From positions 739,113 through 803,112 of the forward strand of contig JAAOOA010000087.1 of assembly GCA_012861695.1 (NCBI GenBank): DNA of 64,000 nucleotides, given 5' to 3'. Both the position numbers and the translations under genes were made by a program. Each line of letters opens with the position of its first letter. Position 1 is the stretch's first letter. Shown one piece after another: positions 1-64,000 of this stretch. This DNA comes from Trematomus loennbergii. Its lineage: Eukaryota; Chordata; Actinopteri; Perciformes; Nototheniidae. Under the pieces are notes generated by a model. The model saw only the letters and a list, made by a program, of their open reading frames with translations, did not search any database and had not been told where the DNA came from.

Positions 1-240
1 GGTAGCCCCCACCCCCCTCAGCCCACCCCCCTCCCCCTCACATACAGGTGTTACATCCTCTCAGGTAGCCCCACCCTTCTCAGCCCCCACCCTTCTCAGC
101 CCCCACCCCGCTCAGCCCCCACCCTCTCAACCCACCCCTCCTCCCCCCTTACAGCAGGTTTCACATCCGCCCTGTCGCCCCCATCCCCTCCTCAGCCCCC
201 ACCCTTCTCAACCCCCTCCTCCTCATCCCCCTCCTGTCCG
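1..240 (+). repeat. CT-rich degenerate minisatellite of the element's outer end
   Basis: This is a run of short CCCCCACCC/CTCAGCC units. The same block is at 38372-38612 and, inverted, at 52400-52640. Shorter copies lie near 39330-39390 and in both units of the right-arm duplication (about 51115 and 51625). It has no coding value; proline-rich reading frames across it come from the repeat. Confidence 0.75.
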
Positions 241-249
241 GTCGGCATG

Positions 250-965
250 TTCGTTACAGTTTAAATCTTCCGGGGCAAAATTAGAAAAGTGCCGGTTAAA
301 GGTCTTCTATGTTATTTAATGAGCTTTGAAACAAACTGATGATTCGATATTAAACCAACTAATTATAGTAGATTAATTAACTATTCAAACGTGTACAGTA
401 ATTTACAATAACACGGGAATAATAAAACGGGGCGCTCTCCCTCCTCTCATGACAACACGCCAGTATCATGCAGCTCGCGGGTCCAATAATGAGTGACTCG
501 ACAGTAAAACTAAAACATAGCTATAACTAGTTTAGGTAGTTTGAGAGGTAATTAAAAATAGCTACGTGTGATATCTGAAGAGTGTGTTTTGTTCCGCTCA
601 ACGCATGCAGAGATGCATGTCGAATAGTCCGCAGCACGGGTCTCCCCCGTCAGCACCAGCACAGGGTCTCCCCCGTCAGATTAGACTTTACTAGCGTTTA
701 TGTCCATGCGCAATCAGCCCATACAGGATATCTTCTGTCGGTCTATTCTTGTATGTCACATAAGTGGTGCAAATGATACGGTATTGCGCTAAAGGGGATA
801 TCATTCTGCAGATGTAGGGAACATGCAGAGCTACGTGTCGACTCGTCAGCAACAGCGGGTCTCTCCTGTCAGATTAGACTTTACTAGCGTTTATGTCCGT
901 GCGCAATCAACCCATACAGGACATCTTTTGTCTGTCACACACTATTCTTGTATGTCACATAAGTG
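250..965. repeat. Subterminal region sharing sequence with a Harbinger-like MITE
   Basis: From about 250 to 710 this stretch resembles the interior of the MITE at 5470-5860: the same AAATCTTCCGG start, a TTTAGGTAGTTTGAGAGG stretch and a GATTAGACTT end. Positions 590-780 and 830-965 are partial direct duplicates of each other. No convincing gene was seen. Confidence 0.55.
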
Positions 966-1410
966 ATGCAACTTTAGATACACTTTTGAAGTAAGCACCA
1001 CTCTACAACTGGTAGAAAGTTAAGTACTTTGTATGGAATTGGGTTTTCTTTAGAGCTGTTTTCAGTGAGACAATGCAGTTTCTGATCATTTTAAGTTTCA
1101 AGTTTCAAGGATTTATGGCATATGCCCATTAGCTACAGTGTAGATATGTCAATGAAAACATAGGTCACAGGCTCCTCCAACAGTGCACATAAAACAGATA
1201 AAATACTGCAATTTGTGCGTAATTCTCTCACAAAGGAACTGTAAGATACACGTTTATGTATGGAAAACTATATAACTTGGTAAAATATTCATTCATTGTA
1301 ATGAATTGAGTTTTCTTCAAGAATCAAACTCTAAATGGAGAGTTTGTGATTTTAACACTGTTTCGATGAAACAATGCAGTTTTGATAACTTGACTTGACT
1401 AACATTACTT
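965..1410. repeat. Degenerate subterminal modules
   Basis: At least two diverged copies are present of a module with the landmarks AGATACACTTTT, then GTATG, then AAGTACTTTGTA and a TTTTCTTTA run. Other copies are at 8090-8540, 42660-43160 and 47340-47840, and near 39508-39640. Repeat length is about 170 bp where best preserved. Function unknown. Confidence 0.5.
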
Positions 1411-1639
1411 TTTTTAAATATATGTTTTTAGATGCTTTACTTTTGATTTCTTTCATATTATTTTAACACAACATTACTTTTTTCATATTTTTCAACATAC
1501 TGTATATATTTTTTTTTTTCTCTCCATTATATTTTTGAATATACAGTGATTTGTATCAAAATACAACATGCAACTATTACTTATACAATATTATGGCTTT
1601 TTGCGATATTTTCAACACAACATACTTTTTTTTTTGTAG

Positions 1640-1872
1640 GGCTTCAGGATATTGGGCATGTCATGCATAAAACTGGTGTCATCTTTCCTGAAACTGATGT
1701 GCTGTCCGTTTTACAAACAAGTTATCTTTCTGCTTCTTCACCCTCTGAATTTTCCTCCCCCGTCCCTCTTACTTACAGCCATCACAACAGCAATCAAGTC
1801 AGATCTGTGAAATTAAACACCTCTTCCCAAAGCGTGACTTCCCTATTGAGGGAGTGGGGCAGTGGGGCCTAA
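1640..1872 (+). CDS. X4, unrecognised element gene, exon (copy A left)
   Basis: A pyrimidine run ending in TTTTTGTAG precedes an exon beginning GGCTTCAGG. It reads about 77 codons to a stop at 1870-1872, and a perfect AATAAA follows at 2554. I do not recognise the protein. The first part, up to a Ser-rich stretch, is the same in copy B. After that, a 2-nt indel around the TTACTTACAG segment puts the tail in another frame, so copy A ends in a Gly-Ser-Gly-Ala tail and copy B ends sooner. The indel sits in an acceptor-like CTTCCTTCAG sequence, so a further intron is possible. Start codon and upstream exons are not identified. Function unknown. Confidence 0.4.
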
Positions 1873-2586
1873 CCGATTTGGCCAAATATACTAACATGCA
1901 GAACATATGGTATGTTTGAAAAAAGACTAACCATCTATCCAGTTCAAGCTGTCTTTAAGATGTGACTTTTTCCCCGTAAAATCGTGACAAACTATTACTT
2001 ATTAAATTTGACCTCATGCTGCTTGGTTGAAAATGATAGATGAGCATTTACCAACAGATCAATGCGCAATCAACCCATACAGGAGATCTCTTTCTACACA
2101 TTATGTGTTATCACTATAATATCATGTCATTATTTAATGTTGTTTTGTTTGTGTGTGTGTGTGTACAACGAAGTCTCTTTGAGAGGAAAATTATAATTTA
2201 AAGATCTTAATACCCCCTTATTGTTTAATTACTTCACACAACTATTAAAGAATCCCTATATGAAGTTACATGAGGCTACATTTACTGGTGTGCTTCCCTA
2301 GATGATGTAAATAGTTTAAGTGTCATGTTAGGGGGGCATTACGGACCTCAGGAGTCCGCCCTTGGAGGCTTGGAGAGCGGATAAAGAGAGGCGTATTTAC
2401 TGGTGTTGAGCCCTGGATGATGTAAATAGTCCAAGTGCCATGGAACTCAGGAGTCCGCCCTTTGAGGCGTTGTTAACATTAATGTTTTTTGCTTTTGTTT
2501 TTGTTACTAAGATACTTTCTAGCCTTATGATAGGATGAACTTAAGCTGTAGTCAATAAAGACATGTTTAATAGAGTGTTGCTGTTA
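1873..2586. other. 3' flank of X4 and spacer, no gene seen
   Basis: The stretch holds AT-rich spacer, a short GT run near 2147-2164, and two similar segments around 2335-2400 and 2440-2470 that share a CTCAGGAGTCCGCCCTT motif. The X4 poly(A) signal is near its right end. Confidence 0.5.
2554..2559 (+). terminator. Poly(A) signal for X4
   Basis: An AATAAA on the plus strand about 680 bp after the X4 stop. The same signal is kept near 41109 in copy B. Confidence 0.45.
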
Positions 2587-3362
2587 TGGCGCATTTCCAC
2601 TACACGGTCGGCCTCGGCCACGCTCGGTACGGCTTGGCCGCGTTGGGCCGACTCACTTCATGCTGCGCTTCCATTACAGTTTAGGAACTGGGGTAGTTAC
2701 TATAGTAACGCAGTGTAGGCGGAGCCGTGACGTCATCTTCAATGAGAACTCCAGAAACACAACACAGCCGTTAGCTGTTAGCACTCAGAGCTCACAGCTC
2801 CTTATATATGTTCAGAAACTCGACAAAAGTTAAACAAGTACACACCACAGACTGCCTGTGTCATGGTGAATACAGTCGCTGCTTTATTTATGTCTGTATA
2901 GGCCGTTGTTGTGAGTGTGGACGGTCGTAGCATATACTGCGTTAGCTTAGCCAATCTCCATCTAGAAAAACACGAATTTTAAAAGGTTTTTCCCCTGCCG
3001 TCTGTCTGCAGACTTGACAAAGCATTAATTCATGGTTTTTACTAACCGGTATCAGTATGTTGTTACTTCGGCATCATTTTGAAACGTGTATTACAATTAA
3101 ATCACGGTCAAATATGTCCATCTTGTTGTAGTTGTAGCTCTCTTGCCAGCGCTCCTCTCTCTAGTTTAGCATACTCAGCCCGACTCAGCCCTGTTTGTTG
3201 GCCCCGATAGAACCACAATTTTGTCGGGCCAGAAAAGAGGTGAAAAAGTGGCACCGGGCCGGGCCGGGCCGTAACTAGGCCTAGTGGAAGCGCAACCAAA
3301 AACGGGTACGGCACAATACGGCATGCTTAAAGCGAGCTCCGCGCTGTAGTGGAAATGCGCCA
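2587..3362. mobile_element. TTA-flanked MITE, 776 bp
   Basis: Terminal inverted repeats TGGCGCATTTCCACTAC are at both ends, with TTA at 2584-2586 and at 3363-3365. The same place in the other arms (10301-10313, 49347-49360, 41140-41150) is uninterrupted with a single TTA/TAA, which confirms a 3-bp target duplication. The duplication size and TTA target fit the PIF/Harbinger superfamily; no coding capacity was seen. The target is the possible TAA stop at the end of X1 exon 2. Confidence 0.8.
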
Positions 3363-3608
3363 TTAGAGAACATACCTGCACTCCACCACGTCTTGGTTTT
3401 GGCTTCATGGCCTTCACTGTCCTCTCCCTTTGAGTTTTTTCAAAGGCTGGGATACTTTTTCCAAATGATCACTTGTTACCTGGTGACAAACATATGGTTA
3501 TATAACCTTAAAGAACTAACAACAAATAATTAAGTATTTGCAATGCATAAACATAGAAGATATCACTGTCATATTATGATCACTTATTGTAAGTAAGTTT
3601 AAGTAAAA

Positions 3609-3908
3609 CTAACACAAGTCAATATTATTCACCTGGGCATTAGTGGGCTTGAGGGTCTCAGGGAGCGTGGACAAAGTGACTTGTCTCTGTATTTGAGGAT
3701 TCTCAGTGCAGGCACTAACAGGAAGCTGCTGTGCATTAGTGGAGAGTCCTCTGAAGGCAGCTGTTATTTCATTCACACACTCATCTGTTACCTGCTGACT
3801 CCTCATAGTAAGTCTAGCCAAGTCAGCTGTTAAGTTGTCCATACCATCGCTTGATAACTGGTAACTTTTGATTGACAGTCCAGCCATGGCAGCTGCCAAC
3901 TCGTCCAT
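3609..3908 (-). CDS. X1, 22-residue-repeat protein, exon 1 (copy A left)
   Basis: The open frame is 99 codons and not a family I recognise. Residues 1-22, 23-44 and 45-66 align as three repeats, each an Asp/Asn-Glu/Asn-Leu/Ile start, an Ala-rich middle with Leu at repeat position 11, and a Gln-Gln-Leu/Val-like end. The pattern suggests amphipathic helices. A donor CAG|GTGAAT lies in phase 0 shortly before the stop, and a downstream exon (3363-3479, minus) follows an acceptor CACCAG, so the last residues of the open frame may be intron. In this copy exon 2 has small deletions and is out of frame. The frame is open back to an upstream acceptor TTTTTTGTAG, so the first Met may not be the start. 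Confidence 0.5.
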   Translation of the reverse strand: MDELAAAMAGLSIKSYQLSSDGMDNLTADLARLTMRSQQVTDECVNEITAAFRGLSTNAQQLPVSACTENPQIQRQVTLSTLPETLKPTNAQVNNIDLC

Positions 3909-4344
3909 ATAATTCTTAAGAACGTGGTGACAATACTACAAAAAAGTGTATATATTAGGTCAGTTAACCTTGAAGAGCTAAACAGTTCAAGTGGTAAGTA
4001 ACTAAGTATTTGCAATGAATAAACATAGAAATGATCACTGTCATATTATATAATCACTTAATATGGAGATAAGTAAAACTGACACAGACAGTTTAAACTG
4101 CTTGTTAAAACGCTATTGCTTATTGTGTTTCTCAGCACACTAACATAAATAAGGATGTATAATATAAAAAACTAGAAAACGATATAGTATTTTCAAGTCT
4201 TACTTTAGTATGGTAAAATTAAGAATAAGTCACATTAAAGTGTGTCATGATTTTCCGTAAAAAAGTCAAGTATAGTTTGTCAAAAGAATATAAAAAAAAT
4301 CATTTTGTAGAGTAGTATATTGAAAATCTCAGTGTTTAACTGAA

Positions 4345-4400
4345 CACACCTACATGTGATAACGCCTCGAACAAAGGGGGTAATTAGCATACAAAGGGGG
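4345..4400 (-). promoter_or_regulatory. Motif shared with the element terminus, between divergent X1 and X2
   Basis: The block (read on the minus strand) contains TATGCTAATTA, then CCCCTTTGTTCGAGGCGTTATC-like sequence. It is about 80% identical by hand count to 38313-38369 near the outer end of the element. It sits between X1 (minus) and X2 (plus), so a shared promoter is a reasonable inference. ATGCTAAT resembles an octamer-type site. Confidence 0.4.
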
Positions 4401-4489
4401 GTCACTAGCATCAGTGGGGAAAGGTGCTACGGGAATGAACTTTGAGGAGGGGGAACTTGTAAGAATTTCCAGCTTTTGAAGACAATTAT

Positions 4490-4834
4490 ATGGTACCCGT
4501 CCTTACAGCTAAACAAATCCTATGCCAGGTATTCAACAGACCACAAGAAGCACAAGAAGCCCCAGAAAGGATTACATTCAGAGCTAATAATGGTGAAACC
4601 GAAGAAGAAGCAAAGCAGATTATAATCGTTGCGGGTGAAAGGATAGAGAATTTGCAAGTGATGTTAATGCACTTATCTGATATAAAAAATGCATTCATTT
4701 ACTTCCAAGAGACCCCTAAACATCTAGTTGGGCAATGTGAATTGAACGATAAACCGATCACTGTAAATGAAACGCGGAGAGAGGCAGCAGTGCAAATCGT
4801 TAAGTCTATTACCTTGTATGCACTACGACATTAA
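4490..4834 (+). CDS. X2, unrecognised 114-residue element protein (copy A left)
   Basis: The frame starts at an ATG after a short AT-rich leader and codes for 114 residues. It is charged and probably mostly helical, with a Glu-rich patch near residues 35-42 and no signal peptide or membrane segment. The identical protein is encoded on the minus strand at 8836-9180. Copy B has lost the first two thirds in both arms through one deletion. An ATTAAA-type signal follows within about 60 bp of the stop. Exact conservation between the two arms of copy A can reflect selection or arm-to-arm conversion. Function unknown. Between 4835 and 5152 there is only AT-rich flank. Confidence 0.5.
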   Translation: MVPVLTAKQILCQVFNRPQEAQEAPERITFRANNGETEEEAKQIIIVAGERIENLQVMLMHLSDIKNAFIYFQETPKHLVGQCELNDKPITVNETRREAAVQIVKSITLYALRH

Positions 4835-5155
4835 CTTGGTCAAATGTAATATGTCTTTCTGAAGATGTGGCGAATGGTGTGTTTTTCAATTAAACAACCA
4901 TAACAAAATGAAAATGTGTTTTATTTTTGCTTTCATATATAGTAATAGTATTAACTCCTCTGACTAGACTGTACTAAAATAAGACGTTTCACTGTTAAAT
5001 AAAAATGGAAGTAGAAAATCGAGATAATGATGAGGCTCGTTATGTATCCAGTAACTATGAACAGCAGTTTGAAAATGTTATTTAGCCCTTTAACTCTAAT
5101 TGACAAATCTAAAATAGCCTCTAGCTTATCTATAAGTTTGTGATTTTAACACTTA

Positions 5156-6170
5156 GGCCCCGGCTCCACGAGGACAAATACGGCAAAACGCATCGGAGTA
5201 ACGCAAATGCAACCGCAAAAAACCTTCCGTCTCCACGCAATATACACCGGATTGTGTCAAGCTTCACGAGACGGCTCCGTTTACATCCAAACGCTGGAAA
5301 AGCTGCAGTACATATGCCGAACCTGTACGTGGTGCTGTAACTTCCTCCACAAAAGCAGCAACTTCCTCCACAAAAGCAGCGAAGAAGAATGGTTGTCATG
5401 GCTGCCCTTCTGTTTATTCCATGGGTGGGGGCCGAGGGATCCGCGCAGTTTTTCGCCGGTCAACGTGTATTAAAGTTTAAATCTTCCGGACAAAATTATA
5501 AAAGTGCTGGTCAAAGGTCTTCATTGTTATTTATTGAGCTTTAAAACAAATGAATAACGACGATATAATGATATATAATCATCAAATACACAGAGCCTGT
5601 CTCTTTTTCCTCTCTTCTCACAGCGTCAGTGTCTGTCTCATGCAGCAGCTGATCCTGTAATGAGTGACCCGACAGTAAAAATGAACATATTTATAAATAG
5701 TTTAGGTAGTTTGAGAGGTAATTAAAATAGCTAAGGGTGATGATCTGACTCGAAGTGTGTGTTTTGCTCCCGCTGCATCACAGCGGCAGGAGCTGCGTGT
5801 CTCCGTCCTGTCAGATTAGACTTCACTCGCGTTTATGTCCATATCGAGATAAAGATAAATAATCTGAATTCAAGGAGGAGCTCCTGTAGATGTTGCACAA
5901 AGAACTGTAGCATGGTCAGTAGCGACTGGAGCACGATAGCAACCCTGCGGGGGAGAGGCGGGGCTATGAAAACGAATGACCGTATAGGCGACTCCACGGC
6001 CCCGTTGGACCCCCCAGAGCGCTCTGTTCCCAGATCTATCCACCTTTGGACCCGTTGTCGTTTGCGGGGTCTGTTTCTATGTTTCCCTTACGGCGTCGTG
6101 GAGCTTAGAGGTCTATACGCATGAGAAATATGCGGATTCAACCAGTTTTCGTCCTCGTGGAGCCGGGGCC
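5156..6170. mobile_element. Harbinger-like non-autonomous element, 1015 bp
   Basis: The ends are inverted repeats GGCCCCGGCTCCACGAGGAC. TTA is on the left and TCA on the right (5153-5155, 6171-6173), a near match to a 3-bp duplication. Its right part (about 5930-6170) resembles the left end of the autonomous Harbinger at 11129 in opposite orientation. The interior (5470-5860) resembles 250-710 of the palindromic element. The flanks are not colinear with copy B: left flank equals 42686, right flank equals the right-arm satellite near 46700. No gene was seen. Confidence 0.75.
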
Positions 6171-6172
6171 TC

Positions 6173-6275
6173 AAACACTGAAACACAAAACACTGAAAAC
6201 ACTGCAACACAAAAACACAGAAACACAGAAACACAGAAACACAAACACACTGAAACACATAAACACTGAAACAGC
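6173..6275 (-). repeat. Remnant of the central satellite
   Basis: About 100 bp of AAACACTG/AAACACAG units, the same as the satellite at 45046-46845. In this copy nearly all of the central satellite and the palindrome centre are missing. Confidence 0.75.
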
Positions 6276-6445
6276 CCTGCTATATACTATGACCATTCTT
6301 TACTTATTTATAATATGGTTCAAATGGAGTAATTTGAGTTGTCTGATGCACTTGATACAATTTTACTTTTTTAAAATACTGATGTGTTTATTCAAAACCA
6401 TTTCAACACACAATGTCATGACTTTTTCAAGATCTTTTTGTCAAA

Positions 6446-6740
6446 CTATACTATGACTTGACTAATGTTACAGAATGTTTCGGAAAATGAAGATTCCAGG
6501 ACCACTTTAAATGTTTCGTTTACAATCGTTTCCCAATGACCCCGGAATAGTACTGCCAGAATGAACGATATCCAAAATGTCTTCTAGTTTACAAACTTCA
6601 GCCATTCTGTTTACACGGGGATCACTACTCATTCTGTTTTCAATCGTCATCAACAACACACTTATTAAACAGGTATTGACTGCATTCTGATAAATATATA
6701 CAGATTGTTTTCCATAGTAGTTATCCCTTTTTTTTATTTT
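6446..6740 (-). pseudogene. X3, unrecognised element gene, broken (copy A)
   Basis: It matches X3 of copy B (47027-47338), with the stop at the same place. It carries one extra C in the run near 6540, which shifts the frame, and the ATG before the Gly-Asn-Tyr-Tyr start is lost. The poly(A) signal region downstream of the stop on the minus strand (TTTATTCAAAACC on the plus strand near 6390) is kept. Confidence 0.6.
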
Positions 6741-6810
6741 ACTTTAAAGAAAAGTCAAAGTATTGGAAAAAATAAAATAAAAATCCCTGGCTTCAATCAA
6801 CCGCTGGTTA

Positions 6811-7254
6811 TTAGTCTTCTTCTCCATCCAGCTCGGCATGGATCTTTTCAAGTCTCTCCTTGAGGCGTCTGCAGTTTTTGAGATTGTGCAGAAAAGCCTC
6901 CGAAGCGCCTTGGATCCTCCATTCAGCCGTGTAAATGTTTTTATCATTAAGACTCTGGTCAATCACAGTAATGAAGTCGGCGAGCCAAAGTCTTTTCATT
7001 AACGCGTTGTAATTGTTTCTGAAGAAATATTCTGGAATGTCATTCAGACAATCGTGTTGCCTCTGTGCCTCTCGACATCCATTGCAGATTTCTTCTCTGT
7101 ACCGATGCAGCACCCTCTCCAGAATATCAACCAACTCCGATTTCACTATGTTCAGAAACAGAGACGTATTGGCCCCCGGAGTAACATCAGCAGCAGTAGT
7201 ACTGCAATATGTGGGTGTCCACAATGGTGGTGACGATAGTAGTCCAGGAGTTTG
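6811..7254 (-). CDS. X5, Cys/His-cluster protein, last exon (copy A only)
   Basis: An acceptor GAATATACAG precedes an exon that reads 147 codons to a stop at 6811. The open frame continues upstream only through pyrimidine-rich intron-like sequence, so I take the acceptor as the 5' limit. About residue 52 there is a C-x2-C-x6-H-x-C cluster, likely zinc-binding. The rest is charged and helical, with an acidic Glu/Asp tail. It lies between X3 and X2 on the same strand. The same acceptor sequence occurs in copy B (40096; inverted near 50403), but there it leads into intron sequence before X4. I do not recognise the family; an accessory gene of the parent element is possible. Confidence 0.5.
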   Translation of the reverse strand, partial: QTPGLLSSPPLWTPTYCSTTAADVTPGANTSLFLNIVKSELVDILERVLHRYREEICNGCREAQRQHDCLNDIPEYFFRNNYNALMKRLWLADFITVIDQSLNDKNIYTAEWRIQGASEAFLHNLKNCRRLKERLEKIHAELDGEED

Positions 7255-7263
7255 CTGTATATT

Positions 7264-7370
7264 CAAAAATATAATGGAGAGAAAAAAATATATATATATA
7301 TATATCACAGTATGTTGAAAAATATGAAAAAAAGTAATGTTGTGTTAAAATAATATGAAAGAAAAAGTAC
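7264..7370 (-). repeat. Segment duplicated from the X4 upstream intron
   Basis: It matches about 50410-50510: AT-rich sequence with a TATATATA run and a GTAATGTTGTGTTAAAATA stretch. It provides the polypyrimidine tract and acceptor used by X5. Confidence 0.5.
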
Positions 7371-8085
7371 TGTTTTGGAAATCTTAGACCTAGTCAATAC
7401 TCAGGAGATATTACAATCAGAATGATCAATCAATAAAATGGTGGAAACAGAGTTGTCTTTCTGGATCTTTATTTGAAGCTTCAAATAAGGCACAGGTCTT
7501 ACGGAGTACAGAGTATTCTGAAAGAGTACTCTGAGAGAACAGAGTACAGAGAGAGAATTGCGCATAGTTTTATAGCATCTTTGTCAGTCCACAGTTCAAC
7601 AATAACTCGTGACCTGTCACTCTGGGGGGGCTGGATGGGCAGATAAGCTAAAGCCCACATTCCAGAGGAACAGAAGCCACACATGGGCAAGGTAGTAAAT
7701 CAGGAACTTAGTAAAACAGGAACTGGGTAAAGACAGATGGAAGTGTTGAAACTCTCACCCCCAATGTGTTAAGGCCAGGTGAAATGAGGACAGCAGGAAG
7801 TCATAGAGAGGTCAAAACAGATATAACTAAGGAATCAGGAACTCATTGCAAGACAGTGAACAAACACAGGAACTTGGATGGAGACACTTCTTCACTTTTG
7901 CTTACGACCCTGTCTGACCCCCAGACACCCTTAAGGCTAGTCATGTGTTGAACAGAGGGCATGAATTAAAATACCTCCTCACGGGACAACTGCATAGCAT
8001 TTTACCATATTAGGTAACACATAAAGTTAGTTTGCACATCATATAAAGTTTATAAGTATACACTGTTATAAAGTTTTCCACTACA
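7371..8085 (-). mobile_element. Solo LTR, 715 bp, minus orientation
   Basis: On the minus strand it begins TGTAGTGG and ends in CCAAAACA, so it has TG...CA ends. GTAC is duplicated at 7367-7370 and 8086-8089. A TATAAAA lies at about 7568-7574 (minus) and an AATAAA at 7468-7473 (minus) about 100 bp downstream, the usual U3-R-U5 order. No internal retroelement sequence is beside it, so it is a solo LTR. Ty3-type or endogenous-retrovirus origin cannot be told apart here. Confidence 0.7.
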
Positions 8086-8089
8086 GTAC

Positions 8090-8540
8090 TTAACTTTCTA
8101 CCAGTTGTAAAGTTGTCATACATAAAACTGTATCAAAACGGTAAGTGAAAGACAACGGGGGGAAAAATAGAAGTGTTAAAATCACCAACTTCCCTTTTAG
8201 AGTCACAGTCTTTAAGAAAATACATTTGTATTACAAAATAATTGACATTCTACCAGTTGCCAAATGTTCCTACAAAAGTGTATCAACAAAAGTATCTTGG
8301 TAGCTGAAAATAACTAGAATATCAGAGAAAACCTACATTATTTAATGTGTTTTTTAGAAATAAAAACAGGGTATTAAAGAAACCCCCATTCCCTTACAAA
8401 GTACTTCATATTATACCCCTTTGTTAAGTGTTGCATACATAAAAGTGTATCTAAAAAGTATCTTGGTAACACATGAAAAGAGAAAAAAGTCATAATCTGC
8501 CTTGTGTCAGTGAATAAGTGTTAAAATCACAAACTTATAG
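8090..8540. repeat. Three diverged modules of about 170 bp
   Basis: Repeated landmarks are GTGTTAAAATCAC, a TTTTAGAG...ACAGTCTTTAAGAAAA segment, TACAAAGTACTT, and GTGTATC...AAAGTATCTTGGTA. Copy B has the matching but shorter array at 47340-47840. Confidence 0.6.
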
Positions 8541-8835
8541 ATAAGCTAGAGGCTATTTTAGATTTGTCAATTAGAGTTAAAGGGCTAAATAACATTTTCA
8601 AACTGCTGTTCATAGTTACTGGATACATAACGAGCCTCATCATTATCTCGATTTTCTACTTCCATTTTTATTTAACAGTGAAACGTCTTATTTTAGTACA
8701 GTCTAGTCAGAGGAGTTAATACTATTACTATATATGAAAGCAAAAATAAAACACATTTTCATTTTGTTATGGTTGTTTAATTGAAAAACACACCATTCGC
8801 CACATCTTCAGAAAGACATATTACATTTGACCAAG

Positions 8836-9180
8836 TTAATGTCGTAGTGCATACAAGGTAATAGACTTAACGATTTGCACTGCTGCTTCTCTCCGCGTTT
8901 CATTTACAGTGATCGGTTTATCGTTCAATTCACATTGCCCAACTAGATGTTTAGGGGTCTCTTGGAAGTAAATGAATGCATTTTTTATATCAGATAAGTG
9001 CATTAACATCACTTGCAAATTCTCTATCCTTTCACCCGCAACGATTATAATCTGCTTTGCTTCTTCTTCGGTTTCACCATTATTAGCTCTGAATGTAATC
9101 CTTTCTGGGGCTTCTTGTGCTTCTTGTGGTCTGTTGAATACCTGGCATAGGATTTGTTTAGCTGTAAGGACGGGTACCAT
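8836..9180 (-). CDS. X2, unrecognised 114-residue element protein (copy A right)
   Basis: This is the inverted partner of 4490-4834 and encodes the same 114 residues. It starts at 9180 and is followed on the minus strand by an ATTAAA near 8780. The divergent neighbour X1 begins about 580 bp to the right on the plus strand, with the shared terminal-like motif at 9270-9330 between them. It is charged, without membrane segments or known motifs. Keeping an intact copy in each arm while the surrounding arm has gained indels argues for recent conversion or for function; the sequence alone cannot decide. Confidence 0.5.
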   Translation of the reverse strand: MVPVLTAKQILCQVFNRPQEAQEAPERITFRANNGETEEEAKQIIIVAGERIENLQVMLMHLSDIKNAFIYFQETPKHLVGQCELNDKPITVNETRREAAVQIVKSITLYALRH

Positions 9181-9269
9181 ATAATTGTCTTCAAAAGCTG
9201 GAAATTCTTACAAGTTCCCCCTCCTCAAAGTTCATTCCCGTAGCACCTTTCCCCCACTGATGCTAGTGA

Positions 9270-9330
9270 CCCCCCTTTGTATGCTAATTACCCCTTTGTT
9301 CGAGGCGTTATCACATGTAGGTGTGTTCAG
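9270..9330 (+). promoter_or_regulatory. Terminus-like motif between X2 and X1
   Basis: This is the inverted partner of 4345-4400. It contains TATGCTAATTA and a CCCCTTTGTTCGAGGCG stretch. Confidence 0.4.
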
Positions 9331-9761
9331 TTAAACACTGAGATTTTCAATATACTACTCTACAAAATGATTTTTTCATATTCTTTTGACAAACTATACT
9401 TGACTTTTTTACGGAAAATCATGACACACTTTAATGTGACTTATTCTTAATTTTACCATACTAAAGTAAGACTTGAAAATACTATATCGTTTTCTAGTTT
9501 TTTATATTATACATCCTTATTTATGTTAGTGTGCTGAGAAAACACAATAAGCAATAGCGTTTTAACAAGCAGTTTAAACTGTCTGTGTCAGTTTTACTTA
9601 TCTCCATATTAAGTGATTATATAATATGACAGTGATCATTTCTATGTTTATTCATTGCAAATACTTAGTTACTTACCACTTGAACTGTTTAGCTCTTCAA
9701 GGTTAACTGACCTAATATATACACTTTTTTGTAGTATTGTCACCACGTTCTTAAGAATTAT

Positions 9762-10061
9762 ATGGACGAGTTGGCAGCTGCCATGGCTGGACTGTCAATC
9801 AAAAGTTACCAGTTATCAAGCGATGGTATGGACAACTTAACAGCTGACTTTGCTAGACTTACTATGAGGAGTCAGCAGGTAACAGATGAGTGTGTGAATG
9901 AAATAACAGCTGCCTTCAGAGGACTCTCCACTAATGCACAGCAGCTTCCTGTTAGTGCCTGCACTGAGAATCCTCAAATACAGAGACAAGTCACTTTGTC
10001 CACGCTCCCTGAGACCCTCAAGCCCACTAATGCCCAGGTGAATAATATTGACTTGTGTTAG
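9762..10061 (+). CDS. X1, 22-residue-repeat protein (copy A right)
   Basis: A 99-codon open frame with three 22-residue repeats (1-22, 23-44, 45-66). A donor after base 10037 (CAG|GTGAAT, phase 0) and an acceptor CACCAG before 10191 define a second exon at 10191-10300, which ends at another donor-like CAG|GTATGT. In this copy exon 2 reads a basic Lys/Arg/Pro/Gly-rich tail. One base difference in a run of A puts copy B in a different frame with a Glu/Asp-rich then Trp-Trp tail, so the true frame is open. The intron before exon 1 (about 9589-9732) and the intron after it (10038-10190) resemble each other, which points to exon-intron duplication. Unknown function. Confidence 0.5.
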   Translation: MDELAAAMAGLSIKSYQLSSDGMDNLTADFARLTMRSQQVTDECVNEITAAFRGLSTNAQQLPVSACTENPQIQRQVTLSTLPETLKPTNAQVNNIDLC

Positions 10062-10300
10062 TTTTACTTAAACTTACTTACAATAAGTGATCATAATATG
10101 ACAGTGATATCTTCTATGTTTATGCATTGCAAATACTTAATTATTTTTTGTTAGTTCTTTAAGGTTATATAACCATATGTTTGTCACCAGGTAACAAGTG
10201 ATCATTTGGAAAAATGTATCCCAGCCTTTGAAAAAACTCAAAGGGAGAGGACAGTGAAGGCCATGAAGCCAAAACCAAGACGTGGTGGAGTGCTGCGCAG

Positions 10301-11024
10301 GTATGTTCTCTAACAGCAACACTCTATTAAACATGTCTTTATTGACTACAGCTTAAGTTCATCCTATCATAAGGCTAAAAAGTATCTTAGTAACAAAAAC
10401 AAAAGCAAAAAACATTAATGTTAACAACGCCTCAAAGGGCGGACTCCTGAGTTCCATGGCACTTGGACTATTTACATCATCCAGGGCTCAACACCAGTAA
10501 ATACGCCTCTCTTTATCCGCTCTCCAAGCCTCCAAGGGCGGACTCCTGAGGTCCGTAATGCCCCCCTAACATGACACTTAAACTATTTACATCATCTAGG
10601 GAAGCACACCAGTAAATGTAGCCTCATGTAACTTCATATAGGGATTCTTTAATAGTTGTGTGAAGTAATTAAACAATAAGGGGGTATTAAGATCTTTAAA
10701 TTATAATTTTCCTCTCAAAGAGACTTCGTTGTACACACACACACACAAACAAAACAACATTAAATAATGACATGATATTATAGTGATAACACATAATGTG
10801 TAGAAAGAGATCTCCTGTATGGGTTGATTGCGCGTTGATCTGTTGGTAAATGCTCATCTATCATTTTCAACCAAGCAGCATGAGGTCAAATTTAATAAGT
10901 AATAGTTTGTCACGATTTTACGGGGAAAAAGTCACATCTTAAAGACAGCTTGAACTGGATAGATGGTTAGTCTTTTTTCAAACATACCATATGTTCTGCA
11001 TGTTAGTATATTTGGCCAAATCGG
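10301..11024. other. Right-arm spacer, no gene seen
   Basis: It corresponds to 1873-2586 inverted: two CTCAGGAGTCCGCCCTT-like segments, a CA run at 10734-10745 and AT-rich sequence. The X4 poly(A) signal reads on the minus strand near 10340. Confidence 0.5.
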
Positions 11025-11125
11025 TTAGGCCCCACTGCCCCACTCCCTCAATAGGGAAGTCACGCTTTGGGAAGAGGTGTTTAATTTCACAGATCTGACT
11101 TGATTGCTGTTGTGATGGCTGTAAG
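11025..11125 (-). pseudogene. X4, 3' part only (copy A right)
   Basis: This is the inverted partner of the end of 1640-1872, including its stop. Everything upstream is replaced by the Harbinger transposon, so this copy cannot be expressed from its own start. Confidence 0.6.
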
Positions 11126-11421
11126 TAAGGCGCCGTTTACACGAGGAGAAAACGGCTTGTATCTGCATAGTTTCGCGTGCGTATAGCCCTATTATTTAGA
11201 CGAGGCCGATAGAAACTGACCACACAAACGATAACGGGTCCCAAGGTGGATAGATTTGCAAACGAAACGCTCTGGGGGGTCAACCGAGTCCGTTTAATCG
11301 CCTCTATACGAATATTGCCTGAAAAAATAACGACAGCCACGCCTCTTCGCACCTCTTCCCACCTCTCCCCACCTCTCCCCCGCCTCATTGCTGATTTGTT
11401 TCTACAACAACAACAACAAGA

Positions 11422-12677
11422 ATGGCGGATAACAGGGTTGCTGTTGTGCTCCAGACGCTACTGACCATGATTAATATGTTAGTGCTACAACTACGGTGCT
11501 TCTACGAGAACCACAAGCAACTAGTGGACATGAAGAACCACATACACGACATGTGGCTAAATCCACCGCGGAGAACAACCAGAAGGGCGACCAGGAGAAA
11601 GTTTTGGGTAAGACCGGGCAGAACTAGCAGTTGGTGGGACAATTTTGTCAATGGCGTTGTCGTGGACGATGAATGGAGGGAGAACTTCCGCATGTCCAAA
11701 GCCTCTGTCGTTGCCCTGACTGAAGAACTGCGCCCATATATCGAGAAGAAAACTACAAACATGAGGGCGCCAATAGATCCACTGAAAAGGGTTGCTGCGG
11801 TTCTTTATTACCTGAGCGACGAGGGAAGGCTACGGAAGACTGCTAACGCCTTCGGAGTTTCCCGCCCGTCTTTGTCCCTCATTATTAGGGAGACATGCAG
11901 AGCGATCACCATCCACCTGGGTCCAAAATACATCAAGCTGCCTTTTACTGAGCCCGAGACCGTGGATCTGGTTGAGGGGTTCCATTGTACACATGGCATG
12001 CCACAATGTTTAGGAGCAGTGGACGGAACCCACATCGAAATCAAGCAGCCATCTAACGACTCCACTAGTTACATCAACAGGAAAGGAAAATATTCCTTTA
12101 ATCTACAGGCTGTCTGTGATTACAGGTACCGATTCATGGATGTCATGGTAAAGTGGCCTGGGAGTTGCATGATGCACGGGTCTTTGCTAATTCCAAGCTA
12201 AACATGTACTTAAAAACTGGAAAGATCCCTGCTCTGAAAAAACAGATTGTGGACGAAGAGGAGGCCATACCAGTTTATCTTCTTGGTGATCCTGCCTACC
12301 CGCTGCTGCCGTACCTGATGAAGGAATATGCATCCGGTGGCTCCACAGCTCAGGAACAGTACTTTGGGCTATCTCTGTGTAGGGCACGTATGGTCATTGA
12401 GTGTGCTTTTGGTCGTCTCAAGGCCAGATTTGCTGCTCTTAGAAGGCCTATGGACATAAACATGAATGACCTGCCCCATGTGATTTATTCCTGCTTTGTC
12501 CTCCACAATGTTTGTGAGGCCAGTAAGGACGCTGTGGATGATCAGTCTGTGTTGGGAACAATGCAAGCTGAAATGGACTTACAGCCTCCCACACAGTGCA
12601 ATGGCTATCTCACTGACTGTAATGAGGGGGAGGGAAAGAGAGTGAGGAGAGTGCTTATGGCGTACATTGACCCTTAG
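11422..12677 (+). pseudogene. Harbinger transposase (HARBI1-like), one frameshift
   Basis: This is the DDE endonuclease that would cut and move the element. The N-terminal part (to about residue 60) is variable. A helix-turn-helix-like stretch with an [10 protein letters not shown] core lies near residue 145. The first catalytic Asp is in AVDGTHIE (about residue 201). The second is in LGDPAYPL and the Glu is in [13 protein letters not shown]; both lie in the second frame (12153-12677). One base is missing near 12168, in the WPGS...HDARVF segment, and splits the gene. All three catalytic residues survive, so the damage is slight and recent. Start chosen at the ATG after the CAACAACAACAAG leader. 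Confidence 0.9.
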
Positions 12678-13609
12678 GTCAACTACATCAAAGACAGACT
12701 GTACATTTTTTTTAAAGGTGTTTATTAAGATGTGATAAACATTCTTTGTTACATTCCCTGTCCTCACTGTGCAGCTCCTTCAGCGACAGGCTGCTGTACA
12801 ATATTCATATACCTGGCTAGGTATATGTACCTGGCTGCTAAATCTGAGGACTGTTACAGGATTTTTTGTATTATATCCTAACTGTTTTTAGTACTTTTTA
12901 ATGCATGTCACATGTGTGAAACTAAGCAAATAACTATGTGATTCTCCAATGTCAAAAGTGTGAAACTAAAAATAAAATTGGCTGCAACCACTTCCAGACT
13001 TTCTTTGAATGTGCAACAAATGTATCATCCTCATGAATGAAGTTATATGGCCCATTCTACCGAGTCAGGTTGTCCATATATATTTTGTACCGTATTTATT
13101 TACACATATAGTAAAAGAACCGTACATTTTGATATGGTATTTTCAGACTGTATTGGCCACTAGCGAAACATAGTACATACACTGTAGTAAAAAACTATTA
13201 TATTAACCTGTTAAGATTGTGTTACCTTCCCTTCTCTAAATAGTATTTTAACCAATATTTGAGGATTTTCAGTAAAAGTAATATAAGCAAATGTTGAATC
13301 AAAGTTGAATTTATACAATTCATAAAAATCATAATGCAAACTTTCTTTGTGAAATGCATAATACTGATCATATTGATTCCAGAGATGAAATAGAAGGGAA
13401 TGAGGCTATAATGGGTAATGTTTTTTGTATTTTGAGCAAAACACTTCATAGACATGTTTTTTATATATCTGAGACTATAATATATGCCTAACAATAGTTT
13501 GGGCTTTACCATTAAGGCCCAATGTGACATATCACAGTTCAGATATTTGACACTAGGGGGGGTTACTTTTCATAAATGTGGTGTATTTAGTCCAAATTAG
13601 GTTTACAAG
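12678..13609. other. Harbinger interior, no gene seen
   Basis: AT-rich sequence downstream of the transposase. It resembles 13720-13900 at several points (poly-T run, GTTTATTAA, AAAATAAAA), so it looks like one unit of a tandem duplication of about 1 kb. Confidence 0.5.
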
Positions 13610-13614
13610 GTGAA

Positions 13615-13770
13615 AAGGACTTACAGCCTCCCACACACTGATATAGATATCTCACTGACTGTAATGAGGGAGAAGGAAAGAGAGTGAGGAGAGTGCTTGC
13701 GGAGTACATTGACCCTTACATGAAAGACAAGACTGTTCTTTTATTTTAATAAGGTTTTTTATTAATAACA
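13615..13770 (+). pseudogene. Duplicated 3' end of the transposase gene
   Basis: Positions 13620-13725 repeat 12580-12680 (ACTTACAGCCTCCCACACA to the Ile-Asp-Pro end) with scattered changes. In this copy the stop at that point is absent and the frame runs on through Tyr-Met-Lys. It is either the original gene end or the duplicate. Confidence 0.65.
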
Positions 13771-13957
13771 TTATTTATAAATGTGTACACAGTAAAAGGG
13801 AAAAAAATACCTTTGCTAGCTAAAAAAAAAGGCTTAAAAAAAAGTGATTCTCCATTTGTACAAAGTCTGGTGGAGTTAAAAATAAAAATGTTTACAGACT
13901 TCCTTTGACCAAAAAGTGCTGTGAAAAAAAAGAAGCTCACTGCTTTACTGCTCCTCC

Positions 13958-15060
13958 TCATACAGTGACCGCCTGAATGAATATGGAGGAGATTGTTGCT
14001 GTGGGGTGTGTTACAGAGGGGTTTAATCTTGGTGTGGCCGTGTGTGGCCTTCGGGGTGGGTATGAGGGCACCTGGAAGTGTCCATATCCACTGTTGTTAG
14101 TATGAACTTGCATGAACTGGCTCATCAGGGAAAGGCCATTCTGTACAGTCACATTAATGTTGTCCATGGTGTTGTTCATACGATCCATGCTGGCTGCGCT
14201 GCGGCTGGTTGCTTCCTCCATTAAGTCCAACATCCGGCTTTTTAATCGCAACTCTTCCTGCACCGCATGTTCAGCTGGAAGCTTCCTCTTCATGCGGTCA
14301 CTTCTGTGGCCGTCCAGCCGTGCCTATAATAAACCAGAGAAAGTTTGAATTAATACACAATAGGACCATAGCCACCAGATAACAGAACACAAAAGGCATG
14401 TTGTGAAATAGCTCTCAATACATTTTACAAATAAAAATGCTCTAAATACTTTCTAATTTTACCAAGCTTAAACCGGTTCAGTTTTTCAGTGGAAGGTACT
14501 GCATCATAGTATATAGCAAGCCCTTTAAGATTGAAATCATGAACATACCTGGAGCAGATCCCTGCGATGACTCACAACCGCAGCAGTTGGCAGAGTTCCG
14601 TTGGATGCACTCGACTCTGGCAAATCCGTGGAATGCTCCAAACTCGGGGATGAACTTGGTCCGGGCGACGACTCATCCATGTCGAACAAGTCCCCCGTCT
14701 CGACGCCAGCGCTATTGGGGTGCGTAGCAGCCGATCCACCCCAGATCTGCTCACACAGCTCGAAGAACATGTAAACAACACGTCCTTGGCCACTTCGACG
14801 GCCGAGGTCCACCGCCTGCCTGTACTTAATGCGTACCTGTTTTAGTTTCGCTGTAAGCTGGCCCTGTGAAATTGTGTTCTTCTCGTGAGGGAAATCTTTT
14901 TCAGTCGGGTCCTCGGATATTGCGCCTGAAATAAGTCGGCTATCTCCGTATATTTAAGCTTGCAGGACTCCCAGTCTACATTATCCTGTATTTTGTCGTC
15001 TTAATATTCAAGTGTTACACTTAAAAGAAGTTGGACCACGAAAATAGCTCCTTTCTTGCG
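13958..15060 (-). CDS. Harbinger Myb/SANT-like accessory protein, two exons, damaged
   Basis: Exon 1 runs from about 15060 to 14547. It reads a SANT/Myb-like region (Lys-Tyr-Thr-Glu-Ile ... Gln-Tyr-Pro ... Lys-Gln-Val-Arg-Ile-Lys-Tyr-Arg-Gln-Ala), then an acidic Ser/Pro-rich linker, and ends at CTCCAG|GTATGT. Exon 2 begins after TTTATTATAG near 14326 and ends at 13958. It codes for a basic start, a helical Met-rich middle and a Pro/Arg-rich tail. In PIF/Harbinger elements this protein helps import the transposase and bind the ends; that role is taken from the family. The first exon has at least one frame break before 14812. Confidence 0.65.
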
Positions 15061-15379
15061 CGAATAACAGCCATCTTCGTTTGTTTGTTTTGTTTGTGCC
15101 TCACACACATCCGGGGGGGATCTTATACTCGCTGCTTTTGGTGTATTTTGTGGCGGAAGTTACAGCGCCACTTACAGTCCCGCCATATGTACTACAGCTT
15201 TCGAGCGGTCTCGTGTGGAAGTACAGCGCCACTTACAGTCCCAGCATATGTACTACAGAGTTTCCAGCGGCCTCGTTTGAACAGACACGTTAAATGAAAC
15301 AAATGCATGTGAACGGAAGACTTTTTGAATACGAATACTGTGCATAAAACGCAAACGGCCTCGTGTGAGCGGGGCCTAA

Positions 15380-16137
15380 GTTGAGATCTAGTGAAAACTG
15401 TACTTCAGTAAGTACATAAAAAAAAAGACAAAAAATAACATTCTTTGTTCCTTTTTTTTAATCCATTGAGGCTTTGTTCAAACTTTACAAGCAGTGTGCA
15501 GAGAGGTGGACGAAATACAATTAACATAACACAACAGACAGCTGAGATGTACCATTTTAATTCCCCTGGTTTGTGAAACCACTGCAGCCTAATGTTTAAT
15601 GATCAGGTATTGTTGATTCTCCAAGTAACTGTAAATACATTTTGTACCAATATCCTATAATTCAATAATTAATCGAACTTCCCCTTTAAAACACACCAGA
15701 GACCCATCATTTTCCCCTCAATTGAAAATTTTGAAGAAAAATGTATATATACAGTATTTTACTAATGAAAAAGGAGTGCATTACTTCCACTAGTAATGTC
15801 TGCAAGTATGAAACACGTTTTGAACACACAATTCTGAGACAATAAATACTTTTCTTGTCCCCCTGACATATAAAGAAGTGGTAAAAGTTTATTTCTGAGC
15901 AAATAGTTTTCCGATCACTTCAAGTCATGACGGCAGGAAGTGCCATCCGTAGAATAAACTAGAGTACATTAGAACATACTCATCAGTATTTTATGTGTTT
16001 TTATGCGTCTCATCAAGGTGAACCATATGTGATCAGATTCCGAAAAATTAACAATGTGTACAATGTACTTCCCCAGTTGAATACATTTATTACATTTAGT
16101 GAGAGTGACTCTTTCTGAAGAAAATCAAATGTTTGTT
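15380..16137 (-). other. TRIM copy 1 3' UTR and flank
   Basis: It is colinear with 23682-24316 and 53199-53953. An AATAAA on the minus strand at 15888-15893 is about 245 bp past the stop and is the likely poly(A) signal. Nothing else was seen. Confidence 0.6.
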
Positions 16138-17313
16138 CTACTCAGTGTGATTGACAGGAGAGATGATCAGAGGGGCAGAGTTTTTACCACCATAATTCAG
16201 ACTGGGACCAAAGTATGGGTAGAGTTTCTCTTTGAAGCAGCAGCCAGTGAAGGAGTAGATCAGAGCTGCAGCATCAACATCATAAAATGAGACCAGACCC
16301 TCCTCATAATCCACAACACCCCCACCTTCTCAGGCTGAGACTTCAGAGAGAGACGGACTGAAGGACCAGCAAGAGCTTTGTACTCATTTTCATTCCTCAA
16401 CAATATCACCCAGTAACCTTTCTGAGGAGTCGCTGTGATGTTTCCCTTCCTGTTGATCGACTCTCTGGCCACTCCTAGAGTCCACTCAGTCTTCCCTTTA
16501 ACCTGAACCTCGTAATAAAATCTTCCTGAAGAGAAACTCTGCTTTGCTAAGACACAGACACAAGAATCAAATCTCTCTGGATTGTCTGGGAGATTCTTCC
16601 TCACATCACCATGTTTAACTTGTTTTCCATCATCAGACAGGATGAGGTTGGGATGTGCTGTATCAGGATCGAGAGTTACCTCCACCTCATACTGCTGGAC
16701 CCTCTTCACCTCAAGCAGCTTCTTCATCTGTTTCCTGAGCGTCTCCTCCAGCTGAGTCACAGCTCTCCTCACAGTCCCCTCATATGAAGGTGGACGGACC
16801 CTGACTTCTGTCCAGTTCTTGGTGGGTGGAGCAGCGCTCAGGGACGTGAAGCTTTGGAGGAGGTGGAGCTGGTCTTCAGAGCGTGACAGCTGCTCCACCT
16901 CAGAGCTCCTCTTCTTCAGCTCAGAGATTTCCTGCCAGCTCTTTGATGAAGCCTTCAGCCTGTTCCTCTGTCTCTCTCTGCTTCTCTTTGATGGTGTCGA
17001 TGAGCTCGGCCTGGCTTCTCTCAACAGACTCCTTCAGAGCGGTGAAGACCTGAACACCATCTGCTATCTCTCTGTCTGCTCCTTCCTTACTGAGCTCCAC
17101 TGAGCGATTCATCTCCTGAATCTTCAGTCGTCTCTTCTGGATCATCTGCTGAGTTTCAGCCTCTGTCTTCGCCAGCTCACAGAACAGCTCCAGTCGTTTA
17201 TCGTGCTTCATATACATCCTGTCTTCCAGGTTCTCCTCAGGGTCGATCAGCTGATGTCTTTTGAAGCCTGCATTTTCAGGTGAGTCTCACAGTAGGAGGC
17301 CAGACACACACTG
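16138..17313 (-). pseudogene. TRIM copy 1, RING-less pseudogene
   Basis: TRIM proteins are RING-type ubiquitin ligases of innate immunity. This copy keeps part of the B-box region, the coiled coil (LKKRSSEVEQL-type heptads) and PRY-SPRY (LDPDTAHP, YYEVQVKGK, LGVARESINRKG). It has lost the RING and N-terminus: at about 17313 the sequence jumps from the B-box segment to intron sequence equal to 26035 of copy 2. Other damage is a loss of 2 nt near 16934, a 1-nt loss in the SPRY near 16318 and a premature stop near 16287. Like copy 2 it lacks most of B-box 2. Not functional as a RING ligase. Confidence 0.85.
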
Positions 17314-17519
17314 TTATTGTTAAATGTTAAACAAATCTCTCTGTTTGTTAATATTATAAATAAATCTGGAAAGTCATAGCAGCATTCAGTTTAAACTCTA
17401 AGAAACACAATGTGTAAGCTCTAATACTGTTGGGGATTTTGCCGTTGTTGAACAGAGGAGTGAAACCTCCTGCTGAGCATCACTGAAGTTAATACTAGTT
17501 GTTGTTGTCGTGTGCTGTG

Positions 17520-17785
17520 CTGAAGCACAATCATCCTTGTACATTACTGTTTTATATATAGTACTGTATTCACTGTATTTATTATTATCTGTGTCTTTAT
17601 TCTTATTTATACATTTCCCATCTATTTACCTTTATTTTTGTATCATTTATTTTGTACATACTTCTGATAATTGTGTATATAACTGACTGTTTTGCACTCT
17701 GGTTAGACCCTCCTTAATTTCGTTACACTGTGCTTGCATTTTGTAATGACAATAAAGTAATCTAATCTAATCTAATCTAAAAAAC
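17520..17785 (+). repeat. LINE-type 3' tail with (TAATC)n end
   Basis: It ends in TGTAATGACAATAAAGTAATC followed by TAATC repeats. The same tail is at 26270-26495 and 56847-57018, and inverted at 33418-33610. It looks like a 3' end common in fish non-LTR elements. It sits in the TRIM first intron and predates the block duplication. Confidence 0.6.
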
Positions 17786-17993
17786 AGTAAACGTTATCAG
17801 CTTCAAAAGGCAGACAGCAGTTACTACAGAAACAGGTTCAAAGCTCAAGGCTACTTACCACAGTGTGTACAAATGATATAAGATGAAATATGTAATTGTC
17901 ATGCCTTTTTATAAGAAAACTTGTAACATAACACCAGATCCCTTGCTTTGGAGAGTCCAGAACAAATCTACTATTTAGATTCTACTTTGTTAA

Positions 17994-18373
17994 AGGTGGG
18001 GTAGGTACGTTTGAGAAACCGGCTCGAGTGCGCTAGAATTTGAAAATACACAGCCGGAGAAAATCTGCCACTTCCTTACAGAGCCCCTCCTCCAACACAC
18101 ACGAACACGCACATGACCAATGAGGGCACGAGATAAGTTTGTGCCCCGATGGAAGGCTGACAGGCAGGTAGGCCATCCAGTCATTTTAGCCGGGCCGGCT
18201 CAGATGATTGGTCGTGCTTTTTACAGTATTACGGCTTCCACAGATGACATTTTTTTATGGTTTTTTGGCAAAGCACTTAAGATATTCATTGCTATCGGGA
18301 TGTTAAGAGCATTCCATGGAATATAACAAAAAGTGTATCTCGAGCCGGTTTCTCAAACTTACCTACCCCACCT
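17994..18373. mobile_element. TTAA-flanked MITE, 380 bp
   Basis: Inverted ends of about 38 bp start AGGTGGGGTAGGTA and include GAAACCGGCTCGAG. TTAA is at 17990-17993 and 18374-18377. Block 2 near 26702 has the uninterrupted site with one TTAA. The TTAA target fits piggyBac-type movement. Confidence 0.85.
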
Positions 18374-18661
18374 TTAATAGAGTCAATTATAAAGATGTTT
18401 TCAAATACAGGAAATATGAAAATAAGTATAAGCTAATGCTAGCTTTGACTGTATGCTCTCTAACCTAACTCACACAGAGTTTACATTGTATTTATATTGT
18501 TGGCTGTTGCTAATGTAAAAGTTGAGGTTTTTATCTTAACTGACACATTTATATAGTATAATATTCTTTATATGGTAAAATGGATGTAATACAGTCAGAT
18601 TCAGATTTTAATCCAACTTTGACTAAATATTTAGTTAGTGATGTGTCTGTAGTGTACTCAC

Positions 18662-18862
18662 CAGTGTTTGCAGAGTCCTGCTGTGTTGTTGAGAAGAAGC
18701 TTCTGGATTCAGTTCAGTGTTTCTTCAGAGAAACAGAGACTTGTCTCGGCTGCTGCTCTGCTGTCGCTCAGACAAACATCAACTTTGATTTCTGGGAAAT
18801 GGAAACTCTTCTCTTACAGTGTGGTCCCACCTCTCAGTGGCAGTTTGCCAAGAGGGAGTGGA
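18662..18862 (-). other. TRIM copy 1 non-coding first exon
   Basis: On the minus strand an exon ends CACTG|GTGAGT at 18662. It is conserved at 26986 and 60138. It lies about 1.3 kb upstream of the coding exon and has no open frame of note. The upstream limit is uncertain. No TATA box was seen. Confidence 0.55.
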
Positions 18863-19480
18863 GGAAGAACTGTTGAGGCTTGTTATTTAACTTTGTGACG
18901 ATGCATTTTACAGCTGATCCAAGAGGATTTTCAAATAGTGTATTGAGCATGAGTAGGAATATTTTCTCAATACATAAAGGACATCTCTTTACACATCTGG
19001 AGATTTATAGCTATATTTCACAACGCTGTGTTATGGTCCCTGTTTAAGAGCAGCTGGTGAATCACTTCCTCCTCCCTGAACAGACTGTTTGAAAATGGGT
19101 CTTGTAAGAAATATGAGGAGTAAAGGCTTGTGGAGTTATACAATAAACACACAACGTCTAAATCCTCTTATTAGATTGGATATTAATCACAGAGGAACGA
19201 AACCGGGAGGAAGACCCGCCCCCCGTCGAGACCGGCCAATAGGAGAGGACTATAGACTATAACATATGATGGACAGGAAAAAAACGCTCTCTCTCTACCC
19301 CGGCCACGCGATAAACAACAGCTGGGAGGAGGCAGCGGGACCCCACGCGAACGGGAGAGCCGCACCACTCTTACACATTCTATTTGTATCACCGTATAAT
19401 TTGTTTAATTAAATGCTGTTAACTTTTAAATAAGCTTCCTTGGACTCTTTTCAGCTAATCCTGCTGTTTAAATCACCTGT
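18863..19480. other. TRIM copy 1 upstream region, no gene seen
   Basis: It matches 27180-27415 and 60336-60830. The part 19180-19375 is GC-rich, with an AGACCGGCCAATAGGAGAGG stretch that includes an inverted CCAAT-box-like sequence, and is shared with 60660-60830. Possibly promoter-proximal. Confidence 0.4.
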
Positions 19481-19925
19481 AACAGTCTGTACTTAAGTGC
19501 AATTTTTTTGCTACGTTGTACTTTTCCTCCACTACATGTATTTAATACCTTTAGTTACTTTACAGATCTGGATGAATGATGTGAAATATAATCAAGTGTT
19601 AAATCAGACTTTAGTTCCACCTGGAGTAAATTCACAAGCTACCCTGCAGTATACAAAGTCATTCAAACTAGCTGCACCTTTACCAGCTTTGAGAACACTT
19701 TTAATGATCAATCATTATAAAACATATCATATATATTATTCTGAAATGGACCAATCTGCACAATGACTACTTTTACTGTCGCTACTTTAACTATATTTTG
19801 ATGATAATACTTTTCTACTTTTACTTGAGTCACATTTTGAACGCAGGACTTTTATTGAGTATTCCTACACTCTGGTACTTCTACTTTTACTCAAGTACAG
19901 ATCTGAGTACTTCTCCCACCTCTGA
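19480..19925. repeat. Interspersed repeat with CTTTTACTCAAGTAC motifs
   Basis: It starts near a GTACTTAAGTGC stretch and ends in GAGTACTTCTCCCACCTCTG. Copies are at 27410-28012 and partly at 22680-22720. The reading frame inside (19497-19766) is not a gene. The motif family is widespread in fish genomes to my knowledge. Confidence 0.55.
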
Positions 19926-19998
19926 GGAAAAGTCTAAGAACCTGAATGTGACCCTTGACCTCCATTGAACCACAGCTGCTTTGTTTCTTTCTCCTCAG

Positions 19999-20607
19999 CT
20001 TCTCGTGAGCGCTCCATCATCGAGTGCGGCCTGACTTCCTTCCATGATGTTTCCTATTATTAGCATTAGCATTAGCCCAGCGCACCAACGGAGAGAGACT
20101 AATTTATGGCAACACAAAATAAAACATGGGAGCGGTGGAGTGATGAGGAGGTGTCGGCGCTTCTGGCGATTTACCCGGGACTTCGGGTGGCAGTATACGC
20201 CGTGAAGTTGTTTGCGGCCTGCCAGTAAACCCAAAGCAGAAGAAGAAGAAGTGACGTCAGCGGCTTCATTTGCGTAATCCTCCCTCCACTTATTCCGGTG
20301 TGAACCATAGACTGTATATATAAGGTGTGAACGCAATTTACTAGGACAGTTCCGGGACTAAAGAGTTCTAGGAACTAAGTACGGCAAAGTACTTGGTGTG
20401 AAAGCGACTAATGGTTTCTAAATGTTTAATATATATACAAGCTAATAATAATGAAGCCTCTGTGCTCTTAATGTTTCCAGGTATGCCTTCAGCGGGAACA
20501 ATATGCCCACCATGGTGCCGATCCCCAACGCCAACGGAGAGTTCGGCACGGCCAATCAGATGAGCAGGAACGACATCAGCAGACTGAACACGCTGTACAC
20601 ATGTTGA
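19999..20607 (+). pseudogene. Astacin-type metalloprotease remnant 1
   Basis: Two exons of an astacin-family gene (hatching-enzyme or nephrosin-like) remain. After CTCCTCAG at 19998 an exon reads a Ser-Ile-Ile-Glu...Gly-Leu-Thr-Ser-Phe-His segment, as in the astacin N-terminal catalytic part. After TTTCCAG at 20480 the last exon (20481-20607) reads to the family's end, SRNDISRLNTLYTC. The zinc-binding HExxH exon is not present between them. Between 20065 and 20480 unrelated sequence has replaced the middle. The donor after the stop is changed from GTAAGA to GTGAAG. Not functional. Confidence 0.75.
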
Positions 20608-21567
20608 AAGTGAAGAAACACACGCTGGGTTCCCTTCATTCATCTGTTTTCAGGGCAAAGGAAAGTGTGTTTGTCGCCTTTAACGTGTTTCTTCTGTTCC
20701 AACAGGTGGTGAAGAAACCCTGAGGACATGGGGCCATTTTACACATCAAACCAGCTCTTTATAGCACAGTCTGAGAAAGTGTGTTGATAATGAATCTTCA
20801 AACATGTTCGATGAAGTGTAGTTTGTAGTTTGTGCACTTGTTATCACTTTTGTACTTCAGAACATTTTCCCGAATTTAAGAAGAGGTAAGGCAAGTTTAT
20901 TTATATAGCACCTTTCAACACAAGGCAATTCAAAGTGCTTTACAAAATGAAAGACATTAAGAGCATTAAGAAACATATTATGAAATGGCATTTAAAAGCA
21001 AAGATAATAAAACATGAATACCAAAGGTACATGAATTAAAGTCACAGTGCAGTGTGAGATACACACATCTGAAATGTTTAGCTCTGACTCTCAATCATTG
21101 CTCACTTTTTAGCAGAAATAGTTTTCTATGACCTCACTTTCTTTCTACTTTCTTTTTTAACTTATCCGTTATTTCAGGTGTTTCATGCTAAACGAAACCC
21201 CCTTTGGAAAATTCTAATCTGACCCCATGGTACCTTTTCGTTTTTTGCTGAAACTATTCCTCTTTTTTAAATGCACATTAGTTAAAGTGAGAAGCAATGT
21301 GTAAAAGCTGCATCTATTATGTATAAACTCAAACTCTTATTACTTGTAAGTGTCTGTGTTTCAAATGTCAGCATCAAAACAAACGTAACTTACCAAAAGC
21401 ACAAATTGGTGCATAAAGGTATGTATTATGTAATCGGAAAAGCATCATCAATAATTTGTTGATCTTGTATTTAAGTAATAGTTAAGTAACTGAAGCTGCC
21501 AAAATAATTGTGGTTGAGTCAAAAGTATATATATTTGGAGTTGTACAGAAGATGATTAGTGCCACAA
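20608..21567. other. 3' flank of astacin remnant 1
   Basis: It is colinear with 30372-30960 of block 2. Positions 20885-20945 hold a short interspersed repeat with GTTTATTTATATAGCACC...CAAAGTGCTTTAC (also at 34446-34505), absent from block 2. No gene was seen. Confidence 0.55.
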
Positions 21568-22160
21568 ATGGGCGAAGCCTGCGAGCTAGTTCAGGCAGTC
21601 AACTCGAGCACCAATGATACATTAACACGTGACGCACCTCGTCCCTCTTACAACCAACCAAACACATTCTCCTAAACATGCCGCTCTATTGAAGCTGCCA
21701 GGTCTTCCTGCCTCTGCCTCGCTATGCTGCTGCCACTGCTGTGTTCACTTGCTATTGCTACGTTGATGTTCCTGCTGCTGTGTTTCATGTTGCTGCTGCT
21801 CGCCTGCCCCACCACCACCCAGCTTCCACCCCAGCTTCCACCCCAGCTTCCACCCCAGCTTCCACCCCAGCTTCCAGCCCAGCTTCCACCCCAGCTTCCA
21901 CCCCAGCTTCCACCCCAGCTTCCACCCCAGCTTCCACCCCAGCTTCCACCCCAGCTTCCACCCCAGCTTCCACCCCAGCTTCCACCCAGCTTCCACCCCA
22001 GCTTCCACCTGTAGGCTCGGGGGATAGTTATCTAATCATCACTCAATGTTCTTTGTAAATCTGTGGAGTGATGAAGCCCGAGCCTAGACGCCAAACTCAA
22101 ACTATATGCTGCTTCTAATAAACATATTTAGAAACACGTGAGTTGTCTGACTGAACTGAA
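21568..22160. other. Insertion in block 1 relative to block 2
   Basis: Block 2 runs from the GTGCCACAA segment (30953) straight into other sequence. Block 1 has about 590 bp here, including the 12-bp minisatellite and an AATAAA near 22119. The origin is not clear. Confidence 0.45.
21818..22009 (+). repeat. 12-bp minisatellite, about 16 units
   Basis: The unit CAGCTTCCACCC is nearly perfect, with one CAGCTTCCAGCC variant and one shortened unit near the end. Open frames across it exist in several frames because 12 is a multiple of 3; they are not genes. Confidence 0.95.
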
Positions 22161-24316
22161 ATATTTTTAGATCTGAAACAAAAGTGATTTTTTTTGTTTT
22201 GTCCTGAGAATAAAAGGCTGAATTAATTTGTATATGAATTTTCTCCAAATTTGTTTTTATAGAAGTAACTTTTGGTCAGATTTCTATTTTCTTTCTTCCA
22301 GACATAAACACAAAAAAAATCACTTTTGTTCAGATCTCAACAAATATTTGATTTCACATGAGGCCCTGATCTTCCTCCGTAAAGTAGAAGTATACATTTG
22401 CATCAAATTGAAATTCTCTAGTTTTGTATATCAGCTCAGATTCTGCAACTATTGGACTTTTACAAACACGAACTCAATGGGATCCAATTGCTCTTTTTCC
22501 ACTTAACAAAAAGTAAAAGTATCATGTCTAAACTATAGAAACACTCAGTTTCAAGTTCACAGAAAAATATCACAGAACATCTGTATTGGGAAATATATCA
22601 TCAATTATATTCCCATGTGCTAACCCTTACCCTTTTGGTAAGAAATAGTGTTTAATATAAAATCAATGACTTGAAAGAGATCTGAGTACTTCTACTTTTA
22701 CTCAAGTACAAGATCTAAGCATTTTTTATGTAATATTTATTTTTGCAGACCATTCACATGCACACAAACCTCCAGAACACACTACAGGAAAGGGGAAACC
22801 CCAAAAGCATAACAGTGCCTCTTTAATACTTCTTCCACTACTTGCACTCAGTCAGTCAGACAGTTCAATGTCAGTGAGGTTTTTTGTGCTCTCGTTTTTA
22901 AAGGTCAAAGTCAGTAAGGCATCTATCAACAGACTTTAAGATCCCTCACAAGTGAAAATACTCAGTTGTTAAGTCAATTAGTTTGTCTTCAGCACAGAAA
23001 CAAACCTGATACACTACTTCCAGTATAATTCAATGAACACACATTGAAATATAACCTTTGACCTCATTCACACAGTACAACTGAAGTATTCTTAGACATT
23101 CTGTGTGTTGGGACGTACTATGAGATTGCACATTTGTTCACTGTCTCATAGCATATTTTAGTTTACTCAGTGCAGACAGGTTGTATTGAATCTTGCAGAC
23201 ACTGCCCTTATTTTAACCTCTTAAATAGTGAGTGACAAAATACACATTTAAGTGTACTTAATATATCTCTGTACAAAAAATGAAATGTAAAAACAACTTG
23301 GCAACTTGTTTAGGTCCCAGTCAAGAAATAGCCCGACCCATAATCCCCTGTTAAACGTCTTATTGATGTTTTTACTCCTCTGATTTGGTATGGATTAAAC
23401 AAACTGGATTCAGAGCTGCTGATAGGTGGATTTTGTTACCTTTGGACAGGCTGGCTTTGTCTTCCCCTGTTTCCAGTCTTTATGCTAAGCTAAGCTAACC
23501 AGCTGATGGCCTTATTTCTAACAAACATATACAGCAATCTTAATATCTATGATCAGCTGATCCAAGAGGGTTTTAAATAGTTTATAAAGCTTCAGAAGAA
23601 CCAAATCTATCAGACAAATGTAGTTAAGTAGACATGGAAATAGTTAAGTACATTTTTTTAAGCTACTTTCCCTAAGTTGAGAACTAGTGAAAACTGTACT
23701 TCAGTTAGTACATTTAAAAAAACACACAAAAAATAACATTCTTTGTTCCTTTTGTTTTAATCCATTGAGGCTTTGTTCAAACTTTACAAGCAGTGTGCAG
23801 AGAGGTGGACGAAATACAATTAACATAACACAACAGACAGCTGAGATGTAATATCTCCCCCTTTAAAACACACCAGAGACCATCATTTTCCCATCAATTG
23901 AAAATTATAAAAAAAATGTATGTATATATACAGTATTTTACTAATGAAAAAGGAGTGCATTACTTCCACTAGTAATGTCTGCAAGTATGAAACACTTTTT
24001 GAACACACAATTCTGAGACAATAAATACTTTTCTTGTCGCCCTGACATATAAAGAAGTGGCAAAAGTTTATTTCTGAGTAAATAGTTTTCTGATCACTTC
24101 AAGTCATGACGGCAGGTAGTGCAATCCGTAGAATAAACTAGAGTACATTAGAACATACTCATCAGTATTTTATGTGTTTGTATGCGTCTCATCAAGGTGA
24201 ACCATATGTGATCAGATTCTGAAACATTAACAATGTGTACAATGTACTTCCCCAGTTGAATACATTTATTACATTTAGTGAGAGTGACTCTTTCTGAAGA
24301 AAATCAAATGGTTGTT
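22160..24316. other. Block 2 left part, including the empty site of the palindromic element
   Basis: 22990-23260 matches 34535-34763 and 38158-38206. At 23264-23290 the sequence runs GTACAAAAAATG without interruption, where copy B is inserted in block 3 (GTACGAAA on one side, TACGAAAACTG on the other). 23400-23520 is a common fish repeat with GCTAAGCTAAGCTAACC. 23682-24316 is TRIM copy 2 3' UTR, with AATAAA on the minus strand at 24067-24072. Confidence 0.65.
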
Positions 24317-25869
24317 CTACTCAGTGTGATTGACAGGAGAGATGATCAGAGGAGCAGAGTTTTTACCACCATCATTAACATCGGGACTAAAGAATGGGTA
24401 GAGTTTCTCTTTGAAGCAGCAGCCAGTGAAGGAGTAGATCAGAGCTGCAGCATCAACATCATAAAAGGAGACCAGACCCTCCTCATAATCCACAAACACC
24501 CCCACCTTCTCAGGCTGAGACTTCAGAGAGAGACGGACTCCAGGGTCAGCAAAAGCTTGGTACTCATTTCCATTCCTCAACCCTATCATCCAGTAACCTT
24601 TCTGAGGAGTCGCTGTGATGCCTCCCTTCCTGTTGATCGACTCTCTGGCCACTCCTAAATACCACTTAGTCTTCTCTTTAACCTGAACCTCATAATAAAA
24701 TCTTCCTGAAGAGAAACTCTGCTTTGCTAAGACACAAGCAGAAGTATCAAATCTCTCTGGATTGTCTGGGAGATTTTTGCTCACATCACCATGTTTCACT
24801 TGTTTTCCATCATCAGACAGGATGAGCCATGGAAGTGCTGTATCAGGATCAAGAGTCACCTCCACCTCATACTGCTGGACCCTCTTCAGCTCCACCTCAG
24901 TGAGCAGCTTCTTCATCTGTTTACTGAGCGTCTCCTCCAGCTGAGTCACAGCTCTCCTCACAGTCCCCTCATATGAAGGTGGACGGACCCTGACTTCTGT
25001 CCAGTTCTTGGTGGGTGGAGCAGCGTTCAGGGACGTGAAGCTTTGGAGGAGGTGGAGCTGGTCTTCAGAGCGTGAGAGCTGCTCCACCTCAGAGCTTCTC
25101 TTCTTCAGCTCAGAGATTTCCTGTTCCAGCTCTTTGATGAAGCCTTCAGCCTGTTCCTCTGTCTCTCTCTGCTTCTCTTTGATGGTGTCGATGAGCTCGG
25201 CCTGGCTTCTCTCAACAGACTCCTTCAGAGCGGTGAAGACCTGAACACCATCTGCTATCTCTCTGTCTGCTCCTTCCTTACTGAGCTCCACTGAGCGATT
25301 CATCTCCTGAATCTTCAGTCGTCTCTTCTGGATCATCTGCTGAGTTTCAGCCTCTGTCTTCGCCAGCTCACAGAACAGCTCCAGTCGTTTATCGTGCTTC
25401 ATATACATCCTGTCTTCCAGGTTCTCCTCAGGGTCGATCAGCTGATGTCTTTTGAAGCCTGCATTTTTCAGGTGAGTCTCACAGTAGGAGGCCAGACACA
25501 CCAGACACACCAGACACATCATGCAGGACTTCAGGGCCTTCAGTCTGGTTCCAGGCAGACGTCACAGGGAACTTCTCCTGGTTTGACCACTTGTTGCTCT
25601 GAGCTGCTGCTGCTGGCTTTCTGTTGAGCTGACTGTCTGAACTGAGCAGCCATCTCAGAGATGAGAGTGTTGACCCGCAGCTCAGGCTTTATGTTGAAAA
25701 CCTCTTTACAGTTGGGACACTGACTCGGGACATCAACATCCCAGTGTTCAGAGATGCAGGCTTTACAGAAGTTGTGTCCACATGGTATGGCGACTGGATC
25801 AGTGAACACATCCAGACAGATGGAGCACAGAAACTGATCTTCAGTCAGCAGACAGCTGGCAGCAGACAT
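24317..25869 (-). pseudogene. TRIM copy 2, nearly intact, one frameshift, B-box 2 lost
   Basis: A RING/B-box/coiled-coil/PRY-SPRY protein of the large fish TRIM families. The start is at 25869 (MSAAS), five bases after acceptor GTCCTCAG. The RING cysteines are complete: C15, C18, C30, H32, C35, C38, C51, C54. B-box 1 follows (VPCDVC). A missing base near 25553 stops the first frame at 25540. The second frame (24317-25522) then runs open for 401 codons: rest of B-box 1 with a CLVC duplication, coiled coil, PRY (LDPDTA) and SPRY to the natural end (NHTE). About 33 residues of B-box 2 are deleted in frame and its first Cys is Tyr. If the single base is an assembly error, this would be an expressed RING ligase without B-box 2. 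Confidence 0.88.
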
Positions 25870-26039
25870 GTCTCTCTGAGGACAAAACGTGTGAAAAAAA
25901 ACAAAAACTGTAATGTATATATAATTTAATCTCTTGTATCTGTTTGCTATAACTCAAATAGATGGTGATACTCAACTCTGCTGATGTATCATGATTATGC
26001 GGAGGGTGAGAGATTGCTCAAATGTGCAGTACACTGTTA

Positions 26040-26500
26040 TTGTTAAATGTTTAAAGAATCTCTCTGTTTGTTAATATTATAAATGAAATCTGGAAAATCA
26101 TAGCAGCATTCAGTTTAAACTCTAAGAAACACAATGTGTAAGCTCTAATACTGTTGGGGGATTTTGCCGTTGTTGAACAGAGGAGTGAAACCTCCTGCTG
26201 AGCATCACTGAAGTTAATACTAGTTGTTGTTGTCGTGTGCTGTGCTGAAGCGCAATCATCCTTGTACATTACTGTTTTATATACAGTACTGTATTCACTG
26301 TATTTATTATTATCTGTGTATTTATTCTTATTTATACATTTCCCATCTATTTACCTTTATTTTTGTATCATTTATTTTGTACATTGTGTATATAACTGAC
26401 TGTTTTGCACTCTGGTTAGACCCTCCTTAATTTCGTTACACTGTGCTTGCATTTTGTAATGACAATAAAGTAATCTGATCTAATCTAATCTAAAAAACAG
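26040..26500 (+). repeat. TRIM copy 2 intron with LINE-type tail
   Basis: It corresponds to 17316-17785, ends in TGACAATAAAG and a short TAATC repeat. No coding part was seen. Confidence 0.55.
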
Positions 26501-26985
26501 TAAATGTTATCAGCTTCAAAAGGCAGACAGCAGTTACTACAGAAACAGGTTCAAAGCTCAAGGCTACTTACCACAGTGTGTACAAATGATATAAGCTGAA
26601 ATATCTAATTGTCATGCCTTTTTATAAGCAACACTTGTAACATGAAACCAGATCCCTTGCTTTGGACAGTCCAGAACAAATCTAATATTTAGGTTCTACT
26701 TTGTTTAATAGAGTCGATTATAAAGATGTTTTAAAATGCAGGAAATATGAAAATAAGTATAAGCTAATGCTAGCTTTGACTGTATGCTCTCTAACCTAAC
26801 TTAACCAGAGTTTACATTGTATTGTTGGCTGTTGCTAATGTAAATGTTGAGGTTTTTATCTTAACTGACACATTTATATAGTATAATATTCTTTATATGG
26901 TAAACTGATGTAATACAGTCAGATTCTGATTTTAATCCAACTTTGACTAAATATTTAGTTAGTGATGTGTCTGTAGTGTACTCAC

Positions 26986-27180
26986 CAGTGTTTGCAGAGT
27001 CCTGCTGTGTTGTTGAGAAAAAGCTGCTGGATTCAGTGAGTGTTTCTTCAGAGAAACAGAGATTTGTCTCGGCTGCTGCTCTGCTGTCGCTCAGACAAAC
27101 TTCAGCTTTCATTTCTGGGAAATGGAAACTCTTCTCTTACAGTGTGGTTCCACCTCTCAGTGGCTGTTTGCCAAGAGGAA
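26986..27180 (-). other. TRIM copy 2 non-coding first exon
   Basis: The donor CACTG|GTGAG lies at 26981-26990 on the minus strand. The acceptor before the coding exon is at about 25876. The upstream limit is uncertain. Confidence 0.55.
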
Positions 27181-27409
27181 GTGAAAGAAGAACTGTTGAG
27201 GCTTGTTATTTAACTTTGTGAAAATACATTTTACAGCTGATCCAAGAGACTTTTCAAATAGTGTATTGAGCATAAGTAGGAATATTTTCTCAATACATAA
27301 AGGACATCTCTTTACACATCTGGAGATGTAAAGCTATATTTCACAACGCTGTGTTATGGTCCCTGTTTAAGAGCAGCTGGTGAAACACTTCCTGTTTGAA
27401 AATAGGTCT

Positions 27410-28012
27410 GTATTTAAGTGCCATGTTTTGCTACTTTTACTACTACATTTAATTAATACCTTTAGTTACTTCACAGATCTGGATGAACGATGTGAAATAT
27501 AATCAAGTGTTAAATCAGACTTTAGTTCCACCTGGAGTAAATTCACAAGCTACCCTGCAGTATACAAAGTCATTCAAACTAGCTGCACCTTTACCAGCTT
27601 TGAGAACACTTTAATGATCAATCATTATAAAACATATAATATATATTATTCTGAAATGGACCAATCTGCACAATGACTACTTTTACTGTCGCTACTTTAA
27701 CTATATTTTGATGCTAATACTTTTCTACTTTTACTTGAGTCACATTTTGAATGCAAGACTTTACTGTAACAGAGTATTCCTACAGTGTGGTACTTCTACT
27801 TTTACTCAAGTACAAGATCTGAGTACTTCTACTTTTACTCAAGTACAATATCTGAGTACTTCTACATTTACTCAAGTACAAGATCTGAGTACTTCTACTT
27901 TTACTCGAGTACAATATCTGAGTACTTCTACTTTTACTCAAGTACAATATCTGAGTACTTCTACATTTACTCAATTACAAGATCTGAGTATTTCTCCACC
28001 TCTGAGGAAAAG
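27410..28012. repeat. Interspersed repeat expanded into a 33-bp minisatellite
   Basis: This is the same repeat as 19480-19925. Its end, GAGTACTTCTACTTTTACTC..., is amplified about six times between 27785 and 28000 with unit 33 bp. The 64 to 105 codon frames in three phases are by-products. Confidence 0.8.
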
Positions 28013-28028
28013 TCTAAGAACCTGAATG

Positions 28029-28085
28029 TGGCCTTTGACCTCCTTTGACCTCCTTTGACCTCCTTTGACCTCCTTTGACCTCCAT
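28029..28085 (+). repeat. 11-bp tandem repeat, five units
   Basis: Units CCTTTGACCTC lie just upstream of the astacin exon. Block 1 has one unit (near 19952). Confidence 0.9.
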
Positions 28086-28199
28086 TGAACCACAGCTGCT
28101 TTGTTTCTTTCTCCTCAGCTTCTCGTGAGCGCATCATCGAGCGCGGCCTGACTTCCTTCCACGATGTTTCCTGCATCCTGCATGCAGGTTAGCTCTGAG

Positions 28200-28440
28200 T
28201 GTTAGCGATGCTTGCTAATGTAAACAAAGACCATATTACGTCCAAAACTGTCACGCATTGTTTCTGATAGCAACGTTTCTGATAGTCTCGTGGGTGTAAA
28301 GCCCGCCCACATTTCAGATATTACGTCATATCGGACGCAAATCTGGATCAGCTCCGTTGTAGCCCCGTTTTTAGAGATTTGGGTACGGAGGAAAAGAGAG
28401 AGGGTTTTATTTTCTGACACTTTGTGAGTTCCCTGACACA
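28200..28440. repeat. Fragment of a TTAA MITE family
   Basis: It shares AGATTTGGGTACGGAGGAAA and GAGTTCCCTGACACAC with 61290-61370 and 62870-62940. Both ends are lost. Confidence 0.55.
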
Positions 28441-28447
28441 CTCAAGG

Positions 28448-28640
28448 GGCGGGAGTGGTTCAGTCTGTAGGGGATTGGACTTTGGCCCGAAGTGTTGCTG
28501 GTTCACGTCCTGATCGGACCAAAGAATACGGAGTATGGACTGGTACTGGAGAGGGGCCAGTTCACCTCCTGGGCCACTGCCGAAGTGCCCTTGAGCAAGG
28601 CACCTAACTTTTCACCCTCTGTCTGAAACCAGACCATTTA
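28448..28640 (+). mobile_element. tRNA-derived SINE
   Basis: Box A TGGTTCAGTCTG and box B GGTTCACGTCC are about 40 bp apart. A body with CCCTTGAGCAAGGCACC follows, a conserved core of fish SINEs. The tail is not clear. Confidence 0.75.
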
Positions 28641-28689
28641 CATGCACCCAAATATTATATAATAGTCTTTTTGTCTGTTGTTTTGATTA

Positions 28690-29125
28690 TTTTGTGTAAC
28701 TTTCAAGTCCTTATTAGTCTCCTCAGAGTCGTTTGAGTCTTTGTAGGCCTTAAGTGTCTCTTTTGGTAATTGACTGTCTCTCTGCAGTCATTTAGTGTCT
28801 CTTTGTGGTGATTAAGTGTCTCTTTGTGCCACTTTGTGGACATGTCTTGTCTTATTGTGGTCATTATGTGTACCATTGTGGTCATTCTGAGTGCCTTAGT
28901 AGTCATTTTGAGTCTTTGAAAACATATCACATAGTCATTTTGACTCTCTTTGGAGTTTCTTTATGTATCTGTTGTTATTTTCATAGTTTCTTCGTGTCGT
29001 TTTGCAGCTGTTTTTCATGTCTTTGTAGTTTCTTTGGTCTTCTCGCAGCTCTTTTGCATCTGATTGTAGTCTTTTTGTCCGCCCCTTGAGTCTCTCCTTG
29101 GTTTATACTTGTGTCTTTGGGTGAC
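28690..29125. repeat. Degenerate tandem repeat, GTCTCTTTGTGGTCATT-like
   Basis: Loose units of about 20-40 bp alternate GAGTC/GTGTC, TTTGT and GTCATT. No gene. Confidence 0.6.
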
Positions 29126-29594
29126 ATTTTGTAGATCTAGGCACTGGTGTTAAGGTCAGCTTTTTGGTGAGCTAAGAGATTCTGTTTCCCATTCAGCAAA
29201 AAAGAAAGTGAAAACTCTGCATTTATATCATTCTGCTCAGAACAAATCCAATCTAATTTGAACACTGATGAAAAGTAAATCATGCTAAATTGACTTACTG
29301 TTAGTTGCATTCATAATGGATGCAACTCCATGGGAATACATTGAAATCACAGCCAAATAATGTCACTTTAAATCCTGTATTGATCAACCCTTTCATGTTT
29401 TACACTCATCTAATACACAACTAACTTCACAATGATCTGAGGAATGGGGTGAAGTTCATTTTCTGTGTTTTCTGACCCTCGTTGTGATTCTCGTCCTCTC
29501 AGGTTGGGCGTACGCCTTCGACAAGATAAACACGCTGAACCTGAAAAATACCTTTGGACTACAGGTAGCCTGGACAGGTGAGTTAAGAATTTAT

Positions 29595-29890
29595 ATAATT
29601 TTGGGTAAGTTTGAATTCTGAGAAAAAATCTAAATCTTAGAAAAATCTAAATATGAAAAAAAAATCTAATCCTGAAAAAAAGTATAATTCTGTGAAAAAG
29701 TGACATTTGAGAAAAAAAAAATTGAAATCTGAGAAAAAAGTTAAAATATGAGAAAATAATCAAATTAGGAGGGAAAGTGAAAATTATGAAAAAAACTCAA
29801 ATTCTTTGAAAAAGTTAGAATTCCGAGAACATTTTGAAATTGTTCTAATTCTGAGAAAAATATATAATTCTGAAAAAAAAGCTGAAAAAA
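29595..29890. repeat. A-rich degenerate repeat
   Basis: Units of the type TCTGAGAAAAAATTGAAAT lie in the intron after exon b of the astacin remnant. Confidence 0.6.
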
Positions 29891-31230
29891 TGTTGAATAG
29901 TCCAGCCCATCTCTTCTTTTATTCTTTTTCTTAATTAATAAACAGTTGGCAAATAATAATGATAGATAATATTTAAATGCATAACATTGATAAGAGTGAA
30001 ACCAGGATTAAAATAGGTCCCAAGCTCTCAAAAGAAATGCTAAATATACATTTACCTACACTGCCTTATGGGCCTTTTTCTCATTTACACAATAAATATG
30101 TCTTCATAATATTGAGATAGATTGATTTGTTTGGTGACTGAACCGACTCGTTTAGGAGCATTTGAGTCTCAATGGTTTCTAAATGTTTAATATATATACA
30201 AGCTAATAATAATGAAGCCTCTGTGCTCTTAATGTTTCCAGGTATGCCTTCAGTGGGAACAATATGCCCACCATGGTGCCGATCCCCAACGCCAACGTAG
30301 AGTTCAGCACGGCCAATCAGATGAGCAGGAACGACATCAGCAGACTGAACACGCTGTACACATGTTGAAAGGTAAGAGAACACACGCTGGGTTCCCTTCA
30401 TTCATCTGTTTTCAGGGCAAAGGAAAGTGTGTTTGTCGCCTTTAACGTGTTTCTTCTGTTCCAACAGGTGGTGAAGAAACCCTGAGGACATGGGGCCAAT
30501 TTACACATCAAACCAGCTCTTTATAACACAGTCTGAGAAAGTGTGTTGATAATAAATCTTCAAACATGTTCAATGAAGTGTATTTTGTAGTTTGTGCACT
30601 TGTTAACACTTTTGTACTTCAGAAAATGTTCCTGATTTTTTTTTATTCTTCTACCTCAGTTTGAAGAAAGGTGTGAAGAAGAGGTGAAAGATGTGTGAAA
30701 GCTGCAGAATCTCTTATGTATGAACTCAAACTCGTATTACTTTTAGTGTCTGTTTCAAATGTCAGCATCAAAACAAACGTAACTTACCAAAAGCACAAAA
30801 TGGTGCATAAAGGTATATATTATGTAATCGGAAAAGCATCATCAATCATTTGTTGATCTTGTATTTAAGTTTTTTTAAGTAACTGAAGCTGCCAAAATAA
30901 TCGTTTTCGAGTCAAAAGTATATATAATATTTGGAATTGTACAGAAGATGATTAGTGCCACAACTGAAAAGAAAAAGTGAGATCTGACCAAAAGTATTTA
31001 TTTTTTTGTTAGTTAGAATTCTGACTTTTAAGAAATACACTTTTGGTCAAATCTCAATTATTTATTTTTTAAACATGTGGCCCTAATCTACGGATCTAGA
31101 GGATTAGTGCTAAAAGAGGATTAGAGACACATGATTAGGGGCCACATGTAAAATAGTTTGTGAGATCTGACGATAAGTGACATTTCTTCTCAGGGGGGTT
31201 CTATCCAATGCAGAAATGGAGATGGCTATC

Positions 31231-31351
31231 CATGCTTTACATTACATTACATTACATGTCACTTGTTAGACGCTTTTATCCAAAGTGACTTACATACTCA
31301 ATACTGTGGGCAATCCCCACAGGAGCAATTTGGGGTGAAGTGTCTTGCTCT
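31231..31351 (-). mobile_element. 3' part of a tRNA-type SINE, inverted
   Basis: It starts with ATTACATTACATTAC, then CTTTTATCCAAAGTGACTTA, the reverse complement of the usual fish SINE tail. It equals the end of the SINE at 32979-33165. Confidence 0.8.
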
Positions 31352-31975
31352 TTTATCCTGCCTCAACAAAACATCAATAAACCGGTTACAACAGGTCCAA
31401 AACGCTGCAGCCAGATTGCTCACTCGGTCCAAAATAACATGCCACATCACTCCGATCCTTTCTGCCCTGCACTGGCTCCCTGTCCATCTCAGAACCCAAT
31501 TCAAGGTATTGGTCTTCACATATAGCTGTCCATGGCCAAGCCCCAGCCTACGTTAACGACCTTATCCACCCTCACAGCACAACCAGGGCCCTGAGGTCCT
31601 CTGAGCAAGGCCTCCTAAGGGTGCCCCGAACCAGGCTAAAGACTAAGGGGGACCGTGCCTTTGAGGCGGTGGCCCCAAGACTTTGGAATGACCTCCCTCA
31701 GAAACTGAGAGCCTCTGTCTCAGTAGAGATTTTTAAGGGGCAGCTAAAGACTCACCTTTCCGACAGGCCTTTGGGGCGTCAGAGGAGGTGAGTTAGTAGC
31801 TGTTTCTCATTGGAGTTTATCCTATGTTTTACCTGCTGTGTTTTATGCCTTTTATTCTACATGTTATAGTTGTACTTTGAATTGAGTACTGTATACTGTA
31901 AAGCACTTTGTGCATTCGTGTTGAGAAGGGTGCTATATCAATAAAGTTTTACTTACTTACTTACTTTACTTCTTT
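31352..31975 (+). mobile_element. L2-like LINE, 3' end of ORF2
   Basis: The first 200 bp read a VQNAAARLLTRS ... HITPILSALHWLPVHLRTQF stretch, the C-terminal part of L2/Rex-type reverse transcriptase proteins. Further on come pieces with the Pro-Arg-Leu-Trp-Asn-Asp-Leu-Pro pattern in shifted frames. It ends with ATCAATAAAG and an ACTT repeat. Truncated and broken. Confidence 0.8.
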
Positions 31976-32400
31976 AGACAGGAAGTAAACACAGAATTCA
32001 GACTTTTTTTCCAGAATTCTAAATGTTATCACTTCTGTTCAGATCTCAACAAGTATTTCACATGTGGCCCTGATCTTCCTCCGTAAAGTAGAAGTATACA
32101 TTTGCATCAAATTTAAATTCTCTAACTATGAGATTTGGACTTTTACAAACACGAACTCAATGGGATCCGATTGCTCTTTTTCCACTTACAAAATATATTT
32201 GATGTAAGCAAAAGTATCATGACTAAACTATAGAAACACTGAGTTGCAAGAACACAGAACAATATCACAGAACATCTGTATTGGAAAATATATCATTTAT
32301 ATTCCACTTTGCTAACAGTTCCTTTGCTAAGAAATATTGTTTAATATAAAATCAATTTATAAAAGAGTATATTACCCCCTGTGGCTCGCTCCACTCACAG

Positions 32401-32548
<148 letters not shown>

Positions 32549-32978
32549 GTCTGACTTCATACTGAGTGTTTGTGGCTTCAGCATCATTTCATTTATCTCT
32601 TAGTCTTGTCTCTAGAGCTCAAGGAGGACATTAACTCTAATCGAGGAAATAAAAGGTATTTTCTTAAAACCTCAATAATGTGAAGATGATTTTCCACATC
32701 TTTCTCGCTGACACTGTTAGTGGATATACGGCTGCATAATCCAAAGAAACGAACACAGTGTTTGAATGTTAAATGTTGATATTGATAAACTGCTTTGAGA
32801 TGAAGCGTTCACTCTGCAGGTCGTTGCCTAAAGACCCTCTGCTTGTAATGAATGAACAACGATGGCTTCATACAGAAAGGACTCTGATAGTAGAGAATGA
32901 AAGTCAGGGGTAATAACACAGTATACTTTATTTGAAAGACAAATTAATACATAAAACATATTCAAGATAAGTAAAGTA

Positions 32979-33165
32979 GGCGTGTGGCGCAGTGGCTAAT
33001 GCTCGGATCAGGGGAGCACAGGTTCAAACCCCACTGCAGTCAGCATGTCGTTGTGTCCCTGAGACACTTCACCCCACATTGCTCCTGTGGGGATTGTCCA
33101 CAGTATTGAGTATGTAAGTCGCTTTGGATAAAAGCGTCTAACAAGTAACATGTAATGTCATGTAA
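32979..33165 (+). mobile_element. tRNA-derived SINE, full length
   Basis: Box A TGGCGCAGTGG and box B GGTTCAAACCC both match the consensus. The tail is GTCGCTTTGGATAAAAGCGT followed by ACATGTAATGTCATG. Confidence 0.88.
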
Positions 33166-33417
33166 ATTAAAGTACCTCAGAATTTAACTTCAGTAAAGAT
33201 GTTTGTCCACTAGGGGGCGACACTTCCTCACAGTTCACATGGAAACACCTAGCAGTAACACACCTTTACAGAGCTGCTTTAATGACACAGGTATTTAAGC
33301 ATCGCCACTAAAAGAAAAACAATTGTGTTTTCCCTCAGAATGTAAATGGAAAATCAGCATTTACTTTAATGAGAAGTTTCAAATGTACGCCTGAATCCAG
33401 AAATGCCAATAAGGAGT

Positions 33418-33610
33418 CACATTAGATTAGATTACTTTATTGTCATTACATAATGCAAGCAGAGTGTAACGAAATGAGGAGGGTCTAACCAGAGTGCAGA
33501 CAGTCAGTTATATACACATCTACCAGCAGTCTGTACAAAATAAATGATACAAATAAAGGAAAATAGATGTAAAATGTATAAATAAGAATACATACTATTT
33601 AAAACACAGT
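33418..33610 (-). repeat. LINE-type tail, inverted
   Basis: ATTAGATTAGATTACTTTAT and GTCATTACATAATG begin the reverse complement of the tail at 17520-17785. Confidence 0.65.
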
Positions 33611-33719
33611 TTGCACAATCATCCTCAGTGTCATCTACACAGTGATCCTTCTTTAAAGATTGTTATGCAGTGTAAATAAACACAACTAAAGCACAACAAA
33701 AGAAACAAGGTATTATTTA

Positions 33720-34445
33720 TTTATATTTTAACCCTTGTGTTGTGTTCGAAAGCTGTTACCGTTCATGGTGTTCGCGGGTCAGTTTTGACCCATGATTTAT
33801 CTCAGTCCAAAACACACACAAAAATGACTATCATCCGATATTGTTTTAACTACATCATAACTAACTTATTATGCATTCATAACCGTACAATCCTGTTGTG
33901 ATTTAATGTTATGGCCCCAAAACACATTACACCACATATTGCACACGTGCATGTGTGTGTTCAGGTTCAAGTGTTAGTGTACATATTCTTTGAGAAAGGT
34001 GGAGTTCCCGGGGGGGGGGGGGGGCAGAGGGAGGGGAGACCAGGTGCATGTTGAAAAAATGATTGTTACAGTTTAAAGGTATGACGATAAAATTGTGCAT
34101 TCAAAGGAGGATCTTCCTGCACCCAATGAAGCTTCTGTAAAAGGACATTTAATCATTGCTTCATATATAATACATTACACATATATATTACGTATATATT
34201 TTACTTTGTATTTACTACACTTTACTAATGAGCAGGTTTTCTCTCAGGAGCCGTCTGTCTCGAGCTCCTGTGGAGGGCCAACAAGGATGTGGGTGAGTCA
34301 ACATGCACATTTATGTATTTATATATTCAGAGGTAGAGTGAACATTAATAGACATTTCTAAATGTGCCAAAAACCCTGGACACATATTACAGTCACCCTG
34401 AGAAAGAACATAAATAATGACTAAATTATTTGTAGAGACATAATG
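33720..34445. other. Repeat-rich spacer, no gene seen
   Basis: 33725-33800 has a GGGTCAGTTTTGACCC palindrome of a common fish repeat. 34010-34024 is a run of 15 G. The frames near 34095 and 34311 have no support. Confidence 0.5.
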
Positions 34446-34763
34446 AGGCAAGGCAAGTTTATTTATATAGCATCTTTCAACACAAGGCAATTCAAAGTGC
34501 TTTACAAAAATGAAAGACATTAAGAAAAAGTGCAGCAGAAACAACCTGATACACTACTTCCAGTATAATTCAATGAACACACATTGAAATATAACCTTTG
34601 ACCTCATTCACACAGTACAACTGAGTATTCTTAGACATATTGTGTGTGTTGGGACGTACTATGAGATTGCACATTTGTTCACTGTCTCATAGCATATTTT
34701 AGTTTACTCAGTGCAGACAGGTTGTATTGAATCTTGCAGACACTGCCCTTATTTTAACCTCTT
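34446..34763. other. Short repeat and left part of block 3
   Basis: 34446-34520 is the TTTATTTATATAGCA... repeat. 34535-34763 matches 22997-23220 and is the true left part of block 3 before the insertions. Confidence 0.6.
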
Positions 34764-34960
34764 ATTCCTTGAGCCAACTCCCTGTTAGAGAACGTGCTAT
34801 TCAAGCATTGTGTCGCTAACAGGTGAAGGTATGTCACCATTGGTTGACAGTTTGAAAGGTTGGGCTATTTTGATTCCTTACTATGTTATCATTAAATAAT
34901 GCCAGATTAAATTGAATCAAACACAAAAAGTGGTCATATGAATTAGTTACTATTTTTTAA

Positions 34961-37373
34961 AGCTCCCATGTCATGCTTTTCCGGTTATTACCCGTCCCCT
35001 TGTGTGTTATGAAGGTTTTTATGCATGTAAACGGTGTGCAGAGTCAAAACCCTCAAAGTACACCCTGTAGCGAGTAAAACTCTAACACAGAAAATACCTC
35101 CCCAAAACGCCTCGTTGGAGATACGTCACTGCCCATTTGATTCTTCCGGGTACCGCCTGATGTCATGCGGTACCCGGAACGAAATGGACCAATCCCGAAG
35201 AGCTATGGCCACACCAGCAGCGGCGTGTTCCTCCAGAGGTTCGAAGAACCGGCATTTCACAGACGAAAGCTTCCAAAACATTGCCCAGTTTGAGGCCGGA
35301 TATGCACAGCTTGTTTGGACCGTTTGGAGCAGGGGAAGATCCGGGTACACAACCTGTAAGTTTGCATTGTTATTTGTGTATTTATCAAACAAGACTGTTT
35401 AAATGTGTAAACTGTGTTGGACTGCTAAGCCATTGACACAGTGCTAACTGTGCTAACTAAGTTGCTAGAGTTTCCATATATCAACTCTAATATCAGCAGA
35501 TGGCCTTGCATACATGTATCTCATAGCAGGAGAATGTCTGCATTCACACACAAAATACCTATTGACAGTATACTCTGGGTGATTTGCCGTGCGGTCAGTC
35601 GCGAAACGTAATTACATTATAGCTGGCGTAGCGTGTATGCAACCGATCTAACACACGGAGCTAGAGCTAGGTTTGGTCGGAAAAACATTTTTGTGATGCT
35701 ACGTTGCTAGCGTTTAAATATATCAACTACAATGTCAGCAGATGGCCTTACATGTTTGTCATGGCAGGAGAATTTCTGCAGTCACACACACGGAATACTC
35801 ATACAGTATACTCCGGGTGATTTACCGTACATTGTGACAGTACATATACTGCATGTATAGCTAACGAGGCTAGCTGTATGCTAGCGCAAAACAATGTATT
35901 CATGCAAGTTCCATTGTATGGTAGCAGAATACCCGTATACGATTGCAATTATAAACACGTTATTGCTAGCCTAATATGAACCACTAGCTTTTGTTCATAG
36001 TAGTTTTATTACACTGCATTATAGTTGCCTTTCCTCCAAGCTAACGTTCATATTGTGTTAGCTACCAAGGTAAACAAAGCTAGGTTAGCATATTAGCAGG
36101 CAAGCTGTTCATTACACTCCTACCACAACTACTACTAACGAATCTAAAACAACTAAGTTTCTCTAATATTTTGTGATTTGCATTTGATTTCGTCCAGCCA
36201 GATCCTGGCGGACAATCCATGACGGGGACGGGACTTCTACTACTACTGAGGCCTGTGCTAAAAGGCACCGCACCGGCTGTGCGCAGGCAAGATGCGAGGA
36301 GGAATGGATGATATCAGATTCAGATTCAACTTTATTGTCATTACGTAGTACATGTACTAGTGACGAAATGTGAGTTTAGGCATCTGACCAGAAGTACAAA
36401 ATAGCAGTGCATTAGTCTGCATAGTAAGAATAATTGTACATGGAATTATTAAAAATAGAATAATTATAAATAGGCTATAAACAGATTAATCTATACAGTG
36501 TAAACGGCATTGACAGTCAAATATAAACGCATTGACAGTAAAATATATAAACAGGTGGTATACCGTGTGTATATATATGTATTTATGTTCATTTTGTACA
36601 TTTCTAAAAATAAAGTTTAATGGAAATACTTAGTAGGCCTATCCTTTCTTCCCTGAATTCATATATAGCAAACCATGATTTGATTTCTCATCAAACAGTA
36701 GTAGTTTATTACAGGTAAAAATAACTTACTCTTTGTTATGACCGGCTCGTAGGCCACAACGGAAAGGCAAGGAGACATACACGAGTTTACAAAACCACGG
36801 CACATTTATTGTGGTAAATGCAGAGATAGGTGGTCGAGGGGAGAGGGTCGCTGAGTTCGTCCTTCTGCAGCCGCTTTGGAGAGAGACTCCGGGCCGCTGG
36901 GATTAATAGCACCGGCTACGGAGGTGTCCGTGATCGCGCTGATTACCCTCTTCAGCTCCACCCCACCGTAAGCCCTCCAACACACCTGCACAAAGGCCCT
37001 GGGGCCGTCACACTCTTCTATAACAACAGTTGTAGGTTCAGTTCGGTTAGTTGGTATAAAATATCAGCTGTACCGACGCCATTATTACACTGATGTTCCC
37101 CGAAAAAGCGGGCGGAGCCTCTCTGGTGGTTGACTAATCAGAACAGAGTGGCCGAGCTGACCAATCGGAGCACACTAGGCTCACAGGGAGGGGGGGGCAA
37201 GAGCTCCAACGAGTCGTTTAGTGGAGAAAGTGAATACTGCTGAATACACATGCTTGACAGAGATGCTGTATGCGAAACCAATGTGAGTTTGGAAAATTGC
37301 ACAGTATAAATCTATTTTAGCATACCTCAACAATGTAATTATGATCAGTGGAAATGGCCATGACATGGGCCCT
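34961..37373. mobile_element. TTAA-flanked element, 2.4 kb
   Basis: The ends are AGCTCCCATGTCATG on the left and, inverted, AGGGCCCATGTCATG on the right. TTAA is at 34957-34960 and 37374-37377. The TTAA target and short inverted ends fit a non-autonomous piggyBac-type element. No transposase domain was recognised; the 122-codon frame at 35034 has no visible domain. A LINE-type tail is nested at 36318-36610. Confidence 0.75.
36318..36610 (-). repeat. LINE-type tail nested in the TTAA element
   Basis: It opens with CAACTTTATTGTCATTACGT and GACGAAATG, the reverse complement of a non-LTR 3' end. It is diverged from the copies at 17520 and 26270. Confidence 0.55.
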
Positions 37374-37377
37374 TTAA

Positions 37378-38206
37378 CTTAATTAATTAATGCAAAATAT
37401 AATTTCACAATACAAGGCCTTTTTTGATTTTCTTTCTCCAAATTGTTTTCACTCCCATCTGTACTCTGAGTGGTTTGTTCATATATCACCAATAGCCAGA
37501 TTTATAGACTGATTATTGATGATTGCGTTAAGGATTATAACATCTGTTTCCCTAAAAAACATGTGGAGAATAGATTTTTCTTAAAGGCTGCTGACAGTTT
37601 TTCTGGATTTATGTCGTAGTACAAACCCATATCAAAACTCCCCTCTGTGAAAACCTTTGACTCTAATAAGTCGACAATAAAACAAGAATGTGATCCTGGT
37701 TTTAACCAGTGTACACATTTCTGTGCTGTTTCTGTATGCGTTAGTATATTTAAAGATAACATTTCAGAAAACGTGTACTGTAATAAAAAACAAAGTCATG
37801 ATGTGAGTGAAACATTTTTAATTGTAATATTATTCACCATCCACCTCTTTAAAAATAATGACATTTCAAATGATAAGCTCCATCTTCTAAACAGGGCATT
37901 AATAAAATAGACTTATCAAGCATATTTCATGCAATTTGGATATTAAAAAAACCCTTTATTTATCTCCCAGTCAGACGGGACGTTTGCAGTCAGTTCGTCT
38001 CACCTGTACAGGCAGTGCTGGAGTGTGTTCAAGGTGAAGAATGAGATCATAATCATTAGAAGCAGTCCAACCAGTCAGACCGCTCTCACTGACACAGGCT
38101 GCAGCCATCAGACACTTAGATTAGCTTAGTTTAGCATATATACTAGGAAAAGGGGGGAAATAGTGGGTGACAAAATACACATTTAAGTGTACTTAATATA
38201 TCTTTG
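37378..38206. other. Insert and left flank of palindromic element B
   Basis: 37378-38100 has no counterpart in block 2 and no recognised gene; the two open frames there overlap on opposite strands. 38158-38206 rejoins block sequence (equal to 23225-23270). Confidence 0.5.
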
Positions 38207-38213
38207 TACGAAA
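38207..38213 (+). repeat. Target-site duplication, left copy
   Basis: TACGAAA (maximal form), repeated at 52799-52805. If the element is taken to begin AGTAGTG, the duplication is ACGAA (38208-38212). Block 2 has TACAAAA once at this place. Confidence 0.85.
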
Positions 38214-38312
38214 GTAGTGTTACCAATCCCGCTTCAATCTCATTAGTATGCATAAAAAAGTGACAGGTCACACCTTCTAAGTCCCGCCCCCTAATTAAGT
38301 TTATGACATCCT

Positions 38313-38369
38313 CCCTTTTGATATGCTAATGAGCCCCTTTGATCGAGGTGTTATCGCGTACAGGTGTGA
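38313..38369 (+). promoter_or_regulatory. Terminal copy of the TATGCTAAT/CCCCTTTG motif
   Basis: It is about 80% identical by hand count to 42129-42183 (inverted) in the same arm and to 4345-4400 in copy A. Confidence 0.4.
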
Positions 38370-38371
38370 CA

Positions 38372-38612
38372 TCCTCACCGGTAGCCCCCACCCCCCTCAG
38401 CCCACCCCCCTCCCCCTCACATACAGGTGCTACATCCTCTCAGGTAGCCCCCCCTTCTCAGCCCCCACCCCGCTCAGCCCCCACCCTCTCAACCCACCCC
38501 TCCTCCCCCCTTACAGCAGGTTTCACATCCGCCCTCTCAGCCCCCACCTCTCTCAGCCCCCACCTACCGCAACCCACCCCCTCCTCACCCCCTCCTGTCC
38601 GGTCAGCAGGGC
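38372..38612 (+). repeat. CT-rich minisatellite, left arm of B
   Basis: The same as 1-240. The 100-codon proline/serine frames here are by-products. Confidence 0.75.
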
Positions 38613-38639
38613 TGTTACAGTTTAAATCTTACGGACAAA

Positions 38640-40189
38640 ATTAGATATGATTCGCTATTAAACAAACTAATTATAGTAGATTAATTAACTATTCAAACGT
38701 GTACAGTAATTTACAATAACACGGGAATAATAAAACGGGGGCGCTCTCCCTCCTCTCATGACAACACGCCAGTATCATGCAGCTCGCGGGTCCAATAGTG
38801 AGTGACTCGATAGTAAAACTAAAAAACATAGTTATAACTAGTTTAGGTAGTTTGAGAGGTAATTAAAATAGCTGCGTGTGATATCTGAAGAGTGTGTTTT
38901 GTTCCGCTCAACGCATACAGAGATGCATGGCGAATAGTCCGCAGCACCGGTTCTCCCGTCAGCAGCAGCACAGCGTCTCTCCCGTCACGTTACTAGCGTT
39001 TATGTCCATGCACATCAGCCCATACAGGACATCTTCTGTCGGTCACACACTATTCTTGTATGTCACATAAGTGGTGCAAATGATACGGTATTGCGCTAAA
39101 GGGGGTGTCATTTGGCCGGAGAGATTTCCCTCCACACACACACACACGCACACACAAGTCTCTCTGGAGAGGGTAACAATAGTTTAAAGATCTTACTGAC
39201 CATGGGGTATTTTGGTTTTTTCTTTATGTTTAATTACATCACCCTTAATAAAATAATCCTTATATGAAGTTATATGAGATTAGAAATAGCTGTAGGTTAG
39301 GAGGAAAGAGAAGATTTTTTTTTATGTCGCCCCCACCACCTCCTCAGCCCCCACCCCCTCTCAACCCCCTCCTCCTCATCCCCCTCCTGTCCGGTCAGCG
39401 GGGCCATTACAGTTTAAATCTTACGGACAAAATTAGATATGACTCGATATTAAAAAACTAATGGACAGTCTCCTGAGACATATGGTGGGGGACTCGTTTG
39501 GGGGGTGTACACATAAGTGATGCAACTTTAGATACACTTTTGAAGTAAGCACCACTCTACAACTGGTAGAAAGTTAAGTACTTTGTATGGAATTGGGTTT
39601 TCTTTAGAGCTGTTTTCAGTGAGACAATGCAGTTTCTGATCATTTCAAGTTTCAAGTTTCAAGGATTTATGGCATATGCCCATTAGCTACAGTGTAGATA
39701 TGTCAATGAAAAACATAGGTCACAGGCTCCTCCAACAGTGCACATAAAACAGATAAAATACTGCAATTTGTGCGTAATTCTCTCACAAAGGAACTGTAAG
39801 ATACACGTTTATGTATGGAAAACTATATAACTTGGTAAAATATTCATTCATTTGTAGTGAATTGAGTTTTCTTCAAGAATAAAACTCTAAATGGAGAGTT
39901 AGTGATTCGATGAAACAATGCAGTTTTGATAACTTGACTTGACTAACATTACTTTTTTTAAATATATGTTTTTTAGATGCTTTACTTTTGATTTCTTTCA
40001 TATTATTTTAACACAACATTACTTTTTTCATATTTTTCAACATACTGTGATATATATATATATTTTTTCTCTCCATTATATTTTTGAATATACAGTGATT
40101 TGTACCAAAATACAACATGCAACTATTACATTATACAATATTATGGCTTTTTGCGATATTTTCAACACAATATACTTTCTTTTTTGTAG
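38640..40189. other. Left arm spacer of B with subterminal modules
   Basis: It contains the region shared with the Harbinger-like MITE (38640-39100), a second CT-rich patch (39330-39390), modules at about 39508-39640 and 39770-39900, and AT-rich intron-like sequence before X4. Confidence 0.5.
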
Positions 40190-40365
40190 GGCTTCAGGAT
40201 ATTGGGCATGTCATGCGTAAAACTGGTGTCATCTTTCCTGAAACTGATGTGCTGTCCGTTTTACAAACAAGTTATCTTTCTGCTTCTTCACCCTCTGAAT
40301 TTTCCTCCCCCGTCCCTCTTCCTTCAGCCATCACAACAGCAATCAAGTCAGATCTGAGAAATTAA
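40190..40365 (+). CDS. X4 exon, copy B left
   Basis: After TTTTTTGTAG the exon reads about 58 codons ending in a Lys-Ser-Asp-Leu-Arg-Asn tail. The AATAAA near 41109 is the likely poly(A) signal. In the middle it is Ser/Pro-rich. Its partner in the other arm (50132-50307) encodes the same residues. The C-terminal frame differs from copy A after a 2-nt indel. No known domain was recognised, and the upstream exon and start codon were not identified. Confidence 0.4.
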
Positions 40366-41391
40366 ACACCTCTTCCCAAAGCGTGACTTCCCTATTGAGG
40401 GAGGGGGGGCAGTGGGGCCTAACCCTATTTGGCCAAATATACTAACATGCAGAACATATGGTATGTTTGAAAAAAGACTAACCATCTATCCAGTTCAAGC
40501 TGTCTTTAAGATGTGACTTTTTCCCCGTAAAATCGTGACAAACTATTACTTATTAAATTTGACCTCATGCTGCTTGGTTGAAAATGATAGATGAGCATTT
40601 AGCAACAGATCAACGCGCAATCAACCCATACAGGAGATCTCTTTTCTACACATTATGTGTTATCACTATAATATCATGTCATTATTTAATGTTGTTTTGT
40701 TTGTGTGTGTGTGTGTGTACAACGAAGTCTCTTTGAGAGGGAAAATTATAATTTAAAGATCTTAATACCCCCTTATTGTTTAATTACTTCACACAACTAT
40801 TAAAGAATCCCTATATGAAGTTACATGAGGCTACATTTTACGGGTGTGCTTCCTTAGATGATGTAAATAGTTTAAGTGTCATGTTAGGGGGGCATTACGG
40901 ACCTCAGGAGTCCGCCCTTGGAGGCTTGGAGAGCGGATAAAGAGAGGCGTATTTACTGGTGTTGACCCGGGATGATGTAAATAGTCCAAGTGCCATGGAA
41001 CTCAGGAGTCCGCCCTTTGAGGCGTTGTTAACATTAATGTTTTTTGCTTCTGTTTTTGTTACTAAGATACTTTTTAGCCTTATGATAGGATGAACTTAAG
41101 CTGTAGTCAATAAAGACATGTTTAATAGAGTGTTGCTGTTAGAGAACATACCTGCGCAGCACTCCACCACGTCTTGGTTTTGGCTTCATGGCCTTCACTG
41201 TCCTCTCCCTTTTGAGTTTTTTCAAAGGCTAGGATACATTTTTCCAAATGATCACTTGTTACCTGGTGACAAACATATGGTTATATAACCTTAAAGAACT
41301 AACAAAAAATAATTAAGTATTTGCAATGCATAAACATAGAAGATATCACTGTCATATTATGATCACTTATTGTAAGTAAGTTTAAGTAAAA

Positions 41392-41691
41392 CTAACACAA
41401 GTCAATATTATTCACCTGGGCATTAGAGGGCTTGAGGGTCTCAGGGAGCGTGGACAAAGTGACTTGTCTCTGTATTTGAGGATTCTCAGTGCAGGCACTA
41501 ACAGGAAGCTGCTGTGCATTAGTGGAGAGTCCTCTGAAGGCAGCTGTTATTTCATTCACACACTCATCTGTTACCTGCTGACTCCTCATAGTAAGTCTAT
41601 CAAAGTCAGCTGTTAAGTTGTCCATACCATCGCTGGATAACAGGTAACTTTTGATTGACAGTCCAGCCATGGCAGCTGCCAACTCGTCCAT
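41392..41691 (-). CDS. X1, 22-residue-repeat protein, copy B left
   Basis: A 99-codon frame with the three 22-residue repeats. Compared with copy A, residue 16-17 reads Tyr-Leu instead of Tyr-Gln and the second repeat has Asp where A has Ala, in both arms of B. Residue 88-89 reads Pro-Ser here and Pro-Thr in the right arm. Exon 2 is at 41152-41262, with acceptor CACCAG and a closing CAG|GTATGT donor. In B, exon 2 is one base longer than in copy A and stays open in the frame that ends in phase with that donor (acidic middle, Trp-Trp near the end), which favours this frame as the real one. Unknown function. Confidence 0.5.
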   Translation of the reverse strand: MDELAAAMAGLSIKSYLLSSDGMDNLTADFDRLTMRSQQVTDECVNEITAAFRGLSTNAQQLPVSACTENPQIQRQVTLSTLPETLKPSNAQVNNIDLC

Positions 41692-42128
41692 ATAATTCTT
41701 AAGAACGTGGTGACAATACTACAAAAAAGTGTATATATAGGTCAGTTAACCTTGAAGAGCTAAACAGTTCAAGTGGTAAGTAACTAAGTATTTGCAATGA
41801 ATAAACATAGAAATGATCACTGTCATATTATATAATCACTTAATATGGAGATAAGTAAAACTGACACAGACAGTTTAAACTGCTTGTTAAAACGCTATTG
41901 CTTATTGTGTTTTCTCAGCACACTAACATAAATTAAGGATGTATAATATAAAAAACTAGAAAACGATATAGTATTTTCAAGTCTTACTTTAGTATGGTAA
42001 AATTAAGAATAAGTCACATTAAAGTGTGTCATGATTTTCCGTAAAAAAGTCAAGTATAGTTTGTCAAAAGAATATGAAAAAATCATTTTGTAGAGTAGTA
42101 TATTGAAAATCTCAGTGTTTAACTGAAC

Positions 42129-42183
42129 ACACCTACATGTGATAACGCCTCGAACAAAGGGGTAATTAGCATACAAAGGGGGG
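42129..42183 (-). promoter_or_regulatory. Terminus-like motif between X1 and X2, copy B left
   Basis: It equals 4345-4400 of copy A and lies between the divergent genes. Confidence 0.4.
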
Positions 42184-42247
42184 TCACTAGCATCAGTGGG
42201 GGAAAGGTGCTATGGGAATGAACTTTGAGGAGGGGGAACTTCCAGCC

Positions 42248-42367
42248 CCTAAACATCTAGTTGGGCAATGTGAATTGAACGATAAACCGATCACTGTAAA
42301 TGAAACGCGGAGAGAAGCAGCAGTGCAAATCGCTAAGTCTATTACCTTGTATGCACTACGACATTAA
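42248..42367 (+). pseudogene. X2, 5'-truncated, copy B left
   Basis: Only about the last 40 codons remain. A deletion joins the leader (GGAACTTCCAG) to the Pro-Lys-His-Leu-Val segment and removes the ATG. The same junction is in the right arm. Confidence 0.8.
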
Positions 42368-42659
42368 CTTGGTCAAATGTAATATGTCTTTCTGAAGATG
42401 TGGCGAATGGTGTGTTTTTCAATTAAACAACCATAACAAAATGAAAATGTGTTTTATTTTTGCTTTCATATATAGTAATAGTATTAACTCCTCTGACTAG
42501 ACTGTACTAAAATAAGACGTTTCACTGTTAAATAAAAATGGAAGTAGAAAATCGAGATAATGAGGAGGCTCGTTATGTATCCAGTAACTATGAACAGCAG
42601 TTTGAAAATGTTATTTAACCCTTTAACTCTAATTGACAAATCTAAAATAGCCTCTAGCT

Positions 42660-43158
42660 TATCTATAAATTTGTGATTTTAACACTTATTCACTGACACA
42701 AGGCAGATTATGGCTTTTTTCTCTTGCCAAGATACTTTTAGACACACTCTGAGGTATGCAAAACCTTAAAACTAGAAAATGAAGTACATTGTCTGATTAG
42801 ATTTTTTCGTAAAGACTGTTTCTCTAAAAGGCAAGTTTGTGATTTTTAACACTTATTTACTGACACAAGGCAGATTTTTGACTTTTTTCTCTTTTCATGT
42901 GTTACCAAGATACTTTTTAGATACACTTTTTTGTATGCAACACTTAACAAAGGGGTATAATATGAAGTACTTTGTAAGGAATGGGGGTTTCTTTAATACC
43001 CCGTTGTAGAAAGTTAAGTACTTTTTCTGAACAGATTTTCTTTAAGACTGTGACTCTTAAAGACACTCTGGGATTTTAGTAAGACAATCCAGTTTTATGG
43101 AAGTAACTAAAATTATTTTTGTTTTTTCTCCTACAAAGATACTTATAGTTACACTTTA
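42660..43158. repeat. Three diverged modules of about 170 bp, copy B left
   Basis: Each unit has ACACTTATTCACTGACACAAGG or a remnant of it, GATACTTTTTAGATACACTT, and GAAGTAC near the end. Inverted partner at 47340-47840. Confidence 0.6.
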
Positions 43159-43470
43159 GTGGATGCAAAACTTAAAGTAAAATTAAAAATGGGTAACTAC
43201 TATGGAAAACAATCTGTATATATCTATCAGAATGCAGTCAATACCTGTTTAATAAGTGTGTTGTTGATGACGATTGAAAACAGAATGAGTAGTGATCCCC
43301 GTGTAAACAGAATGGTTGAAGTTTGTAAACTAGAAGACATTTTGGATATCGTTCATTCTGGCAGTACTATTCCGGGTCATTGGGAAACGATTGTAAACGA
43401 AACATTTAAAGTGGTACTGGAATCTTCATTTTCCGAAACATTCTGTAACATTAGTCAAGTCATAGTATAG
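43159..43470 (+). CDS. X3, unrecognised element protein, copy B left
   Basis: A 103-codon frame with a perfect AATAAA about 55 bp after its stop (near 43525). An internal Met at codon 11 begins MGNYYG and could be the true start. The sequence is a mix of helices and beta-like stretches with no Cys cluster and no membrane segment. The same protein is encoded at 47027-47338. In copy A it is frameshifted. The stretch before it (CTCCTACAAAG) resembles a splice acceptor, so it may be a last exon. I do not recognise the family. Confidence 0.5.
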   Translation: MDAKLKVKLKMGNYYGKQSVYIYQNAVNTCLISVLLMTIENRMSSDPRVNRMVEVCKLEDILDIVHSGSTIPGHWETIVNETFKVVLESSFSETFCNISQVIV

Positions 43471-43659
43471 TTTGACAAAAAGATCTTGAAAAAGTCATGA
43501 CATTGTGTGTTGAAATGGTTTTGAATAAACACATCAGTATTTAAAAAAGTAAAATTGTATCAAGTGCATCAGACAACTCAAATTACTCCATTTGAACCAT
43601 ATTATAAATAAGTATAGAATGGTCATAGTATATAGCAGGGGTGTTTAATAGATTTCTGT

Positions 43660-44671
43660 GTTCTGTGTTTTGTGTGTCAGTGTTGCAGTGTTTCAGTGTT
43701 TCAGTGTTTCAGTGTTCTGTGTTTCAGTGTTGCAGTGTTTCAGTGTGTGTCAGTGTGTCAGTGTTGCAGTGTTGTAGTGTTTCAGTGTTTTGTATGTCAG
43801 TGTTTCAGTGTTTTCAGTGTTTATGTATTTCAGTGTTTTCAGTGTTTTGTGTTTCAGTGTTTCAGTGTGTTTGTGTTTCAGTGTTTTCAGTGTTTTTGTG
43901 TTTCAGTGTTTCAGTGTGTTTGTGTTTCAGTGTTTCTGTGTTGCAGTGTTGCAGTGTTTCAGTGTTTTCAGTGTTTCTGTGTTTCTGTGTTGCAGTGTTG
44001 CAGTGTTTCAGTGTTTTCAGTGTTTTGTGTTTCAGTGTTTTTTGTGTTTCAGTGTTTCTGTGTTTTTGTGTTGCAGTGTTTCAGTGTTTTCAGTGTTTTG
44101 TGTTTCAGTGTTTCAGTGTTTTGTGTGTCAGTGTGTCAGTGTTTCAGTGTTGCAGTGTTTCAGTGTTTTCAGTGTTTTGTGTTTCAGTGTTTCAGTGTGT
44201 CAGTGTTGCAGTGTTTCAGTGTTGCAGTGTTTCAGTGTTTCAGTGTTTTGTGTTTCAGTGTTTCAGTGTTTTTGTGTTTCAGTGTTTCAGTGTTTTGTGT
44301 TTCTGTGTTTCAGTGTTTTGTGTGTCAGTGTTTCAGTGTGTCAGTGTTTCAGTGTTGCAGTGTTTCAGTGTTTTCAGTGTTTGTGTTTCAGTGTTTCAGT
44401 GTGTCAGTGTTGCAGTGTTTCAGTGTTGCAGTGTTTCAGTGTTTTCAGTGTTTTGTGTTTCAGTGTTTCAGTGTGTCAGTGTTGCAGTGTTTCAGTGTTT
44501 CAGTGTTCTGTGTTTCAGTGTTTTGGGTGTCAGTGTCAGTGTTGCAGTGTTTCAGTGTTTCAGTGTTTATGTGTTTCAGTGTTTTCAGTGTTTTGTGTTT
44601 CAGTGTTTCAGTGTTTTGTGTTTCAGTGTTTCAGTGTTTCAGTGTTTGTGTGTCAGAGTGTCAGTGTTTAC
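43660..44671 (+). repeat. TTTCAGTG satellite, left arm, about 1.0 kb
   Basis: Tandem units TTTCAGTG, TTGCAGTG, TTTTGTG and TGTCAGTG of 7-9 bp. Several frames stay open for 300-360 codons because no unit forms a stop. It is not coding. Confidence 0.95.
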
Positions 44672-44726
44672 AGCCTTTCTTTGCTCTGATCAATCCCACA
44701 GGGATCTCCCCCTGGAAGGAATATAG

Positions 44727-44855
44727 CAGGATGAGAGAAAAACATTAAAAAAACGTATCTTAGAAGTGGCTATAACATTTGATGCAATTCTAAAAGATAG
44801 TCAGATTCCTAAAAAGTTACAAACGGATGATGGAAAAGAATTATTTGTTTTTTGA
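44727..44855 (+). pseudogene. Integrase core fragment at the palindrome centre, left half
   Basis: The reading frame gives about 40 residues between stops, containing LKKRILEVAITFDAIL, then KKLQTDDGKE. The TDDGKE block and the preceding Ile/Leu-rich helix fit the region around the second catalytic Asp of retrovirus-type DDE integrases; the Lys-Lys-Leu-Gln spacing is closest to Polinton/Maverick integrases in my judgement. It stops at TGA at 44853. Upstream (44672-44726) no further integrase is seen. The mirrored copy is at 44859-44987. Confidence 0.6.
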
Positions 44856-44858
44856 AGC

Positions 44859-44987
44859 TTCAAAAACAAATAATTCTTTTCCATCATCCGTTTGTAACTT
44901 TTTAGGAATCTGACTATCTTTTAGAATTGCATCAAATGTTATAGCCACTTCTAAGATACGTTTTTTTAATGTTTTTCTCTCATCCTG
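44859..44987 (-). pseudogene. Integrase core fragment, right half (mirror)
   Basis: This is the same 40 residues on the minus strand. Here the T run at the centre is five instead of six, so the frame continues a few codons across the centre into the other arm before a stop. Confidence 0.6.
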
Positions 44988-45045
44988 CTATATTCCTTCC
45001 AGGGGGAGATCCCTGTGGGATTGATCAGAGCAAAGAAAGGCTGTA

Positions 45046-46845
45046 AACACTGACACTCTGACACACAAAACACTGAAACACTGAAACACTGAAACACAAA
45101 AACACTGAAACACTGAAACACAAAACACTGAAAACACTGAAACACATAAACACTGAAACACTGAAACACTGCAACACTGACACACTGACACCCAAAACAC
45201 TGAAACACAGAACACTGAACACTGAAACACTGCAACACTGACACACTGAAACACTGAAACACAAAACACTGAAAACACTGAAACACTGCAACACTGAAAC
45301 ACTGCAACACTGACACACTGAAACACTGAAACACAAAACACTGAAAACACTGAAACACTGCAACACTGAAACACTGACACACTGAAACACTGACACACAA
45401 AACACAGAAACACAGAAACACAAAACACTGAAACACTGAAACACCAAAAACACTGAAACACTGAAACACAAAACACTGAAAACACTGAAACACTGCAACA
45501 CTGAAACACTGCAACACTGAACACTGAAACACTGAAACACAAAACACTGAAAACACTGAAACACTGCAACACTGAAACACTGAACACTGACACACTGAAA
45601 CACTGAAACACTGAAACACAAAACACTGAAAACACTGAAACACTGCAACACAAAACACAGAAACACTGAAACACAAAAACACTGAAACACTGAAACACAA
45701 AACACTGAAAACACTGAAACACTGCAACACTGCAACACAGAAACACAGAAACACTAACACTGAAACACTGCAACACTGAACACAGAAACACTGAAACACA
45801 AACACTGAAACACTGAAACACAAAAACACTGAAAACACTGAAACACAAACACTGAAACACTGAAACACAAAACACTGAAACACTGAAAAACAAAACACTG
45901 AAAACACTGAAACACTGACAACAAAACACTGAAACACTACAAACACTGCAACACTGAACACTGACACACAAAACACTGAAACACAACATGAAACACTGAA
46001 ACACTGCAACACTGACACTGAAACACTGAAACACAAAACACTGAAACACTGAAACACTGCACACAAACACTGCAACACTACACACTGAAACACTGAACAC
46101 AAAACACTGAAAACACTGAAACACTGCAACACTGAAACACTGACACACTGAAAACACTGACACACAAAACACTGAAAACAGAACACAAAACACTGAAACA
46201 CTGAAACACCAAAAAACACTGAAACACTGAACACAAAAACACTGAAAAACACTGAAACACTAAACACTGAAACACTGAAACACTGACACACTGAAACACT
46301 GAAACACAAAACACTGAAAACACTGAAACACTGCAACACTGAAACACTGACACACTGACACACAAAAACACTGAAACACTGAAACACAAAACACTGAAAA
46401 CACTGAAACACTGCAACACAAAAACACAGAAACACTGAAACACAAAAACACTGAAACACTGAAACACAAAACACTGAAAACACTGAAACACTGCAACACT
46501 GCAACACAGAAACACAGAAACACTGAAAACACTGAAACACTGCAACACTGCAACACAGAAACACTGAAACACAAACACACTGAAACACTGAAACACAAAA
46601 ACACTGAAAACACTGAAACACAAACACACTGAAACACTGAAACACAAAACACTGAAAACACTGAAATACATAAACACTGAAACACTGAAACACTGACATA
46701 CAAAACACTGAAACACTACAACACTGCAACACTGACACACTGACACACAAACACTGAAACACTGCAACACTGAAACACAGAACACTGAAACACTGAAACA
46801 CTGAAACACTGCAACACTGACACACAAAACACAGAACACAGAAAT
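45046..46845 (-). repeat. TTTCAGTG satellite, right arm, about 1.8 kb
   Basis: The same units as 43660-44671 in opposite orientation, but about 0.8 kb longer. A frame of 619 codons without stop is a by-product. Confidence 0.95.
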
Positions 46846-47026
46846 CTATTAAACACCCCTGCTATATACTATGACCATTCTATACTTATTTATAATATGG
46901 TTCAAATGGAGTAATTTGAGTTGTCTGATGCACTTGATACAATTTTACTTTTTTAAATACTGATGTGTTTATTCAAAACCATTTCAACACACAATGTCAT
47001 GACTTTTTCAAGATCTTTTTGTCAAA

Positions 47027-47338
47027 CTATACTATGACTTGACTAATGTTACAGAATGTTTCGGAAAATGAAGATTCCAGTACCACTTTAAATGTTTCGT
47101 TTACAATCGTTTCCCAATGACCCGGAATAGTACTGCCAGAATGAACGATATCCAAAATGTCTTCTAGTTTACAAACTTCAACCATTCTGTTTACACGGGG
47201 ATCACTACTCATTCTGTTTTCAATCGTCATCAACAACACACTTATTAAACAGGTATTGACTGCATTCTGATAGATATATACAGATTGTTTTCCATAGTAG
47301 TTACCCATTTTTAATTTTACTTTAAGTTTTGCATCCAC
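47027..47338 (-). CDS. X3, copy B right
   Basis: This is the mirror of 43159-43470 and encodes the same 103 residues, with the poly(A) signal near 46972 on the minus strand. It lies between the satellite and the module array. The MGNYYG internal start is present here too. Intact copies in both arms of B but a broken one in A suggest either recent palindrome formation or conversion within B. Function unknown. Confidence 0.5.
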   Translation of the reverse strand: MDAKLKVKLKMGNYYGKQSVYIYQNAVNTCLISVLLMTIENRMSSDPRVNRMVEVCKLEDILDIVHSGSTIPGHWETIVNETFKVVLESSFSETFCNISQVIV

Positions 47339-47339
47339 T

Positions 47340-47840
47340 AAAGTGTAACTATAAGTATCTTTGTAGGAGAAAAAACAAAAATAATTTTAGTTACTTCCAT
47401 AAAACTGGATTGTCTTACTAAAATCCCAGAGTGTCTTTAAGAGTCACAGTCTTAAAGAAAATCTGTTCAGAAAAAGTACTTAACTTTCTACAACGGGGTA
47501 TTAAAGAAACCCCCATTCCTTACAAAGTACTTCATATTATACCCCTTTGTTAAGTGTTGCATACAAAAAAGTGTATCTAAAAAGTATCTTGGTAACACAT
47601 GAAAAGAGAAAAAAGTCAAAAATCTGCCTTGTGTCAGTAAATAAGTGTTAAAAATCACAAACTTGCCTTTTAGAGAAACAGTCTTTACGAAAAAATCTAA
47701 TCAGACAATGTACTTCATTTTCTAGTTTTAAGGTTTTGCATACCTCAGAGTGTGTCTAAAAGTATCTTGGCAAGAGAAAAAAGCCATAATCTGCCTTGTG
47801 TCAGTGAATAAGTGTTAAAATCACAAATTTATAGATAAGC
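47340..47840. repeat. Modules, copy B right
   Basis: This is the mirror of 42660-43158; copy A has a longer version at 8090-8540. Confidence 0.6.
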
Positions 47841-48129
47841 TAGAGGCTATTTTAGATTTGTCAATTAGAGTTAAAGGGTTAAATAACATTTTCAAACTGC
47901 TGTTCATAGTTACTGGATACATAACGAGCCTCCTCATTATCTCGATTTTCTACTTCCATTTTTATTTAACAGTGAAACGTCTTATTTTAGTACAGTCTAG
48001 TCAGAGGAGTTAATACTATTACTATATATGAAAGCAAAAATAAAACACATTTTCATTTTGTTATGGTTGTTTAATTGAAAAACACACCATTCGCCACATC
48101 TTCAGAAAGACATATTACATTTGACCAAG

Positions 48130-48249
48130 TTAATGTCGTAGTGCATACAAGGTAATAGACTTAGCGATTTGCACTGCTGCTTCTCTCCGCGTTTCATTTA
48201 CAGTGATCGGTTTATCGTTCAATTCACATTGCCCAACTAGATGTTTAGG
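48130..48249 (-). pseudogene. X2, 5'-truncated, copy B right
   Basis: This is the mirror of 42248-42367 with the identical deletion junction. Confidence 0.8.
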
Positions 48250-48806
48250 GGCTGGAAGTTCCCCCTCCTCAAAGTTCATTCCCATAGCACCTTTCCCCCA
48301 CTGATGCTAGTGACCCCCCTTTGTATGCTAATTACCCCTTTGTTCGAGGCGTTATCACATGTAGGTGTGTTCAGTTAAACACTGAGATTTTCAATATACT
48401 ACTCTACAAAATGATTTTTTCATATTCTTTTGACAAACTATACTTGACTTTTTTACGGAAAATCATGACACACTTTAATGTGACTTATTCTTAATTTTAC
48501 CATACTAAAGTAAGACTTGAAAATACTATATCGTTTTCTAGTTTTTTATATTATACATCCTTAATTTATGTTAGTGTGCTGAGAAAACACAATAAGCAAT
48601 AGCGTTTTAACAAGCAGTTTAAACTGTCTGTGTCAGTTTTACTTATCTCCATATTAAGTGATTATATAATATGACAGTGATCATTTCTATGTTTATTCAT
48701 TGCAAATACTTAGTTACTTACCACTTGAACTGTTTAGCTCTTCAAGGTTAACTGACCTAATATATACACTTTTTTGTAGTATTGTCACCACGTTCTTAAG
48801 AATTAT

Positions 48807-49106
48807 ATGGACGAGTTGGCAGCTGCCATGGCTGGACTGTCAATCAAAAGTTACCTGTTATCCAGCGATGGTATGGACAACTTAACAGCTGACTTTGATA
48901 GACTTACTATGAGGAGTCAGCAGGTAACAGATGAGTGTGTGAATGAAATAACAGCTGCCTTCAGAGGACTCTCCACTAATGCACAGCAGCTTCCTGTTAG
49001 TGCCTGCACTGAGAATCCTCAAATACAGAGACAAGTCACTTTGTCCACGCTCCCTGAGACCCTCAAGCCCACTAATGCCCAGGTGAATAATATTGACTTG
49101 TGTTAG
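48807..49106 (+). CDS. X1, 22-residue-repeat protein, copy B right
   Basis: This is the mirror of 41392-41691. Donor CAG|GTGAAT lies in phase 0 near the end; exon 2 is 49236-49346. The intron upstream (about 48630-48777) and the intron downstream (49083-49235) share ATATGACAGTGAT and CATTGCAAATACTTA, so they are duplicates. The frame is open upstream to the acceptor TTTTTTGTAG at about 48778, which gives a Tyr-Cys-His-His... extension before the first Met. No domain was recognised; the predicted repeats would form a short helical array. Confidence 0.5.
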   Translation: MDELAAAMAGLSIKSYLLSSDGMDNLTADFDRLTMRSQQVTDECVNEITAAFRGLSTNAQQLPVSACTENPQIQRQVTLSTLPETLKPTNAQVNNIDLC

Positions 49107-49346
49107 TTTTACTTAAACTTACTTACAATAAGTGATCATAATATGACAGTGATATCTTCTATGTTTATGCATTGCAAATACTTAATTATTTTTTGTTAGT
49201 TCTTTAAGGTTATATAACCATATGTTTGTCACCAGGTAACAAGTGATCATTTGGAAAAATGTATCCTAGCCTTTGAAAAAACTCAAAAGGGAGAGGACAG
49301 TGAAGGCCATGAAGCCAAAACCAAGACGTGGTGGAGTGCTGCGCAG

Positions 49347-50131
49347 GTATGTTCTCTAACAGCAACACTCTATTAAACATGTCTTTATTGACTACAGCTT
49401 AAGTTCATCCTATCATAAGGCTAAAAAGTATCTTAGTAACAAAAACAGAAGCAAAAAACATTAATGTTAACAACGCCTCAAAGGGCGGACTCCTGAGTTC
49501 CATGGCACTTGGACTATTTACATCATCCCGGGTCAACACCAGTAAATACGCCTCTCTTTATCCGCTCTCCAAGCCTCCAAGGGCGGACTCCTGAGGTCCG
49601 TAATGCCCCCCTAACATGACACTTAAACTATTTACATCATCTAAGGAAGCACACCCGTAAAATGTAGCCTCATGTAACTTCATATAGGGATTCTTTAATA
49701 GTTGTGTGAAGTAATTAAACAATAAGGGGGTATTAAGATCTTTAAATTATAATTTTCCCTCTCAAAGAGACTTCGTTGTACACACACACACACACAAACA
49801 AAACAACATTAAATAATGACATGATATTATAGTGATAACACATAATGTGTAGAAAAGAGATCTCCTGTATGGGTTGATTGCGCGTTGATCTGTTGCTAAA
49901 TGCTCATCTATCATTTTCAACCAAGCAGCATGAGGTCAAATTTAATAAGTAATAGTTTGTCACGATTTTACGGGGAAAAAGTCACATCTTAAAGACAGCT
50001 TGAACTGGATAGATGGTTAGTCTTTTTTCAAACATACCATATGTTCTGCATGTTAGTATATTTGGCCAAATAGGGTTAGGCCCCACTGCCCCCCTCCCTC
50101 AATAGGGAAGTCACGCTTTGGGAAGAGGTGT
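49347..50131. other. Right arm spacer of B, no gene seen
   Basis: This is the mirror of 40366-41150. It contains the uninterrupted TAA site matching the MITE target at 2584 and a CA run at 49780-49796. Confidence 0.5.
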
Positions 50132-50307
50132 TTAATTTCTCAGATCTGACTTGATTGCTGTTGTGATGGCTGAAGGAAGAGGGACGGGGGAGGAAAATTC
50201 AGAGGGTGAAGAAGCAGAAAGATAACTTGTTTGTAAAACGGACAGCACATCAGTTTCAGGAAAGATGACACCAGTTTTACGCATGACATGCCCAATATCC
50301 TGAAGCC
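50132..50307 (-). CDS. X4 exon, copy B right
   Basis: This is the mirror of 40190-40365: acceptor TTTTTGTAG on the minus strand just above 50307, then about 58 codons with a Ser/Pro-rich middle and the same short tail. Upstream on the minus strand is AT-rich intron-like sequence with a TATATATA run. The same stretch in copy A (7264-7366) instead feeds the X5 exon, so this intron has been used with two different downstream exons in the family. Function and start codon unknown. Confidence 0.4.
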
Positions 50308-50882
50308 CTACAAAAAAGAAAGTATATTGTGTTGAAAATATCGCAAAAAGCCATAATATTGTATAATGTAATAGTTGCATGTTGTATTTTGGTACAAATC
50401 ACTGTATATTCAAAAATATAATGGAGAGAAAAATATATATATATATATCACAGTATGTTGAAAAATATGAAAAAAGTAATGTTGTGTTAAAATAATATGA
50501 AAGAAATCAAAAGTAAAGCATCTAAAAAACATATATTTAAAAAAAGTAATGTTAGTCAAGTCAAGTTATCAAAACTGCATTGTTTCATCGAATCACTAAC
50601 TCTCCATTTAGAGTTTTATTCTTGAAGAAAACTCAATTCACTACAAATGAATGAATATTTTACCAAGTTATATAGTTTTCCATACATAAACGTGTATCTT
50701 ACAGTTCCTTTGTGAGAGAATTACGCACAAATTGCAGTATTTTATCTGTTTTATGTGCACTGTTGGAGGAGCCTGTGACCTATGTTTTTCATTGACATAT
50801 CTACACTGTAGCTAATGGGCATATGCCATAAATCCTTGAAACTTGAAACTTGAAATGATCAGAAACTGCATTGTCTCACTGA

Positions 50883-51391
50883 AAACAGCTCTAAAGAAAA
50901 CCCAATTCCATACAAAGTACTTAACTTTCTACCAGTTGTAGAGTGGTGCTTACTTCAAAAGTGTATCTAAAGTTGCATCACTTATGTGTACACCCCCCAA
51001 ACGAGTCCCCCACCATATGTCTCAGGAGACTGTCCATTAGTTTTGTTTAATATCGAGTCATATCTAATTTTGTCCGTAAGATTTAAACTGTAATGGCCCC
51101 GCTGACCGGACAGGAGGGGGATGAGGAGGAGGGGGTTGAGAGGGGGTGGGGGCTGAGGAGGTGGTGGGGGCGACATAAAAAAAAATCTTCTCTTTCCTCC
51201 TAACCTACAGCTATTTCTAATCTCATATAACTTCATATAAGGATTATTTTATTAAGGGGTGATGTAATTAAACATAAAGAAAAAACCAAAAATACCCCAT
51301 GGTCAGTAAGATCTTTAAACTATTGTTACCCTCTCCAGAGAGACTGTGTGTGCGTGTGTGTGTGTATGTGTGTGGAGGGAAATCTCTCCGG
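50883..51391. repeat. 509-bp tandem duplication, unit 1
   Basis: It runs from the AAACAGCTCTAAAGAAAACC segment to CTCTCCGG. It has one counterpart in the left arm (about 39110-39615). It contains a CT-rich patch and a proline-rich frame that is not a gene. Confidence 0.85.
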
Positions 51392-51900
51392 AAACAGCTC
51401 TAAAGAAAACCCAATTCCATACAAAGTACTTAACTTTCTACCAGTTGTAGAGTGGTGCTTACTTCAAAAGTGTATCTAAAGTTGCATCACTTATGTGTAC
51501 ACCCCCCAAACGAGTCCCCCACCATATGTCTCAGGAGACTGTCCATTAGTTTTGTTTAATATCGAGTCATATCTAATTTTGTCCGTAAGATTTAAACTGT
51601 AATGGCCCCGCTGACCGGACAGGAGGGGGGATGAGGAGGAGGGGGTTGAGAGGGGTGGGGGCTGAGGAGGTGGTGGGGGCGACATAAAAAAAAATCTTCT
51701 CTTTCCTCCTAACCTACAGCTATTTCTAATCTCATATAACTTCATATAAGGATTATTTTATTAAGGGGTGATGTAATTAAACATAAAAGAAAAAAACCAA
51801 GAATACCCCATGGTCAGTAAGATCTTTAAACTATTGTTACCCTCTCCAGAGAGACTTATGTGTGCGTGTGTGTGTGTGTGGAGGGAAATCTCTCCGGCCA
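51392..51900. repeat. 509-bp tandem duplication, unit 2
   Basis: Nearly identical to unit 1, with small indels in the homopolymer and GT runs near 51340 and 51850. Confidence 0.85.
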
Positions 51901-52399
51901 AAATGACATCCCCTTTAGCGCAATACCGTATCATTTGCACCACTTATGTGACATACAAGAATAGTGTGTGACCGACAAAAGATGTCCTGTATGGGCTGAC
52001 TGTGCATGGACATAAACGCTAGTAACGTGACGGGAGAGACGCTGTGCTGCTGCTGACGGGAGAACCGGTGCTGCGGACTATTCGCCATGCATCTCTGTAT
52101 GCGTTGAGCGGAACAAAACACACTCTTCAGATATCACACGCAGCTATTTTAATTACCTCTCAAACTACCTAAACTAGTTATAACTATGTTTTTTAGTTTT
52201 ACTATCGAGTCACTCACTATTGGACCCGCGAGCTGCATGATACTGGCGTGTTGTCATGAGAGGAGGGAGAGCGCCCCCGTTTTATTATTCCCGTGTTATT
52301 GTAAATTACTGTACACGTTTGAATAGTTAATTAATCTACTATAATTAGTTTGTTTAATAGCGAATCATATCTAATTTTGTCCGTAAGATTTAAACTGTA

Positions 52400-52640
52400 A
52401 CAGCCCTGCTGACCGGACAGGAGGGGGGTGAGGAGGGGGGTGGGTTGCGGTAGGTGGGGGCTGAGAGAGGTGGGGGCTGAGAGGGGGATGTGAAACCTGC
52501 TGTAAGGGGGGAGGAGGGGTGGGTTGAGAGGGTGGGGGCTGAGCGGGGGGGGCTGAGAAGGGGGGGCTACCTGAGAGGATGTAGCACCTGTATGTGAGGG
52601 GGAGGGGGGTGGGCTGAGGGGGTGGGGGCTACCGGTGAGG
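52400..52640 (-). repeat. CT-rich minisatellite, right arm of B
   Basis: This is the mirror of 38372-38612. Confidence 0.75.
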
Positions 52641-52798
52641 ATGTCACACCTGTACGCGATAACACCTCGATCAAAGGGGCTCATTAGCATATCAAAAGGG
52701 AGGATGTCATAAACTTAATTAGGGGCGGGACTTAGAAGGTGTGACCTGTCACTTTTTTATGCATACTAATGAGATTGAAGCGGGATTGGTAACACTAC

Positions 52799-52805
52799 TA
52801 CGAAA
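52799..52805 (+). repeat. Target-site duplication, right copy
   Basis: TACGAAA, matching 38207-38213. Confidence 0.85.
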
Positions 52806-53953
52806 ACTGAAATGTAAAAACAATTTGGCAACTTGTTTAGGTCCCAGTCAAGAAATATCCCGACCCATAATCCCCTGATAAACGTTTTATTGATGTTTTT
52901 ACTCCTCTGATTTGGTATGGATTAAACAAACTGGATTCAGAGCTGCTGATAGGTGGATTTTGTTACCTTTGGACAGGCTGGCTTTGTCTTCCCCTGTTTC
53001 CAGTCTTTATGCAAGCTAAGCTAACAGTTGATGGCCTTATTTCTAACAAACATATACAGCAATCTTAATATCTACGATCAGCTGATCCAAGAGGGTTTTA
53101 AATAGTTTATAAAGCTTCAGAAGAACCAAATCTATCAGACAAATGGTGTTAAGTAGAAATGGAAATAGTTAAGTAGATGTTTTTAAGATACTTTCCCTAA
53201 GTTGAGAACTAGTAAAAACTGTACTTCAGTAAGTACATTTAAAAAAACACACAAAATAACATTCTTTGTTCCTTTTTCTTTAATCCATTGAGGCTTTGTT
53301 CAAACTTTACAAGCAGTGTGCAGAGAGGTGGACGAAATACAATTACATAACACAAACAGACAGCTGAGATGTAACATTTAATTTCCCTGGTTTGTTAAAC
53401 CACTGCAGCCTAATGTTTAATGATCAGATATTGTTGATTCTCCAAGTAACTGTCAATACATTTTGTACCAATATACTAAATACAATAATCATCAATCCTG
53501 AACTTCCCCTTTAAAACACACCAGAGACCCATCATTTCCCCCTCAATTGAAAATTAAAAAAAATATATACAGTATTTTACTAATGAAAAAGGAGTGCATT
53601 ACTTCCACTAGTTATGTCTGCAAGTATGAAACACTTTTTGAACACACAATTCTGAGACAATAAATACTTTTCTTGTCCCCTGACATATAAAGAAGTGGCA
53701 AAAGTTTATTTCTGAGTAAATAGTTTTCTGATCACTTCAAGTCATGACGGCAGGAAGTGCAATCCGTAGAATAAACTAGAGTACATTAGAACATACTCAT
53801 CAGTATTTTATGTGTTTTTATGCGTCTCATCAAGGTGAACCATATGTGATCAGATTCTGAAACATTAACAATGTGTACAATGTACTTCCCAGTTGAATAC
53901 ATTTATTACATTTAGTGAGAGTGACTCTTTCTGTAGAAAATCAAATGGTTGTT
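52806..53953. other. Block 3 left part and TRIM copy 3 3' UTR
   Basis: It is colinear with 23278-24316, including the GCTAAGCTAAC repeat. AATAAA on the minus strand at 53705-53710 is the likely poly(A) signal. Confidence 0.6.
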
Positions 53954-55584
53954 CTACTCAGTGAGATTGACAGGAGAGATGATCAGAGGGGCAGAGTTTT
54001 TACCACCATTTTTGTTACCGGGACCAAAGTATGGGTAGAGTTTCTCTTTGAAGCAGCAGCCAGTGAAGGAGTAGATCAGAGCTGCAGCATCAACATCATA
54101 AAAGGAGACCAGACCTCCTCATAATCCACAAACACCCCCACCTTCTCAGGCTGAGACTTCAGAGAGAGACGGACTGAAGGAACAGCAAGAGCTAGGTACT
54201 CATTTTCATTCCTCAACCATATCATCCAGTACCTTTCTGAGGAGTCAGTATGATCTCTCCCTTCCTGTTGATCGACTCTCTGGCCACTCCTAAATCCCAC
54301 CCAGTCTTCCCTTTAACCTGAACCTCGTAATAAAATCTTCCTGAAGAGAAACTCTGCTTTGCTAAGACACAAGGAGAAGTATCAAATCTCTCTGGATTGT
54401 CTGGGAGATTCTTCCTCACATCACCACAGTTGACTTGTTTTCCATCATCAGACAGGATGAAGTTGGGATGTGCTGTATCAGGATCAAGAGTCACCTCCAC
54501 CTCATACTGCTGGACCCTCTTCAGCTCAAGCAGCTTCCTCATCTGTTTACTGAGCGTCTCTCCAGCTGAGTCACAGCTCTCCTCACAGTCCCCTCATATG
54601 AAGGTGGACGGACCCTGACTTCCGTCCAGTTCTTGGTGGGTGGAGCAGCGTTCAGGGACGTGAAGCTTTGGAGGAGGGGAGCTGGTCTTCAGAGCGTGAC
54701 AGCTGCTCCACCTCAGAGCTTCTCTCTTCAGCTCAGAGATTTCCTGTTCCAGCTCTTTGATGAAGCCTTCAGCCTGTTCCTCTGTCTCTCTCTGCTTCTC
54801 TTGATGGTGTCGATGAGCTCGGCCTGGCTTCTCTCAACAGACTCCTTCAGAGCGGTGAAGACCTGAACACCATCTGCTATCTCTCTGTCTGCTCCGTCCT
54901 TACTGAGCTCCACTGAGCCATTCATCTCCTGAACCTTCAGTCGTCTCTTCTGGATCATCTGCTGAATTTCAGCCTCTGTCTTCCCCAGCTCAGCCTTCTT
55001 TCCTTCATATTCTTCTTTCAGAGGAACAACATCATGTGTCTTGTGGTCTAAAACAGTGCAGAGCATGCAGACACACACCTGGTCGGTCTTACAGAACAGT
55101 TCCAGCAGTTTATCATGCTTCACACACATCCTGCTTTCTAGGTTCTCCACAGGGTCGATCAGCTGATGTTTTTTGAAGCCTGCATTTTTCAGATGAGGCT
55201 CCAGGTGAGTCTCACAGTAGGAGGCCAGACACACAGGCAGGACTTCAGGGCCTTCAGTCTGGTTCCAGTGCAGACGTCACAGGGAACTTCTCCTGGTTTG
55301 ACAACGTGTTTGCTCTGAGCTGCTGCTGCTGGCTTTCTGTTGAGCTGACTGTCTGAACTGAGCAGCCATCTCAGAGATGAATGTGTTGACCCGCAGCTCA
55401 GGCTTTATGGTGAACACCTCTTTGCAGTTGGGACACTGACTCGGGACATTTCTATCCCAGTGTTCAGAGATGCAGGATTACAGAAGTTGTGTCCACATGG
55501 TATGGCGACTGGATCAGTGAACACATCCAGACAGATGGAGCACAGAAACTGATCTTCAGTCAGCAGACAGCTGGCAGCAGACAT
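53954..55584 (-). pseudogene. TRIM copy 3, full length with several frameshifts
   Basis: The same protein family as copies 1 and 2. The start MSAAS is at 55584. A 2-base loss in the RING near 55477 destroys the frame after CGHNFC. Downstream pieces read B-box 1, a complete B-box 2 (CVKHDKLLELFC, CVCMLC, LDHKTH), the coiled coil and PRY-SPRY, broken near 54800, 54726, 54561, 54230 and 54115. This is the only copy that keeps B-box 2, so it shows the ancestral layout: RING, B-box 1, B-box 2, coiled coil, PRY-SPRY. Not functional as it stands. Confidence 0.87.
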
Positions 55585-56052
55585 GTCTCTCTGAGGACAA
55601 AACGTGTAAAAAAACAAAAACTGTAATGTATATATGATCTGATATGATATATTAATCTCTTGTATCTGTTTGCTATATGTCAAATAGATGGTGATACTGA
55701 ACTCTGCTGATGTATCATGATTATGCGGAGGGTGAAAGATTGCTCAAATTTGCAGTTCACTGTTATGGTTAAATGTTGAACAAATCTCTCTGTTTGTTAA
55801 TATTATAAATACATCTGGAAAATCATAGCAGCATTCAGTTAAACTCTAAGAAACACAATGTGTAAGCTCTAATACTGTTGGGGGATTTTGCCGTTGTTGA
55901 ACAGAGGAGTGAAACTCCTGCTGAGCATCACTGAAGTTAATACTAGTTGTGTTGTCGTGTGCTGTGCTGAAGCGCATTATCCTTGTACATTACTGTTTAT
56001 ATACAGTACTGTATTCACTGTATTTATTATTATCTGTGTATTTATTCTTATT
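55585..56052. other. TRIM copy 3 acceptor and intron
   Basis: The acceptor GTCCTCAG precedes the start. The intron follows copies 1 and 2 up to the insertion at 56053. Confidence 0.55.
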
Positions 56053-56846
56053 TATTACATGCTTAGTTGAATACTCGATTCTGATTGGTCAATTCGGAAC
56101 ACGTGACACGTTGTTTAATCCAGAACAGACAGACCGCTGTCAAGGATTTATTGACCGTTGTTAAGGACGCTCACATCTGCACAAACAAGTCCGTCCGATT
56201 TAACTGTATACAGTTTGGCTGAAAAGCAAACTGCATGCAGTTTGCTTTCTAACTGACAAGACAAGAGCGACAGAAAGCAGCGGAGAAGTAACGGGCAGAA
56301 CCCTCCTTTTTACGCAGCGGTCCAGACATAGACATCAAACGGCGACACATATTCAGTTGCCAGTTCCTTTGGCATTAGGGCAGGGATATCTAGATACTTT
56401 CCAAGGTTTGACATCATGAATTGTGCTACTTTTAAAGCAAGCAACAATGTTTTCAAATCTGTAATCAAAAAGCTCCTCAAAAACGCTATCGAAGCAGTTC
56501 CTGCCGTTGCTACGTTAGTTCAACGGTACAACGGACTATTTTTCTTAGCGGATGCATGTCATTTAAATCAATACATACAACTATTTTTTAAATCAATAAA
56601 ATCATTTTCAAATCAATAAAATCATTTTCTAAATCCATAAAAGCATTTCAATTATATTGGGAGTCATATCGTTACTTTTTTGAGAATGTGGCCATGTAAT
56701 AAGAGGGATAATGTGCAGCGACTTGGTCATTATGGGAAAAGACACCGACAGGCTGATCAGGAGCCCGACGCGAAGCGGAGGATCTAGATCTGCCTGAAGG
56801 GTTCTTTTCCCCATAATGACCGCGTCGCTGCACATTATCCCTTACT
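56053..56846. other. Insertion of about 0.8 kb in the TRIM copy 3 intron
   Basis: Copies 1 and 2 run TTCTTATTTATACATTTCCC without a break; here about 790 bp lie between TTTAT and TTATACATTTCC, with TTAT on both sides as a possible duplication. It carries a hairpin at its right end. Its superfamily is not recognised. Confidence 0.55.
56704..56843. repeat. Large hairpin, arms about 39 bp
   Basis: 56704-56742 (GGGATAATGTGCAGCGAC..GGTCATTATGGG) and 56803-56843 are inverted copies with a few mismatches around a 60-nt loop. Confidence 0.85.
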
Positions 56847-57018
56847 TATACATTTCCCATCTATTTACCTTTATTTTTGTATCATTTATTTTGTACATAC
56901 TTCTGATAATTGTGTATATGACTGACTGTTTTGCACTCTGGTTAGACCCTCCTTAATTTCGTTACACTGTACTTGCATTTTGTAATGACAATAAAGTAAT
57001 CTGATCTAATCTAATCTA
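56847..57018 (+). repeat. LINE-type tail, copy 3
   Basis: It ends TGACAATAAAG and two to three TAATC units, as at 17785 and 26495. Confidence 0.6.
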
Positions 57019-57234
57019 AATGTCACTACCCGGGCCCGTTCTCATTTCATCAAATTCCCCTCTTCGACTCCTATCCTCGAGACTCTTACCGCACGAGGCA
57101 TGATGGTGCAATTCATGCACGGGTCCTCCGAAAGGCCCTCCCTCAGATGCTCGAGGCCAAGACAAGAGGGGCAAAGGTCATGCCATCCTCTGGTTAAAGA
57201 GGAGCCATACAGGTGTTAGAGCCGTTAGACCTAG

Positions 57235-58190
57235 CGATAGCTAGAGCACTCAGCTGAGTGTAAATAACTGGCCAGGAAACAAATGCCGTGGAGGGGAGTG
57301 AGCACAATAGTAGTTAGCTTGAGCGTGAGCACTCTGCTAACTGGAGTGAGAAAAATGAAGTCAGTTAATGGGTTTTATGCCGTGAGAGGAGAGCGGAATA
57401 CTCTCTCCACTAGCGCCGTAGCGAGTTAGCCTAAGCGAGAGCACTCTGCTAACTGAAGGCTGGAACGGGCATCCAACTGTGTGCAGGGAAGGGGAGCGGA
57501 TTCACTCTCTTCACTAGCGCTGTAGCAAGTTGCTTTGAGCGAGAGCACTCAGTTAACTGGAGGATGGAACAGGAACCAACTGTGTGCAGTGAAAAGGGGA
57601 GCGAAGACACTCTCTTCACTAGCACTATAGCAAGTTAGCTTTGAGCGAGAGCAGTCAGCTAACTGGAGGATAGAACAGGAACTAATTGTGACTGTGAGAG
57701 GGGAGTGAAGACACTCTCTTCACTAGCGCTGTAGCAAGTTAGCTTTGAGCGAGAGCACTCAGTTAACTGGAGGATGAACACTTTATGTGTCGTTGCCACT
57801 CTTTGCATATCATGTATAATTTTTTTTACCCTGTTTGTAAAAAGTAATTTCCTTAATGTTTTATGTGAGGGAATGGAAATAGCTCAAAGCTAACTGGCAC
57901 TGTTACGCTTGACACATTTAAATGTTTTAAGTGTTCATTACAGTGCATTGTCCCTGTCAAATAAACGATTAAATAAAATAACCAATTGTGCGCCGTGAGA
58001 GGGGAGCGAAGACACTCCCTCACTAGCACTGTAGCAAGTTAGCTTTGAGCGAGAGTACTCAGCTAACTGGAGGATAGAACAGGAACTAATTGTGAACTGT
58101 GAGAGGGGGGCGGAGACACTCCCTTCACTAGCGCCGTAACAGTTAGCTTGAATGAAACCACTCAGCTTAACTGGACGATAGAATAGGTAA
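57235..58190 (+). repeat. Minisatellite, about 105-bp unit
   Basis: The unit includes GTTAGCTTTGAGCGAGAGCA, an AACTGGAGGAT stretch and CACTCTCTTCACTAGCGC. Spacings of 106 and 104 bp were counted between units at 57537, 57643 and 57747. It is interrupted at 57780-57980 by unrelated AT-rich sequence. Confidence 0.8.
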
Positions 58191-58199
58191 AGAAACAAT

Positions 58200-58990
58200 G
58201 TATGCGTATGAGAGGGGGGCGTTTATGCGTTTATGCACAGTATGCGTATTCAAAAAAGTCTTCCGTTCACATGCATTTGTTTCATTTAACGTATCTGTTC
58301 AAACGAGGCCGCTGGAAACGCTGTAGTACATATGCTGGGACTGTAAGTGGCGCTGTAACTTCCGCCAAAATACACCAAAAGCCGCGAAGAAGAGCAACCG
58401 AGCAGCCCCGCTGCAATGTTGCCATGGCTACCCTTCTGTTAAGCCCCGAAACTGAAACTGAAAGAAACTGAAAGAAACCAATCTGTGGATATTGCATCCC
58501 GACCAAGAAACACGAAAGAAACAACTCCGTGGAGAGGACGGCTCAGAAAGAGAGAGATATTCTCTACAAACACCGGGTGAGATCCTCCTTTGTCAATATA
58601 ATGGATCAATGCATGAAATCTGACTCTGTTTATTTGTTTAAGGAGTATATTGGGCGTTACAATTTTGGTTTGCCTTTTATAATATTATTTCATTCAAGAA
58701 CCCCTTGTGCGTTTAATTAACACAGCTATTTTTGATAGTTGCTACAGCAGTGAGCAGGAGAGGCGGGGAGAGGCGGGAGATGGGGCTATCGTTATTTTTT
58801 CAGGAAATATTCGTATAGAGTGATTACACGGACTCGGTTGACCCCCCAGAGCGTTTTGTTTGCAATCTATCCACCTTGGGACCCGTTATTGTTTGTGGGG
58901 TCAGTTTCTATCGGCTTGTGTAAATAATAGGGCTATACGCACGCGAAACTATGCAGATACAAGCAGTTTTCTCCTCGTGTAAACGGCGCC
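58200..58990. mobile_element. Deletion derivative of the Harbinger at 11129, inverted
   Basis: 58240-58380 matches 15150-15350 inverted and 58720-58990 matches 11129-11400 inverted, with the transposase and accessory gene missing between. The right end GGCGCC is followed by TTA; the left end is decayed. Confidence 0.75.
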
Positions 58991-59470
58991 TTAGTAATAG
59001 TCTGTCTTTTCTTAACTATGAGTCACCAAGCTAATGTCAGGAAGCACTGAACATTTTAAGTTACTATGTGTAAATCTTTCTCCAGTAAGGAAATAGTCAG
59101 CCAGCTGCTGCAGCAATTTATCCACAATTTGTCACTGCAATACTGCGCTAGGTGACCCAAATGTGAAGCTTAACTGAGATTGTATCTCTTATTCAATAAT
59201 ATATTCCTAATAGTCCCGCCCACAGGAGATGCGCGTGATGCGAGTCGAGGAGGGGAGCCGAGGAGAGAGGAGGGGAAGCAGCAGGCGGTTTAGAGAAATG
59301 AGAACTCCTCTCCTCTGAGCGGTCATTTTAAGAGACGTCCATTAATGATGACAGGAGGCACAGCAGCCCTCTGTCTGATGGACAGATGTGTTCATGACGA
59401 CTTATATATTTACTTTTAATTCATTCACAGTGCGGTATAATGAGACAATAACAGGCTACAGATGCGGACA

Positions 59471-59480
59471 TACACACACA

Positions 59481-59548
<68 letters not shown>
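59471..59548 (+). repeat. CA microsatellite, about 78 bp
   Basis: (CA)n with one CCA step. Confidence 0.98.
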
Positions 59549-59550
<2 letters not shown>

Positions 59551-60137
59551 TGCCAAAGCCACTGTGTCAAGTGTCCTAGTTGGGTTGCCGTACGGAGTGG
59601 TGGACCATCTCGCACATGCGCACTGCAGATAGGGCAGGGCTGCAGATCGGTAGTGACAGTGACACTAAGAAACAGTAAACGTTATCAGCTTCAAAAGGCA
59701 GACAGCAGTTACTACAGAAACAGGTTCAAAGCTCAAGGCTACTTACCACAGTGTGTACAAATTATATAAAATGAAATATCTAATTGTCATGCCTTTTTAT
59801 AAGCAACACTTTTAACACAACACCAGATCCCTTGCTTTGGAGAGTCCAGAACAAATCTAATATTTAGATTCTACTTTGTTTAATAAGTCATTTATAAAGA
59901 TGTTTTCAAATACAGGAAATATGAAAATAAGTATAATGCTAGCTTTAACTGTATGCTCTCTAACCTAACTTACACAGAGTTTACATTGTAGTTGTGGCTC
60001 TTGCTAATATCTTAACTGACACATATCTATAGTATTATATTCTTTATATGGTCAAATGGATGTAATACAGTCAGATTCTGATTTTAATCCAGCTTTGACT
60101 AATTATTTAGTTAGTGATGTGTCTGTAGTGTACTCAC

Positions 60138-60335
60138 CAGTGTTTGCAGAGTCCTGCTGTGTTGTTGAGAAAAGCTGCTGGATTCAGTTGAGTGTTTCTT
60201 CAGAGAAACGAGACTTGTCTCGGCTGCTGCTCTGCTGTCGCTCAGACAAACTTCAGCTTTCATTTCTGGGAAATGGAAACTCTTCTCTTACAGTGTGGTC
60301 CCACCTCTCAGTGGCAGTTTGCCAAGAGGGAGTGG
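60138..60335 (-). other. TRIM copy 3 non-coding first exon
   Basis: Donor CACTG|GTGAG lies at 60133-60142 on the minus strand. It is now about 4.5 kb from the coding exon because of the two insertions. Confidence 0.5.
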
Positions 60336-61753
60336 AGGAAGAACTGTTGAGGCTTGTTATTTAACTTTGTGACGATGCATTTTACAGCTGATCCAAGAGG
60401 CTTTTCAAATAGTGTATTGAGCATAAGTAGGAATATTTTCTCAATACATAAAGGACATCTCTTTACACATCAGGAGATTTATAGCTATATTTCACAACGC
60501 TGTGTTATGGTCCCTGTTTAAGAGCAGCTGGTGAACACTTCCTCCTCCTGAACAGACTGTTTGAAATGGGTCTTGTAAGAAATATGAGGAGTAAAGGCTT
60601 GTGGAGTTATACAATAAACCACAACATCTAAATCCTCTTATTAGATGCGATATTAATCACAGAGGAACGAACCCGGGAGGAAGACCCGCCCCCCGTCGAG
60701 ACCGGCCAATAGGAGAGGACTATAGACTATAACATGGACAGGAAAAAACGCTCTCTCTCTACCCCGGCCACGCGATAAACAACAGCTGGGAGGAGGCAGC
60801 GGCACCCCACGCGAACGGGAGAGCCGCTGTCAGTACCATGGCCGTTTCTCAATCCGAGGATGCTGGCTTGGTAGCACAGCCGAGCCGAGCATCTTGCTTC
60901 AGAAGCAAGGCAAGAATACTTCCTGCTATTCGGAAAACGAAGAGTGGAACAGGCTAGCAAGTGTGCAGGTGTGCGTCATATGAGAGGCCCCGCCTTACAT
61001 CTTCCGCCACAGATTTGGGAAATTGGTCCATGCGCAAAGCATTGTGGGGATTTTAAGGACGCGAAGTCTACCCATGTGCAGCCTCGAAATTTCCCCCAAC
61101 CAAGGACGCGGCCTCGGTGGAATTCCAAGTATGCTGGAGATTGGAACAGTCCTTCGGCATCATGTTACCATGCTGTTACCATGCCACGCAACCTCTCATT
61201 CCCCTGATAGGTGGAGAGTTGCCCATATAGGCGGAGGACCCCGTTTCTGACGTCAGAGCAATTTCAATCTGTATCAGTCTGTATCAGATCCGTTTTTAGA
61301 GATTTGGGTATGGAGGAAAAGAGAGGGTTGTGTTTTCTGACACTTGGTGAGTTCCCTGACACACCGGGGACACATATTCATGTATAAAAGACGCACAAAA
61401 GTGCATTTTGCATGATAGGTCCCCTTTAAGTTATTACAGCGACAGAATTAATAAACAGTTGGCAAATAATAATGATAGATAATATTTAAATGCATAACAT
61501 TGATAAGAGTGAAACCAGATTAAAATAGGTCCCAAGCTCTGAAAAGAATGCAAAATATACAATTTACCTACACTGCCTGATGGCCTTTTTCTCATGTACA
61601 CAATAAATATGTCTTCATAATAATGAGATAGATCAGATTTGTTTTGGTGACTGAACCGACTCGTTTAGGAGCATTTGAGTCTCAATGGTTTCTAATGTTT
61701 AATATATATACAAGCTAATAATAATGAAGCCTCTGTGCTCTAAATGTTTCCAG
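60336..61753. other. TRIM copy 3 upstream region with repeats, no gene seen
   Basis: 60660-60830 matches 19180-19375. 61290-61425 is the right part of a TTAA MITE, ending GCATGATAGGTCCCCT with TTAA at 61426-61429. 61440-61750 matches 29930-30240, the intron before the last astacin exon. Confidence 0.55.
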
Positions 61754-61805
61754 GTATGCCTTCAGCGAGAACAATATGCCCACCATGGTGCCGATCCCCT
61801 ACGCC

Positions 61806-63757
61806 ATGGTCGGCAACAGGCGGCCCGGGCCATTGTTGGCCCGCCAGCAATAATATTTGGCCCGTAATTTTGAGAATAACATTTTTTTTTTTTTTTAACA
61901 ACATCGGACCGACAGTCGCACATATAGGCTATAATGTCCAAATAGAGAATCTACCTACACCTGAAGAATGCTTATTGTACTTTTATCTATGTTGAGAATG
62001 AATGACATACAGCACAGGCACAATCAGGCAGCGGGGTGCACTGACGTCAAGTAAAGTACTTATTTAAAGGACACCTATCATGCTATATTTAAATGATATA
62101 TTGTAGGGCCATACCTATATAAGGTATATTTATACGTTTCTGTTTTCAAAATACCAAACAGATCATGCATTTTAGCCATGCCTCATTTCACTCTATTTGC
62201 TGTTCTCCAGCCCTGTTTTTGCAGGGGCTGATTCTGTGAGCTGCAGCTGACCCATCCCCCTGCAGGAGAGGGAGCGTGCTCTGATCAAGTCAGAAGAAGG
62301 GAGAAAAAGAGATCTCCGTCCTCCGTGTTTTTATTCTTATATTATGATATAGAGTTGTTATTCATTTGTTTTAAAGCTCAATAAATAACAAAGAAGACCT
62401 TTGACCGGCACTTTTCTAATTTTGTCCGGAAGATTTAAACTTTAACGGACATCTTGACCGGCGAAAGAAAACCTAACTGAAACTCTGCCGCACGGTCCCC
62501 TCGTTCCTTGGAAGAGACGGAGAGGTGGTGTTTGTCATCTGCTGGTGGACTAACCGGAGAGAATTACAGTGCTTGCCTCGGGGAGGAGAACAAAAGCCAC
62601 AGCGGAGAATAAACAGAAGGTAACCATGGCAACCATGCGCGGGAAGTCTTCTTCGCTGCTTTTGTGGCAGACTACAGCGCCACTTACAGGCCTGGCATTG
62701 TACTACAGCGTCTCCAGCGCTTTCGAGCGGCAATGGCCGTCGTGGCCCAACCCCACATTCCCCTGATAGGTGGAGAGTTGGCCCAATAGCCGTAGCGCCA
62801 CCGTCCTGACGTCAGGACAGTGTTCAAATCTGGATCAGTTTTTTATCAGATCCGTTGCAGCCCCTTTTTTAGAGATTTGGGTATGGAGGAAAATAGAGAG
62901 GGTTGTGTTTTTCTGACACTTGTGAGTTCCCTGGAACACCGGGACACATATTCATGTATACAGACGTACAAAAGTGCATTTTGCATGATAGGTCCCCTTT
63001 AACTATTAAATATTGAGTTTGAGTAAAATACTTGGTTACTGATTAATTTAGGTTATAATATATTAAATAATTGCAAAGCAAAACATGCTGTAATTTATTT
63101 ATTTTGTATTTTTTTAAAGGTTTTCAACCTGAAGAATCCTAATGTGTCCTTGAAAAGTTGAAATAAAGAAGGAAAAGGATTCCAGTTGGTCATGCGTCCT
63201 CTGTTGCCCCTCAAGCCTCTCAAATGTGGGCAAACACTCAATAAATGCCAAAACCCAGAGAACTTGACAATACTTATCAGTATAAAAGTATGTTAAATAA
63301 CACTGCTACCTAGTTATAACTCCCTCAGTGGAGGCTCGTCCATTGAAGAAAGGGAGGACCATCCTCCCTAAAATTTCAGAAAAAAATAAACTTTGAAGAG
63401 AACAATAAATACACCTCAATTTAAAAGATAAGTCTGTTAAAATACAGATAATAGCCCTGACTTTTACATGGGACTGAAATGGGGCTAGAGACGACGAGCC
63501 TCCCTTTGGGCGGGTCTATCCAGAGCTCTGGATTGGGCGCCTATATCATCAGTGAACCAATCAGCGGATCTGACTGCGCATCAGAGTGTTGATGGGGAGG
63601 GTTATCAGCGATTCGAGTTTTTTCTGAACCGGGGAACAGGGCGCTGCGCCCTCTTACCAAATCAATTCCTTGAATTAGGCTTCGATTATGTTCTGGCCCG
63701 CCATCTTGTGGCTCAGCAAAAAATTGGCCCACGGCCAAACTTACTTGCCTACCCCTG
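61806..63757. mobile_element. Non-autonomous hAT element, about 1.95 kb
   Basis: The right end inverted reads CAGGGGTAGGCAAGTAAG, typical of hAT ends; the left end CATGGTCGGCAAC is a diverged form. The 8-bp CCTACGCC is at 61798-61805 and 63758-63765. The same exon in blocks 1 and 2 (20532, 30287) is uninterrupted. No transposase domain was recognised. A TTAA MITE is nested inside. Confidence 0.85.
62068..62998. mobile_element. TTAA-flanked MITE nested in the hAT element
   Basis: The ends are AGGACACCTATCATGC and, inverted, AGGGGACCTATCATGC. TTAA is at 62064-62067 and 62999-63002. 62350-62470 resembles, inverted, the region shared by the palindromic element and the Harbinger-like MITE (near 270-400). 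Confidence 0.8.
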
Positions 63758-64000
63758 CCTACGCCAACGTAGAGTTCGGCACGGCCAATCAGATGAGCAG
63801 GAGGACATCAGCAGACTGAACACGCTGTACACATGTTGAAAGGTAAAAAGCACACGCTGGGTTCCCTTCATTCATCTGTTTTCAGGGCAAAGGAAAGTGT
63901 GTTTGTCGCCTTTAACGTGTTTCTTCTGTTCCAACAGGTGTGAAGAACCCTGAGGACATGGGGCCAAATTTTACACATCAAACCTGCTCTTTATAGCACA

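Follow-up and report, generated by a model that had tools for sequence, protein, structure and literature searches.

Mavericks, or Polintons, are virus-like transposons that carry their own protein-primed DNA polymerase together with a retrovirus-type integrase. Linear replicons that rely on protein priming give palindromic or hairpin derivatives, as in the yeast linear killer plasmids and the inverted-duplicate incomplete adenovirus genomes; to our knowledge, there has been no direct view of free replicating Maverick DNA. Maverick particles have not been observed so far (PMC8097293). Vertebrate Mavericks make 6-bp target duplications, are 12,723-24,620 bp long and end in terminal inverted repeats (TIRs) of 46-1,447 bp, which are expected to serve protein-primed jumping-back (PMC8097293). 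Their gene modules, one of which is listed from the integrase on, lie between accessory regions and read centre-ward, a toad and a frog being exceptions (PMC8097293). A long palindrome in a fish Polinton is already known from the Chinook salmon, in which a 20-kb insert upstream of gh1, described in 2008, holds a 10-kb palindrome that is part of a Polinton-1 (PMC2584663). No other paper on palindromic Mavericks stood among the matches listed by title and abstract opening.

Like the Chinook insert (PMC2584663), the locus described here is a long and apparently Polinton-related palindrome, in DNA that is presumably from a fish. It lies in a 64,000-nucleotide stretch of DNA, the whole of which was analysed and is called the window. 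We consider that the element is probably a defective, snap-back palindromic derivative of a Maverick/Polinton, integrated as one linear DNA with help in trans.

An inverted repeat that reaches both of its ends

The element and its arms were delimited as follows.

38213..52799, no strand, whole palindromic element, 14,587 bp (self-BLAST and end alignment)
38213..44857, + strand, left arm, 6,645 bp
44858..52799, - strand, right arm, 7,942 bp
43653..44669, + strand, 8-bp minisatellite (TTTCAGTG)n, 1,017 bp
45045..46844, - strand, mirror minisatellite, 1,800 bp
50874..51897 (50874-51391 plus 51383-51897), - strand, 510-bp tandem duplication, right arm only

The whole element is an inverted repeat reaching both of its ends, and its mirror axis falls at 44857/44858 (AAG|CTT) with zero spacer; from the axis outward, 9 pairs mirror exactly before the symmetry is first broken, where a T/A run differs in length by one base. 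The axis is also the centre of a HindIII site (44855-44860), one of 17 in the window. An Rfam scan (38000-53000) and a tRNA scan gave no match.

The excess length of the right arm is due mostly to the 510-bp tandem duplication and to the longer minisatellite. The minisatellite arrays of the two arms have eight exact blocks of at least 60 bp in common, all of them collinear, and the offset between arms is nearly constant apart from a single shift of about 0.77 kb. Over left-arm positions 39625-43652 the right arm shows a single substitution in 4,027 positions and three one-base indels, and over the outer 0.9 kb the arms show 8 mismatches in 897 positions and 7 indels, several of which are differences in C-run length within a low-complexity stretch. 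When the two copies of the 510-bp duplication are compared with the left arm, the outer one has 8 differences in 508 positions and the inner one 3 in 509, a divergence that could stem either from recombination of non-identical molecules or from an assembly join.

Such a join is part of the explanation of the palindrome as an artefact of assembly or library. In that case the left half of an ordinary Maverick with terminal repeats of about 1.4 kb would have been sequenced as a fold-back, or joined to itself head to head at HindIII, before being wrongly linked to the right terminus. The outer 1,418 bp of the right arm come near the 1,447-bp maximum TIR (PMC8097293), the right arm restarts at arm position 903, thereby leaving the 510-bp duplication, and the greater divergence of the outer duplication copy from the left arm is what a misjoin would give; the near-identity of 39625-43652 to the right arm would also fit, as would a HindIII site lying at the axis. 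However, the left arm has a substitution of its own (41427), the other state being shared by the right arm and by both arms of a second copy, described below, and it has a 2-bp deletion that is absent from both copies of the right-arm duplication. The minisatellites also differ in length (1,017 vs 1,800 bp), and the second copy is itself a palindrome that extends well past TIR length and has visibly diverged arms. We therefore judge an artefact to be unlikely.

Termini, target duplication and empty site

The boundaries of the element, and a related site that lacks it, are given here.

38213..38218, + strand, terminal AGTAGT, the Maverick (AGT)2 end-motif (motif from PMC8097293)
52794..52799, + strand, terminal ACTACT
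38207..38212, + strand, left target-duplication copy (T)ACGAA
52800..52804, + strand, right target-duplication copy ACGAA
23223..23851, + strand, paralogous empty target site in the same window

The element runs from AGTAGTGTTACC to GGTAACACTACT, and this 12-mer is present at these two places only in the window. Its first six bases are the commonest end-motif of vertebrate Mavericks, 5'-(AGT)2//(ACT)2-3' (PMC8097293). AGTAGT alone has 13 sites on the + strand and 16 on the - strand of the window (29 in total, about 2e-4 per position), so that a chance match exactly at the boundary is unlikely. The 20-bp terminus had no relative in viral contigs. A palindrome that keeps only one end of its parent had been suspected in the sequence-only reading, and the same terminus does stand at both ends, 38213 and 52799.

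The left flank reads ...TTGTACGAA and the right flank ACGAAAACTG..., which gives a perfect target duplication of 5 bp (ACGAA). The left side has TACGAA, whereas on the right the T is either absent or common to the element and its flank; had ACTACT|TACGAA lost one T, the duplication would be the 6-bp TACGAA. When the flanks are joined with one 5-bp copy, they differ from the empty site by 34 substitutions in 634 positions, the alignment being gap-free over 90 columns around the joint; the match extends 56 bp to the left and about 580 bp to the right. The ACGAA repeat that flanks the element, and the uninterrupted paralogous site, thus point to insertion of the palindrome as a unit.

The insertion point lies within a duplicated TRIM gene cluster. 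The repeated TRIM-type genes of the window (16260-17033, 24317-25953 and 54222-55276 (-)) have RING, B-box, coiled-coil and PRY-SPRY pieces, and some are apparently broken. This cluster and the type of the Maverick suggest that the host is a fish. The window also has clean tandem repeats of 12 bp (16 copies, 21818-22009) and of 33 bp (6 copies, 27790-27995).

An integrase-like frame cut by the axis

The sequence-only reading had placed a fragment of an integrase core at the centre of the palindrome.

44727..44852, + strand, integrase-like remnant (second catalytic Asp region), left arm
44862..44987, - strand, mirror copy of the remnant (a homopolymer difference leaves its inner end approximate by 1)

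Its position was confirmed, since the zero-spacer axis at 44857/44858 comes just past KKLQTDDGKE. The frame 44727-44852 (+), taken from stop to stop, encodes the 42 residues QDERKTLKKRILEVAITFDAILKDSQIPKKLQTDDGKELFVF, of which the C-terminal ones are ...FDAILKDSQIPKKLQTDDGKELFVF, and it is mirrored on the - strand in a frame that starts at about 44987. In integrases of the rve fold, the second catalytic Asp is set in the pattern L-x-T-D-x-G-x-E, and we take KKLQTDDGKE to resemble this region of the retrovirus-type enzymes. With the D,D-35-E spacing, the third catalytic residue would fall on the far side of the axis, and the remnant can therefore not function as an enzyme.

Across all six frames of the window, three rve-type motif patterns matched the remnant and its mirror only, and the same patterns gave 2, 0 and 2 matches in random sequence from a first-order Markov model, 3.84 Mb in length. 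The chance expectation for the 188 bp adjoining the axis is about 1e-4 or less, for patterns that were picked after the residues had been seen. Queries of 39-42 residues of the remnant had no match in Pfam, PHROGs, NCBIfam or PDB sequences, nor in a set of 5.8 billion proteins, from which one candidate was examined, and an exact 27-bp piece had none in prokaryote genomes. As to the retrovirus-type integrase that had been suspected, the motif stood, being unique in the window to the remnant and its mirror, whereas recognition by a profile did not follow: the search against integrase families gave no match, 42 residues being too few for it to decide. The frame thus resembles an integrase by its motif and position, without a profile match.

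Scans of viral contigs for the integrase motif in DNA matched 0, 0, 1 and 35 contigs. The single-contig match faced a 597-aa ORF on the opposite strand and was taken as chance. Among the 36 motif loci, 34 had an open frame of more than 80 residues bearing the motif (35 rows). Judged by eye, 31 of these 35 rows were transposase-like proteins of IS3 type, 254-305 residues long and falling into a few kinds, and one was a 751-residue Mu-like protein. Because these loci were fetched with the motif, their likeness to the remnant in that motif is circular, and there was no Maverick for comparison among them. A distant DNA search of phages returned 29 weak records (best listed E 0.06); none of the best 20 of the 29 listed reached 80% coverage.

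That transposase-like proteins of contigs fetched with the motif also have it would allow the remnant to derive from some other rve-type element, such as Ginger, TDD or an LTR retrotransposon, instead of a Maverick. However, the AGTAGT/ACTACT ends, the length of the element and the layout of its integrase fit Mavericks, and we find another rve-type source scarcely credible. The Polinton/Maverick-class parent proposed in the sequence-only reading gains support from these ends, the short target duplication, the empty site and the inward course of the integrase-like frame.

Gene content of the arms

Apart from the remnant, the arms carry ORFs with splice-like borders.

48807..49346 (exons 48807-49082 and 49236-49346), + strand, predicted two-exon accessory ORF with GT/AG borders
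within 41392-41718, - strand, mirror of exon 1 of the two-exon ORF, left arm
43111..43470, + strand, 119-codon accessory ORF, left arm (mirror 47027-47386, - strand)
40190..40365, + strand, predicted terminal exon of an accessory gene, left arm (related protein P0005)

The predicted terminal exon is mirrored in the right arm. The 119-codon ORF matched no family, seven arm ORFs of this copy had no match in Pfam and two had none in PHROGs; neither the 119- and 107-residue arm ORFs nor an alignment of a copy 2 ORF found a relative in viral contigs. No gene for a polymerase, capsid, ATPase or protease was seen in the element, the longest ORF of which has 127 codons when minisatellite frames are set aside, and polymerase, capsid and rve families were absent from the 25 of 40 families listed for the 28 window ORFs scanned. 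Matches were resolved ORF by ORF for 6 and for 7 of these 28 in two further scans, along with 3 additional arm ORFs. The scan of the 28 also gave a match to DUF6512 (E 9.3e-05), which belongs to none of the ORFs resolved in this way. Since no core gene was seen, the class of the parent rests on the ends, the motif and the layout.

A second palindromic copy and the homogeneity of arms

The window holds a related element at its left edge, called copy 2 here, the element described so far being copy 1.

1..11129, no strand, second, decayed palindromic copy

Copy 2 has left-arm pieces within 1-5155 and inverted right-arm pieces within 6173-11129, plus insertions; on the left it runs out of the window, it has lost its centre, and on the right it is cut off beside a DDE_Tnp_4 transposon. 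The latter (11126-12674), presumably of Harbinger type, has two DDE_Tnp_4-matching ORFs, and short pieces related to it are found in the centre of copy 2 (5876-6171).

Short ENA contigs encode relatives of two copy 2 ORFs: for one ORF, P0001-P0004 show 67-88% identity over 23-57% of the query, and for the other, P0005 shows 96% over 54%. Two of the five (P0002 and P0005) join arm segments in other orders, which indicates that related elements exist elsewhere. The right arm of copy 2 has an extra accessory ORF (6788-7242, -), one not observed in copy 1, for which four relatives were found in short ENA contigs; it is preceded by a stretch (7255-7364) like the one before the other terminal exon of the arm. 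Pfam matches of copy 2 ORFs to DUF5717 (E 0.044) and TipAS (E 0.093) were under the cut-off and were disbelieved, and the predicted structure of a copy 2 ORF, with a mean pLDDT of 49.6, was not interpretable.

Three blocks, about 2.36 kb in all, are common to the four arms and were used to compare them. Within copies the arms differ by 1 substitution in 2369 positions and by 6 in 2356, and between copies by 21-28 (0.9-1.2%). Twenty-one of the 28 gap-free variable columns split the copies and seven are private to one arm, while none (0/28) links arms across copies in these blocks. The two arms of copy 2 also carry an identical 254-bp segment, in place of which the arms of copy 1 each show the same short junction, so that the indel is symmetric. 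Homogeneous arms and a symmetric indel are expected if a single template gave rise to both arms not long before the element inserted, and gene conversion inside the palindrome could be an alternative source of the homogeneity.

Gene conversion could likewise have produced this homogeneity if two head-to-head Mavericks had been fused by host recombination or conversion and their junction homogenised. However, the palindrome as a whole has a single target duplication and a single empty site, there is a second palindromic copy, and the 510-bp duplication and the minisatellite difference were not converted away, all of which makes such a fusion very improbable. Copy 2 also bears on another explanation, namely a lineage of Mavericks whose terminal repeats are naturally at least 4.5 kb long, and in which the centre of this copy was lost by chromosomal deletion or host repair without any snap-back. 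Its inverted arms have about 2.4 kb of inner sequence in common (arm positions 2105-4475), with no recognisable core between them, as that lineage would have. A mirror with zero spacer would, however, need both cuts at the same base of two copies, and identical halves in an integrase-like frame are not expected of a random central deletion; we regard this as rather improbable.

Proposed origin and significance

The palindrome, its ends, the short target duplication, the empty site, the two copies and the arm-to-arm homogeneity are direct observations that an origin has to account for, and a snap-back derivative of a Maverick would do so in the following way. The class of the parent is inferred from the ends, motif and layout; a protein-primed parent, snap-back priming and help in trans are likewise inferences. 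While a linear parent was replicating, synthesis from its integrase-side end would have stopped inside the integrase gene, a little beyond the codon for the second catalytic Asp. By folding back, or by a switch to the complementary strand, the new 3' end would then have been extended to the same terminus. The product would have had the integrase-side terminus and the accessory region at both ends, would have lost the remaining integrase, the capsid genes and the polymerase, and would have integrated into a chromosome as one linear DNA. With cis signals at both ends, it could be replicated and integrated by the integrase, and perhaps the polymerase, of an intact Maverick.

Our data suggest that Maverick-type elements can throw off palindromic defective genomes. 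It is a tentative and somewhat doubtful extension that palindromic one-ended genomes form a regular mobile class of Maverick, replicated, perhaps packaged and integrated in trans, with their arms re-equalised at each replication; at 14.6 kb the element is within the range of intact ones, so that packaging may perhaps be possible. If such a class were real, chromosomes would hold a fossil record of Mavericks replicating as free linear molecules. A duplication-flanked palindrome with its axis inside an integrase is the footprint expected of extrachromosomal, end-primed replication, and Maverick ends mirrored to zero spacer would be a genome-wide signature that is simple to count in fish assemblies.

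Comparison with known systems

The locus has one terminus at both ends and an exact mirror down to zero spacer, as a snap-back derivative should; it also has symmetric indels and arms that are more alike than the copies are, which gene conversion gives as well. The killer-plasmid and adenovirus derivatives also keep one terminus, mirror it and depend on a helper for replication, but they are extrachromosomal or packaged, whereas the present element is chromosomal and has a target duplication.

Like an intact vertebrate Maverick, the element has AGTAGT/ACTACT ends and a short target duplication, and its 14,587 bp are within the 12.7-24.6 kb range; as in most vertebrate Mavericks, the integrase-like frame runs inward from the terminus, behind an accessory-type region (PMC8097293). 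Its target duplication is a perfect 5 bp, or 6 bp if a T was lost, as against 6 bp in Mavericks (PMC8097293). In contrast to intact Mavericks, its inverted arms measure 6.6-7.9 kb and are mirrored to the axis, where TIRs of 46-1,447 bp would be expected, and it has no intact core gene, a 42-residue remnant of an integrase and no trace of the other end (PMC8097293). Given that the ends, length and layout fit while the TIR length and core genes do not, the element is better described as a Maverick derivative than as a Maverick.

The Chinook palindrome is mentioned in passing in the part of that paper available to us, without axis, ends, duplication, empty site, second copy or mechanism (PMC2584663). 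Relative to that part of the report, what is new here is a variant of which the axis, the ends, the target duplication, the empty site and a second copy are described.
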